Made by a program: the position numbers and the translations under genes | From: Brassica napus | Lineage: Eukaryota > Streptophyta > Magnoliopsida > Brassicales > Brassicaceae | Direction of reading: 5' to 3' | Assembly: GCF_020379485.1 (NCBI RefSeq) | Contig: NW_026015623.1 | Location: 242,972 to 306,971 of the forward strand | Length of the DNA stretch: 64,000 bases | Notes under the pieces: generated by a model | The model's database searches: none | What the model saw: the letters and a program-made list of their open reading frames with translations, nothing else | What the model was told of the DNA's origin: nothing | In this document: positions 1 to 64,000 of the stretch, one piece after another | How positions within the stretch are numbered: the stretch's first letter is position 1 | How the letters are laid out: every line of letters begins with the position of its first letter

Positions 1-15
1 CAGGAAGTTGGATAA
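1..15 (+). repeat. CentBr-type satellite fragment at left edge
   Basis: The first 15 bases match the end of one monomer and the start of the next in the satellite that resumes at 32664. The last five bases (GATAA, 11-15) are the left target-site duplication of CopA; the right copy is at 32664-32668. This shows CopA was inserted inside the satellite array. Confidence 0.9.
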
Positions 16-636
16 TGTTGAGATGAGATCACTTTGAGATGAGATCATGAGATGAAGTGTTGAGTAATGTATGTGAGGAGAGGGTATGAAGTGGTGAAGC
101 ATTAGGAAGAAAGGGATTGAGGAGGCTTAGTCCGTACAATCCGTACAGGCCGTACATGAGGAGTGACCGTACAAGTCTTGGGTAATACTCTTCACTATTC
201 AGGATGGTTACTTGTGAAAAGGGTGATGGTAACTATGGAGAGTTACCAGCACTTGATCAGACCGTTGAGAGAAGGATAAGGCCGCGGCTTGACAGGCTGT
301 ATGCAGCTGGAAAGGGAAAGCAACCTTATCCATTCATCCCACACATGTGGAGTCTCCCATTGGCTTAGTTTGAAACCGGCGCCTAGCTCTTCCTTGACTT
401 CACATGCTTTGCTTACTTTACCTTTAGGAAAACCCTTGTATCTTCTCCTATATATTTGTAAACTCTTCATTAATGATAATCAGACAGTTCTTGACACCAA
501 AACACTCTCTTAGACTCAAAGGCTCTCAATCATGATCATACACTAAACTCTTAGCTAAACTCGTCCTAAATCACCTCTAGACTCTCTCTAATCTCTTTCT
601 TTCCTTATATCAAACTCAGATTCTCTAAAACTTATA
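16..636 (+). repeat. CopA 5' LTR
   Basis: The LTR starts TGTTGAGATGAG and ends AAACTTATA, directly followed by the primer-binding site. A TATA-type box lies at 449-455 (TATATAT). Four CCGTACA motifs lie at 132-173. Compared with the 3' LTR I see two differences (around 167 and 428). Confidence 0.95.
132..173 (+). promoter_or_regulatory. CCGTACA cluster in CopA 5' LTR
   Basis: CCGTACA occurs at 132, 141, 150 and 167, with spacings of 9, 9 and 17 bp, about 280-320 bp upstream of the TATA-type box. GTAC is the core bound by plant SBP/SPL factors, so this may be an enhancer; that role is inferred. The same cluster is in the 3' LTR at 32159-32200. Confidence 0.55.
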
Positions 637-730
637 TGGTATCAGGGCCAGGTTCATCATAATCTGGGTTTGAGTACTAGAACACTCAAGAACACACCAG
701 CCGCTTAGCTTTCATCCGGGTGACTCTGAA
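637..730 (+). other. CopA primer-binding site and leader
   Basis: TGGTATCAGGGCC begins immediately after the LTR and matches the initiator-tRNA-Met primer-binding site seen in the other elements (TGGTATCAGAGCC), with one A-to-G change. The short leader runs to the gag ATG at 731. Confidence 0.8.
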
Positions 731-1298
731 ATGGAAAGCAACAAGGCAGTGGTTCCGGTTACTCTCAAGGGGGGTAATTACCTTTTGTGGTCTCGTTTGG
801 TGAAGACAGCAGTGGGGAGTAAGGGTTTATGGGGACACATCACACAGAGTGAAGCCCCAAAGCTCATTACTTATGAAGGCGACAAGGAGATTGTCGAGTG
901 CGATGAAGAGAAGTGGGAGCAAGATGATCAGTTGGTGATGTCCATACTCCAACGGTCTCTTGAAGTGTCTATCCTGGAGGCATACAGCTACTGTGAGACA
1001 GCAAAGGATCTTTGGGACACGCTAAAGAAGGTTTATGGTAACATCTCAAACTTGAGCCGTGTGTTTGAAGTGAAACGTGCTATCAACAGCTTGACACAGG
1101 AGGTCATGGAGTTTACTAAGCACCTTGGGAGGTTCAGAGCCTTGTGGTCTGAACTGTAGATGCTGAGGCCAGGCACAACCAACCTAGATGAGCTGGCTGA
1201 GAGACGCGAGCAGGACAAGGTGTTTGGGTTGCTGCTCACGCTGAATCCAAGCTACAACAGCCTCATCAAACACATTCTGAGGTCCGGGAAGTTACCTG
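731..1298 (+). pseudogene. CopA gag, N-terminal part, broken
   Basis: The ATG at 731 opens a copia Gag that begins MESNKAVVPV, nearly identical to CopE. A TAG at 1157-1159 replaces the Glu codon that CopE has in the same place, so translation would end after 142 codons. The same frame continues to 1298, where CopB is inserted; ACCTG at 1294-1298 is the target-site duplication and recurs at 19258. The segment covers the capsid-like region up to just before the zinc knuckle. The gene continues at 19263. Confidence 0.93.
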
Positions 1299-1899
1299 TG
1301 TTGAGATGAAGAGTGTCAAGTGAAGAATGGAGATGAGGGTTGAGTAGAATGAAGAAGAGGAAGGATAGGAAGGTTTGGGAGCTTTGGGATCAGCCTGTCC
1401 GTACAAGGCCGTACATGGCCGTACATGACAGGACAGGCCGTACAAGATAGGATCGACCAAAGCTCAACCAAACCTCACCATAAGTTATCCGAGTTACTTA
1501 AGTAAAGAGGAGAAGTTACCTTGGCATTTGTGGATGGATCAGACCGTTGGAAAGGATAAGGGAGAGTCTTGGACAGGCTGGCACAGCTGGACACGGAAAA
1601 GCAAAAGGTATGAGCCAGCTAATGAAGGCTCACACGCGCGGCTCACCTCATTGGACGAGTTTGAAATGGCCATTGACTCCACATGCTTACCTTATCCTCT
1701 TAGCTACGAAAACCCTAGTCTCTTCTCTTATAAAGTTGTAAACACTCTCATTAATACAATTAAGCAAGTTATGAGTCTCTCTTAGTCTTTCTAAAACTCT
1801 CTCTAGACTCCAAATCTTATTTCAGACTTTAATCTTTTCTAAACTCATTCTAATCTTCTCTAAACACTCAGATTACTCTTAACATCACTAAAACTATCA
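1299..1899 (+). repeat. CopB 5' LTR
   Basis: It starts TGTTGAGATGAAG and ends AAACTATCA. A TATA-type box (TATAAAG) lies at 1729-1735. Four CCGTACA motifs lie at 1399-1444. No difference from the 3' LTR was seen. Confidence 0.95.
1399..1444 (+). promoter_or_regulatory. CCGTACA cluster in CopB 5' LTR
   Basis: CCGTACA is at 1399, 1409, 1419 and 1438, giving spacings of 10, 10 and 19 bp, close to one and two turns of the helix. The 3' LTR copy is at 18757-18802. Binding by SBP/SPL factors is inferred from the GTAC core. Confidence 0.55.
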
Positions 1900-2147
1900 T
1901 GGTATCAGAGCCAGGTTAGTGAGAGCCTGAGGTCGTGTGAGATTCTTTGAAGTTACAAGTTTGAAGCTTTGAAGAAACTCTTGTGTGTTCTTGTGTGTTT
2001 GAGAGGTTCCGGGTACTTTTCAAGTTCAAGACTAGTTGTGGTGTGTTGTCTGAAGCTGCGTGGGTTGAAGATCGAGGCTGTGAGGGTTTCTACAAGTCAT
2101 TCAACTCAAGATAGAGTTCCTGAAGCTTAGAGAGTTCATCATTCAAC
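1900..2147 (+). other. CopB primer-binding site and leader
   Basis: TGGTATCAGAGCCAGG directly follows the LTR at 1900, complementary to the 3' end of initiator tRNA-Met as known for many plant LTR elements. The approximately 230-bp leader before the gag ATG has no recognisable coding sequence. Confidence 0.85.
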
Positions 2148-5100
2148 ATGGAGAGTGGGATGAACATGAACATGAAGGTAGCCGTGTGTTTCAAGGGAAA
2201 CAACTACTTGGTATGGTCAAGGATGGTGAGAACCACGGTGGGAAGCAAGGGGTTGTGGAAGCATATCAACCCCGGAGAAGCTCCAAAACTCATCACTCAA
2301 GGAGAGGATGATGGTGAGGCTGCAAGCAACGCGGCTGAGAAGTGGTATCAAGAGGACATGCTGGTGATGTCAGTGCTTCACGCATCCCTTGAGCCAGCAA
2401 TCTTAGATGCCTACAGCTACTGTGAGTCTGCTAAGGAACTGTGGGACACACTGAAGAAGGTGTATGGGAATACATCAAACTTGAGCAGGGTGTTTGAGGT
2501 GAAGCAAGCGATTAACAACCTGGTACAAGAGGATATGGAGTTCACTAAACACCTTGGGAGATTCAGATCACTATGGTCCGAGATGGAGATGTTAAGGCCA
2601 AGCACTACAGATGCAGATGAGCTCAACAAGAGAAGAGAGCAAGACAAGGTCTTTGGCCTACTTCTCACCCTCAACCCGGCGTATAATGGTCTCATCCAGC
2701 ACCTGCTTAGAGAAGACACTCTACCTGACCTTGAGGATGTGTGTGCGCGGATTCAGAAGGAGCAAGGCTCCATTGGGTTGTTTGCCAAGAAAGGAGACCT
2801 TTCCCTTGCAAGCCAAGCGACTCAAGAGGAAGGGAATGAAGCTACACAAGCAAATAAGGCTGCTGCGCATGGGAAGTATGAGGAGAGGAGGTTCAATGGG
2901 AACTGTGATCACTGCAAGAAGCATGGCCACAAGAAGAGTCAATGCTGGATCCTTCACCCACACCTCAAACCGGCAAAGTTCATGAAGGACCGTGAGGCAA
3001 GGGCTAATGTATCAGATGGAACGAGTGGAGCTGGTCCAAGCAAAGGAAAGGAGATAGATGGGCGTGAAGGAGGTGATGGGAAGTCTCTTGTAGCCTACAC
3101 TGGAGCCCCAAGCAACCGTGGGAACTATGATCAAGAGTATCTAAGGAGATCCGACCTGGATGCTCTCATCAAGCTCTTTAAAGAGCATGGTAACACATTT
3201 GCTTATTCCTTTGGTGCTAGGGCTATAGAGAATGATGAGAATCTAACTAGAACTGATAGGATGCATGAAAGTGTGATTGAGATATTAAACCAATCTAGAA
3301 CGGCTAGTTTTGCTAGGAATGATCATGTATTCAAACCATCTAGTATCCTTGCTCATATTGCTAGTTCACATACCATTAAGCCTTTAGTAGTTGATTCTGG
3401 TGCATCTCATCATATGATAAGTGACACTAGTTTAATTAAAGACATTGTACCAATGAATGGTAATGTGATGATAGCTAATGGAGATAAGATACCTATTAGA
3501 GGAATAGGAAGTCTTAAACTGTTTGGTAAGGAGACTAAAGCCTTTTATATGCCTGAATTTACTTCAAACTTGTTATCTGTTAAGAAATGTGCTACTGATT
3601 TGCAATGCAATGTCATATTCAGTCCTAATGATGTGAAGTTTCAGGATATTAAAAGCAGCAAGATGATTGGAAAGGGAGTGACTAAAGGAGAATTGTATTT
3701 ACTCAAAGATCTTGCTCCTGTTTCTAGTTATAGCTGCTCGTTTACTTCTGTTTCTGGTTCTAGTTTAAGTAAAAATGCATTGTGGCATGCTAGATTAGGA
3801 CACCCTCATAATAAGGCTTTAAAACTGATGTTGCCAGGTGTTTCCTTTGAGAATAATGAGTGTGAAGCTTGCATCTTAGGCAAGCATTGTAGAACTGTCT
3901 TTACCAAGTCTACTACTGTTTATGAAAAATGTTTTGATCTTATTCATTCTGATGTTTGGACTGCACCTTGCCTTTCTAGAGACAATCATAAGTACTATGT
4001 AACTTTCATTGATGAAAAATCCAAATACACCTGGTTAACTTTAATTCCAACCAAAGATAGGGTACTTGATGCATTTAAAAACTTTCAAGCCTATGTGACT
4101 AACCATTACAATGCCAAGATAAAAATTTTTAGGTCAGATAATGGAGGAGAGTACACGGGACAAGCATTCAAGCTACATCTATCTCAACATGGAATACTTC
4201 ATCAGACAAGCTGTCCCTATACACCACAACAGAATGGTGTGGCTGAAAGGAAGAACAGGCACTTGATGGAAGTAGCCAGGTCCATGATGTTTCAATCCAA
4301 TGTGCCTAAGAAGTTTTGGAGTGATGCAGTTGCTACGGCTTGTTATCTCATCAACAGGACACCAACTCTGATCCTTCAAGGACAATCACCATTTGAGGTA
4401 TTGAATCAGTACAAACCTTCACTCGAGCATATGAAGATCTTTGGATGTTTGTGTTTTGTGATGGTGCCTGGAGAGATAAGAAACAAGCTAGAAGCTAATA
4501 GTTCAAAGGCAATGTTCATTGGATACTCATCAAGTCAGAAAGGATACAAGTGCTATGATCCTAACACAAGGAGAGTGTTAGTATCTAGAGAAGTAAAGTT
4601 TGTTGAAGAAAAAGGATATTATGAGGAGCAGATTCAAGAAGATTTGAAGGATCTTACATCTGATAGAGCTGAAACCTTGAGGTTGATCCTAGAAGGGCTT
4701 GGAATCAACATGAATCAAGGACATCAGGGGGGGAGAAGCACGACTCCAGCACCGGATCATCAGACTTCCAACCTTGAGCATGAAGGGGGGAATGAAACAA
4801 GAACTCCAAACCTTGAGCGTGAAGAAACAAGTAGAGAAGAGAGTTCTGGCTCTCATGATCAAGCTGTGGAATCAGATGATCAACAAGAAGAAGCTAATGA
4901 TCAGCTAAGGGAAGAGGGAGCTGAAGCAAGTCAGCTAGGAGAAGAAAGATCCGAAATGTTGTCACAAGAAGAAGAACAAGAGATGGCACAAGAAGGGCCA
5001 ATGTTAAGAAGAAGTACAAGGCTGAGAAAGGACCCTTCCAGTTGGGTAAACACGAGAGTGTACTACAATGCCCAAGCTGTGGAGCATCCTACTCAGGCCG

Positions 5101-5596
5101 TGTGTTCTTTCAGTCAATATCCAGAAGCACATTGTGCATTTATGGTAAACTTGAATGAGAATCACATTCCAAGAAGCTATGAAGAGGCAATGGAGGATAA
5201 GGAGTGGAAGGAATCAGTAGGAGCTGAGGCAGGAGCTATGATAAAGAATGATACATGGTATGAGAGTGAACTACCAAAAGGGAAGAAGGCAGTGTCTAGT
5301 AGATGGATCTTTACAATCAAGTACAAGGCTGATGGGTCGATTGAGAGGAAGAAAACTAGACTAGTAGCAAGAGGGTTTACTCAGACATATGGAGAGGATT
5401 ACATTGAGACATTTGCACCAGTAGCCAAGCTACACACAATTAGAATTGTTTTAAGCTTGGCTGTGAACCTTGGATGGGGATTGTGGCAAATGGATGTAAA
5501 GAATGCATTTCTACAAGGAGAACTTGAGGATGAAGTCTATATGTATCCTCCACCAGGTCTTGAACATCTAGTGAAGAGAGGGAATGTCTTGAGGTT
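2148..5596 (+). pseudogene. CopB gag-pol, first part, split by CopC
   Basis: An open frame of 1149 codons belongs to the element; it then runs a few codons into CopC before stopping at 5615. Visible parts: Gag (about residues 1-230), CCHC zinc knuckle (C253, C256, H261, C266), protease DSGASHHM (D416), a GAG-pre-integrase H/C-rich motif (LWHARLGHPH), the integrase core with DVWTAP, SDNGGEY and AERKN, and the first part of RT through MDVKNAFLQG. The insertion falls just before the YGLKQSPRAW region. AGGTT at 5592-5596 is the target-site duplication. The frame resumes correctly after 17394. I found no other break, so CopB was probably competent before CopC landed. Confidence 0.94.
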
Positions 5597-6176
5597 TGTT
5601 GAGATATGGAGATGATTAAGTAAGAGGATCAAGGGTGTACATAAGAAGAAAGCTCAAGAGAAGAGAAGTGGGAGTTGTGTACGGACATGTACGGATAGGG
5701 AAGTGACCGTACAGCTCAAGTACCTTGGGAAGGAAGGCAATCCGTTTATCTATATTAGAAGTGGCCAAAGACTCGACCAGAGAGAGAGGCTTTAGGCCAG
5801 GACCGTTGGAGGATCAGATTGAACCGCGGCCTAGCTGTTGCTAGCTGTAAAGGCAAAAGGAGCATCTAGCAAAGATCCCTTTGGCATCAAGCATGTAACA
5901 GCTCTCATCCGTTCATTCAAAAGAGGCGCGCCCCTTCCTGGTTGACTCCACATGCTTAGTCTTTAGGATATGCTTTCACTATTACAAAACCCTTGTAGGC
6001 TGATCCATATAAATATGTAATCTCTCCATAATAATAAATTAGACAGTTCAGATTATTCTTAGCCTCCATGGCTTTTCTCTTAGTCTCTTGATCTTATCTT
6101 TTACTCTAAATCATCTCTAATACTTCTCTAATCTCTCCTAAACTATCAGATTACTCTTTATACTCTAAAACTTATA
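5597..6176 (+). repeat. CopC 5' LTR
   Basis: It starts TGTTGAGATATGG and ends AAACTTATA before the primer-binding site. A TATA-type box (TATAAAT) is at 6008-6014. It holds three CCGTACA motifs, two of them in reverse. Confidence 0.95.
5678..5713 (+). promoter_or_regulatory. CCGTACA cluster in CopC 5' LTR
   Basis: TGTACGG (reverse complement of CCGTACA) is at 5678 and 5688 and CCGTACA at 5707, spacings 10 and 19 bp, the same spacing as the outer motifs of CopB. The second copy is at 16890-16925. Confidence 0.5.
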
Positions 6177-6395
6177 TGGTATCAGAGCCAGGTTGTTGAG
6201 AATCTGAGTTCTTTGCGTGGGCTAAAGGCTAAAGCTTGGGAGGTTCCTTGGAGTCTCTAGCCTCAAGTCTTCCTTGGTTACGTTGTGGTTACAAGATTGA
6301 AGCTTGCGTGTGTGTTGTGAGTTCTTGAAGTGTTGGTGCGGTCTAGTCTCAAGTTCAAAGTCTTCTACAAGTAGTTCAAGAACAAGCTGTTGAAG
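6177..6395 (+). other. CopC primer-binding site and leader
   Basis: TGGTATCAGAGCCAGG starts at 6177. The leader runs to the ATG at 6396. A TTG two codons upstream is in frame, but ATG at 6396 matches the start position of the related gag genes better. Confidence 0.8.
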
Positions 6396-7441
6396 ATGGA
6401 TGGAGGGATAAGCATGCACATGAAGGTGGCGGTTACTTTCAAGGGGAGTAACTACTTGGTGTGGTCTCGGATGGTAAGAACCACAGTGGGAAGTAAGGGT
6501 TTGTGGAAGCATCTCACGGATGGTGAAGCTCCGCAGCTCATTACTCAGGGAGAAGACTCGGAAGAGGTCTCAAATGAAACGGCCGTAGAGAAGTGGCAGC
6601 GAGAAGACATGCTTGTGATGTCCGTTCTTCATGCCTCTCTAGAGCCGGCGATCCTAGAGGCTTACAGCTATTGTGAGTCAGCTAAGGAGCTATGGGACAC
6701 CTTGAAGAAGGTGTATGGGAATGCTTCAAACCTTCACCGAGTGTTTGAAGTAAAGAAAGCCATAAACGGCTTGGTACAAGATGACATGGAATTCACCAAG
6801 CATTTGGGGAGGTTCCGGTCCTTATGGTCAGAGCTGGAGATGCTGAGGCCAAGCACAACCGATCCAGAGCTGCTTAATGAGAGGAGGGAGCAGGATAAGG
6901 TCTTTGGACTCTTGCTTACCTTGAATCCGGCTTACAACTCCCTGATTAAACACATGTTGAGAGCGGATAAGCTACCAGACCTTGAGGAGGTGTGCTCTCA
7001 AATTCAGAAGGAGCAGGGGTCTATCGGATTGTTTGGAAGCAAAGGGGACATGTCACTTGCAAATCAGGCTGCGCAAACCAACTCTGATGAAGCTCCTCAA
7101 GCAAACAAGGCCGGTTACAACAAGTTTGAAGACAGGAAGTTCAATGGGAGTTGTGATCATTGCAAGAAGCATGGCCACAAGAAGAGCCAGTGCTGGATAC
7201 TCCACCACCAAGGTGAAGGATCAATTGGTGCTGGCACCTCAGGAAAGAGCAATGATGAAGGAGGAAGGGAGAGTGATGGCAAGTCCTTGGTGGCGTATGC
7301 AGGCAATCCAAATCACCGAGGAGGGGATCAAGACTTCATTAGGAGATCAGACATTAACTCCCTCATCAAGATGCTTAAGGAAAACGGTAACACTTATGGT
7401 TAGTCCTTTGGTGCATCAATGATAGTTAAGAATGATGATAA
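6396..7441 (+). pseudogene. CopC gag with internal stop
   Basis: The Gag reading frame begins MDGGISMHMKVAV and includes the capsid-like region and a zinc knuckle of the form CDHCKKHGHKKSQC. A TAG at 7401-7403 interrupts the linker before protease, where CopB and CopE have a Tyr codon. The same frame continues to 7441, where CopD is inserted (GATAA at 7437-7441). The truncated product would be a complete Gag of about 335 aa with zinc knuckle but no enzyme. Continues at 13205. Confidence 0.9.
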
Positions 7442-7964
7442 TGTTGAGATAAGAGAATAAAGTGTTGAGATGAGGAGATGAAGAGTTGATACATGGATAG
7501 ATGAAGGGATTTGGAGCAGGTAGTAACTTTGGAGATTTACCACAGTAACTTTATTGTTACTGTGGTAACTAAGTTAAAAGACTTGAGAAGTTACCTTGCA
7601 TCCATTTGGAGAGTGGAACACGACATGGGGAGTCTGGATAAGCAAGGAGGAGTTTGGATAAGGTCTGGTCAAGGGAAGAGAGCTTTAGACAGGCTGGCAC
7701 CAGCTGGAAAGCTAAAGCAAGATGCCCAAGCATGTGAGGAACCTTATTGGCTGGTTTGAATGAGGCATCTTTGACTACACATGCTTCTTATCCTAACTAG
7801 ACTGAACCATCACGAAAATATGTATCTCTTATCTATATATGTTGTAAACTCTCTCATTAATCAAGCTAATGGAGTTTTGAGTCTCTCTCTCTCTTGTTCT
7901 TAATCTCCAATCTCTTTAATTCTCAGATTAAACTTCATCACTTTTTAAATCACTAAATCTAATA
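7442..7964 (+). repeat. CopD 5' LTR
   Basis: It starts TGTTGAGATAAGAG and ends AAATCTAATA. A TATA-type box lies at 7834-7840. In the position where the CopA-C LTRs have CCGTACA clusters it has a long inverted repeat (7537-7568). No difference from the 3' LTR was seen. Confidence 0.95.
7537..7568 (+). promoter_or_regulatory. Perfect 13-bp inverted repeat in CopD LTR
   Basis: TTACCACAGTAAC (7537-7549), a 6-base spacer TTTATT, then GTTACTGTGGTAA (7556-7568). It is also in the 3' LTR at 12772-12803. It could be a dimeric protein-binding site or a DNA/RNA hairpin; the function is not known. Confidence 0.6.
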
Positions 7965-8226
7965 TGGTATCAGAGCCAGGTTGCTTTAAAAGGAGAGAGT
8001 GATTTCGTGGTTCCAAATGTTCTTGAGTGTTCTTGAGAGTTCTTGAGATTTTTCAAGAGCTAGATCCTTTAAAAGTCAAGTTTGTGTCTGTTGGTGTTTC
8101 TTTTGGAGAGTCAGCTTCAAGGGAGTCTCTGTAGGCGTTTGACAAGGTCAGAAGAGGGGTCTAGCTTGTGGTTAAGCTTGGCGTGTGAGATTAGAAGCAG
8201 TTGAGTGAAGATCTAGGCTAAAGAAG
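7965..8226 (+). other. CopD primer-binding site and leader
   Basis: TGGTATCAGAGCCAGG starts at 7965 directly after the LTR. The rest of the leader has no recognisable gene. Confidence 0.8.
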
Positions 8227-9063
8227 ATGGAGCTGCTTCAATCTGGTACAACAAGGTGTGAAGAGAAGAAAGAGAGAGGGAATGAGTGGGAGTGGTTCTC
8301 ACAGATGAAAACAACTCTGAAAAGGTGTGGAGTTTGGAGAAACCATGAGAAGGAAGAGTCTTTGAAGGGTAAAGCTGCTGAGAAAGATCAGACAGCAAGA
8401 GAAACAAATGGAGATTGCTTTAGTCTTGAAGAAAGTACACTGCTTGAGAAGATTGAAGATGTTTATGAGGACAAGATCAGTCTTAGGAGAGTGTATGAAG
8501 TCAAGAAGGTGATTAGTGAAGTTAAACCAGGAAGAGAAGGGTTTAATAACCATGTGAGGAAGCTACAACATTTGTGGGTTGAACTACAAGGGTTGAGATC
8601 CCATGTGGATGGGGATACTACACAAGAGCAAGCGATGGTGCTGAAGCTCTTGGCGAGTATGGAGTCATCATATGGGTGGCTGGTGGAGATGGTTCTAAGA
8701 GGGGAACAGCTTCCGGAAATGGAAGAGGTCTGTGTGCTTATAAGAAGGGCGTATGGGATAATGAGAGATGATGAGAGGCTAACCATGAGTAGGAGTGAGA
8801 GCTCATGGAAGCCAACTGGGAGTAGGAGTGAGAGCTTCCAGAAGCTAACCATGAGTAGGAGTGAGAGCTCATGGAGGCTAACCGGGAGTAGGAGTGAGGG
8901 CTTCCGGAAGAGGAGGAGGTGCAGAATGCTATCCAAAGCTTCTATCAACATAGGAAAGGGTAGAAGAGAGAGTTGTGGGAGAGTGTTCTTACTCAGCCTA
9001 CATGGGGGAATCAGTAGAAGACAGTGGGGTGTTAAAAGAGCAGGAGAAAGGGAGTGGAGCTGA
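8227..9063 (+). CDS. CopD Gag, diverged and without zinc knuckle
   Basis: This is a 278-codon frame starting at ATG 8227. The middle (about residues 75-175) still resembles the other Gags here: VYEDKISLRRVYEVKK aligns with the VYGN...RVFEVK region and LPEMEEVC with LPDLEDVC. The N-terminus is diverged. Where the others have a CCHC zinc knuckle, this one has four 11-residue repeats rich in SRSES (8781-8910), then a basic stretch (KRRRCR). It overlaps the pol frame, which is +1 relative to it, between 8954 and 9063. Gag should form the particle shell; loss of the knuckle suggests a different RNA-binding mode or dependence on other elements, which is inference. Confidence 0.8.
   Translation: MELLQSGTTRCEEKKERGNEWEWFSQMKTTLKRCGVWRNHEKEESLKGKAAEKDQTARETNGDCFSLEESTLLEKIEDVYEDKISLRRVYEVKKVISEVKPGREGFNNHVRKLQHLWVELQGLRSHVDGDTTQEQAMVLKLLASMESSYGWLVEMVLRGEQLPEMEEVCVLIRRAYGIMRDDERLTMSRSESSWKPTGSRSESFQKLTMSRSESSWRLTGSRSEGFRKRRRCRMLSKASINIGKGRRESCGRVFLLSLHGGISRRQWGVKRAGEREWS
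8781..8910 (+). repeat. Four 33-bp tandem repeats in CopD gag
   Basis: Units start at 8781, 8814, 8847 and 8880 (the last is slightly short). Units 1 and 3 are one type and units 2 and 4 another, so the array looks like a duplicated 66-bp pair. They encode 11-residue units with the core SRSES. Confidence 0.85.
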
Positions 9064-12000
9064 TGATCGCATCACCAGGAAGGAATGGAGAGTGTTCATG
9101 GAACAAGTACAAGCCTTAGCAGCAAGCAGGAAGCAGGCTATACAATCCGGAGCTTCTAAACCCATTGTGATTGATTCTGGAGCAAGTCATCATATGATCA
9201 GTGATAGGAGGCTTATAAGTGAGATCAAGGCTGCAACAGGGAGTGTTATGATAGCTAATGGTGCCATGATCCCAATAGAAGGAGTGGGAAAGCTAAAACT
9301 GTTTGAGAAGGACACGGCTGCCTTCTACATGCCTCAGTTCACTTCAAATCTATTATCTGTGAAGAAAGCTACCATTGATCTTGATTGTCAAGTAGTATTC
9401 AGACCTGATGAAGTTGAGTTTCAAGATTTGAAGACTGGGAGAGTTATTGGCAGAGGAGACAGCAAGAATCAGCTATACCACCTCGACTTGGCTAAGACCT
9501 CTAATCCCTTTGATTCTATTTGCTTGAGTAGTACTGCTGAGAAGATTGATAGTATTACTTGGCATGCTAGATTAGGACATCCTCATGCTCGTGCCATTGA
9601 ATTGATAATCCCTAATATGTCATTCAATCACTTGAATTGTGAAGCATGCATATTAGGAAAGCATTGTAGGACTGTTTTCCCAACATCTGAGACTACTTAT
9701 GAGCATTGCTTTGATCTAGTTCACTCGGATGTGTGGACCGCTCCATGCATGTCTAGAGACAGCCATAAATACTTTGTGACATTCATTGATGAGAAGTCTA
9801 AGTATACATGGCTCACATTGCTTCCATCTAAAGATAGGGTGCTAGAAGCTTTTATGAACTTCCAAGCATATGTATCTAATCAATACAATGCCACTGTGAA
9901 GGTACTGAGATCAGACAACGGAGGTGAATACATCAGCAATGCCTTTAAGAGTCATCTAGCCAAGCATGGGATTGTGCATCAGACCAGTTGTCCCTACACA
10001 CCACAGCAGAATGGTGTAGCTGAGAGGAAGAATAGGCACTTGATGGAGGTTGCTAGGTCGATGATGTTTCATGCAAATGTCCCAAAACGCTTTTGGGGAG
10101 ATGCTGTACAAACTGCTTGCTATCTCATCAACCGAGTCCCAACCAAGATACTGAAGAATCTGTCTCCATTTGAGGTGCTGAATAAGAGCAAGCCTTTTAT
10201 TGATCACCTACGAGTATTTGGGTGTGTGTGCTATGTCATGACTCCAGGAGAACAGAGAAACAAGCTGGAGGCAAAGAGTACTAAGGCTATGTTCATTGGA
10301 TACTCTATCACTCAGAAGGGATACAAGTGCTATGATCCTGAAGCAAGGAGAGTGATGGTATCTAGAGAAGTGAAGTTTATTGAATCAAAAGGATATTATG
10401 AAGAAAAGGAGTGGGAAAATCTGAAGGATTTGTCTCAAGCTCCATCTGATAGAGCAACAACACTGAGGGTGATGTTGGAGAAGCTAGGGATAGGGTTATC
10501 CCAGGATCAGGAATCTGGAAGAAGAGAGTCTTCCAATCCGACTAGTGAAGCTGAAAGAGCAACTCCTCTTGATCATGAGAGGGGGAATGGAACTGAATCT
10601 CATGAGCAAGTGCAAAATCAAGAAGATTCAGGCCAGCATAATCAAGAGGTGACACAGGAAGTAGAGACTGGTGCTCAGTCTAGTGGAGATGGGCAAAGAG
10701 AGTCTACTGGCTCAGATGAGAGTGGAGAGTGGGAAGGAGATCCTAATGGTTCAAATGAGAGTGGTGCTCAATCAAGTGAAGATGGGCAAGAGCCACAAGA
10801 AGAACAGGTTCAGGAGCTAAGGAGGAGCACAAGGGTGAAGAGAGATGCTTCCAACTGGGTAAACACGAGAGTGTACTACAATGCCCAGGCTGTGGAGCAT
10901 CCTTCTCAAGCTATGTGTTCCTTTGCAGAGTTTCCGGACGAGCATACAGCCTTCACAGTAAGCTTGGATGAGAGCTATATTCCAAGGACATATGAAGAAG
11001 CTATGGCTTTAAAGGAGTGGAGAGAGTCAGTTGCTGATGAGTCTGGAGCCATGATTAAGAATGAAACGTGGTATGAAAGTGAGCTGCCTAAAGGGAAGAA
11101 GGCAGTGACTAGTAAATGGGTGTTCACAATCAAGTTTCATCCTGATGGGAGAATAGAGAGGCGCAAGTCTAGGTTGGTGGCAAGAGGATTTACTCAGACA
11201 TATGGTGAGGACTATGTTGAGACCTTTGCTCCTGTGGCTAAACTTCATACTATCAGGATTGTATTATCTTTAGCTGTGAATCTTGAGTGGGATTTGTGGC
11301 AAATGGATGTGAAGAATGCATTCCTTCAAGGAGAGTTGGAAGATGAAGTATACATGCATCCACCACCAGGCCTTGAACATCTAGTAAAGAAGGGTAATGT
11401 GTTGAGGTTGAGGAAAGCTATCTATGGTCTCAAGCAGTCTCCAAGGGCGTGGTACAACAAGTTGAGTACTACACTGAATGGGAGAGGGTTCAGAAAGTCA
11501 GAATTGGATCACACTCTCTTTACCCTAACCACCTCATCTGGTATTGTGGTGTTGCTTGTGTATGTGGATGATATTATCATCACAGGCAGTGATAAGGAAG
11601 GCATCAAGGATACAAAGGAGTATCTCAAGGCAAGCTTTGAGATTAAAGACTTAGGGGAAATGAAGTATTTTCTTGGGATTGAGATATGCAGATCAAAGGA
11701 AGGATTGTTTATGTCCCAAAGGAAGTATGTGATTGATCTCTTGAAGGGAGCAGATGCCTATGGAGGAAAGACAGCCAAGATGCCAATGGAGGATGGTTAC
11801 AAGGTTCCACGTGAGGGGGAGATTGAGGATAGCAAGCCGTTCCATGATCCTAAGCTATATAGGAAGCTGGTGGGGAAGTTGATTTATCTCACCATTACTA
11901 GACCTGATGTGTGTTTTGCGGTGAATCAAGTCAGTCAACACATGCAAGTTCCTAAGGAGCACCATTGGCAGATGGTGGAAAGGATCTTGATGTATCTGAA

Positions 12001-12529
12001 TGGAACTACTGGTCTTGGAGTATGGATGGGATGTAACAAGAGTACTGAGGTTGTAGGCTATTGTGATGCAGATTGGGCTGGAGACCGAGCAGACAGAAGA
12101 TCAACCACAGGCTATTGTACATTCATTGGTGGTAACTTGGTCACTTGGAAGAGTAAGAAGCAGAAGGTAGTGTCTTGCTCCAGTGCTGAGGCCGAGTATA
12201 GAGCAATGCTGAAGCTTACAAATGAGCTAGTGTGGATAAAAGGGATTTTGAAGCATCTGGAGATTATTCAAGCAACGCCAATGACAATGCATTGTGATAA
12301 TCAAGCAGCTATCCACATTGCATCTAATTCTGTGTTCCATGAGAGAACAAAGCACATTGAGGTTGATTGTCACAAGGTGAGGCAGATGATGATTCTTGGG
12401 GTGATTCTACCTTGTTATACTCGGAGTGAGGATCAGTTAGCAGATGTGTTCACAAAGGCAGCAAGGCAAAAGACAATGGAGTCCATACACATCAGGTTAG
12501 GACTCATTGATCTCTCGCCTAAGGACTAG
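9002..12529 (+). CDS. CopD Pol: protease-integrase-RT-RNase H
   Basis: The frame is open from 8954 and the first ATG is at 9002, giving about 1175 codons; a start in this frame may instead depend on frameshifting from gag. Parts in order: protease DSGASHHM (Asp codon at 9173), GAG-pre-integrase motif WHARLGHPHA, integrase with DVWTAP, SDNGGEY and AERKN, RT with MDVKNAFLQG and YVDD (11561-11572), and RNase H with YCDADWAG, SSAEAEYRA and CDNQAAIH. No stop or frameshift lies inside. Catalytic residues are present, so the enzymes look functional. Plant copia elements usually have gag and pol in one frame, so the split is unusual. Confidence 0.9.
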   Translation: MGESVEDSGVLKEQEKGSGADDRITRKEWRVFMEQVQALAASRKQAIQSGASKPIVIDSGASHHMISDRRLISEIKAATGSVMIANGAMIPIEGVGKLKLFEKDTAAFYMPQFTSNLLSVKKATIDLDCQVVFRPDEVEFQDLKTGRVIGRGDSKNQLYHLDLAKTSNPFDSICLSSTAEKIDSITWHARLGHPHARAIELIIPNMSFNHLNCEACILGKHCRTVFPTSETTYEHCFDLVHSDVWTAPCMSRDSHKYFVTFIDEKSKYTWLTLLPSKDRVLEAFMNFQAYVSNQYNATVKVLRSDNGGEYISNAFKSHLAKHGIVHQTSCPYTPQQNGVAERKNRHLMEVARSMMFHANVPKRFWGDAVQTACYLINRVPTKILKNLSPFEVLNKSKPFIDHLRVFGCVCYVMTPGEQRNKLEAKSTKAMFIGYSITQKGYKCYDPEARRVMVSREVKFIESKGYYEEKEWENLKDLSQAPSDRATTLRVMLEKLGIGLSQDQESGRRESSNPTSEAERATPLDHERGNGTESHEQVQNQEDSGQHNQEVTQEVETGAQSSGDGQRESTGSDESGEWEGDPNGSNESGAQSSEDGQEPQEEQVQELRRSTRVKRDASNWVNTRVYYNAQAVEHPSQAMCSFAEFPDEHTAFTVSLDESYIPRTYEEAMALKEWRESVADESGAMIKNETWYESELPKGKKAVTSKWVFTIKFHPDGRIERRKSRLVARGFTQTYGEDYVETFAPVAKLHTIRIVLSLAVNLEWDLWQMDVKNAFLQGELEDEVYMHPPPGLEHLVKKGNVLRLRKAIYGLKQSPRAWYNKLSTTLNGRGFRKSELDHTLFTLTTSSGIVVLLVYVDDIIITGSDKEGIKDTKEYLKASFEIKDLGEMKYFLGIEICRSKEGLFMSQRKYVIDLLKGADAYGGKTAKMPMEDGYKVPREGEIEDSKPFHDPKLYRKLVGKLIYLTITRPDVCFAVNQVSQHMQVPKEHHWQMVERILMYLNGTTGLGVWMGCNKSTEVVGYCDADWAGDRADRRSTTGYCTFIGGNLVTWKSKKQKVVSCSSAEAEYRAMLKLTNELVWIKGILKHLEIIQATPMTMHCDNQAAIHIASNSVFHERTKHIEVDCHKVRQMMILGVILPCYTRSEDQLADVFTKAARQKTMESIHIRLGLIDLSPKD

Positions 12530-12676
12530 TCTATACACTCTCCTGATCATGTGATCTCTACTCTTTCCTCATTAAGGTTTTGTCCCAATGGGTTTTCCTT
12601 AATGAGGTTTTAATGAGGGAGATCTCATGGTTCTTCCAAGCTTGACTTGTTTCACATGGTCAAGCTTGAGGGGGAG
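12530..12676 (+). other. CopD 3' untranslated region and polypurine tract
   Basis: It contains the conserved stem-loop (12567-12607) and ends in the polypurine tract AAGCTTGAGGGGGAG (12662-12676), which abuts the 3' LTR and would prime plus-strand DNA synthesis. Confidence 0.85.
12567..12607 (+). other. Conserved 3' stem-loop, CopD
   Basis: CCTCATTAAGG (12567-12577) and CCTTAATGAGG (12597-12607) form a perfect 11-bp stem. The 19-base loop contains GTCCCAATGGG. It starts 38 bases after the pol stop. The element recurs in every complete retroelement here, with compensating arm changes. Confidence 0.75.
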
Positions 12677-13199
12677 TGTTGAGATAAGAGAATAAAGTGT
12701 TGAGATGAGGAGATGAAGAGTTGATACATGGATAGATGAAGGGATTTGGAGCAGGTAGTAACTTTGGAGATTTACCACAGTAACTTTATTGTTACTGTGG
12801 TAACTAAGTTAAAAGACTTGAGAAGTTACCTTGCATCCATTTGGAGAGTGGAACACGACATGGGGAGTCTGGATAAGCAAGGAGGAGTTTGGATAAGGTC
12901 TGGTCAAGGGAAGAGAGCTTTAGACAGGCTGGCACCAGCTGGAAAGCTAAAGCAAGATGCCCAAGCATGTGAGGAACCTTATTGGCTGGTTTGAATGAGG
13001 CATCTTTGACTACACATGCTTCTTATCCTAACTAGACTGAACCATCACGAAAATATGTATCTCTTATCTATATATGTTGTAAACTCTCTCATTAATCAAG
13101 CTAATGGAGTTTTGAGTCTCTCTCTCTCTTGTTCTTAATCTCCAATCTCTTTAATTCTCAGATTAAACTTCATCACTTTTTAAATCACTAAATCTAATA
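12677..13199 (+). repeat. CopD 3' LTR
   Basis: It matches the 5' LTR over 523 bp with no difference seen. It is followed by the GATAA duplication and the return of CopC. Confidence 0.95.
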
Positions 13200-13204
13200 G
13201 ATAA

Positions 13205-16200
13205 TAGTCTTGCCAAACCGGATCATGCATATGCTAGTCTTGCTAGGACTAATCATTCTCTCAAGTCATCTAGTACACTTTGTCTTACGGCTAAGAACAT
13301 GACTAAACCATTAGTAGTTGATTCTGGTGCATCTCATCATATGATTAGTGATACTAGTTTGATTAAAGATATTGAACCTGCTAATGGACATGTGATGATT
13401 GCAAATGGAGATAAAATTCCTATTAGAGGAATAGGAAACTTAAAACTGTTTAATAAACATACTAGAGCATTCTACATGCCAGAATTTACATCAAACTTAC
13501 TATCAGTAAAGAAGTGTACTACTGATCTCCATTGCAATGTTATCTTTAGTCCTAATGATGTGAAGTTTCAGGATATTGAGAGCAGTCAGTTGATTGGAAA
13601 AGGAGTTACTAAAGGGGATCTTTACATGCTTGAAGAATTAGCTCCTGTTTCTGAATCAAGCTGTTCATTTACTACTACTTCAAGTTTGAATAAAAATGCT
13701 TTGTGGCATGCTAGACTAGGACATCCTCATAGTAGAGCCTTGAATTTGATGTTGCCAGGTGTTAATTTTGAGAATAAAGACTGTGAAGCTTGCATTTTAG
13801 GCAAACATTGTAAAACTGTGTTTCAAAGGTGATGTATGGACTGCATCTACTGTTTATGAGAAATGCTTTGATTTGATTCATTCTGATGTATGGACTGCAC
13901 CTTGCTTGTCTAGGGAGAATCATAAGTATTTTGTGACATTCATTGATGAAAAATCCAAATACACCTGGTTAACCTTAATCCCATCTAAAGATAGAGTTCT
14001 TGATGCATTTAAAAACTTTCAAGCTTATGTTACTAACCATTATCATGCTAAGATTAAAATTTTTAGATCAGATAATGGAGGAGAATACACTAGCCATGCA
14101 TTCAAGTATCATCTAGCTCATCATGGGATTCTTCATCAAACAAGCTGCCCTTACACACCTCAACAGAATGGTGTGGCTGAGAGGAAGAATCGACATCTCA
14201 TGGAGACTGCTCGGTCATTAATGTTTCAAGCAAATGTTCCCAAAAGGTTTTGGAGTGATGCTGTGGCCACTGCTTGCTACTTGATCAACCGGACACCTAC
14301 AAAGATCCTTGAAGATCAGGCACCATTTGAGGTCTTGAATAAACACAAGCCGTCCGTAGAACACTTGAGAGTGTTTGGGTGTTTGTGCTATGTGTTGATT
14401 CCGGGACAGATGAGGAGCAAGTTGGAAGCAAGGAGTACAAAGGCTGTATTCATAGGCTACTCTACAACACAGAAAGGATACAAATGCTATGATCCAGAAG
14501 GAAGAAGAGTTCTAGTATCACGGGATGTTAAGTTTGTAGAAGAAAGAGGATACTATGAAGAAAAGAACCAAGAAGACTTGAAAGATCTAACCTCAGATAA
14601 GGCTGGGGTGTTAAGGATTATCCTAGAGGGGCTAGGAATCAAGATGTCCCAGGATCAGAACTCTGGTCAAAGGGAACAACATGGAGACTCTCACCATGAT
14701 CGTGAGGGGGGAAATGAACCTGAAGTTCAAGAAAGTGGCCAAGAAGGAGCCGGCTTGAATGAGGAAGGGTTGGAGACAAGTTTAGGCCAAGATGGAGCTG
14801 GCTTAAATCAGGAACAAAGGGAGATAAGTTCAGGTTCTCACAATCAAGGTGAGCAGGAACAAAGAGAAGTAGAAGCATCAGTTGAAGATGTAGAAGAAGA
14901 AGAAGAAGAACCGGATGTTCAAGAGCAAGCCGTGAGAGTTCAACAACCAGAATTGAGGAGAAGCACAAGAGTGAGGAAGGATCCTTCCTCTTGGGTAAAC
15001 ACGAGAGTGTACTACAATGCCCAAGCAGTGGAGCATCCTTCTCAAGCTGTATGCTCCTTTGCTCAATATCCTAAAGCACATTGCGCATTTATGGTGAATC
15101 TGGATGAGGGTTATATTCCAAGAAGCTATGAAGAGGCAATACAAGACAAGGAGTGGAAGGAATCAGTTGGAGCTGAGGCAGGAGCTATGATCAAGAATGA
15201 TACATGGTATGAGAGTGAGTTACCTAAAGGGAAGAAGGCTGTGACTAGTAGATGCATCTTCACAATCAAGTATAAGGCTGATGGTCAGGTTGAGAGGAAG
15301 AAGTCAAGACTGGTTGCAAGAGGTTTTACTCAAACGTATGGAGAAGATTACATTGAGACCTTTGCACCAGTGGCTAAGCTACATACAATTTGAATTGTAT
15401 TAAGCTTGGCTGTGAATCTTGGATGGGGCTTATGGCAAATGGATGTGAAGAATGCATTTCTACAAGGAGAGCTTGAGGATGAAGTGTATATGCATCCACC
15501 TCCGGGCTTGGAACACTTAGTAAAGAAAGGAAATGTGTTGAGATTGAAGAAAGCTATCTATGGGCTGAAGCAATCACCAAGAGCTTGGTATAACAAGCTG
15601 AGCACTACTCTTAATGGCCGAGGCTTCAAGAAGTCTGAGCTAGATCACACTCTCTTCACTCTCACTACTCCCTCAGGTATGATTGCACTTCTTGTGTATG
15701 TTGATGATATCATTATCACAGGGAGTGATAAGGAAGGTATCATAGCAACCAAGGAGTTCCTTAAATCTATGTTTGAAATTAAAGACTTGGGAGAAATGAA
15801 ATACTTTCTTGGAATTGAGATATGTAGATCCAAGGAAGGGTTGTTCATGTCCCAAAGGAAGTATACACTTGATCTTTTGAAAGGTGCAGGTGCTTATGGA
15901 GGCAAGACAGCAAGGATGCCTATGGAGGATGGCTACAAAGTCCCACGAGAGGGGGAGATTGAAGACAGCAAACCTTATCAGGATCCTAAACTCTATAGAA
16001 AACTAGTTGGCAAATTGATTTATCTTACCATAACTAGGCCTGACATTTGTTTTGCTGTGAATCAGGTGAGTCAACACATGCAAGTGCCTAAGGAGCATCA
16101 TTGGCGTATGGTGGAGAGGATCTTGATGTATCTCAACGGCTCACCTGATCAAGGAGTATGGATGGGCTGCAATGGAAGCACAGAGGTTGTTGGATACTGT

Positions 16201-16668
16201 GATGCTGATTGGGCTGGTGATAGAGCTGACAGGAGATCAACAACCGGCTATTGCACATTCATTGGAGGCAACTTGGTGACTTGGAAGAGCAAGAAGCAGA
16301 AGGTGGTCTCTTGCTCAAGTGCAAAAGCTGAGTATAGAGCAATGCTGAAGCTTACCAACGAGCTGGTGTGGATCAAAGGCATCTTGAAGCATTTGGAGAT
16401 TGATCAAGCCATGCCTATGACGATGCATTGTGATAACCAAGCAGCTATCCACATTGCCTCCAACTCGGTGTTTCATGAGAGAACCAAGCACATTGAAGTT
16501 GATTGTCACAAGGTGAGGCAGATGATCATCCTAGGAGTCATCCTGCCATGCTACACTCGGAGTGAAGATCAGTTGGCTGATATGTTCACTAAGGCTGCAA
16601 GACAAAAGACTATGGAGTCCATTCACATTAGATTGGGACTCATAGATCTTGGAAAGAGAAGGAGCTGA
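13205..16668 (+). pseudogene. CopC pol, frameshifted and with a stop
   Basis: It continues the CopC frame after CopD. Protease (DSGASHHM) and the start of the integrase region are open to a TGA at 13830-13832. There a 15-base stretch (13831-13845) has been inserted that duplicates 13884-13898 and shifts the frame. The correct frame runs from about 13850 to 15393, covering the integrase core and early RT, and ends in TGA where the others have Arg (HTIR). The rest, from 15406, holds RT with YVDD, RNase H and the natural stop at 16668. The RNase H motif reads SSAKAEY where the others have SSAEAEY. Confidence 0.92.
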
Positions 16669-16808
16669 TCCCCTAAGTCATGAGGTCTTTACTCTTTTTC
16701 CCTCATCAAAGTTTTGTCCCAATGGGTTTTCTTTGGTGAGGTTTTTAATGAGGAAGATCTCATGGCTGTCCAAGCTTAGACTGTCACAAAGCTAAGCTTG
16801 AGGGGGAG
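16669..16808 (+). other. CopC 3' untranslated region and polypurine tract
   Basis: It contains the conserved stem-loop (16701-16741) and the polypurine tract AAGCTTGAGGGGGAG at 16794-16808. Confidence 0.85.
16701..16741 (+). other. Conserved 3' stem-loop, CopC
   Basis: CCTCATCAAAG (16701-16711) pairs with CTTTGGTGAGG (16731-16741) with one G-T wobble. The loop contains GTCCCAATGGG. Confidence 0.72.
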
Positions 16809-17388
16809 TGTTGAGATATGGAGATGATTAAGTAAGAGGATCAAGGGTGTACATAAGAAGAAAGCTCAAGAGAAGAGAAGTGGGAGTTGTGTACGGACAT
16901 GTACGGATAGGGAAGTGACCGTACAGCTCAAGTACCTTGGGAAGGAAGGCAATCCGTTTATCTATATTAGAAGTGGCCAAAGACTCGACCAGAGAGAGAG
17001 GCTTTAGGCCAGGACCGTTGGAGGATCAGATTGAACCGCGGCCTAGCTGTTGCTAGCTGTAAAGGCAAAAGGAGCATCTAGCAAAGATCCCTTTGGCATC
17101 AAGCGTGTAACAGCTCTCATCCGTTCATTCAAAAGAGGCGCGCCCCTTCCTGGTTGACTCCACATGCTTAGTCTTTAGGATATGCTTTCACTATTACAAA
17201 ACCCTTGTAGGCTGATCCATATAAATATGTAATCTCTCCATAATAATAAATTAGACAGTTCAGATTATTCTTAGCCTCCATGGCTTTTCTCTTAGTCTCT
17301 TGATCTTATCTTTTACTCTAAATCATCTCTAATACTTCTCTAATCTCTCCTAAACTATCAGATTACTCTTTATACTCTAAAACTTATA
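16809..17388 (+). repeat. CopC 3' LTR
   Basis: 580 bp, with one difference from the 5' LTR seen (near 17104). The AGGTT duplication follows, then CopB RT resumes. Confidence 0.95.
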
Positions 17389-17393
17389 AGGTT

Positions 17394-18516
17394 AAAGAAG
17401 GCTATCTATGGGCTGAAGCAATCACCAAGAGCATGGTACAACAAGCTGAGCACAACTCTGAATGGCCGAGGCTTTAGGAAGTCAGAATTGGACCATACTC
17501 TCTTTACCCTTACTACACCCTCAGGTATGGTTGCTCTCCTTGTGTATGTGGATGATATCATTATCACAGGAAGTGATAAAGAAGGTATCAAAGCAACCAA
17601 GGAGTTTCTAAAGTCTATGTTTGAAATAAAAGACTTGGGAGAAATGAAATACTCTCTTGGAATTGAGATTTGTAGATCCAAGGAAGGTTTGTTCATGTCC
17701 CAAAGGAAGTATACACTTGATCTTTTGAAAGATGCAGGTGCTTATGGAGGCAAGACAGCAAGGATGCCAATGGAGGATGGCTACAAAGTACCAAGAGAGG
17801 GGGAGATTGAAGACAGCAAGCCATTTCATGATCCTAAACTCTATAGAAAACTTGTTGGAAAATTGATTTATCTAACCATCACAAGACCTGATATATGCTT
17901 TGCTGTGAATCAGGTGAGTCAACACATGCAGCTTCCCAAGGAACATCATTGGCGTATGGTGGAGAGGCTGCTGATGTATCTAAATGGCTCGCCGGATCAA
18001 GGTGTATGGATGGGGTGCAATGGAAGCACAGAAGTGGTGGGCTATTGTGATGCTGATTGGGCAGGTGATAGAGCTGACAGAAGATCAACAACCGGCTATT
18101 GCACATTCATTGGAGGCAACTTGGTGACTTGGAAGAGTAAGAAACAGAAGGTGGTGTCATGCTCTAGTGCAGAAGCTGAATATAGAGCCATGCTGAAGCT
18201 TACAAACGAGCTAGTTTGGATCAAGGGCATCTTGAAGCATTTGGAGATAGCACAAGACACTCCAATGACAATGCATTGTGACAACCATGCCGCCATTCAC
18301 ATATCCTCCAACTCGGTGTTCCATGAGAGAACAAAGCACATTGAGGTTGATTGCCACAAGGTGAGGCAGATGATTGTCCTAGGAGTCATCTTGCCATGTT
18401 ATACTAGGAGTGAAGATCAGTTGGCTGATGTATTCACCAAGGCTGCAAGGCAAAAGACAATGGAGTCCATTCATATCAGATTGGGCCTCATTGATCTTGG
18501 GAAGAGAAGCAGCTGA
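17394..18516 (+). pseudogene. CopB pol, second part: RT end and RNase H
   Basis: It continues the CopB frame after the CopC insertion, beginning at the KKAIYGLKQSPRAW region. It includes RT YVDD, the RNase H motifs YCDADWAG, SSAEAEYRA and CDNHAAIH, and the natural stop at 18514-18516. The frame is open throughout. A start codon at 17488 is internal and not a true start. Confidence 0.94.
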
Positions 18517-18656
18517 TCCCCTTAGTCATGAGATCTTTACTCTTTTTCCCTCATTAAGTTTTTGTCCCAATGGGTTTTCCTTAGTGAGGTTTTTAATGAG
18601 GAAGATCTCATGGCTGTCCAAGCTTAGTCTTTCACAAAGCTAAGCTTGAGGGGGAG
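18517..18656 (+). other. CopB 3' untranslated region and polypurine tract
   Basis: It holds the conserved stem-loop and the polypurine tract AAGCTTGAGGGGGAG (18642-18656). Confidence 0.85.
18549..18589 (+). other. Conserved 3' stem-loop, CopB
   Basis: CCTCATTAAG (18549-18558) pairs with CTTAGTGAGG (18580-18589) with one G-T wobble. The loop contains GTCCCAATGGG. It starts 33 bases after the pol stop. Confidence 0.72.
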
Positions 18657-19257
18657 TGTTGAGATGAAGAGTGTCAAGTGAAGAATGGAGATGAGGGTTG
18701 AGTAGAATGAAGAAGAGGAAGGATAGGAAGGTTTGGGAGCTTTGGGATCAGCCTGTCCGTACAAGGCCGTACATGGCCGTACATGACAGGACAGGCCGTA
18801 CAAGATAGGATCGACCAAAGCTCAACCAAACCTCACCATAAGTTATCCGAGTTACTTAAGTAAAGAGGAGAAGTTACCTTGGCATTTGTGGATGGATCAG
18901 ACCGTTGGAAAGGATAAGGGAGAGTCTTGGACAGGCTGGCACAGCTGGACACGGAAAAGCAAAAGGTATGAGCCAGCTAATGAAGGCTCACACGCGCGGC
19001 TCACCTCATTGGACGAGTTTGAAATGGCCATTGACTCCACATGCTTACCTTATCCTCTTAGCTACGAAAACCCTAGTCTCTTCTCTTATAAAGTTGTAAA
19101 CACTCTCATTAATACAATTAAGCAAGTTATGAGTCTCTCTTAGTCTTTCTAAAACTCTCTCTAGACTCCAAATCTTATTTCAGACTTTAATCTTTTCTAA
19201 ACTCATTCTAATCTTCTCTAAACACTCAGATTACTCTTAACATCACTAAAACTATCA
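18657..19257 (+). repeat. CopB 3' LTR
   Basis: 601 bp, matching the 5' LTR with no difference seen. Followed by ACCTG (19258-19262) and return to CopA. A CCGTACA cluster is at 18757-18802. Confidence 0.95.
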
Positions 19258-19262
19258 ACCTG

Positions 19263-20884
19263 ACCTTGAGGAAGTGTGTGCACAAGTTCAGAAGGAGGAA
19301 GGTTCTATTGGTCTCTTTGGAGGGAAAGGAGAGATCACACTTGCAAACCAAGCTGAGGTTCCGCAAGCAAACCGTGCGAGCTCTAACCAGTATGATGCAA
19401 AGAAGTTCACGGGAAATTGTGATCATTGCAAGAGACAAGGTCACAAGAAGAACCAGTGCTGGATCTTGCATCCTCATCTGAAGCCGGCCAAGTTCTCAAG
19501 AGAGAAAGATGGGAGAGCCAATGCCTCGTATGCTGGAAGTGAGCCGGGAAGTTCAAGTGTTGCTGGGAGCTCAGGCCAAGCTGGAGAGGGCGGGACACGT
19601 GAGCCTGGAGATAGTAAGGCCCTGGTGACTTACACACCTCAGCCGAGCCTTCAGAACAACCGTGAGAACGAGTACCTAAGGAGATCAGACCTTGACTCCC
19701 TCATCAAAATGCTAAAGGAGAATGGTAACACACTTGGTACTCTTGGTCACTCCTTTGGTGCATTATATGAATCGTGTAGTATTGCTAGAGAACCTGATCA
19801 TTCAAGCATTGCTTATAAACCTACTAGCATACTAGGACAGTCTCATATTGCACACAATCTGTTTAAACCATTGGTAGTTGATTCAGGAGCATCTCATCAT
19901 ATGATTAGTGATACTAGCTTGATTAGAGACATTGAACCTACAAATGGACATGTCATGATTGCAAATGGAGATAAAATCCCAATTAGAGGAATTGGCAAGC
20001 TAAAATTGTTTGATAAAGACTCTAAAGCATTTTATATGCCTGACTTCACATCAAATCTATTATCTGTAAAGAAGTGTACTACAGATCTTAATTGCAATGT
20101 TATATTCAGTCCTAATGATGTGAAGTTTCAGGATATTAAGAGCAGCCAATTGATTGGAAAATGAGTTACCAAGGGAGATTTATATTTACTTGAAGAACTA
20201 GCTCCTGTTTCTGATTACTTATGCTCATTTACTTCTGCTTCTATGATGAATAAAAATGCACTGTGGCATGCTAGACTAGGTCATCCCCATGTTAGGGCTT
20301 TAAACTTAATGTTACCAGGTGTGGTATTTGAAAATAAGGATTGTGAAGCTTGCATTTTAGGCAAGCATTGTAAAACTGTGTTTCCCATTTCATCTACTGT
20401 TTATGACAAGTGCTTTGATCTAATTCACTCTGATGTTTGGACTGCTCCTTGCTTGTCTAGGGATAGTTTTAAATACTTTGTCACATTCATAGATGAAAAA
20501 TCGAAATACACCTGGATAACACTCATTCAAACCAAAGATAGGGTGCTTGAAGCTTTTAAAAATTTTCAAAACTATGTGACTAACCATTACAATGCCAAGA
20601 TTAAAATTTTGAGATCAGATAATGGTGGGGAATACACTGGTCAAGCATTCAAGCAACATCTAGCGCAACATGGGATACTACACCAAACGAGTTGTCCTTA
20701 TACTCCTCAGCAAAATGGAGTGGCTGAGAGAAAGAATAGGCATCTCATGGAGGTGGCAAGGTCAATGATGTTTCAAGGAAATGTCCCTAAAAGGTTTTGG
20801 AGTGATGCTGTGGCTACATCGTGTTATCTAATCAACCGGATCCCAACTAAGATTCTACATGATCAGTCCCCTTTTGAAGCCTTG
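19263..20884 (+). pseudogene. CopA gag-pol, middle part with stop
   Basis: It resumes the CopA frame after CopB. Visible are the end of Gag with zinc knuckle CDHCKRQGHKKNQC, the linker, protease DSGASHHM, and then TGA at 20162-20164 where CopE has a Gly codon (GKGVTKG). The same frame continues through WHARLGHPH and the integrase core (DVWTAP, SDNGGEY, AERKN) to 20884, where CopF is inserted. CCTTG at 20880-20884 is the duplication. Confidence 0.93.
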
Positions 20885-21838
20885 TGTTAACTTGAAGAAA
20901 CGAAATGGAGACAAAGGAGAAGTATGGAGGAGTTGGTGTCTAGTGCAAAGATAGGGCAAGTCTTATAGAGATTGTCTATCAAGCTTCAGAAGTGTCTGAT
21001 GAGCTCCAGAAGTGTTCTAAGGGCTGTCCAAAGATAGGGTTTAAGTCCAGGAGGGACTTAGACATCATTTGGAGAGAATTGGGTGATGGTGCAAAGATAG
21101 GGCGTCCCGGAAGTTCAGACGGTACGGACGGTACGGACGGACCGTGCAAACTTAGGGCGATCCAAACCGAGGCAAGTTCGACCGTTGGAGATGTTTGGGC
21201 GAGGCGTGCAAAAATAGGGCGCTGGTTCATCATAAAGATAGGCGACCTGATCTGATTGTATTTGGGGACCAGTTATGGATAAGGCACAGCAAGGAGTGAG
21301 CTGGCGTGAGCTGTCCCTTGGCTGTATATTGACCATGAATCTGGACACAAGGGAGACTACATTCATGGGCGCCTAAGATGATCCAATCAGAGGCCAGCCC
21401 TCCCTTTGACCAGATTCAAATCAACCAATCAAGCAACATCAGCCCTCATCCAATCACAAGAGATCACACAGATTGCAAGACCAACTTTCCATCTTAGCCA
21501 TCCATACATTTCAAGTTAATATTATCCATTAGATTTAGGTTTCAGATTGTGTAAACCTATTGAGCTTATAAATAAGCATGTAAGTGGCGATTTGGAGCCT
21601 TAAGAGAGTATGGGGGGTTTCCCCATCTCCTTCATAATTATAAAAGTGTGTTCTTGATCAGATTCCCTTAATCTACCCCTTTCTTAGTCTCTAATCTCTT
21701 AATCTCTCAAAGTCTCTTTGTTTCTGATTCAAGTTCATACTAGTTTCATCAGACCTCTTATTCAACTAGTTCAAGACCTTATCTTTGCCTTTAATGGCTT
21801 TTCTTACACATACACAGCCAGAGCTCTCAAATCTCACA
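20885..21838 (+). repeat. CopF 5' LTR
   Basis: It starts TGTTAACTTGAAG and ends AATCTCACA. A TATA-type box (TATAAATA) is at 21567-21574. Two GTACGG motifs, 9 bp apart, lie at 21122-21136. Confidence 0.95.
21122..21136 (+). promoter_or_regulatory. Paired GTACGG motifs in CopF LTR
   Basis: GTACGG at 21122 and 21131 lies inside a repeated 9-base unit GGTACGGAC. The 3' LTR copy is at 24223-24237. It matches the reverse of CCGTAC seen in other LTRs. Confidence 0.45.
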
Positions 21839-23985
21839 TGGTATCAGAGCCAGGTTCATCAGAACCTGAGCTGAGCTTCCGCAAATCCACAGCTCTCATC
21901 TCAGCTCAAACCAAACCCTTGAAGTCATATCCATCCGAGTTCAGCTCTTGAAGAAGAAGAGACTTGAAGCCGTGGAGTGTTATCCTGTCCCTCAAGCCGT
22001 TTCTGTCTGTACCTGATGGAGAGAGTCTCATTGGAAGCAAAGGAGGATGGAGAGGCGTCATGAACCTCAAGCCAAAACTCCTTGTCCAAGAGCTTGTTAC
22101 ATCCGTCTACAAGAAAGATGAAGTGAAGAAAAGCCGGCTTGATAGTATGGAGCAAGGAGGGGTCTTTGGGTGTGAGAAACAAGAAGGAGGCCATGAGTAG
22201 AAGGAGGAGAGGCTGGGTAACGATCCATACTCTCATGTCCAACAAAACCGTGAGCCAAAAGCCATTGGAGGTTCAAGGAACCAAACCGGTTCCTTGGCTG
22301 TAAGCTAATACTATCCCTTCTTGATTATGAGCTTGTGTTGTGTTATTGCCTGGTTATTGTGATGTGTATTGATTGTGAAACCTGAGGATAATGTGATTGC
22401 TAAATATAATTAGTTGAATCTGTCCCAGGATGCTTTAAAGGCTTGTTTAGTGTTTAAAGAGTAAATGCTTGCCCCTGTTAAGTAATGAGTTTGCTAAATG
22501 CTAAATGGTATTGTTAGAATCTCATGAACTTAAAACAGATTGAAAGTAATGCATTGTCTGATGTTATGTGATGATAGTAATGCTTAGCCTCAGTTATAAA
22601 TGAATGTGTGATGAATTGTATTGTTGCATTCATGAATTGAAACTGATTAAGGTTAGTGCATACTGTCAAATGGCTGTCTTACATTGAAGCATTAGATTCA
22701 TGTCTAAATGTTGAGTAAAGAAGCTTTAAAAAATTGCCTAAGTAGCTTGTATTGAATCTGTTATGATCTTACTTGTGCTCAGAGAGTTAGCTTGCAAAGA
22801 TTAGAACTTGAAAATGACTTGTTTAATCTGTTGCAATGCTTGTGATATTGGGAATCAAACTTGATGATTAATCAAGGAATGATCCCAATACTATTGTGTC
22901 TTATCTTTGCTGGAGTTTGAGTGATGTTTCAGGTACACTAGATGTGTTCTTAGTTCATCATCAATCCAAGTTGAAAGAGGAAGACTTTGCCCATTGTGTG
23001 GAGCAATGGAGAGATGAGAAAGAAGTGGTGATGCGCCACTGGTGTGTAGTCTCACTGAAGCTCACTTGCAAGCTTGGACCTATACTCAATCCAAGCTTGA
23101 GGAGGGGAGTTTAGTGAGCTATCAGTCGGACCAAGAAGGTTCAGAAGGTCCATTGCAAGCAACTGAAGAAGAAGGAGCCATCCGGGTCTAGGCAGTGGCG
23201 TGTCTAGGCAAGAGAGTGTTCAGAGCACTCTTGGCTGTGAGAAGATGAAGACTCTATCAGTGCAGCTTCTAGGATGAGGTGGCTGAAGAGGTAGCTGAAG
23301 CTTCCACAAGCACTCCATGAAGATGGCGAGTTCAAAAGGTGTTGCAATGGAGTAATGGTGCAGATCATGAAGCTATCCATCCAAGCTTGTTCCTGTGAGA
23401 GTCTCAAGCTTGAGGGGGAGTGTTGAAGCTTACATGATCTGAGAGTACTTGGTGGTTATTCAAGAAGAGGAGCAGATCAGTTATGAAGCATAATGAAGGA
23501 TGAAGAAGCAATCACCAATGCGGCCTCTAGAGTGAGGTGATTGGTACTACAGTCTGAAGCATCCTGTCATGAAGGTTTCAGTAACATGGTGGTGACTCAT
23601 GAAGAAGAAGCAGCCAAGACTCAGCTTGTATCTATCAAGGAAGATCTGGTAGTCCGAGCACTTGATACACAACAAGAAGGTTGTGAGAAAGAGGGAGAGA
23701 CCAAGATCTGTCTGAAGAAGAGTACAAGAAGTGTTGATGATGAGCAAGAGGAGTGGGTTCTATCTTGCATCACACGAGGGCCATGATCCAGAGTCTTTGT
23801 GTCCCTTACATTGTTGGTAAGGCACAAAGACTCACTGGCCAATCCCTAGGCCTTGGAGACTTTACTCTTTTTCCCTCATCAAGGTTTTGTCCCAAAGGGT
23901 TTTCCTTGCTGAGGTTTTTAATGAGGAAGTTCTTCAAGGTTCCAAGCTTGACTTAGGATCAGCTAAAGTCAAGCTTGAGGGGGAG
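21839..23985 (+). other. CopF non-coding interior
   Basis: The primer-binding site TGGTATCAGAGCC begins at 21839. Around 22027 a short stretch could encode GSKGGWRG, similar to the GSKGLW of the Gag N-termini, perhaps a gag remnant. From about 22310 to 22920 the DNA is AT-rich without genes. A second polypurine-like AAGCTTGAGGGGGAG followed by TGTTGAAG is at 23406-23428, well before the terminal one (23971-23985). Small open frames here have no similarity I recognise and are not called as genes. Confidence 0.8.
23874..23914 (+). other. Conserved 3' stem-loop, CopF
   Basis: CCTCATCAAGG (23874-23884) pairs with CCTTGCTGAGG (23904-23914) with one mismatch. The loop is GTCCCAAAGGG-type. It is kept although CopF encodes no pol. 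Confidence 0.7.
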
Positions 23986-24939
23986 TGTTAACTTGAAGAA
24001 ACGAAATGGAGACAAAGGAGAAGTATGGAGGAGTTGGTGTCTAGTGCAAAGATAGGGCAAGTCTTATAGAGATTGTCTATCAAGCTTCAGAAGTGTCTGA
24101 TGAGCTCCAGAAGTGTTCTAAGGGCTGTCCAAAGATAGGGTTTAAGTCCAGGAGGGACTTAGACATCATTTGGAGAGAATTGGGTGATGGTGCAAAGATA
24201 GGGCGTCCCGGAAGTTCAGACGGTACGGACGGTACGGACGGACCGTGCAAACTTAGGGCGATCCAAACCGAGGCAAGTTCGACCGTTGGAGATGTTTGGG
24301 CGAGGCGTGCAAAAATAGGGCGCTGGTTCATCATAAAGATAGGCGACCTGATCTGATTGTATTTGGGGACCAGTTATGGATAAGGCACAGCAAGGAGTGA
24401 GCTGGCGTGAGCTGTCCCTTGGCTGTATATTGACCATGAATCTGGACACAAGGGAGACTACATTCATGGGCGCCTAAGATGATCCAATCAGAGGCCAGCC
24501 CTCCCTTTGACCAGATTCAAATCAACCAATCAAGCAACATCAGCCCTCATCCAATCACAAGAGATCACACAGATTGCAAGACCAACTTTCCATCTTAGCC
24601 ATCCATACATTTCAAGTTAATATTATCCATTAGATTTAGGTTTCAGATTGTGTAAACCTATTGAGCTTATAAATAAGCATGTAAGTGGCGATTTGGAGCC
24701 TTAAGAGAGTATGGGGGGTTTCCCCATCTCCTTCATAATTATAAAAGTGTGTTCTTGATCAGATTCCCTTAATCCACCCCTTTCTTAGTCTCTAATCTCT
24801 TAATCTCTCAAAGTCTCTTTGTTTCTGATTCAAGTTCATACTAGTTTCATCAGACCTCTTATTCAACTAGTTCAAGACCTTATCTTTGCCTTTAATGGCT
24901 TTTCTTACACATACACAGCCAGAGCTCTCAAATCTCACA
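23986..24939 (+). repeat. CopF 3' LTR
   Basis: 954 bp, with one difference from the 5' copy seen. CCTTG follows at 24940-24944. Confidence 0.95.
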
Positions 24940-24944
24940 CCTTG

Positions 24945-26387
24945 AACAAGTACAAGCCATCATTGGAGCATATGCGAATCTTTGGATGTCTATGCTTTGT
25001 CCTTAGGCCAAAAGAGTTGAGAAACAAGCTTGAAGCAACCAGCACAAGAGCTATGTTTGTTGGCTACTCTACTACTCAAAAGGGTTACAAGTGCTATGAT
25101 CCTACTACTCGAAGAGTCTTAGTCTCTAGAGATGTAAAGTTCATTGAAGCAAAGGGGTTCTATGAGGAAAAGAATCAAGATGAGCTGCTAGAATTGACAA
25201 GAGAGTCAGATAGAGCGGCCAGCCTTAGAAGTATTCTAGAGGGGCTTGGGATACATACTACCCAGGATCCGAAGGAGAGACGCAGTACAACAACCACACA
25301 ACCTACCGAGGCATCAAACCTAGATCATGGGGGGGAAAACATACCTGAACCAGCTGAAGTACATGTTGAAAGCCATGATCAAGAAGGTTCAGGTGATCAT
25401 GATCAAAGTATGATGCAGGAAGATACGGAGGTACCAAGCCAAGATCAAGAGGAGGAAACTAATGCAACTACAACTGAACCTGAATCAGAGCCGGCGGTGC
25501 AGCCATTGAGAAGAAGCACCAGAGTGAGAAAGGATAGTTCCAACTGGGTAAACACGAGAGTGTACTACAATGCCCAGGCTGTGGAACATCCCTCTCAAGC
25601 TGTGTGTTCCTTTGCTCATTATCCAGAAGAACATTGTGCCTTTATGGTAAGCTTAGATGAGAGCCATGTACCAAAGTCATATGAGGAAGCCATGAAGGAC
25701 AAGGAGTGGAGGGAATCAGTGGGAGCTGAATCCAATGCAATGATCAAGAATGATACTTGGTATGAGAGTGAGTTACCTAAAGGAAAGAGGGCAGTGTCTA
25801 GTAGATGGATCTTCACAATCAAGTACCTAGCAAATGGACAGATTGATAGAAAGAAGACTCGCTTGGTTGCAAGAGGATTCACTCAAACATATGGAGAGGA
25901 TTATATAGACACATTTGCGCCAGTTGCTAAGCTACATACCATCAGGATTGTCCTATCACTTGCGGTGAATCTTGAGTGGGGCTTGTGGCAAATGGATGTA
26001 AAGAATGCATTTCTACAAGGAGAACTAGAAGATGAAGTGTATATGTTACCTCCTCCTGGTCTAGAGCACTTGGTGAAGAAAGGGAATGTTCTCAGACTAA
26101 AGAAAGCTATCTATGGTCTGAAACAATCACCAAGGGCATGGTACAACAAGTTGAGCACAACTCTGAATGGAAGAGGCTTTAGGAAGTCAGAGCTTGATCA
26201 TACTCTCTTTACACTCAACACACCTTCAGGTATTGTCGTTCTACTTGTGTATGTAGATGACATCATTATAACAGGTAGTGATAAAGAAGAGATACAAGCC
26301 ACTAAAGACTTTCTTAAATCTGTTTTTGAGATTAAAGACTTGGGAGAGATGAAATACTTCCTTGGAATTGAGATATGTAGATCCAAG
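24945..26387 (+). pseudogene. CopA pol, integrase end to RT
   Basis: It resumes the CopA frame after CopF with NKYKPSLEHMRIFG. It covers the integrase C-terminal region, a Glu/Gln/Thr-rich linker, and RT through MDVKNAFLQG, YGLKQSPRAW and YVDD to IEICRSK. The frame is open. CopG is inserted at 26388; CCAAG at 26383-26387 is the duplication. Confidence 0.93.
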
Positions 26388-27224
26388 TGTTGAACTGAAG
26401 AGAAGATAGAGCTTGTACAATAATAGGGCAAGCTCTAGAAGATGTCCAGAAGAGTTCAATCAAGCTTCAGAAGTGTTCTGAAGTAGTTATCTTGAGAAGT
26501 TAAGTCTAGGAAAGACTTAGACTGATCATGTGAAAGGTTTGGTGGAGTTAGAGAGAAGATGGCCATAGGTGCAAAGCTAGGGCGAGTGTACGGACCTCAA
26601 GGCCGTACATCGACCGTACATCCCATCCGGATCGACCAAAGACCCGGATCAGCTTTGTTTGGTGATGTGCAATGTGTGGGCGTGGATTATCCTTCCTTAT
26701 GTGACCTTTGGGGAGTCTTGGAGGCAAAGGAAGATTCAAATGGATAAGGTGAGCTGGTGGTATGAGCTGGAAAGGTAAAGGTGCTTGACCTTTACAGCCT
26801 TGACTCATCTGATCCATCCAATTCAAATGAAGCAATCTGAGCCCTCCATTCAGTCCAACCACGACCAGCTAGCACCAGAACATCAAAGACCAGCTTCCTC
26901 TCATCCTAACCATCCATTTATCTTTAATTTACAGCCTTAGGATCTAGGTTTATGATCTGAGTTGTGTAAAGGCATAAATAAGCCTCTTAGGATCATTTTG
27001 TAACTTTTAAGCTGAGAGAGTCTCTCTTCTTCATAAACTTGTTCTTGGATCTTATTCTCTGGTTACTAAGTCTCTCTAATCTCCCATACACGTTCCTAAT
27101 CTCTTAGTCTCTCCCATACTCTCTCTGATTCTCTTAAACTCATTCTATTCTTCATACTTCATCATACACAAATCTCTCATCTGTTCTTACATCACTCAAG
27201 CACTTGTACTCTGAAAATCTCACA
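26388..27224 (+). repeat. CopG 5' LTR
   Basis: It starts TGTTGAACTGAAG and ends AATCTCACA. A probable TATA-type box (CATAAATA) is at 26973-26980. Three CCGTACA motifs lie at 26587-26620. Confidence 0.95.
26587..26620 (+). promoter_or_regulatory. CCGTACA cluster in CopG LTR
   Basis: TGTACGG at 26587 and CCGTACA at 26603 and 26614, spacings 16 and 11 bp. The second copy is at 30428-30461. Confidence 0.5.
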
Positions 27225-27374
27225 TGGTATCAGAGCCAGGTTGCTCAGACTCCTGGTAGAAGCTTCCGCAACATCCACAAGCTCCCAAGCTCACGCCCTT
27301 GAAGATTCAGCTCACCTTGTCCCAAGATACTACCTTGAAGAGTTCTTTGACAGTCTTGTTCATCCGGCTTCAAC
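27225..27374 (+). other. CopG primer-binding site and leader
   Basis: TGGTATCAGAGCCAGG at 27225, then a short leader to the gag ATG at 27375. Confidence 0.85.
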
Positions 27375-28202
27375 ATGGAGTCCAAAAGAACCATTGTCAT
27401 TGCTGTTACTCTCAATGGTCCCAACTACCTTCTCTGGTCACGCATGGTGAAGACAGCTCTAGGAGGGAGAGGCTTATGGAGCCATTGCCTCACGGATGCT
27501 CCAAAGCTCTCCAAGACTGCCGGTTCAAATGAAAGCTCAGCAGATGGTGAATCCGGTTCCAAATCTGTATCTGAGGAGAAGTGGGAACAAGAAGACCTCA
27601 AGGTCTTATCCATTCTCCATAGCTCACTGTCTCCATCCATCCTTGAAGCATACTCATACTGTGAGAGTGCTAAAGACCTTTGGAGTACACTTAACAAGAT
27701 ATATGGGAACATCTCCAACATCAGCCGAGTATTTGAGATCAAGAAGTCCATCAACATCCTATCCCAAGAAGATGAGGAGTTCACTGCGCATCTAGGCAAG
27801 TTCAGAGCCCTTTGGTCTGAGCTAGAGATGCTTAGACCCCAATCTGTTGATCCGGAGGTGTTGATTGAAAGAAGGGAGCAAGACAAGGTGTTTGGCCTAC
27901 TACTAACCCTCAGCCCTGCCTACAGCGCCTTGATTCAACATATCTTGAGGTCTGAGAAGCTCCCAACACTTGAAGAAGTGTGTTCCCAAGTCCAAAAGGA
28001 GGAGGGATCAATCGGGTTGTTTGGAACAAAGGAAACACTCTCCTTTGCTTCTCAAGCTGAAAGAAGCTCTCAGCCCAACAAGGCACCTTACAAGAAGGGG
28101 GATAGGAGAGGCCTGAAGTGTGAACATTGCAAGAGGGATGGGCACACCAAGGAGAGGTGTTGGATACTGAATCCAAGCCTCAAACCTGCCAAGTTCAAGT
28201 GA
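27375..28202 (+). CDS. CopG Gag (stand-alone)
   Basis: This is an intact 275-residue Gag. It starts MESKRTIVIAVTLNG, parallel to the CopA/CopE Gag start, and keeps the capsid-like region (EAYSYCESAKDLW, RVFEIKKSI, ERREQDKVFGLLLTL). A CCHC zinc knuckle is present (C249, C252, H257, C262). The stop comes 13 residues after the last Cys, so the gene ends exactly where Gag would end. No protease, integrase or RT follows. Gag packages element RNA into particles in the cytoplasm; CopG could supply shell protein while borrowing enzymes. The open frame, despite LTR divergence, suggests that it was kept by selection until recently. Confidence 0.9.
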   Translation: MESKRTIVIAVTLNGPNYLLWSRMVKTALGGRGLWSHCLTDAPKLSKTAGSNESSADGESGSKSVSEEKWEQEDLKVLSILHSSLSPSILEAYSYCESAKDLWSTLNKIYGNISNISRVFEIKKSINILSQEDEEFTAHLGKFRALWSELEMLRPQSVDPEVLIERREQDKVFGLLLTLSPAYSALIQHILRSEKLPTLEEVCSQVQKEEGSIGLFGTKETLSFASQAERSSQPNKAPYKKGDRRGLKCEHCKRDGHTKERCWILNPSLKPAKFK

Positions 28203-29021
28203 ACCGTGCCCATGGAGGTTCAAGAGATCAGCTCGGATCTCTTGTTTGTAAGCAAACCTCCTAACCCTTAATAAGAGCTTGTGTCTTTATTTATTGTGCT
28301 GTGAGTGGTGTCTAGAGTCCCAGAATCTCATGTTTTGGGTTATTGCATTGTCTTGTGAGTTGCCATTGCTTGAATCATCATGAATGGGTTGTAGAATTGA
28401 GTAGAATGTCTCTACTACTTGCATCATGTTTGAAAAGCTGTTTTGCATACATAAGCATGTCTCATATTGTCTAAGTTCAATCCGAGTGTGTACTGATGCT
28501 AATGCCTATGTTTAATCCATCAATGAAAGTCTAGCATCAATTAGAAATTGTCTAAGTTGCTTGCATCATTGGTTTTGATTGAAACTGTTGAGCATAGCTT
28601 TAATATGTCTCATGGATTGACCTTGTTGCATTCATATAGCTAATGCTTTAAGATTGTGCATTCATGTAGTGATGCATTTAAAAATGAACCTAAATTGCAA
28701 ATGTACTGATGTAAGCTTGCATTGCATTTAGAGAACTTAAAAAAAAAAAATGAAAAATGAACAAATAAACCTAGAATGTCAATGTATTGTTTAGAGCTTG
28801 CATTGTCATTTTAGAGATTGAAATTTACTTGTTCTTGCCTTGATTGTCTGGTTTGTTTCAAGTATTATATACTGTTGTGGCATTGGTGATCAAACAGGAT
28901 GGAAGATCTTAGTTTGATCCCAATGGGATGATCTGATCTTGCATTGAGTTGTGGTGGTGTTAGGTACACAAGGAGTGATACATGTAACTCGCCAACAGCC
29001 AAGAATGTAGAGACAAAGGTC

Positions 29022-29180
29022 TAGTGCCATTGCATATCATCACTAGGACATGTTAGTCCATAATCTACAGGAAGTGTAGTGTGATTGATTATGCAATGAG
29101 AGATGGCCATTGCATAATACCATTGGAAATATCCAGTCCAAAGTCTACAGGAAGTGTAGCATGGGTCATTATGCAATGAG
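29022..29180 (+). repeat. 80-bp tandem duplication in CopG
   Basis: Two imperfect copies (29022-29100 and 29101-29180) share CTACAGGAAGTGTAG and end in ATTATGCAATGAG or nearly so. Confidence 0.75.
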
Positions 29181-29757
29181 AAGTGTGTCTTGTGAGGCTC
29201 TCTATGGTGATTCAAACACCCTAGTTCCTGGTTAAGGAAGAGAGTAAACTCACAAGAAAAAAGCTATCATGGAAGACTGATAGTTATAAGACCATGGGGA
29301 TGCATATGATCATCACAAGCTTAGCTCCTTCTAGTCTCGGTTCTAAGCTTGAGGGGGAGTCTTAATGCATATGATCCATGGTCAGTAACAAGTCTTTGCA
29401 AAGGCTCCTACAAAGGATCATCAGCCGGAGCTATTCTAGGCAGTCTAAGGGTGAAGGTGAACTCATCAAAGCGGCTTCTATGGTGAAGTGATTGATGAGA
29501 AGCTGATGAATCCATTCTGCCTTTCCAAGAAGTTGATGATGCCATGGAGATGGTGCAATGGCCGAGTGGGAACTCACCAAAACAAAAGGGAAGTGTTCTA
29601 AGCTCAATTCAATTCAATACATTCATCATTTCAAATCAAAGTCTAGAAATGATACTTAAAATGTTTGAATGGATTGTGTGATGTTTCTTGATAAGTACTG
29701 ATGCACCTTTGGGATAATGTATCAGGTACCATTGCTTGAGTCTCACTAAAGATGTTC

Positions 29758-29970
29758 CTGGTCATTTCCTAGCTTCTCTAAGGTGGCTGTGAAGTCTGTT
29801 GAGAGGGGGAGATCCAAACCAGTTCTATGAAGAGGGCAAGCATAGTTTGAAGTGTTGATCAGCCTTACTGGTGTTTTGAAGATGATCTGGTCGTGTCCTA
29901 GCTTCTCTAAGATGGCTGTGAAGTCAGTTGAGAGGGGGAGACTTCAAACCGGTTCCATGAAGAGGTGAAG
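29758..29970 (+). repeat. 129-bp-period duplication in CopG
   Basis: Copies start at 29758 and 29887. They share TCCTAGCTTCTCTAAG and a purine run GAGAGGGGGAGA. CopH has matching sequence in reverse near 63869-63920. Confidence 0.75.
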
Positions 29971-30117
29971 CTGAAGTGTGAAGTGTGCGCAAAGCTGTGA
30001 AGTGTTGCTGCACCTATTAGGCCGTGATCCAGAGCTTCTTGTGTCCAACCACACTGGTTCTAAGGCACAAGAGCTCACTGGCCAATCCCTAGGCTTTGGA
30101 GAGCTCTACTCTTTTTC

Positions 30118-30156
30118 CCTTGCAAGGTTTTGTCCCAATGGGTTTTCCTTGTAAGG
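30118..30156 (+). other. Conserved 3' stem-loop, CopG
   Basis: CCTTGCAAGG (30118-30127) pairs with CCTTGTAAGG (30147-30156) with one G-T wobble. The loop contains GTCCCAATGGG. It is kept without any pol gene, which points to a role in cis. Confidence 0.72.
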
Positions 30157-30228
30157 TTTTTAATGAGGGAGACTCTTCAGAGTTCCAAGCTTGGCTTAGG
30201 ATCTCCTAAAGTCAAGCTTGAGGGGGAG

Positions 30229-31066
30229 TGTTGAACTGAAGAGAAGATAGAGCTTGTACAATAATAGGGCAAGCTCTAGAAGATGTCCAGAAGAGTTCAA
30301 TCAAGCTTCAGAAGTGTTCTGAAGTAGTTATCTTGAGAAGTTAAGTCTAGGAAAGACTTAGACTGATCATGTGAAAGGTTTGGAGGAGTTAGAGAGAAGA
30401 TGGCCATAGGTGCAAAGCTAGGGCGAGTGTACGGACCTCAAGGCCGTACATCGACCGTACATCCCATCCGGATCGACCAAAGACCCGGATCAGCTTTGTT
30501 TGGTGATGTGCAATGTGTGGGCGTGGATTATCCCTCCGTATGTGACCTTTGGGGAGTCTTGGAGGCAAAGGAAGATTCAAATGGATAAGGTGAGCTGGTG
30601 GTATGAGCTGGAAAGGTAAAGGTGCTTTACCTTTACAGCCTTGACTCATCTGATCCATCCAATTCAAATGAAGCAATCTGAGCCCTCCATTCAGTCCAAC
30701 CACGACCAGCTAGCACCAGAATATCAAAGACCAGCTTCCTCTCATCCTAACCATCCATTTATCTTTAATTTACAGCCTTAGGATCTAGGTTTATGATCTG
30801 AGTTGTGTAAAGGCATAAATAAGCCTCTTAGGATCATTTTGTAACTTTTAAGCTGAGAGAGTCTCTCTTCTTCATAAACTTTTTCTTGGATCTTATTCTC
30901 TGGTTACTAAGTCTCTCTAATCTCCCATACACGTTCCTAATCTCTTAGTCTCTCCCATACTCTCTCTGATTCTCTTAAACTCATTTCTATTCTTCATACT
31001 TCATCATACACAAATCTCTCATCTGTTCTTACATCACTCAAGCACTTGTACTCTGAAAATCTCACA
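30229..31066 (+). repeat. CopG 3' LTR
   Basis: 838 bp, with six substitutions and one indel relative to the 5' copy. CCAAG follows at 31067-31071. Confidence 0.95.
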
Positions 31067-31071
31067 CCAAG

Positions 31072-31902
31072 GAAGGTTTGTTTCTATCCCAAAGAAAGTA
31101 TACACTTGATCTGTTGAAAGATGCAGGTAAGCTTGATGGAAAGACGGCCAAGACTCCCTTGGAAGATGGATACAAGGTTCCACGTGAGGGGGAGATTGAA
31201 GACAGTCCACCATTCAAGGATGCAAAGCTTTATAGAAAGCTAGTGGGTAAGCTCATATACCTAACCATCACACGTCCTGATATTTGTTTTGTTGTGAACC
31301 AGGTGAGTCAGCATATGCAAGTTCCAAAAGAACATCATTGGGGAATGGTGAACCGGCTCTTGATGTATCTTAATGGCTCAGCGGATCAAGGAGTGTGGAT
31401 GGGGTGTAATGGGAGTACAGAAGTTGTAGGCTACTGTGATGCGGATTGGGCAGGAGATAGAGCAGATAGAAGGTCCACAACCGGCTACTGCACATTCATT
31501 GGAGGGAACTTAGTAACTTGGAAGAGTAAGAAGCAGAAGGTGGTCTCATGCTCAAGTGCTGAAGCTGAATACCGAGCCATGCTGAAGCTGACTAATGAGC
31601 TTGTATGGATCAAAGGGATACTGAAGCACTTGGAGATTATTCAATCCACTCTAATGACCATGCATTGTGACAACCAGGCTGCTATACACATTGCCACCAA
31701 CTCAGTCTTCCATGAGAGAACCAAGCACATTGAAGTAGATTGTCACAAGGTGAGGCAAATGATTCTTCTTGGAGTCATCTTACCATGTTACACGAGAAGT
31801 GAAGATCAGCTAGCAGATGTGTTCACAAAGGCAGCAAGACAGAAGACAATTGAGTCCATTCATAGCCGGCTAGGACTCATTGATCTCACGAGAAGGAGCT
31901 AA
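31072..31902 (+). pseudogene. CopA pol, last part: RT end and RNase H
   Basis: It resumes the CopA frame after CopG. It covers the end of RT and RNase H with YCDADWAG, SSAEAEYRA and CDNQAAIH, and the natural stop at 31900-31902. The frame is open. A few replacements relative to CopE are visible, for example CFVVNQ for CFAVNQ. Confidence 0.93.
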
Positions 31903-32042
31903 GCCCCTTAGCTATGAGGTCTTTACTCTTTTTCCCTTATCAAAGTTTTGTCCCAATGGGTTTTCTTTGATGAGGTTTTTAATGAGGAAGATCTCATGGC
32001 TATCCAAGCTTAGACTTTCACAAAGCTAAGCTTGAGGGGGAG
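31903..32042 (+). other. CopA 3' untranslated region and polypurine tract
   Basis: It contains the conserved stem-loop (31935-31975) and the polypurine tract AAGCTTGAGGGGGAG at 32028-32042. Confidence 0.85.
31935..31975 (+). other. Conserved 3' stem-loop, CopA
   Basis: CCTTATCAAAG (31935-31945) pairs with CTTTGATGAGG (31965-31975) with one G-T wobble. The loop contains GTCCCAATGGG. It starts 33 bases after the pol stop. Confidence 0.72.
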
Positions 32043-32663
32043 TGTTGAGATGAGATCACTTTGAGATGAGATCATGAGATGAAGTGTTGAGTAATGTATG
32101 TGAGGAGAGGGTATGAAGTGGTGAAGCATTAGGAAGAAAGGGATTGAGGAGGCTTAGTCCGTACAATCCGTACAGGCCGTACATGAGGAGTGGCCGTACA
32201 AGTCTTGGGTAATACTCTTCACTATTCAGGATGGTTACTTGTGAAAAGGGTGATGGTAACTATGGAGAGTTACCAGCACTTGATCAGACCGTTGAGAGAA
32301 GGATAAGGCCGCGGCTTGACAGGCTGTATGCAGCTGGAAAGGGAAAGCAACCTTATCCATTCATCCCACACATGTGGAGTCTCCCATTGGCTTAGTTTGA
32401 AACCGGCGCCTAGCTCTTCCTTGACTTCACATGCTTTGCTTACTTTACCTTTAGTAAAACCCTTGTATCTTCTCCTATATATTTGTAAACTCTTCATTAA
32501 TGATAATCAGACAGTTCTTGACACCAAAACACTCTCTTAGACTCAAAGGCTCTCAATCATGATCATACACTAAACTCTTAGCTAAACTCGTCCTAAATCA
32601 CCTCTAGACTCTCTCTAATCTCTTTCTTTCCTTATATCAAACTCAGATTCTCTAAAACTTATA
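32043..32663 (+). repeat. CopA 3' LTR
   Basis: 621 bp, ending AAACTTATA, followed by GATAA (32664-32668) and satellite. A CCGTACA cluster is at 32159-32200. Confidence 0.95.
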
Positions 32664-33366
32664 GATAAATCTCATAGGAGTTGGCATGAAGAAGTTATCC
32701 CACTTTCAAATCAGGTGATTCCAATTTCCCAGTTTGGGAATAGCACAGCTTCTTCATCGTTCCAATCAAACCAGGATGAATCTCTTTGTGAAAAGCTTGA
32801 TTTGGATACATAAAGTGGTGGAGAATCACCAGGAAGTTGAATAAATCTCATAGGAGTTGGCATGAAGAAGTTATCCCACTTTCAAATCAGGAGATTCCAG
32901 TTTCCCAGTTTGGGAATAGCACAACTTCATCGTCGTTCCAAACAAACCAGGATGAATCACTTTGTAAGAAGCTTGATTTGGATACATAAAGTGGTGGAGA
33001 ATCACCAGGAAGTTGAATAAATCTCATAGGAGTTGGCATGAAGAAATTATCCCACTTTCAAATCAGGTGATTCCAGTTTCCCAGTTTGGGAATAGCACAG
33101 CTTCTTCGTCGTTCCAATCAAACCAGGATGAATCTCTTTGTGAAAAGCTTGATTTGGATACATAATGTTGTGGAGAATCACCAGGAAGTTGGATAAATCT
33201 CATAGGAGTTGGCATGAAGAAGTTATCCCACTTTCAAATCAGGTGATTCCAGTTTCCCAGTTGGGAATAGCACAGCTTCTTCGTCGTTCCAAACAAACCA
33301 GGATGAATCACTTTGTAAGAAGCTTGATTTGGATACATAAAGTGGTGGAGAATCACCAGGAAGTTG
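32664..33366 (+). repeat. CentBr-type satellite, four monomers
   Basis: 703 bp, almost exactly four 176-bp units, between CopA and CopE. Monomers 1 and 3 share TCTCTTTGTGAAAAGC, while 2 and 4 share CCAAACAAACC and TTTGTAAGAAGC, so the block has a two-monomer pattern. It is more diverged than the main array. Confidence 0.9.
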
Positions 33367-33987
33367 TATAAGTTTTAGAGAATCTGAGTTTGATATAAGG
33401 AAAGAAAGAGATTAGAAAGAGTCTAGAGGTTATTTAGGACGAGTTTAGCTAAGAGTTTAGTGTATGATCATGATTGAGAGCCTTTGAGTCTAAGAGATTG
33501 TTTTAGTGTCAAGAACTGTCTGATTATCATTAATGAAGAGTTTACAAATATATAGGAGAAGATACAAGGGTTTTCCTAAAGGTAAAGTAAGCAAAGCATG
33601 TGAAGTCAAGGAAGAGCTAGGCGCCGGTTTCAAACTAAGCCAATGGGAGACTCCACATGTGTGGGATGAATGGATAAGGTTGCTTTCCCTTTCCAGCTGC
33701 ATACAGCCTGTCAAGCCGCGGCCTTATCCTTCTCTCAACGGTCTGATCAAGTGCTGGTAACTCTCCATAGTTACCATCACCCTTTTCACAAGTAACCATC
33801 CTGAATAGTGAAGAGTATTACCCAAGACTTGTACGGCCACTCCTCATGTACGGCCTGTACGGATTGTACGGACTAAGCCTCCTCAATCCCTTTCTTCCTA
33901 ATGCTTCACCACTTCATACCCTCTCCTCACATACATTACTCAACACTTCATCTCATGATCTCATCTCAAAGTGATCTCATCTCAACA
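33367..33987 (-). repeat. CopE 3' LTR
   Basis: 621 bp, reading TGTTGAGATGAG to AAACTTATA on the minus strand. A CCGTACA cluster is at 33830-33871. The polypurine tract lies next to it at 33988-34002. Confidence 0.95.
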
Positions 33988-34054
33988 CTCCCCCTCAAGC
34001 TTAGCTTTGTGAAAGTCTAAGCTTGGATAGCCATGAGATCTTCCTCATTAAAAA

Positions 34055-34095
34055 CCTCACCAAAGAAAACCCATTGGGACAAAACTTTGATAAGG
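34055..34095 (-). other. Conserved 3' stem-loop, CopE
   Basis: On the minus strand CCTTATCAAAG (34095-34085) pairs with CTTTGGTGAGG (34065-34055) through wobble pairs. The loop contains GTCCCAATGGG. It starts about 30 bases after the pol stop. Confidence 0.7.
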
Positions 34096-34127
34096 GAAAA
34101 AGAGTAAAGACCTCATAGCTAAGGGGC

Positions 34128-37100
34128 TTAGCTCCTTCTCGTGAGATCAATGAGTCCTAGCCGGCTATGAATGGACTCAATTGTCTTCTGTCTTGCTGCC
34201 TTTGTGAACACATCTGCTAGCTGATCTTCACTTCTCGTGTAACATGGTAAGATGACTCCAAGAAGAATCATTTGCCTCACCTTGTGACAATCTACTTCAA
34301 TGTGCTTGGTTCTCTCATGGAAGACTGAGTTGGTGGCAATGTGTATAGCAGCCTGGTTGTCACAATGCATGGTCATTGGAGTGGATTGAATAATCTCCAA
34401 GTGCTTCAGTATCCCTTTGATCCATACAAGCTCATTAGTCAGCTTCAGCATGGCTCGGTATTCAGCTTCAGCACTTGAGCATGAGACCACCTTCTGCTTC
34501 TTACTCTTCCAAGTTACTAAGTTCCCTCCAATGAATGTGCAGTAGCCGGTTGTGGACCTTCTATCTGCTCTATCTCCTGCCCAATCCGCATCACAGTAGC
34601 CTACAACTTCTGTACTCCCATTACACCCCATCCACACTCCTTGATCCGCTGAGCCATTAAGATACATCAAGAGCCGGTTCACCATTCCCCAATGATGTTC
34701 TTTTGGAACTTGCATATGCTGACTCACCTGGTTCACAGCAAAACAAATATCAGGACGTGTGATGGTTAGGTATATGAGCTTACCCACTAGCTTTCTATAA
34801 AGCTTTGCATCCTTGAATGGTGGACTGTCTTCAATCTCCCCCTCACGTGGAACCTTGTATCCATCTTCCAAGGGAGTCTTGGCCGTCTTTCCATCAAGCT
34901 TACCTGCATCTTTCAACAGATCAAGTGTATACTTTCTTTGGGATAGAAACAAACCTTCCTTGGATCTACATATCTCAATTCCAAGGAAGTATTTCATCTC
35001 TCCCAAGTCTTTAATCTCAAAAACAGATTTAAGAAAGTCTTTAGTGGCTTGTATCTCTTCTTTATCACTACCTGTTATAATGATGTCATCTACATACACA
35101 AGTAGAACGACAATACCTGAAGGTGTGTTGAGTGTAAAGAGAGTATGATCAAGCTCTGACTTCCTAAAGCCTCTTCCATTCAGAGTTGTGCTCAACTTGT
35201 TGTACCATGCCCGTGGTGATTGTTTTAGACCATAGATAGCTTTCTTTAGTCTGAGAACATTCCCTTTCTTCACCAAGTGCTCTAGACCAGGAGGAGGTAA
35301 CATATACACTTCATCTTCTAGTTCTCCTTGTAGGAATGCATTCTTTACATCCATTTGCCACAAGCCCCACTCAAGATTCACCGCAAGTGATAGGACAATC
35401 CTGATGGTATGTAGCTTAGCAACTGGCGCAAATGTGTCTATATAATCCTCTCCATATGTTTGAGTGAATCCTCTTGCAACCAAACGAGTCTTCTTTCTAT
35501 CAATCTGTCCATTTGCTTGGTACTTGATTGTAAAGATCCATCTACTAGACACTGCTCTCTTTCCTTTAGGTAACTCACTCTCATACCAAGTGTCATTCTT
35601 GATCATTGCATTGGATTCAGCTCTCACTGATTCCCTCCACTCCTTGTCCTTCATGGCTTCCTCATATGACTTTGGTACATGGCTCTCATCTAAGCTTACC
35701 ATAAAGGCACAATGTTCTTCTGGATAATGAGCAAAGGAACACACAGCTTGAGAGGGATGTTCCACAGCCTGGGCATTGTAGTACACTCTCGTGTTTACCC
35801 AGTTGGAACTATCCTTTCTCACTCTGGTGCTTCTTCTCAATGGCTGCACCGCCGGCTCTGGTTCAGGTTCAGTTGTAGTTGCATTAGTTTCCTCCTCTTG
35901 ATCTTGGCTTGGTACCTCCCTATCTTCCTGCATCATACTTTGATCATGATCACCTGAGCCTTCTTGATCATGGCTTTCAACATGTACTTCAGCTGGTTCA
36001 GGTGTGTTTCCCCCCCCATGATCTACATTTGATGCCTCGGTAGGTTGTGTGGTTGTTGTACTGCGTCTCTCCTTCGGATCCTGGGTAGTATGTATCCCAA
36101 GCCCCTCTAGAATACTTCTAAGGCTGGCCGCTCTATCTGACTCTCTTGTCAACTCTAGCAGCTCATCTTGATTCTTTTCCTCATAGAACCCCTTAGCTTC
36201 AATGAACTTTACATCTCTAGAGACTAGAACTCTTCGAGTAGTAGGATCATAGCACTTGTAACCCTTTTGAGTAGTAGAGTAGCCAACAAACATAGCTCTT
36301 GTGCTGGTTGCTTCAAGCTTGTTTCTCAACTCTTTTGGCCTAAGGACAAAGCATAGACATCCAAAGATTCGCATATGCTCCAATGATGGCTTGTACTTGT
36401 TCAAGGCTTCAAAAGGAGACTGATCATGTAGAATCTTAGTTGGGATCCGGTTGATTAGATAACAGGATGTAGCCACAGCATCACTCCAAAACCTCTTAGG
36501 AACATTTGCTTGAAACATCATTGACCTTGCCACCTCCATGAGATGCCTATTCTTTCTCTCAGCCACTCCATTTTGCTGAGGAGTATAAGGACAACTCGTT
36601 TGGTGTAGTATCCCATGTTGTGCTAGATGTTGCTTGAAGGCTTGACCAGTGTATTCCCCACCATTATCTGATCTCAAAATTTTAATCTTGGCATTGTAAT
36701 GGTTAGTCACATAGTTATGAAAATTCTTAAAAGCTTCAAGCACCCTATCTTTGGTTTGAATAAGTGTTATCCAGGTGTATTTCGATTTTTCATCTATGAA
36801 TGTGACAAAGTATTTAAAACTATCCCTAGACAAGCAAGGAGCAGTCCAAACATCAGAGTGAATTAGATCAAAGCATTTGTCATAAACAGTAGATGAAATG
36901 GGAAACACAGTTTTACAATGCTTGCCTAAAATGCAAGCTTCACAATCCTTATTTTCAAATACCACACCTGGTAACATTAAGTTTAAAGCCCTAACATGGG
37001 GATGACCTAGTCTAGCATGCCACAATGCATTTTTATTCATCATAGAAGCAGAAGTAAATGAGCATAAGTAATCAGAAACAGGAGCTAGTTCTTCAAGTAA

Positions 37101-38591
37101 ATATAAATCTCCCTTGGTAACTCCTTTTCCAATCAATTGGCTGCTCTCAATATCCTGAAACTTCACATCATTAGGACTAAATATAACATTGCAATTAAGA
37201 TCTGTAGTACACTTCTTTACAGATAATAGATTTGATGTGAAGTCAGGCATATAAAATGCTTTAGAGTCTTTATCAAACAATTTTAGCTTGCCAATTCCTC
37301 TAATTGGGATTTTATCTCCATTTGCAATCATGACATGTCCATTTGTAGGTTCAATGTCTCTAATCAAACTAGTATCACTAATCATATGATGAGAAGCTCC
37401 TGAATCAACTACCAATGGTTTAAACAGATTGTGTGCAATATGAGACTGTCCTAGTATGCTAGTAGGTTTATAAGCAATGCTTGAATGATCAGGTTCTCTA
37501 GCAATACTACACGATTCATATGATGCACCAAAGGAGTAACCAAGAGTACCAAGTGTGTTACCATTCTCCTTTAGCATTTTGATGAGGGAGTCAATGTCTG
37601 ATCTCCTTAGGTACTCGTTCTCACGGTTGTTCTGAAGGCTTGGCTGAGGTGTGTAAGTCACCAGGGCCTTGCTATCTCCAGGCTCACGTGTCCCGCCCTC
37701 TCCAGCTTGGCCTGAGCTCCCAGCAACACTTGAACTTCCCGGCTCACTTCCAGCATACGAGACATTGGCTCTCCCATCTTTTTCTCTTGAGAACTTGGCC
37801 GGCTTCAGATGAGGATGCAAGATCCAGCACTGGTTCTTCTTGTGACCTTGTCTCTTGCAATGATCACAATTTCCCGTGAACTTCTTTGCATCATACTGGT
37901 TAGAGCTTGCACGGTTTGCTTGCGGAACCTCAGCTTGGTTTGCAAGTGTGATCTCTCCTTTCCCTCCAAAGAGACCAATAGAACCTTCCTCCTTCTGAAC
38001 TTGTGCACACACGTCCTCAAGGTCAGGTAACTTCCCGGACCTCAGGATGTGTTTGATGAGGCTGTTGTAGCTTGGATTCAACGTGAGTAGCAACCCAAAC
38101 ACCTTGTCCTGCTCACGTCTCTCAGCCAGCTCATCTAGGTTGGTTGTGCCTGGCCTCAGCATCTCCAGTTCAGACCACAAGGCTCTGAACCTCCCAAGGT
38201 GCTTAGTAAACTCCATGTCCTCCTGTGTCAAGCTGTTGATAGCACGTTTCACTTCAAACACACGGCTCAAGTTTGAGATGTTACCATAAACCTTCTTTAG
38301 CGTGTCCCAAAGATCCTTTGCTGTCTCACAGTAGCTGTATGCCTCCAGGATAGACACTTCAAGAGACCGTTGGAGTATGGACATCACCAGCTGATCATCT
38401 TGCTCCCACTTCTCTTCATCGCACTCGACGACCTCCTTGTCGCCTTCATAAGTAATGAGCTTTGGGGCTTCACTCTGTGTGATGTGTCCCCATAAACCCT
38501 TACTCCCCACTGCTGTCTTCACCAAACGAGACCACAAAAGGTAGTTACCCCCCTTGAGAGTAACCGGAACCACTGCCTTGTTGCTTTCCAT
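34128..38591 (-). CDS. CopE Gag-Pol polyprotein
   Basis: This is an uninterrupted 1487-residue copia polyprotein. Domains by residue: Gag about 1-230; CCHC knuckle C242, C245, H250, C255; protease D396-S397-G398; GAG-pre-integrase with H525, H530, C550 and C553; integrase triad D580, D642, E678 (35 residues between the last two); acidic linker about 825-915; RT with MDVKNAFLQG (D1081) and YVDD at 1166-1169; RNase H with D1334, E1377 and D1411. All expected catalytic residues are present and the order is the copia order. The ATG lies 94 bases from the 5' LTR. It would drive reverse transcription and integration and could also mobilise CopF- and CopG-like elements. The clade is not certain; a relation to centromere-inserting Tal1/ATCOPIA93-type copia elements of Arabidopsis relatives is possible. 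Confidence 0.96.
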   Translation of the reverse strand: MESNKAVVPVTLKGGNYLLWSRLVKTAVGSKGLWGHITQSEAPKLITYEGDKEVVECDEEKWEQDDQLVMSILQRSLEVSILEAYSYCETAKDLWDTLKKVYGNISNLSRVFEVKRAINSLTQEDMEFTKHLGRFRALWSELEMLRPGTTNLDELAERREQDKVFGLLLTLNPSYNSLIKHILRSGKLPDLEDVCAQVQKEEGSIGLFGGKGEITLANQAEVPQANRASSNQYDAKKFTGNCDHCKRQGHKKNQCWILHPHLKPAKFSREKDGRANVSYAGSEPGSSSVAGSSGQAGEGGTREPGDSKALVTYTPQPSLQNNRENEYLRRSDIDSLIKMLKENGNTLGTLGYSFGASYESCSIAREPDHSSIAYKPTSILGQSHIAHNLFKPLVVDSGASHHMISDTSLIRDIEPTNGHVMIANGDKIPIRGIGKLKLFDKDSKAFYMPDFTSNLLSVKKCTTDLNCNVIFSPNDVKFQDIESSQLIGKGVTKGDLYLLEELAPVSDYLCSFTSASMMNKNALWHARLGHPHVRALNLMLPGVVFENKDCEACILGKHCKTVFPISSTVYDKCFDLIHSDVWTAPCLSRDSFKYFVTFIDEKSKYTWITLIQTKDRVLEAFKNFHNYVTNHYNAKIKILRSDNGGEYTGQAFKQHLAQHGILHQTSCPYTPQQNGVAERKNRHLMEVARSMMFQANVPKRFWSDAVATSCYLINRIPTKILHDQSPFEALNKYKPSLEHMRIFGCLCFVLRPKELRNKLEATSTRAMFVGYSTTQKGYKCYDPTTRRVLVSRDVKFIEAKGFYEEKNQDELLELTRESDRAASLRSILEGLGIHTTQDPKERRSTTTTQPTEASNVDHGGGNTPEPAEVHVESHDQEGSGDHDQSMMQEDREVPSQDQEEETNATTTEPEPEPAVQPLRRSTRVRKDSSNWVNTRVYYNAQAVEHPSQAVCSFAHYPEEHCAFMVSLDESHVPKSYEEAMKDKEWRESVRAESNAMIKNDTWYESELPKGKRAVSSRWIFTIKYQANGQIDRKKTRLVARGFTQTYGEDYIDTFAPVAKLHTIRIVLSLAVNLEWGLWQMDVKNAFLQGELEDEVYMLPPPGLEHLVKKGNVLRLKKAIYGLKQSPRAWYNKLSTTLNGRGFRKSELDHTLFTLNTPSGIVVLLVYVDDIIITGSDKEEIQATKDFLKSVFEIKDLGEMKYFLGIEICRSKEGLFLSQRKYTLDLLKDAGKLDGKTAKTPLEDGYKVPREGEIEDSPPFKDAKLYRKLVGKLIYLTITRPDICFAVNQVSQHMQVPKEHHWGMVNRLLMYLNGSADQGVWMGCNGSTEVVGYCDADWAGDRADRRSTTGYCTFIGGNLVTWKSKKQKVVSCSSAEAEYRAMLKLTNELVWIKGILKHLEIIQSTPMTMHCDNQAAIHIATNSVFHERTKHIEVDCHKVRQMILLGVILPCYTRSEDQLADVFTKAARQKTIESIHSRLGLIDLTRRS

Positions 38592-38685
38592 TTCAGAATC
38601 ACTCGGATGAAAGCTAAGCGGCTGATGTGTTCTTGAGTGTTCTAGTACTCAAACCCAGATTATGATGAACCTGGCTCTGATACCA
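38592..38685 (-). other. CopE leader and primer-binding site
   Basis: On the minus strand TGGTATCAGAGCCAGG (38685-38670) directly follows the 5' LTR. The short leader leads to the gag ATG at 38591. Confidence 0.85.
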
Positions 38686-39296
38686 TATAAGTTTTAGAGA
38701 ATCTGAGTTTGATATAAGGAAAGAAAGAGATTAGAAAGAGTCTAGAGGTTATTTAGGACGAGTTTAGCTAAGAGTTTAGTGTATGATCATGATTGAGAGC
38801 CTTTGAGTCTAAGAGATTGTTTTAGTGTCAAGAACTGTCTGATTATCATTAATGAAGAGTTTACAAATATATAGGAGAAGATACAAGGGTTTTCCTAAAG
38901 GTAAAGTAAGCAAAGCATGTGAAGTCAAGGAAGAGCTAGGCGCCGGTTTCAAACTAAGCCAATGGGAGACTCCACATGTGTGGGATGAATGGATAAGGTT
39001 GCTTTCCCTTTCCAGCTGCATACAGCCTGTCAAGCCGCGGTCTTATCCTTCTCTCAACGGTCTGATCAAGTGCTGGTAACTCTCCATAGTTACCATCACC
39101 CTTTTCACAAGTAACCATCCTGAATAGTGAAGAGTATTACCCAAGACTTGTACGGCCACTCCTCATGTACGGCCTGTACGGATTGTACGGACTAAGCCTC
39201 CTCAATCCCTTTCTTCACCACTTCATACTCTCTCCTCACATACATTACTCAACACTTCATCTCATGATCTCATCTCAAAGTGATCTCATCTCAACA
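38686..39296 (-). repeat. CopE 5' LTR
   Basis: 611 bp. Relative to the 3' LTR it lacks 10 bases near 39215 and has about two substitutions. A TATA-type box is at 38873-38867 and a CCGTACA cluster at 39149-39190. Confidence 0.94.
39149..39190 (-). promoter_or_regulatory. CCGTACA cluster in CopE 5' LTR
   Basis: Four CCGTACA motifs on the minus strand with the same 9, 9 and 17-bp spacing as CopA, upstream of the TATA-type box. The role is inferred. Confidence 0.55.
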
Positions 39297-42200
39297 AGTT
39301 GAATAAATCTCATAGGAGTTGGCAAGAAGAAGTTATCCCACTTTCAAATCAGGTGATTCCAGTTTCCCCGTTTGGGAATAGCACAGCTTCTTCGTCGTTC
39401 CAATCAAACCAGGATGAATCACTTTGTGAGAAGCTTGATTTGGATACATAAAGTGGTGGAGAATCACCAGGAAGTTGAATAAATCTCATAGGAGTTGGCA
39501 TGAAGAAGTTATCCCACTTTCAAATCAGGTGATTCCAGTTTCCCAGTTTGGGAATAGCACAGCTTCTTCGTCGTTCCAATCAAACCAGGATGAATCACTT
39601 TGTAAGAAGCTTGATTTGGATACATAAAGTGGTGGAGAATCACCAGGAAGTTGAATAAATCTCATAGGAGTTGGCATGAAGAAGTTATCCCACTTTCAAA
39701 TCAGGTGATTCCAGTTTCCCAGTTTGGGAATAGCACAGCTTCTTCGTCGTTCCAATCAAACCAGGATGAATCACTTTGTGAAAGCTTGATTTGGATACAT
39801 AAAGTGGTGGAGAATCACCAGGAAGTTGAATAAATCTCATAGGAGTTGGCATGAAGAAGTTATCCCACTTTCAAATCAGGTGATTCCAGTTTCCCAGTTT
39901 GGGAATAGCACAGCTTCTTCGTCGTTCCAATCAAACCAGGATGAATCACTTTGTAAGAAGCTTGATTTGGATACATAAAGTGGTGGAGAATCACCAGGAA
40001 GTTGAATAAATCTCATAGGAGTTGGCATGAAGAAGTTATCCCACTTTCAAATCAGGTGATTCCAGTTTCCCAGTTTGGGAATAGCACAGCTTCTTCGTCG
40101 TTCCAATCAAACCAGGATGAATCACTTTGTAAGAAGCTTGATTTGGATACATAAAGTGGTGGAGAATCACCAGGAAGTTGAATAAATCTCATAGGAGTTG
40201 GCATGAAGAAGTTATCCCACTTTCAAATCAGGTGATTCCAGTTTCCCAGTTTGGGAATAGCACAGCTTCTTCGTCGTTCCAATCAAACCAGGATGAATCA
40301 CTTTGTGAGAAGCTTGATTTGGATACATAAAGTGGTGGAGAATCACCAGGAAGTTGAATAAATCTCATAGGAGTTGGCATGAAGAAGTTATCCCACTTTC
40401 AAATCAGGTGATTCCAGTTTCCCAGTTTGGGAATAGCACAGCTTCTTCGTCGTTCCAATCAAACCAGGATGAATCACTTTGTAAGAAGCTTGATTTGGAT
40501 ACATAAAGTGGTGGAGAATCACCAGGAAGTTGAATAAATCTCATAGGAGTTGGCATGAAGAAGTTATCCCACTTTCAAATCAGGTGATTCCAGTTTCCCA
40601 GTTTGGGAATAGCACAGCTTCTTCGTCGTTCCAATCAAACCAGGATGAATCACTTTGTAAGAAGCTTGATTTGGATACATAAAGTGGTGGAGAATCACCA
40701 GGAAGTTGAATAAATCTCATAGGAGTTGGCATGAAGAAGTTATCCCACTTTCAAATCAGGTGATTCCAGTTTCCCAGTTTGGGAATAGCACAGCTTCTTC
40801 GTCGTTCCAATCAAACCAGGATGAATCACTTTGTGAGAAGCTTGATTTGGATACATAAAGTGGTGGAGAATCACCAGGAAGTTGAATAAATCTCATAGGA
40901 GTTGGCATGAAGAAGTTATCCCACTTTCAAATCAGGTGATTCCAGTTTCCCAGTTTGGGAATAGCACAGCTTCTTCGTCGTTCCAATCAAACCAGGATGA
41001 ATCACTTTGTAAGAAGCTTGATTTGGATACATAAAGTGGTGGAGAATCACCAGGAAGTTGAATAAATCTCATAGGAGTTGGCATGAAGAAGTTATCCCAC
41101 TTTCAAATCAGGTGATTCCAGTTTCCCAGTTTGGGAATAGCACAGCTTCTTCGTCGTTCCAATCAAACCAGGATGAATCACTTTGTAAGAAGCTTGATTT
41201 GGATACATAAAGTGGTGGAGAATCACCAGGAAGTTGAATAAATCTCATAGGAGTTGGCATGAAGAAGTTATCCCACTTTCAAATCAGGTGATTCCAGTTT
41301 CCCAGTTTGGGAATAGCACAGCTTCTTCGTCGTTCCAATCAAACCAGGATGAATCACTTTGTGAAAAGCTTGATTTGGATACATAAAGTGGTGGAGAATC
41401 ACCAGGAAGTTGAATAAATCTCATAGGAGTTGGCATGAAGAAGTTATCCCACTTTCAAATCAGGTGATTCCAGTTTCCCAGTTTGGGAATAGCACAGCTT
41501 CTTCGTCGTTCCAATCAAACCAGGATGAATCACTTTGTAAGAAGCTTGATTTGGATACATAAAGTGGTGGAGAATCACCAGGAAGTTGAATAAATCTCAT
41601 AGGAGTTGGCATGAAGAAGTTATCCCACTTTCAAATCAGGTGATTCCAGTTTCCCAGTTTGGGAATAGCACAGCTTCTTCGTCGTTCCAATCAAACCAGG
41701 ATGAATCACTTTGTAAGAAGCTTGATTTGGATACATAAAGTGGTGGAGAATCACCAGGAAGTTGAATAAATCTCATAGGAGTTGGCATGAAGAAGTTATC
41801 CCACTTTCAAATCAGGTGATTCCAGTTTCCCAGTTTGGGAATAGCACAGCTTCTTCGTCGTTCCAATCAAACCAGGATGAATCACTTTGTGAAAAGCTTG
41901 ATTTGGATACATAAAGTGGTGGAGAATCACCAGGAAGTTGAATAAATCTCATAGGAGTTGGCATGAAGAAGTTATCCCACTTTCAAATCAGGTGATTCCA
42001 GTTTCCCAGTTTGGGAATAGCACAGCTTCTTCGTCGTTCCAATCAAACCAGGATGAATCACTTTGTGAAAAGCTTGATTTGGATACATAAAGTGGTGGAG
42101 AATCACCAGGAAGTTGAATAAATCTCATAGGAGTTGGCATGAAGAAGTTATCCCACTTTCAAATCAGGTGATTCCAGTTTCCCAGTTTGGGAATAGCACA

Positions 42201-45200
42201 GCTTCTTCGTCGTTCCAATCAAACCAGGATGAATCACTTTGTAAGAAGCTTGATTTGGATACATAAAGTGGTGGAGAATCACCAGGAAGTTGAATAAATC
42301 TCATAGGAGTTGGCATGAAGAAGTTATCCCACTTTCAAATCAGGTGATTCCAGTTTCCCAGTTTGGGAATAGCACAGCTTCTTCGTCGTTCCAATCAAAC
42401 CAGGATGAATCACTTTGTGAAAAGCTTGATTTGGATACATAAAGTGGTGGAGAATCACCAGGAAGTTGAATAAATCTCATAGGAGTTGGCATGAAGAAGT
42501 TATCCCACTTTCAAATCAGGTGATTCCAGTTTCCCAGTTTGGGAATAGCACAGCTTCTTCGTCGTTCCAATCAAACCAGGATGAATCACTTTGTAAGAAG
42601 CTTGATTTGGATACATAAAGTGGTGGAGAATCACCAGGAAGTTGAATAAATCTCATAGGAGTTGGCATGAAGAAGTTATCCCACTTTCAAATCAGGTGAT
42701 TCCAGTTTCCCAGTTTGGGAATAGCACAGCTTCTTCGTCGTTCCAATCAAACCAGGATGAATCACTTTGTAAGAAGCTTGATTTGGATACATAAAGTGGT
42801 GGAGAATCACCAGGAAGTTGAATAAATCTCATAGGAGTTGGCATGAAGAAGTTATCCCACTTTCAAATCAGGTGATTCCAGTTTCCCAGTTTGGGAATAG
42901 CACAGCTTCTTCGTCGTTCCAATCAAACCAGGATGAATCACTTTGTGAGAAGCTTGATTTGGATACATAAAGTGGTGGAGAATCACCAGGAAGTTGAATA
43001 AATCTCATAGGAGTTGGCATGAAGAAGTTATCCCACTTTCAAATCAGGTGATTCCAGTTTCCCAGTTTGGGAATAGCACAGCTTCTTCGTCGTTCCAATC
43101 AAACCAGGATGAATCACTTTGTAAGAAGCTTGATTTGGATACATAAAGTGGTGGAGAATCACCAGGAAGTTGAATAAATCTCATAGGAGTTGGCATGAAG
43201 AAGTTATCCCACTTTCAAATCAGGTGATTCCAGTTTCCCAGTTTGGGAATAGCACAGCTTCTTCGTCGTTCCAATCAAACCAGGATGAATCACTTTGTAA
43301 GAAGCTTGATTTGGATACATAAAGTGGTGGAGAATCACCAGGAAGTTGAATAAATCTCATAGGAGTTGGCATGAAGAAGTTATCCCACTTTCAAATCAGG
43401 TGATTCCAGTTTCCCAGTTTGGGAATAGCACAGCTTCTTCGTCGTTCCAATCAAACCAGGATGAATCACTTTGTGAAAAGCTTGATTTGGATACATAAAG
43501 TGGTGGAGAATCACCAGGAAGTTGAATAAATCTCATAGGAGTTGGCATGAAGAAGTTATCCCACTTTCAAATCAGGTGATTCCAGTTTCCCAGTTTGGGA
43601 ATAGCACAGCTTCTTCGTCGTTCCAATCAAACCAGGATGAATCACTTTGTGAGAAGCTTGATTTGGATACATAAAGTGGTGGAGAATCACCAGGAAGTTG
43701 AATAAATCTCATAGGAGTTGGCATGAAGAAGTTATCCCACTTTCAAATCAGGTGATTCCAGTTTCCCAGTTTGGGAATAGCACAGCTTCTTCGTCGTTCC
43801 AATCAAACCAGGATGAATCACTTTGTGAGAAGCTTGATTTGGATACATAAAGTGGTGGAGAATCACCAGGAAGTTGAATAAATCTCATAGGAGTTGGCAT
43901 GAAGAAGTTATCCCACTTTCAAATCAGGTGATTCCAGTTTCCCAGTTTGGGAATAGCACAGCTTCTTCGTCGTTCCAATCAAACCAGGATGAATCACTTT
44001 GTAAGAAGCTTGATTTGGATACATAAAGTGGTGGAGAATCACCAGGAAGTTGAATAAATCTCATAGGAGTTGGCATGAAGAAGTTATCCCACTTTCAAAT
44101 CAGGTGATTCCAGTTTCCCAGTTTGGGAATAGCACAGCTTCTTCGTCGTTCCAATCAAACCAGGATGAATCACTTTGTGAGAAGCTTGATTTGGATACAT
44201 AAAGTGGTGGAGAATCACCAGGAAGTTGAATAAATCTCATAGGAGTTGGCATGAAGAAGTTATCCCACTTTCAAATCAGGTGATTCCAGTTTCCCAGTTT
44301 GGGAATAGCACAGCTTCTTCGTCGTTCCAATCAAACCAGGATGAATCACTTTGTAAGAAGCTTGATTTGGATACATAAAGTGGTGGAGAATCACCAGGAA
44401 GTTGAATAAATCTCATAGGAGTTGGCATGAAGAAGTTATCCCACTTTCAAATCAGGTGATTCCAGTTTCCCAGTTTGGGAATAGCACAGCTTCTTCGTCG
44501 TTCCAATCAAACCAGGATGAATCACTTTGTGAGAAGCTTGATTTGGATACATAAAGTGGTGGAGAATCACCAGGAAGTTGAATAAATCTCATAGGAGTTG
44601 GCATGAAGAAGTTATCCCACTTTCAAATCAGGTGATTCCAGTTTCCCAGTTTGGGAATAGCACAGCTTCTTCGTCGTTCCAATCAAACCAGGATGAATCA
44701 CTTTGTGAGAAGCTTGATTTGGATACATAAAGTGGTGGAGAATCACCAGGAAGTTGAATAAATCTCATAGGAGTTGGCATGAAGAAGTTATCCCACTTTC
44801 AAATCAGGTGATTCCAGTTTCCCAGTTTGGGAATAGCACAGCTTCTTCGTCGTTCCAATCAAACCAGGATGAATCACTTTGTGAGAAGCTTGATTTGGAT
44901 ACATAAAGTGGTGGAGAATCACCAGGAAGTTGAATAAATCTCATAGGAGTTGGCATGAAGAAGTTATCCCACTTTCAAATCAGGTGATTCCAGTTTCCCA
45001 GTTTGGGAATAGCACAGCTTCTTCGTCGTTCCAATCAAACCAGGATGAATCACTTTGTGAGAAGCTTGATTTGGATACATAAAGTGGTGGAGAATCACCA
45101 GGAAGTTGAATAAATCTCATAGGAGTTGGCATGAAGAAGTTATCCCACTTTCAAATCAGGTGATTCCAGTTTCCCAGTTTGGGAATAGCACAGCTTCTTC

Positions 45201-48200
45201 GTCGTTCCAATCAAACCAGGATGAATCACTTTGTAAGAAGCTTGATTTGGATACATAAAGTGGTGGAGAATCACCAGGAAGTTGAATAAATCTCATAGGA
45301 GTTGGCATGAAGAAGTTATCCCACTTTCAAATCAGGTGATTCCAGTTTCCCAGTTTGGGAATAGCACAGCTTCTTCGTCGTTCCAATCAAACCAGGATGA
45401 ATCACTTTGTGAGAAGCTTGATTTGGATACATAAAGTGGTGGAGAATCACCAGGAAGTTGAATAAATCTCATAGGAGTTGGGATGAAGAAGTTATCCCAC
45501 TTTCAAATCAGGTGATTCCAGTTTCCCAGTTTGGGAATAGCACAGCTTCTTCGTCGTTCCAATCAAACCAGGATGAATCACTTTGTGAGAAGCTTGATTT
45601 GGATACATAAAGTGGTGGAGAATCACCAGGAAGTTGAATAAATCTCATAGGAGTTGGCATGAAGAAGTTATCCCACTTTCAAATCAGGTGATTCCAGTTT
45701 CCCAGTTTGGGAATAGCACAGCTTCTTCGTCGTTCCAATCAAACCAGGATGAATCACTTTGTGAGAAGCTTGATTTGGATACATAAAGTGGTGGAGAATC
45801 ACCAGGAAGTTGAATAAATCTCATAGGAGTTGGCATGAAGAAGAAGTTATCCCACTTTCAAATCAGGTGATTCCAGTTTCCCAGTTTGGGAATAGCACAG
45901 CTTCTTCGTCGTTCCAATCAAACCAGGATGAATCACTTTGTGAGAAGCTTGATTTGGATACATAAAGTGGTGGAGAATCACCAGGAAGTTGAATAAATCT
46001 CATAGGAGTTGGCATGAAGAAGTTATCCCACTTTCAAATCAGGTGATTCCAGTTTCCCAGTTTGGGAATAGCACAGCTTCTTCGTCGTTCCAATCAAACC
46101 AGGATGAATCACTTTGTGAGAAGCTTGATTTGGATACATAAAGTGGTGGAGAATCACCAGGAAGTTGAATAAATCTCATAGGAGTTGGGATGAAGAAGTT
46201 ATCCCACTTTCAAATCAGGTGATTCCAGTTTCCCAGTTTGGGAATAGCACAGCTTCTTCGTCGTTCCAATCAAACCAGGATGAATCACTTTGTGAGAAGC
46301 TTGATTTGGATACATAAAGTGGTGGAGAATCACCAGGAAGTTGAATAAATCTCATAGGAGTTGGCATGAAGAAGTTATCCCACTTTCAAATCAGGTGATT
46401 CCAGTTTCCCAGTTTGGGAATAGCACAGCTTCTTCGTCGTTCCAATCAAACCAGGATGAATCACTTTGTGAGAAGCTTGATTTGGATACATAAAGTGGTG
46501 GAGAATCACCAGGAAGTTGAATAAATCTCATAGGAGTTGGCATGAAGAAGTTATCCCACTTTCAAATCAGGTGATTCCAGTTTCCCAGTTTGGGAATAGC
46601 ACAGCTTCTTCGTCGTTCCAATCAAACCAGGATGAATCACTTTGTGAGAAGCTTGATTTGGATACATAAAGTGGTGGAGAATCACCAGGAAGTTGAATAA
46701 ATCTCATAGGAGTTGGCATGAAGAAGTTATCCCACTTTCAAATCAGGTGATTCCAGTTTCCCAGTTTGGGAATAGCACAGCTTCTTCGTCGTTCCAATCA
46801 AACCAGGATGAATCACTTTGTAAGAAGCTTGATTTGGATACATAAAGTGGTGGAGAATCACCAGGAAGTTGAATAAATCTCATAGGAGTTGGGATGAAGA
46901 AGTTATCCCACTTTCAAATCAGGTGATTCCAGTTTCCCAGTTTGGGAATAGCACAGCTTCTTCGTCGTTCCAATCAAACCAGGATGAATCACTTTGTGAG
47001 AAGCTTGATTTGGATACATAAAGTGGTGGAGAATCACCAGGAAGTTGAATAAATCTCATAGGAGTTGGCATGAAGAAGTTATCCCACTTTCAAATCAGGT
47101 GATTCCAGTTTCCCAGTTTGGGAATAGCACAGCTTCTTCGTCGTTCCAATCAAACCAGGATGAATCACTTTGTGAGAAGCTTGATTTGGATACATAAAGT
47201 GGTGGAGAATCACCAGGAAGTTGAATAAATCTCATAGGAGTTGGGATGAAGAAGTTATCCCACTTTCAAATCAGGTGATTCCAGTTTCCCAGTTTGGGAA
47301 TAGCACAGCTTCTTCGTCGTTCCAATCAAACCAGGATGAATCACTTTGTGAGAAGCTTGATTTGGATACATAAAGTGGTGGAGAATCACCAGGAAGTTGA
47401 ATAAATCTCATAGGAGTTGGCAAGAAGAAGTTATCCCACTTTCAAATCAGGTGATTCCAGTTTCCCAGTTTGGGAATAGCACAGCTTCTTCGTCGTTCCA
47501 ATCAAACCAGGATGAATCACTTTGTGAGAAGCTTGATTTGGATACATAAAGTGGTGGAGAATCACCAGGAAGTTGAATAAATCTCATAGGAGTTGGGATG
47601 AAGAAGTTATCCCACTTTCAAATCAGGTGATTCCAGTTTCCCAGTTTGGGAATAGACAGCTTCTTCGTCGTTCCAATCAAACCAGGATGAATCACTTTGT
47701 GAGAAGCTTGATTTGGATACATAAAGTGGTGGAGAATCACCAGGAAGTTGAATAAATCTCATAGGAGTTGGGATGAAGAAGTTATCCCACTTTCAAATCA
47801 GGTGATTCCAGTTTCCCAGTTTGGGAATAGCACAGCTTCTTCGTCGTTCCAATCAAACCAGGATGAATCACTTTGTGAGAAGCTTGATTTGGATACATAA
47901 AGTGGTGGAGAATCACCAGGAAGTTGAATAAATCTCATAGGAGTTGGCATGAAGAAGTTATCCCACTTTCAAATCAGGTGATTCCAGTTTCCCAGTTTGG
48001 GAATAGACAGCTTCTTCGTCGTTCCAATCAAACCAGGATGAATCACTTTGTGAGAAGCTTGATTTGGATACATAAAGTGGTGGAGAATCACCAGGAAGTT
48101 GAATAAATCTCATAGGAGTTGGCATGAAGAAGTTATCCCACTTTCAAATCAGGTGATTCCAGTTTCCCAGTTTGGGAATAGCACAGCTTCTTCGTCGTTC

Positions 48201-49001
48201 CAATCAAACCAGGATGAATCACTTTGTGAGAAGCTTGATTTGGATACATAAAGTGGTGGAGAATCACCAGGAAGTTGAATAAATCTCATAGGAGTTGGGA
48301 TGAAGAAGTTATCCCACTTTCAAATCAGGTGATTCCAGTTTCCCAGTTTGGGAATAGCACAGCTTCTTCGTCGTTCCAATCAAACCAGGATGAATCACTT
48401 TGTGAGAAGCTTGATTTGGATACATAAAGTGGTGGAGAATCACCAGGAAGTTGAATAAATCTCATAGGAGTTGGGATGAAGAAGTTATCCCACTTTCAAA
48501 TCAGGTGATTCCAGTTTCCCAGTTTGGGAATAGCACAGCTTCTTCGTCGTTCCAATCAAACCAGGATGAATCACTTTGTGAGAAGCTTGATTTGGATACA
48601 TAAAGTGGTGGAGAATCACCAGGAAGTTGAATAAATCTCATAGGAGTTGGGATGAAGAAGTTATCCCACTTTCAAATCAGGTGATTCCAGTTTCCCAGTT
48701 TGGGAATAGCACAGCTTCTTCGTCGTTCCAATCAAACCAGGATGAATCACTTTGTGAGAAGCTTGATTTGGATACATAAAGTGGTGGAGAATCACCAGGA
48801 AGTTGAATAAATCTCATAGGAGTTGGGATGAAGAAGTTATCCCACTTTCAAATCAGGTGATTCCAGTTTCCCAGTTTGGGAATAGGACAGCTTCTTCGTC
48901 ATTCCAATCAAACCAGGATGAATCATTTTGTGAGAAGCTTGATATGGATACATAAAGTGGTGGAAAATCACCAGGAAGTTGAATAAATCTCATAGGAGTT
49001 G
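39297..49001 (+). repeat. CentBr-type centromeric satellite array, left block
   Basis: About 55 head-to-tail monomers of 176 bp (successive starts at 39301, 39477 and 39653). Each has one HindIII site (AAGCTTGATTT) and a small dyad TTCCCAGTTTGGGAA. Monomers are nearly identical; differences sit at a few sites (TTTGTAAG/TTTGTGAG/TTTGTGAAA and GGCATGAAG/GGGATGAAG). The left part shows a three-monomer pattern; the right part is more uniform. A three-base insertion gives a 179-bp unit near 45841. The sequence corresponds to the Brassica centromeric repeat I know as CentBr; such arrays bind the centromeric histone in Brassica. No gene is present: short open frames result from one-base deletions. 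Confidence 0.93.
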
Positions 49002-49940
49002 TGATACAAGCCTAAGCTATCAAAGGCCGTACGTTCCCAAGCAAGAGAGAAGGAGCCGATCTAACACAAGGGTGATCCGGATGGACTGATCTAATCAACC
49101 AAGGGATCTGAACTGGAACTGTATGATGGGATGAAGTGCACCACACGAGAGATGGGGAGGCTCGTGATACAACACAAGGTTCCTCTAGGCCGTGGAGGTA
49201 CTGGTCTCACAAGGCAAAGAGAAGGAGGCGAGTTCTAGCTTGAGAGCTCTAGGGTTTTCTTTAAAAGAAAAGTTTATGATTATTCAAAGTCTGCCCCAAA
49301 AGTGGGCTTGCGAAAACATATAAATAGGACTAAGGGAACAGGCTCCACTTAGGTCACGAAAGTACAAATAAGGAAACAAACTATAATGTAAAACATGAAA
49401 TAAGGTCATGAGGCTTCTTAGCCTTGGATCGAACTTGGCACTTGGGATAAGTGTGAAGCAAGTTGTGGCCTCGTTAAAAACCTTCTCTGGAAAACCCATT
49501 TGGGACAAAACCAAGAGTAAGGGAAAAAGAGCACACACAAAGAGCTTGGCCTAGTTGCTAGATTCGTCCAAGAGACTTGCTAGGCAAGTTGATCTTCCAT
49601 GGTAATGATCATCAGGTTGGTGTGGCATTGCTCCGGGATGAATGGCCACATATCCTCACTTGATGCTTGTTTCTCCTTAACCGGTTCTGCACCCTTTAGT
49701 TCATCTTGCTTCAAGCTTGGTTCACCAGCCAGTTTAACCTGTCCAAGATCAGAAGCAAGTATCATGCTCTCATTAAATTTATGTTGAAGTACCTTAGCTC
49801 TTTGTCTAGTGATAGCTCCCTTGAATACGGTTGGTACTGGCACTTCTTGGACTGTCTCTGATTTGGTTATGTTGCTGATCATGTCCTGGATATCAGGTTC
49901 AGTTAAGTCTGGTTCCGGCTCTGGTTGAATGTCCTCATCA
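49002..49940 (-). repeat. Gypsy 3' LTR, with the end of gag-pol
   Basis: On the minus strand it reads TGATGAGGAC to GCTTGTATCA. Its first 361 bases encode the last 119 or so residues of the polyprotein. A polypurine tract (GAAGAGGGAGGGAA on the minus strand) lies just outside at 49941-49954, inside the coding frame. It also carries the conserved stem-loop block and one CCGTAC. Confidence 0.94.
49469..49531 (-). other. Conserved 3' block in gypsy LTR
   Basis: The minus strand reads CTCTTTTTCCCT, then CTCTTGG, GTCCCAAATGGG, CCAGAG and TTTTTAACGAGGC. This is the block seen after pol in the copia elements. CTCTTGG and CCAGAG can pair with one bulge. It begins about 48 bases after the gag-pol stop. 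The 5' LTR copy is at 55442-55504. Confidence 0.65.
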
Positions 49941-52900
49941 TTCCCTCCCTCTTCAAAAGGTTTTGACCTCAAAACTGGTTCATCTGCAAAACAAGGAGAT
50001 AGATCAGTAACATTGAAAGTAGAAGACACATTCAACTCACCTGGCAGATCAAGACGGTAGGCATTGTTGTTGATCCTCTCAACAACTTGAAATGGGCCGT
50101 CCCCTCTTGGCTTCAGCTTGGAACTTCTCTGGTTAGGAAACCTTTCTTGCCGCATGTGTAACCAAACCCACTCCCCTGGTTCAAATACAATGTCCTTGCG
50201 GCCCTTGTTGGCATGTTTAGTGTACTGCTCAGTCCTCTTCTCTAAATTCTCTTGAACCTTCTGATGGAGTTCTTTGACATAAGCAGCTTTAGCTTCCCCG
50301 GTAAGACTGACAACTTCAGCTGGGGGTAATGGTTTAAGATCCAAAGGGGTTTTCGGGTTGAACCCATAGGCTGCCTCAAAGGGGGACATCTTAGTGGCTG
50401 AATGCTGAGCTCGGTTGTATGCAAATTCGATGAATGGAATACAATCAACCCAATTCTTCATGTTCTTCCCAATGGTTGCCCTAAGCAGCGTAGAGAGCGT
50501 CCTGTTGACAACTTCAGTCTGCCCATCAGTTTGGGGATGGCAAGTAGTAGAGAATAGCAACTTTGTTCCCAACTTCTTCCATAGTGTTCTCCAAAAGTGG
50601 CTGAGGAACTTGGTGTCTCGGTCAGATACAATAGTCCTTGGCACCCCATGTAAGCGCACTACCTCCTTAAAGAACAGATCAGCAGTTTTGGACGCATCAT
50701 TCACCTTGGCACAAGGTATGAAGTGTGCCATTTTGGAGAATCTGTCCACGACAACAAAGATTGAATCCTTGTGATGAATTTTTGGTAATCCTAGGACAAA
50801 ATCCATGGAGATGTCTACCCAAGGAGCTGTAGGAATCGGCAGTGGCATGTAAAGGCCATGAGGCTGGACTCTAGACTTAGCCTTCTTGCAAGTCACACAT
50901 CTGGCGCAATGAGATTCTACTGATTTCTTAAGATGCGGCCAATAGAAATGTTCCCTGACCACAGCAAGTGTCTTATCTACTCCAAAGTGACCCATGAGCC
51001 CTCCTCCGTGAGCCTCTCTAGTGATTAGATCTCTCAAGGAGCATTGAGGAATGCATAATCTCCTGCCCTTGAAAAGAAATCCCTCATGCAAGTAGAACTT
51101 TCCTTGTGGTCCTTTGGTGCAACTTGAGTAGATAGCAGCAAGATCCGGATCTTCTCCGTACAAACTTTTGATGAACTCAAATCCCAACACCTTTGCTTCC
51201 ATGGTTGCAATCAAAGCATATCTCCTGGAGAGTGCATCTGCTACAATGTTCTCCTTGCCCTTCTTATACTTGATAATGTAGGGAAATGTCTCAATAAACT
51301 CTAACCAGCGAGCATGTCTCCTCTTGAGATTGGTTTGCCCTCTTAGATGTTTAAGGGTTTCATGGTCAGTGTGTACCACGAATTCTTTAGACAGCAGGTA
51401 GTGCTGCCATGTCTCCAAAGCTCTCACCAAGGCATACAACTCTTTATCATAGGTCGGATAATTAAGAGCTGCTCCACCAAGCTTCTCACTGAAGTAAGCC
51501 ACGGGTTTTCCTTCTTGAATAAGAACTGCCCCTATCCCAATCCCTGATGCATCACATTCTACTTCAAAGGTCTTATTGAAGTCGGGTAAGACCAGTACTG
51601 GTGCATGGGTCAGGCGATACTTCAAGGTCTGAAAGGCTTCCTGTTGAGCTTTTTCCCAAATGAACCCAATACTCTTCTTCACCACAGCAGTAAGGGGTGC
51701 AGCTATACTACTGAAATCCTTGACAAACCGCCTGTAGAAGCTAGCTAGGCCATGGAAACTTCTAACTTGGCTGATGTTTGTTGGAGTCGGCCACTCTTGA
51801 ATGGCCTTAACCTTCTCTTCATCAACCTGTAAGCCCTGTGAACTCACAACAAAACCTAGGAAGACAAGTTTATCAGTGCAGAATGTGCACTTCTTGAGGT
51901 TTGCATAAAGCCCTTCTTGTCGAAGTGTCTCTAGTACTTGCTCAAGATGTGTCACATGATCAAGTAAACTAGTACTGTAAATTAAAATGTCATCGAAATA
52001 AACCACAACAAACTTACTGATGTATGGCCTAAGAATGTGGTTCATGAGACGCATGAAAGTACTAGGAGCATTGCTAAGTCCAAATGGCATCACCAACCAT
52101 TCATATAGACCTTGCTTTGTTTTAAAAGCTGTCTTCCACTCATCTCCCTCTTTCATTCTTACCTGATGGTACCCACTCTTAAGATCAATCTTGGAGAAGA
52201 TGGTGGCTCCGCTTAGCTCATCTAACATGTCATCAAGCCGTGGGATGGGGTGTCTATACTTGATGGTGATGTTGTTGATGGCTCGGCAGTCTACACACAT
52301 TCTCCATGTCCCGTCCTTCTTTGGTACAAGTAAGACAGGCACAGCGCAAGGACTGAGACTCTCCCTCACGTATCCTTTGTCTAATAGGTCCTGCACTTGT
52401 CTCTCCAACTCCTTAGTCTCTTCCGGGTTCACCCTATAAGCCGGTTTGTTTGGCAGGGCAGCTCCTGGCACAAAATCTATCTGGTGCTCAATGCCTCGGA
52501 GTGGGGGTAAACCGTGCGGAATCTCCTCTGGAAACACATCTTTGAACATGTCAAGAAGCTTAGTAATCTCTGGATGAAGAGTTAACTCATCAGAACCTGC
52601 ACTCAAAAGCTCCTTAAAGATCATTAGTAGCATTGTGTGTTTGGTAGTAGCAGCCTTTCTTACACAGCTAGAACGGATAAGAAAGTTTGATTTAACAGAC
52701 TTTTCCTTTTCCTTAACCATTTGCAAATGAATTTCATGAACTTGTGTTGGAGTGAGAGGCGCTAAGCTTATCTTACGCTTATCATGCATGAATGTATACA
52801 TATTAGTTCTACCATCATGCTTAGTTTCTCTATCCCACTGCCATGGTCTTCCTAGCAATACATGTCCAGCTTGCATAGGGACTACGTCACAAACTACTTC

Positions 52901-54475
52901 ATCTTGATACTTACCAATGCTAAATGGAATGCTCACTTGTTCCTTAATTTTAAGCTCAACCTTATCATCTAACCACCTTAGCCTATATGGATGCGGATGC
53001 TTTGTCTTTTCTAAACCAAGTTTTTCTACCATGTAAGCGCTAGCAGCATTGGTACAAGACCCACCATCTATAATAAGGTTACATACCTTGCCTTTTATGG
53101 TGCAACGGCTGTGGAATATGTTTTCTCTTTGGATTGTCTCGGCGGGTTGAACTAAGACGCTAAGCACACGTCGGATCATCAAGCTCTCTCCCACATCAGC
53201 ATATTCAACTTCTCCATACTCTTCTTGAATCTCAGGTACTTCTCCTTCATCACGAGATTCATAGCCATCATCGGTGAGCAGCATAACCCTCTGGTTTGGG
53301 CACTCTCTTGCCATGTGCCCTCGGCCTCTACATTTGAAACAGGTGATGTCTCTGGCACGTTGGGGGTTGGTAGCTTTGGCTGGCTCGGTTTTGTTGTCCT
53401 TCGTGGGTTCGGTGGTGCGAGGCTTAGGCCGGCTGTCTCCTTCAACCCCTTTTCCTTTGTCCACCGACTTGTTGTAGTTGCTATTGCTTGAATTCCAAGA
53501 AACTTGAGACTTGCCCTTGGAGCTCTTCTTCTTGATGTGTTGTTCAGCTTGGATAGCTAGATGGAACAGGTCCTTCATGTCAGCATAAACATGTCTCTCC
53601 ACCTTGCAGCTTATCCTCTCCTGTAAACCATCAAGGAATTGAGCCATGGTAGCTTCCTCATCTTCATTAAGGTCCAAACGGTTTCTTAATTTCTCAAACT
53701 CTTCATAGTACTCTTCCACTGACTTGCTGCCTTGCTTGAGTGCCCGTAACTTCCTTTGCAAGTCTCTGTGAAAGTGTTGAGGCACAAACCGTTGCTTCAT
53801 CGCATCTTTCATGTCTAGCCAAGAGTCTAGTTGCCTCAATCCGTTCCTTCTCCTATCGGAGCACAATCTATCCCACCAGGAAAGTGCATTGTCCGTGAGC
53901 TGAGCTACTGCCAAAGCAACTCTTTTAGGACCAGGGTGGTTATAGTAGGCAAAAATGTGATCCATCCTTTTCTCCCAGTCTAGGTAAGCTTCTGGATCAA
54001 CCTTCCCCGCATAGCCGGGAGCATTCATCTTGATGTGCTCTGGCCCTTGGTTATAGTTTTGTTGGCGTGGGGCTCGGTGTTGAGGTAGGAGTTCCTCTTC
54101 TTCAAACCCTTGGTGCCGGTTTTGCCTGCGTGGAGCTCGGGGTTGAGGTGCAAACCCTTCCTCCTCTTCTTCTTCACCATAGTCATCTGGTGGCAACCCT
54201 GCTCTCTGGTTTGGTATTGGACCGTGCTGCTGTCCCGTGTCTTCATCAGTCTGCTGGTTCCGGGTGCTAGTCTCCGGGTTGTCATGGACGGGCACTCCAT
54301 ATCTTCTGTTGTTTGGATTCAAGAACCTATCAACGTTCCGTACTGGTTGCAAAGGAGGAGGTCTTTGCTCAACTCTAGTCATCCTTTCCCCAAGGTCTTG
54401 CCGCATAACCCTCATCTCTTCTCTCAAAGCGTTGAGGACTTGCATCATGGTAGCTTGCTCACTCGCTTCTCCCAT
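49580..54475 (-). CDS. CRM/CRB-like Gag-Pol polyprotein
   Basis: 1631 residues in one frame. Parts: N-terminal coil and Pro/Gln/Glu-rich stretch (1-150); retrotransposon Gag domain (about 155-315); CCHC knuckle C379, C382, H387, C392; protease IDGGSCTN (D470); RT with [18 protein letters not shown] and YFDD at 826-829; RNase H with D975, E1012 and D1037; integrase zinc-binding region with C1193 and C1196, then core D1225, D1285, E1321 (35 residues between the last two). After the integrase C-terminal domain ([10 protein letters not shown]) comes a 130-residue tail with GAITRQRAK, encoded inside the 3' LTR. In CRM elements this tail holds the motif linked to centromere targeting. All catalytic residues are present, so the element looks competent. 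Confidence 0.95.
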
Positions 54476-54975
54476 GTATGCGGTTGAGTTGTACCTTGCA
54501 AGATAAACAAGAGATGCCTTAGCTTTTCAATAGGTAAATAAGAAAGAAAACGAGAAAGAAAAGATACAAATTTCCTTTTTTTTTTTTTTTTATAAATTCG
54601 AATAGGCAATAGACACTAATAAAAGCTGTAGTAGTAATAGAATTGGAAAGACTTGGAAAAGGTGATCGACCGGGAAGGAAACAATTTGAAAACTCTTTGC
54701 AAAAATGGAAACCGAATTATGCAATCCTAGCAACACGTTTTTATTTTTTTTTTTTTGACTTGATGAAGATTAAAACTAAGCAGAACAGGATGTAACAATC
54801 GGATGCAAGCAAGATGTGAAGAAAACAACTAAGTGCAACAATGAAACGCGATCTCTTTATTTGGTTTTATGATTTCATGAAAGCAGAAACAATGAATCAC
54901 AAATCGGATGCAAATAGAAGAGACAAGGATAGATATAACCTGATGCTGAAGGAACTTCAGCTCTGATACCAGAAA
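54476..54975 (-). other. Gypsy leader and primer-binding site
   Basis: On the minus strand the 5' LTR is followed by TTTC and TGGTATCAGAGCT (54971-54959), an initiator-tRNA-Met type primer-binding site. The leader holds two T-rich runs (plus-strand positions 54569-54590 and about 54739-54757), A-rich in the element's own sense. No gene. Confidence 0.8.
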
Positions 54976-55913
54976 TGATACAAGCCTAAGCTATCAAAGG
55001 CTGTACGTTCCCAAGCAAGAGAGAAGGAGCCGATCTAACACAAGGGTGATCCGGATGGACTGATCTAATCAACCAAGGGATCTGAACTGGAACTGTATGA
55101 TGGGATGAAGTGCACCACACGAGAGATGGGAGGCTCGTGATACAACACAAGGTTCCTCTAGGCCGTGGAGGTACTGGTCTCACAAGGCAAAGAGAAGGAG
55201 GCGAGTTCTAGCTTGAGAGCTCTAGGGTTTTCTTTAAAAGAAAAGTTTATGATTATTCAAAGTCTGCCCCAAAAGTGGGCTTGCGAAAACATATAAATAG
55301 GACTAAGGGAACAGGCTCCACTTAGGTCACGAAAGTACAAATAAGGAAACAAACTATAATGTAAAACATGAAATAAGGTCATGAGGCTTCTTAGCCTTGG
55401 ATCGAACTTGGCACTTGGGATAAGTGTGAAGCAAGTTGTGGCCTCGTTAAAAACCTTCTCTGGAAAACCCATTTGGGACAAAACCAAGAGTAAGGGAAAA
55501 AGAGCACACACAAAGAGCTTGGCCTAGTTGCTAGATTCGTCCAAGAGACTTGCTAGGCAAGTTGATCTTCCATGGTAATGATCATCAGGTTGGTGTGGCA
55601 TTGCTCCGGGATGAATGGCCACATATCCTCACTTGATGCTTGTTTCTCCTTAACCGGTTCTGCATCCTTTAGTTCATCTTGCTTCAAGCTTGGTTCACCA
55701 GCCAGTTTAACCTGTCCAAGATCAGAAGCAAGTATCATGCTCTCATTAAATTTATGTTGAAGTACCTTAGCTCTTTGTCTAGTGATAGCTCCCTTGAATA
55801 CGGTTGGTACTGGCACTTCTTGGACTGTCTCTGATTTGGTTATGTTGCTGATCATGTCCTGGATATCAGGTTCAGTTAAGTCTGGTTCCGGCTCTGGTTG
55901 AATATCCTCATCA
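54976..55913 (-). repeat. Gypsy 5' LTR
   Basis: 938 bp. A TATA-like TATTTATAT lies on the minus strand at 55299-55291. It carries a copy of the gag-pol tail (open at 55553-55855), which is not a gene here, just the LTR duplicate. One base is missing relative to the 3' LTR near 55129. Confidence 0.93.
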
Positions 55914-58900
55914 AGTTGGAAAGAAGAAGTTATCCCACTTTCAAATCAGGTGATTCAGTTTCCCAGTTTGGGAATAGCACAGCTTCTTCGTCGTTCCAAT
56001 CAAACCAGGATGAATCACTTTGTGAGAAGCTTGATTTGGATACATAAAGTGGTGGAGAATCACCAGGAAGTTGAATAAATCTCATAGGAGTTGGAAGAAG
56101 AAGTTATCCCACTTTCAAATCAGGTGATTCCAGTTTCCCAGTTTGGGAATAGACAGCTTCTTCGTCGTTCCAATCAAACCAGGATGAATCACTTTGTGAG
56201 AAGCTTGATTTGGATACATAAAGTGGTGGAGAATCACCAGGAAGTTGAATAAATCTCATAGGAGTTGGGATGAAGAAGTTATCCCACTTTCAAATCAGGT
56301 GATTCCAGTTTCCCAGTTTGGGAATAGCACAGCTTCTTCGTCGTTCCAATCAAACCAGGATGAATCACTTTGTGAGAAGCTTGATTTGGATACATAAAGT
56401 GGTGGAGAATCACCAGGAAGTTGAATAAATCTCATAGGAGTTGGCAAGAAGAAGTTATCCCACTTTCAAATCAGGTGATTCCAGTTTCCCAGTTTGGGAA
56501 TAGCACAGCTTCTTCGTCGTTCCAATCAAACCAGGATGAATCACTTTGTGAGAAGCTTGATTTGGATACATAAAGTGGTGGAGAATCACCAGGAAGTTGA
56601 ATAAATCTCATAGGAGTTGGGATGAAGAAGTTATCCCACTTTCAAATCAGGTGATTCCAGTTTCCCAGTTTGGGAATAGCACAGCTTCTTCGTCGTTCCA
56701 ATCAAACCAGGATGAATCACTTTGTGAGAAGCTTGATTTGGATACATAAAGTGGTGGAGAATCACCAGGAAGTTGAATAAATCTCATAGGAGTTGGGAAG
56801 AAGAAGTTATCCCACTTTCAAATCAGGTGATTCCAGTTTCCCAGTTTGGGAATAGACAGCTTCTTCGTCGTTCCAATCAAACCAGGATGAATCACTTTGT
56901 GAGAAGCTTGATTTGGATACATAAAGTGGTGGAGAATCACCAGGAAGTTGAATAAATCTCATAGGAGTTGGGATGAAGAAGTTATCCCACTTTCAAATCA
57001 GGTGATTCCAGTTTCCCAGTTTGGGAATAGCACAGCTTCTTCGTCGTTCCAATCAAACCAGGATGAATCACTTTGTGAGAAGCTTGATTTGGATACATAA
57101 AGTGGTGGAGAATCACCAGGAAGTTGAATAAATCTCATAGGAGTTGGGATAAGAAGTTATCCCACTTTCAAATCAGGTGATTCCAGTTTCCCAGTTTGGG
57201 AATAGGACAGCTTCTTCGTCGTTCCAATCAAACCAGGATGAATCACTTTGTGAGAAGCTTGATTTGGATACATAAAGTGGTGGAGAATCACCAGGAAGTT
57301 GAATAAATCTCATAGGAGTTGGGAAGAAGAAGTTATCCCACTTTCAAATCAGGTGATTCCAGTTTCCCAGTTTGGGAATAGCACAGCTTCTTCGTCGTTC
57401 CAATCAAACCAGGATGAATCACTTTGTGAGAAGCTTGATTTGGATACATAAAGTGGTGGAGAATCACCAGGAAGTTGAATAAATCTCATAGGAGTTGGGA
57501 TGAAGAAGTTATCCCACTTTCAAATCAGGTGATTCCAGTTTCCCAGTTTGGGAATAGCACAGCTTCTTCGTCGTTCCAATCAAACCAGGATGAATCACTT
57601 TGTGAGAAGCTTGATTTGGATACATAAAGTGGTGGAGAATCACCAGGAAGTTGAATAAATCTCATAGGAGTTGGGATGAAGAAGTTATCCCACTTTCAAA
57701 TCAGGTGATTCCAGTTTCCCAGTTTGGGAATAGCACAGCTTCTTCGTCGTTCCAATCAAACCAGGATGAATCACTTTGTGAGAAGCTTGATTTGGATACA
57801 TAAAGTGGTGGAGAATCACCAGGAAGTTGAATAAATCTCATAGGAGTTGGCAAGAAGAAGTTATCCCACTTTCAAATCAGGTGATTCCAGTTTCCCAGTT
57901 TGGGAATAGCACAGCTTCTTCGTCGTTCCAATCAAACCAGGATGAATCACTTTGTGAGAAGCTTGATTTGGATACATAAAGTGGTGGAGAATCACCAGGA
58001 AGTTGAATAAATCTCATAGGAGTTGGGATGAAGAAGTTATCCCACTTTCAAATCAGGTGATTCCAGTTTCCCAGTTTGGGAATAGACAGCTTCTTCGTCG
58101 TTCCAATCAAACCAGGATGAATCACTTTGTGAGAAGCTTGATTTGGATACATAAAGTGGTGGAGAATCACCAGGAAGTTGAATAAATCTCATAGGAGTTG
58201 GGATGAAGAAGTTATCCCACTTTCAAATCAGGTGATTCCAGTTTCCCAGTTTGGGAATAGCACAGCTTCTTCGTCGTTCCAATCAAACCAGGATGAATCA
58301 CTTTGTGAGAAGCTTGATTTGGATACATAAAGTGGTGGAGAATCACCAGGAAGTTGAATAAATCTCATAGGAGTTGGGAAGAAGAAGTTATCCCACTTTC
58401 AAATCAGGTGATTCCAGTTTCCCAGTTTGGGAATAGCACAGCTTCTTCGTCGTTCCAATCAAACCAGGATGAATCACTTTGTGAGAAGCTTGATTTGGAT
58501 ACATAAAGTGGTGGAGAATCACCAGGAAGTTGAATAAATCTCATAGGAGTTGGCAAGAAGAAGTTATCCCACTTTCAAATCAGGTGATTCCAGTTTCCCA
58601 GTTTGGGAATAGCACAGCTTCTTCGTCGTTCCAATCAAACCAGGATGAATCACTTTGTGAGAAGCTTGATTTGGATACATAAAGTGGTGGAGAATCACCA
58701 GGAAGTTGAATAAATCTCATAGGAGTTGGGATGAAGAAGTTATCCCACTTTCAAATCAGGTGATTCCAGTTTCCCAGTTTGGGAATAGCACAGCTTCTTC
58801 GTCGTTCCAATCAAACCAGGATGAATCACTTTGTGAGAAGCTTGATTTGGATACATAAAGTGGTGGAGAATCACCAGGAAGTTGAATAAATCTCATAGGA

Positions 58901-61900
58901 GTTGGGATGAAGAAGTTATCCCACTTTCAAATCAGGTGATTCCAGTTTCCCAGTTTGGGAATAGCACAGCTTCTTCGTCGTTCCAATCAAACCAGGATGA
59001 ATCACTTTGTGAGAAGCTTGATTTGGATACATAAAGTGGTGGAGAATCACCAGGAAGTTGAATAAATCTCATAGGAGTTGGGATGAAGAAGTTATCCCAC
59101 TTTCAAATCAGGTGATTCCAGTTTCCCAGTTTGGGAATAGCACAGCTTCTTCGTCGTTCCAATCAAACCAGGATGAATCACTTTGTGAGAAGCTTGATTT
59201 GGATACATAAAGTGGTGGAGAATCACCAGGAAGTTGAATAAATCTCATAGGAGTTGGGAAGAAGAAGTTATCCCACTTTCAAATCAGGTGATTCCAGTTT
59301 CCCAGTTTGGGAATAGCACAGCTTCTTCGTCGTTCCAATCAAACCAGGATGAATCACTTTGTGAGAAGCTTGATTTGGATACATAAAGTGGTGGAGAATC
59401 ACCAGGAAGTTGAATAAATCTCATAGGAGTTGGGATGAAGAAGTTATCCCACTTTCAAATCAGGTGATTCCAGTTTCCCAGTTTGGGAATAGCACAGCTT
59501 CTTCGTCGTTCCAATCAAACCAGGATGAATCACTTTGTGAGAAGCTTGATTTGGATACATAAAGTGGTGGAGAATCACCAGGAAGTTGAATAAATCTCAT
59601 AGGAGTTGGGATGAAGAAGTTATCCCACTTTCAAATCAGGTGATTCCAGTTTCCCAGTTTGGGAATAGCACAGCTTCTTCGTCGTTCCAATCAAACCAGG
59701 ATGAATCACTTTGTGAGAAGCTTGATTTGGATACATAAAGTGGTGGAGAATCACCAGGAAGTTGAATAAATCTCATAGGAGTTGGCAAGAAGAAGTTATC
59801 CCACTTTCAAATCAGGTGATTCCAGTTTCCCAGTTTGGGAATAGACAGCTTCGTCGTTCCAATCAAACCAGGATGAATCACTTTGTGAGAAGCTTGATTT
59901 GGATACATAAAGTGGTGGAGAATCACCAGGAAGTTGAATAAATCTCATAGGAGTTGGGATGAAGAAGTTATCCCACTTTCAAATCAGGTGATTCCAGTTT
60001 CCCAGTTTGGGAATAGCACAGCTTCTTCGTCGTTCCAATCAAACCAGGATGAATCACTTTGTGAGAAGCTTGATTTGGATACATAAAGTGGTGGAGAATC
60101 ACCAGGAAGTTGAATAAATCTCATAGGAGTTGGGAAGAAGAAGTTATCCCACTTTCAAATCAGGTGATTCCAGTTTCCCAGTTTGGGAATAGACAGCTTC
60201 TTCGTCGTTCCAATCAAACCAGGATGAATCACTTTGTGAGAAGCTTGATTTGGATACATAAAGTGGTGGAGAATCACCAGGAAGTTGAATAAATCTCATA
60301 GGAGTTGGCAAGAAGAAGTTATCCCACTTTCAAATCAGGTGATTCCAGTTTCCCAGTTTGGGAATAGCACAGCTTCTTCGTCGTTCCAATCAAACCAGGA
60401 TGAATCACTTTGTGAGAAGCTTGATTTGGATACATAAAGTGGTGGAGAATCACCAGGAAGTTGAATAAATCTCATAGGAGTTGGCAAGAAGAAGTTATCC
60501 CACTTTCAAATCAGGTGATTCCAGTTTTCCAGTTTGGGAATAGCACAGCTTCTTCGTCGTTCCAATCAAACCAGGATGAATCACTTTGTGAGAAGCTTGA
60601 TTTGGATACATAAAGTGGTGGAGAATCACCAGGAAGTTGAATAAATCTCATAGGAGTTGGGATGAAGAAGTTATCCCACTTTCAAATCAGGTGATTCCAG
60701 TTTCCCAGTTTGGGAATAGCACAGCTTCTTCGTCGTTCCAATCAAACCAGGATGAATCACTTTGTGAGAAGCTTGATTTGGATACATAAAGTGGTGGAGA
60801 ATCACCAGGAAGTTGAATAAATCTCATAGGAGTTGGCAAGAAGAAGTTATCCCACTTTCAAATCAGGTGATTCCAGTTTCCCAGTTTGGGAATAGCACAG
60901 CTTCTTCGTCGTTCCAATCAAACCAGGATGAATCACTTTGTGAGAAGCTTGATTTGGATACATAAAGTGGTGGAGAATCACCAGGAAGTTGAATAAATCT
61001 CATAGGAGTTGGGATGAAGAAGTTATCCCACTTTCAAATCAGGTGATTCCAGTTTCCCAGTTTGGGAATAGCACAGCTTCTTCGTCGTTCCAATCAAACC
61101 AGGATGAATCACTTTGTGAGAAGCTTGATTTGGATACATAAAGTGGTGGAGAATCACCAGGAAGTTGAATAAATCTCATAGGAGTTGGCAAGAAGAAGTT
61201 ATCCCACTTTCAAATCAGGTGATTCCAGTTTCCCAGTTTGGGAATAGCACAGCTTCTTCGTCGTTCCAATCAAACCAGGATGAATCACTTTGTGAGAAGC
61301 TTGATTTGGATACATAAAGTGGTGGAGAATCACCAGGAAGTTGAATAAATCTCATAGGAGTTGGCAAGAAGAAGTTATCCCACTTTCAAATCAGGTGATT
61401 CCAGTTTCCCAGTTTGGGAATAGACAGCTTCTTCGTCGTTCCAATCAAACCAGGATGAATCACTTTGTGAGAAGCTTGATTTGGATACATAAAGTGGTGG
61501 AGAATCACCAGGAAGTTGAATAAATCTCATAGGAGTTGGGATGAAGAAGTTATCCCACTTTCAAATCAGGTGATTCCAGTTTCCCAGTTTGGGAATAGCA
61601 CAGCTTCATCGTCGTTCCAATCAAACCAGGATGAATCACTTTGTGAGAAGCTTGATTTGGATACATAAAGTGGTGGAGAATCACCAGGAAGTTGAATAAA
61701 TCTCATAGGAGTTGGCAAGAAGAAGTTATCCCACTTTCAAATCAGGTGATTCCAGTTTCCCAGTTTGGGAATAGACAGCTTCTTCGTCGTTCCAATCAAA
61801 CCAGGATGAATCACTTTGTGAGAAGCTTGATTTGGATACATAAAGTGGTGGAGAATCACCAGGAAGTTGAATAAATCTCATAGGAGTTGGCAAGAAGAAG

Positions 61901-62687
61901 TTATCCCACTTTCAAATCAGGTGATTCCAGTTTCCCAGTTTGGGAATAGCACAGCTTCTTCGTCGTTCCAATCAAACCAGGATGAATCACTTTGTGAGAA
62001 GCTTGATTTGGATACATAAAGTGGTGGAGAATCACCAGGAAGTTGAATAAATCTCATAGGAGTTGGCAAGAAGAAGTTATCCCACTTTCAAATCAGGTGA
62101 TTCCAGTTTCCAGTTTGGGAATAGACAGCTTTTCGTCGTTCCAATCAAACCAGGATGACTCACTTTGTGAGAAGCTTGATTTGGATACATAAAGTGGTGG
62201 AGAATCCCAGAAAGTTGAATAAATCTCATAGGAGTTGGGATGAAGAAGTTATCCCACTTTCAAATCAGGTGATTCCAGTTTCCCAGTTTGGGAATAGCAC
62301 AGCTTCATCGTCGTTCCAATCAAACCAGGATGAATCACTTTGTGAGAAGCTTGATTTGGATACCTAAAGTGGTGGAGAATCACCAGGAAGTTGAATAAAT
62401 CTCATAGGAGTTGGCAAGAAGAAGTTATCCCACTTTCAAATCAGGTGATTCCAGTTTCCCAGTTTGGGAATAAGACAGCTTCTTCGTCGTTCCAATCAAA
62501 CCAGGATGAATCACTTTGTGAGAAGCTTGATTTGGATACATAAAGTGGTGTAGAATCACCAGGAAGTTGAATAAATCTCATAGGAGTTGGCAAGAAGAAG
62601 TTATCCCACTTTCAAATCATATGATTACAGTTTCCCAGTTTGGGAATAGCACAGCTTCATCGTCGTTCCAATCAAACCAGGATGAAT
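55914..62687 (+). repeat. CentBr-type centromeric satellite array, right block
   Basis: About 38.5 monomers, same unit and orientation as the left block. The GGCATGAAG form common on the left is absent; instead GGGATGAAG, GGCAAGAAG and GGGAAGAAG forms alternate. Several monomers lack one base (AATAGACAGC for AATAGCACAGC), giving 175-bp units (for example at 56152, 56852, 58083, 60190 and 61422). The last five monomers (from about 62100) carry many extra changes and the last is cut short at the CopH junction. Confidence 0.93.
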
Positions 62688-63597
62688 TATTAGATTTTCA
62701 GAGCACAGGCTGTGTGTGGGCGTGATGAATCAACCTCCACAGGTTGGGACTGAGTCTTGTGTCAACAATGGAAGAGAATAAAAAGAGATGATGGAAGAAT
62801 AAGAATGGCGTGAGAAGAGAATAAGAGACTTTGAGAGAGATTGAGAGATTAGAGAGACTGAGAGATTAAGTAACCAGGGAATAGAGATTTGAAGTAACCA
62901 AAGATAGGAAGGAGAAGGGGAAATCCCCCTTACTCACTTAAGAGGATAATTTCCTAACATATGAGCGATATATGCTCTTACATTCAATAAACTTAAAACC
63001 TACATCTCATGGCTCATAAAGATAGAAGGATGGAGGGACGAGATGGAGAGTTGATATGGTCATTATAGCCTCATTCTGATTGGTTTAAAATCTCTTTGGT
63101 GCCTGGTTGGTTAATTCAAATCTAGTCAAAGGCAAGGCTGGCCTTATTGGCTGGCTAGGCTCTGAAACCTGCCCTTGTATCTGTTCAGATAAAAGGTAAC
63201 TATAGCTTCTTCTTTACAGCTCACACAGATCATAGACAGCCGTCTTGGCGCCAGCTTCTTCTTTGTCTTCTTCACTTAAGAGCCTCTTTTTCTTCTTCCT
63301 TCCTTAAGAGCATCCTTTGCCCTATTTTTGCACAAACTCCAAATAGGCTCAGATGTCGAGTCATGAACTTCCGGATGGTCAGGTCCGTACATTTCGTACG
63401 GCTCGCCCTAAGTTTGCACACTCGACCATTCTCCTCAACTATGCTTCTAAGTCCCTCATAGACTTGGCCCCTATCTTTTGCACAACCATCAGATCACTTC
63501 TGGATACAAGGGACACTCCTGAAGTCTTGCCCTATTTGACCATTGGCCACTTCTCCCAAACTCTCCAACCCTTTCTATCTTCTCTTCGTTCAAAAAA
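62688..63597 (-). repeat. CopH 3' LTR
   Basis: About 910 bp; the exact start is uncertain because the expected TGTTGAAC reads as a T-run followed by GAAC on the minus strand. It holds CCGTACA at 63385 and a reverse CGTACGG at about 63395. It resembles the CopG LTR overall. Confidence 0.8.
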
Positions 63598-64000
63598 ACC
63601 CCCTCAAGCTTGACTTTAGAGATCTCTAAGCCAGCTTGAACTCTGAGAGTCTCCCCATAAACAACCTTACAAAGGAACCCATTGGACAAAACCTTGCAAG
63701 GGAAAAAGAGTAGAGCTCTCAAAGCCTAGGATGGCCAGTGGCTCTTGTGCCTTAGAAACCAGTGTGGTTGGACACAAGAAGCTCTGTTCACGGCTAACAG
63801 TGCAGCAAATCTTCACAGCTTTGCGCACACTTCACACTTCAGCTTCATCACCTCTCATGGAACCGGTTTGAAGTCTCCCCCTCTCAACTGATTCACAGCC
63901 ACTTAAGAAGCTAGGACACATCAGATCATCTTCAGAACCCCAGTGAGGCTGATTAACACATTCACACACGGTTCCCTCTTCATAGACAAGGTTTGGATCT
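63598..64000 (-). other. CopH interior end, G-like
   Basis: The polypurine tract remnant AAGCTTGAGGGGG lies at 63611-63599 on the minus strand. A degenerate form of the conserved stem-loop lies at 63665-63701 with a shortened loop. The rest matches CopG in reverse. No gene is visible. Confidence 0.75.

Follow-up and report, generated by a model that had tools for sequence, protein, structure and literature searches.

A T-rich stem-loop at positions 12567 to 12607 of the Brassica napus DNA analyzed here, just after the pol stop codon of a copia element, raises the question of what such a structure does there. The window, i.e., the whole 64,000-nucleotide stretch (contig NW_026015623.1, positions 242,972 to 306,971), had been described from its letters as carrying this block in seven copia elements, with a nearly fixed loop and with arms that change together, and a cis-acting RNA or DNA structure serving perhaps in packaging, 3′-end formation, export, or plus-strand priming had been proposed. 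We found the block at all seven of the coordinates given, each in a delimited copia element (CopA to CopG). The loop reads GTCCCAATGGG in six of the seven and GTCCCAAAGGG in CopF, and the arm sequences quoted for CopD, CopA, and CopG in that preliminary description were correct. A looser scan recovered two copies that had been missed, on the minus strand at 55504 and 49531 within CRM-like gypsy LTRs, and a decayed extra copy at 63710, also on the minus strand.

The window is composed of nested LTR elements, in and beside arrays of an approximately 176-bp satellite. All eight delimited elements (seven copia and one gypsy) have paired LTRs and a target duplication of 5 bp, with some LTR ends shifted by up to 4 bases relative to the BLAST ends. 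Identity between the paired LTRs ranged from 98.1 to 100% (e.g., 100% of 602 bp in CopB and 99.6% of 939 bp in the CRM-like element), suggesting that the insertions in the window are young. CopD, which serves as our reference, spans 7442 to 13199 on the plus strand, with LTRs at 7442 to 7964 and 12677 to 13199 that are 100% identical over 523 bp, and it has the 5-bp duplication GATAA. CopF (20885 to 24939) is a 4-kb LTR element with 955-bp LTRs of 99.9% identity and no recognized coding sequence, and it is apparently young. The satellite arrays, at 32665 to 33371, 39296 to 49001, and 55897 to 62687, have copia and CRM-like insertions beside or within them and are probably centromeric.

Folding of stretches of 105 to 121 nt placed the interval 12567 to 12607 as the upper half only (middle stem, upper loop, and tip) of a predicted structure of approximately 90 nt, whose outer stem and lower U-rich loop had been absent from the preliminary description. 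From the outside inward, the predicted layout comprises an outer stem, usually with a one-base bulge, a CUC/GAG pairing, a lower U-rich internal loop (generally UUUUU versus UUUUUAAY), a middle stem mostly of 10 to 12 bp, an upper U-rich internal loop (UUUUGU versus UUUU), and a CCC/GGG tip that closes over 3 or 4 loop bases. In CopD, the whole predicted structure lies at 12545 to 12632 on the plus strand. The arms of its outer stem, examined also in the swap test below, are at 12545 to 12559 and 12618 to 12632; the two sides of its lower loop are at 12564 to 12566 (UUU) and 12608 to 12614 (UUUUAAU); the arms of its middle stem, for which covariation adds to the fold, are at 12567 to 12577 (CCTCATTAAGG) and 12597 to 12607 (CCTTAATGAGG); and the upper loop (UUUUGU/UUUU) with its CCC-AAT-GGG tip occupies 12578 to 12596. 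The 5′ side of the lower loop has five U in the six other copia copies and three in CopD, despite the identical LTRs of the latter; a shortened lower domain may still be sufficient in CopD, or CopD may rely on its upper domain.

Tandem U-rich internal loops with a helix between them, the arrangement that marks a double-domain element for nuclear expression (dENE), are present in these predicted folds. Both loops were predicted in eight of nine window copies; the ninth, the decayed copy (63630 to 63735, minus strand, resembling the 3′-end of CopG), keeps the stems, and its third and fourth U tracts are broken. Two U of the lower loop were paired with A in several minimum-energy folds, but not in the centroids. 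The upper loop and tip are near-invariant, which is partly an effect of the search pattern, and they are also common in loci not selected on the 3′ side. G-C occupies the pair adjoining the upper loop in 32 of the 33 representatives analyzed below and the next pair in 30, although for the fetched loci this was largely imposed by the search pattern.

When compared with 200 shuffles each, the seven copia copies had z scores of −3.0 to −6.6. The predicted folds of CopA (31909 to 32002; z, −6.6), CopB (18523 to 18616; z, −6.3), CopC (16676 to 16767; z, −6.2), CopF (23849 to 23941; z, −3.0), and CopG (30092 to 30184; z, −3.9) lie on the plus strand, as does that of CopD (z, −4.7), and the predicted fold of CopE lies on the minus strand (34028 to 34121; z, −6.0). 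One shuffle was as good as the native sequence for CopF and one for CopG, and none was for the other five. The copy in the 3′ LTR of the CRM-like element (49456 to 49547, minus strand, with its CTC at 49531) was not exceptional (z, 0.0; 100 of 200 shuffles as good), and neither was the decayed copy (z, −0.8; 38 of 200). The range of the copy in the 5′ LTR (55429 to 55520, minus strand) was transferred from that in the 3′ LTR.

The covariation of the arms claimed beforehand held up above a tree-based null. Seventy genome matches, the first ones listed rather than a random draw (as classified by block family, 30 of copia type, 39 of CRM type, and 1 of hAT type), were fetched and combined with eight window copies, and the 77 sequences kept were clustered to 33 representatives; excluded ahead of clustering were the decayed copy, the copy in the 5′ LTR of the CRM-like element, and L052, which contains an internal duplication, and L001 and L002 were unused. 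For the null, an equal number of changes was placed on a FastTree tree in 2000 simulations, and three measures were taken, namely, the number of paired cells, that of additional pair types, and that of pairs showing a double change. The observed values were reached, respectively, in 0, 0, and 131 simulations for all 33 representatives, in 30, 40, and 11 for the 11 copia representatives, in 2, 35, and 41 for the 13 CRM-type sequences, and in 0, 0, and 3 for 7 window sequences, the last being run without CopE, which clusters with CopA. In a fixed register set by the core, several Watson-Crick alternatives were seen at pairs 3 to 7 of the middle stem, such as A-T in 11, T-A in 13, and G-C in 2 representatives at pair 3, where 7 of the 33 were unpaired. 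Of 231 cells, 169 were paired, and this number fell to 120 or 116 when the 3′ arm was shifted by one base.

Swapping of arms among one hand-picked member from each of 14 families gave a similar picture for both stems. Cognate arms paired at −11.3 kcal/mol per pair versus −5.9 (standard deviation [sd], 0.85) for swapped arms in the middle stem, and at −21.2 versus −12.5 (sd, 1.2) in the outer stem, with 0 of 20000 permutations reaching the cognate value in either case. The cognate arm was the best one in 11 of 14 rows for the middle stem and in 10 of 14 for the outer stem. The middle stems of F9 (−3.4) and F10 (−3.3, worse than its non-cognate median of −9.5) were weak, and the outer stems of F4 and F11 were no better than swapped ones. 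RNAalifold applied to a plain MAFFT alignment kept only 8 pairs, in the inner part, with a covariation term of −0.19, we think because stem lengths differ between families; anchored registers were used in place of that alignment.

The mismatches tolerated in the stems bear on the form in which the structure acts. The middle stem had 15 G-U versus 3 A-C cells in 21 of the 33 representatives (the 12 with bulges or another register being left out), and the outer stem had 28 versus 5 in 10 copia representatives. This excess of G-U over A-C suggests that the structure acts as sense RNA rather than as DNA. The cis-acting RNA structure proposed beforehand is supported, and its DNA version, a hairpin or cruciform, is disfavored.

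The block is abundant in the assembly containing the window (GCF_020379485.1, 997 Mb), where pattern counts are lower bounds. The exact core GTTTTGTCCCAN{1,4}GGGTTTTCC had at least 4681 matches versus 0 for the reversed pattern, which argues against a chance origin of the core. Since both sides of the structure are partly specified by the core pattern, a search with the 5′ half only was used as a check. In the first 30 loci of that search, the third U tract was present in 28 and the fourth in 29, and the 3′ arm paired with a z score below −2 in 21. Seventeen of the 30 loci overlapped the exact-core list; among the other 13, the third tract was present in 11 and the fourth in 13. The left-half pattern of that search, CTCTTTTTCCN{3,10}GGTTTTG, had at least 4904 matches versus 4 in the control, a figure that is no clean count of the block, since six of eight extra places fetched for their odd-looking arms (L113 to L118) proved not to be ENEs and five of them were one other repeat. 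That dispersed repeat (L113 to L117) has CTCTTTTTCCTTAGGTTTTG without the rest of the block and offers a natural negative control for half-motif searches. The block patterns had no match in collections of viral contigs and genome contigs, and the Rfam search suggested beforehand gave no match at gathering score in the window.

The distance from the pol stop to the block had been put at 30 to 40 bases, and we obtained 32 to 37 bases to the start point used in that description. Measured from the last base of the stop codon to the CTC opening the block, it was 23 bases in CopA, CopB, CopC, and CopE, 31 in CopD, 48 in the CRM-like element of the window (stop ending at 49580, CTC at 49531), 29 in L073, L074, L076, and L082, and 31 in L078, i.e., 23 to 48 bases in the 11 LTR elements measured. 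In the copia elements of the window, the block is found a short distance upstream of the PPT. In the CRM-like element of the window and in L073, L074, L076, L078, and L082, the ORF ends within the 3′ LTR (in the window, the LTR starts at 49940 on the minus strand and the ORF ends at 49580), and the block comes after it, still inside the LTR; in CRM-type elements, it is found 190 to 410 bases within the LTR, downstream of the PPT. A gag-pol ORF extending into the 3′ LTR is a trait of CRM gypsy elements (PMC3605345), and the gypsy element of the window shows this trait. These spacings indicate that, in the LTR elements measured, the block keeps its place relative to the stop codon rather than to the PPT or to the beginning of the LTR. 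The distance from the stop to the outer stem is 6 to 15 bases in CopA to CopE and 32 in the CRM-like element of the window, a placement that would be early, yet beyond the translated bases.

Copia elements have a second hairpin, located past the ENE and before the PPT, at 12637 to 12669 and at the same place in CopA, CopB, and CopC, and also in L004, L006, and L046. Its arms (AAGCTTGAC/GTCAAGCTT, AAGCTTAG/CTAAGCTT, and AAGCTTAACT/AGTTAAGCTT) seem to change together. The anchor words of this hairpin were complete in 7 of the 33 representatives, all 7 of which folded, in a test run without CopF and CopG because their stretches were too short.

Carriers of the block belong to three transposon classes, as judged from the coding sequence of some loci per family. 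The copia carriers include CopA to CopG in the window, and a further lineage, F9b, has copia pol remnants upstream of the block that are 30 to 38% identical to CopE (L081); F9 was called copia on L081 alone, L077 (F9) having shown no pol. As had been stated beforehand, the block is kept where pol is absent, given that CopF has no recognized gag or pol and CopG has only a gag ORF. CRM-like gypsy carriers are the element in the window, L073, L075, L078, and L080, and the pol-less CRM relatives L074, L076, and L082 keep the block, a gag-like start, and a CRM-like coding end. The LTRs of these three relatives are 99.4 to 100% identical, and among their ORFs (994 aa in L076), those scanned matched no Pfam reverse transcriptase or integrase and no other Pfam family. 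Elsewhere in the same assembly, the block is carried by the hAT family F11 (L104, L095, L105, and L079). In L104, open frames just upstream of the block match PF14372 and PF05699 (1.1e-16 and 1.3e-29, respectively), and the final frame of the transposase extends to 1339, with the block starting at 1501.

Since its architecture is the same as that of published ENEs, the block is very probably a dENE in the 3′ UTR of transposon mRNAs that clasps poly(A). What we computed is the predicted fold, its covariation, the sense-strand bias, the position after the stop, and the distribution among copia, CRM-like, and hAT elements; a triple helix and RNA stabilization in the window copies would follow by analogy with published work on the Evade element. 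The sense RNA would fold into a long hairpin having two U-rich internal loops with G-C pairs at their borders, and the RNA's own poly(A) tail would thread these loops as U-A-U base triples. Clasped in this way, the tail would be shielded from deadenylases at the 3′-end, and the RNA would live longer, possibly yielding more template and protein.

Other roles proposed for the block account for parts of these observations. As a packaging or dimerization signal of retrotransposon RNA, the block would pair two genomic RNAs through its near-palindromic CCCANTGGG tip and bind Gag through its stem. The tip sequence is indeed nearly fixed, partly by the choice of pattern, and the block is kept in pol-less elements, which would need packaging in trans. 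However, the same block adjoins the transposase of hAT elements, a class of DNA transposons that makes no particles, the folds show the tip pairing with itself, and the two U loops would be left without an explanation. A T-rich block guiding the choice of the RNase H primer from upstream of the PPT, i.e., an aid to plus-strand priming, would suit its location in the copia elements of the window, but the CRM-type block is downstream of the PPT inside the LTR, hAT elements carry the block and are without a PPT, and a T-run has no need of stem covariation. Because the block lies beside a hAT transposase and downstream of the PPT in CRM elements, both are disfavored as general roles; we regard packaging as very unlikely and a priming aid as hardly credible.

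U-rich tracts are common protein sites, and the block follows the coding sequence in three transposon classes, both of which are in keeping with a signal for 3′-end formation or nuclear export in which a protein reads the U-rich loops and no poly(A) triplex forms. The paired U tracts with their G-C borders fit a triplex, however, and the Evade ENE RNA mixed with A20 shows a triplex melting phase in vitro (PMC12501189), so that a purely protein-read signal seems highly improbable. The role published for the ENE architecture, protection of the poly(A) tail, is close to 3′-end formation or export as suggested beforehand, but is not the same (PMC12501189).

The caution expressed beforehand about novelty was justified, as this kind of element is already known as the ENE (PMC12501189). 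What the present analysis adds is its abundance, its occurrence in three classes of transposon, and an outer stem that covaries. Compared with the consulted text on Evade, the additions are thousands of copies in one genome and a block that CRM-like elements carry within their LTRs, that persists where pol is missing, and that, with identical core letters, adjoins a hAT transposase. It is possible, and we propose it only tentatively, that one dENE has spread as a portable RNA module among copia, CRM-like gypsy, and hAT elements, which share no replication chemistry, in one plant lineage. Its copies, thousands in number, would include those of young elements inserted in satellite arrays; in its full form, with the outer covarying helix, it would sit soon after the stop and clear of ribosomes, and its U tracts and tip letters would be fixed while its stems were rewritten. 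With the dENE reading, a conserved post-pol block of plant LTR elements becomes a testable RNA-stability device. The distribution also suggests that poly(A) tail protection is not peculiar to Evade and is common to many young copia and CRM-like elements and to some hAT elements. The young, pol-less, and decayed copies, with their various U-tract lengths, form a natural series for gauging ENE strength against transposon success.

Literature searches with sequence words of the block returned no relevant paper among titles and abstract starts, and those on LTR-element stem-loops, packaging, and the PPT did not find the block. The consulted parts of PMC10886601, PMC5445492, and PMC3902901 contain nothing on it; the hairpin described in PMC5445492 belongs to fungal GalEa elements, where it follows the 5′ LTR. 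A 2010 copia study (PMC2829016) reported a conserved non-coding structure near the 3′ LTR, which resembles the present block in kind and location but surrounds the PPT/LTR junction, and the portion consulted mentions no U-rich double loop. Tycowski et al. (2016, via PMC12501189) listed approximately 200 ENEs, mostly from plants and fungi and strongly associated with LTR retrotransposons, an association that our copies share, and parts of the present additions may already be in that list.

Torabi et al. (2021, PDB 7JNH; via PMC12846552, PMC12707130, and PMC10078130) solved the structure of a poly(A)-bound double ENE from the transposase mRNA of a rice hAT element. As described there, upper and lower ENE domains occur in one RNA, as in our block, and the hAT origin matches that of family F11, whereas the host is another one and a solved structure stands against a predicted fold here. 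The closest counterpart is the ENE of Evade (Copia93), for which Li et al. (2025, PMC12501189) reported four U-rich tracts in a fold-back between the ORF and the 3′ LTR. Triplex formation by this ENE depends on its U tracts and on the G-C pairs next to them; the ENE raises reporter expression, its deletion lowers RNA stability, extrachromosomal DNA, and copy number, and the deadenylase CCR4a counteracts it (PMC12501189). In architecture, the present block is like the Evade ENE, being located in the spacer between the ORF and the 3′ LTR of copia LTR elements, with four U-rich tracts in one fold-back and G-C pairs beside the tracts; unlike the Evade ENE as described in that text, it is carried here by many families, including CRM-like and hAT elements.
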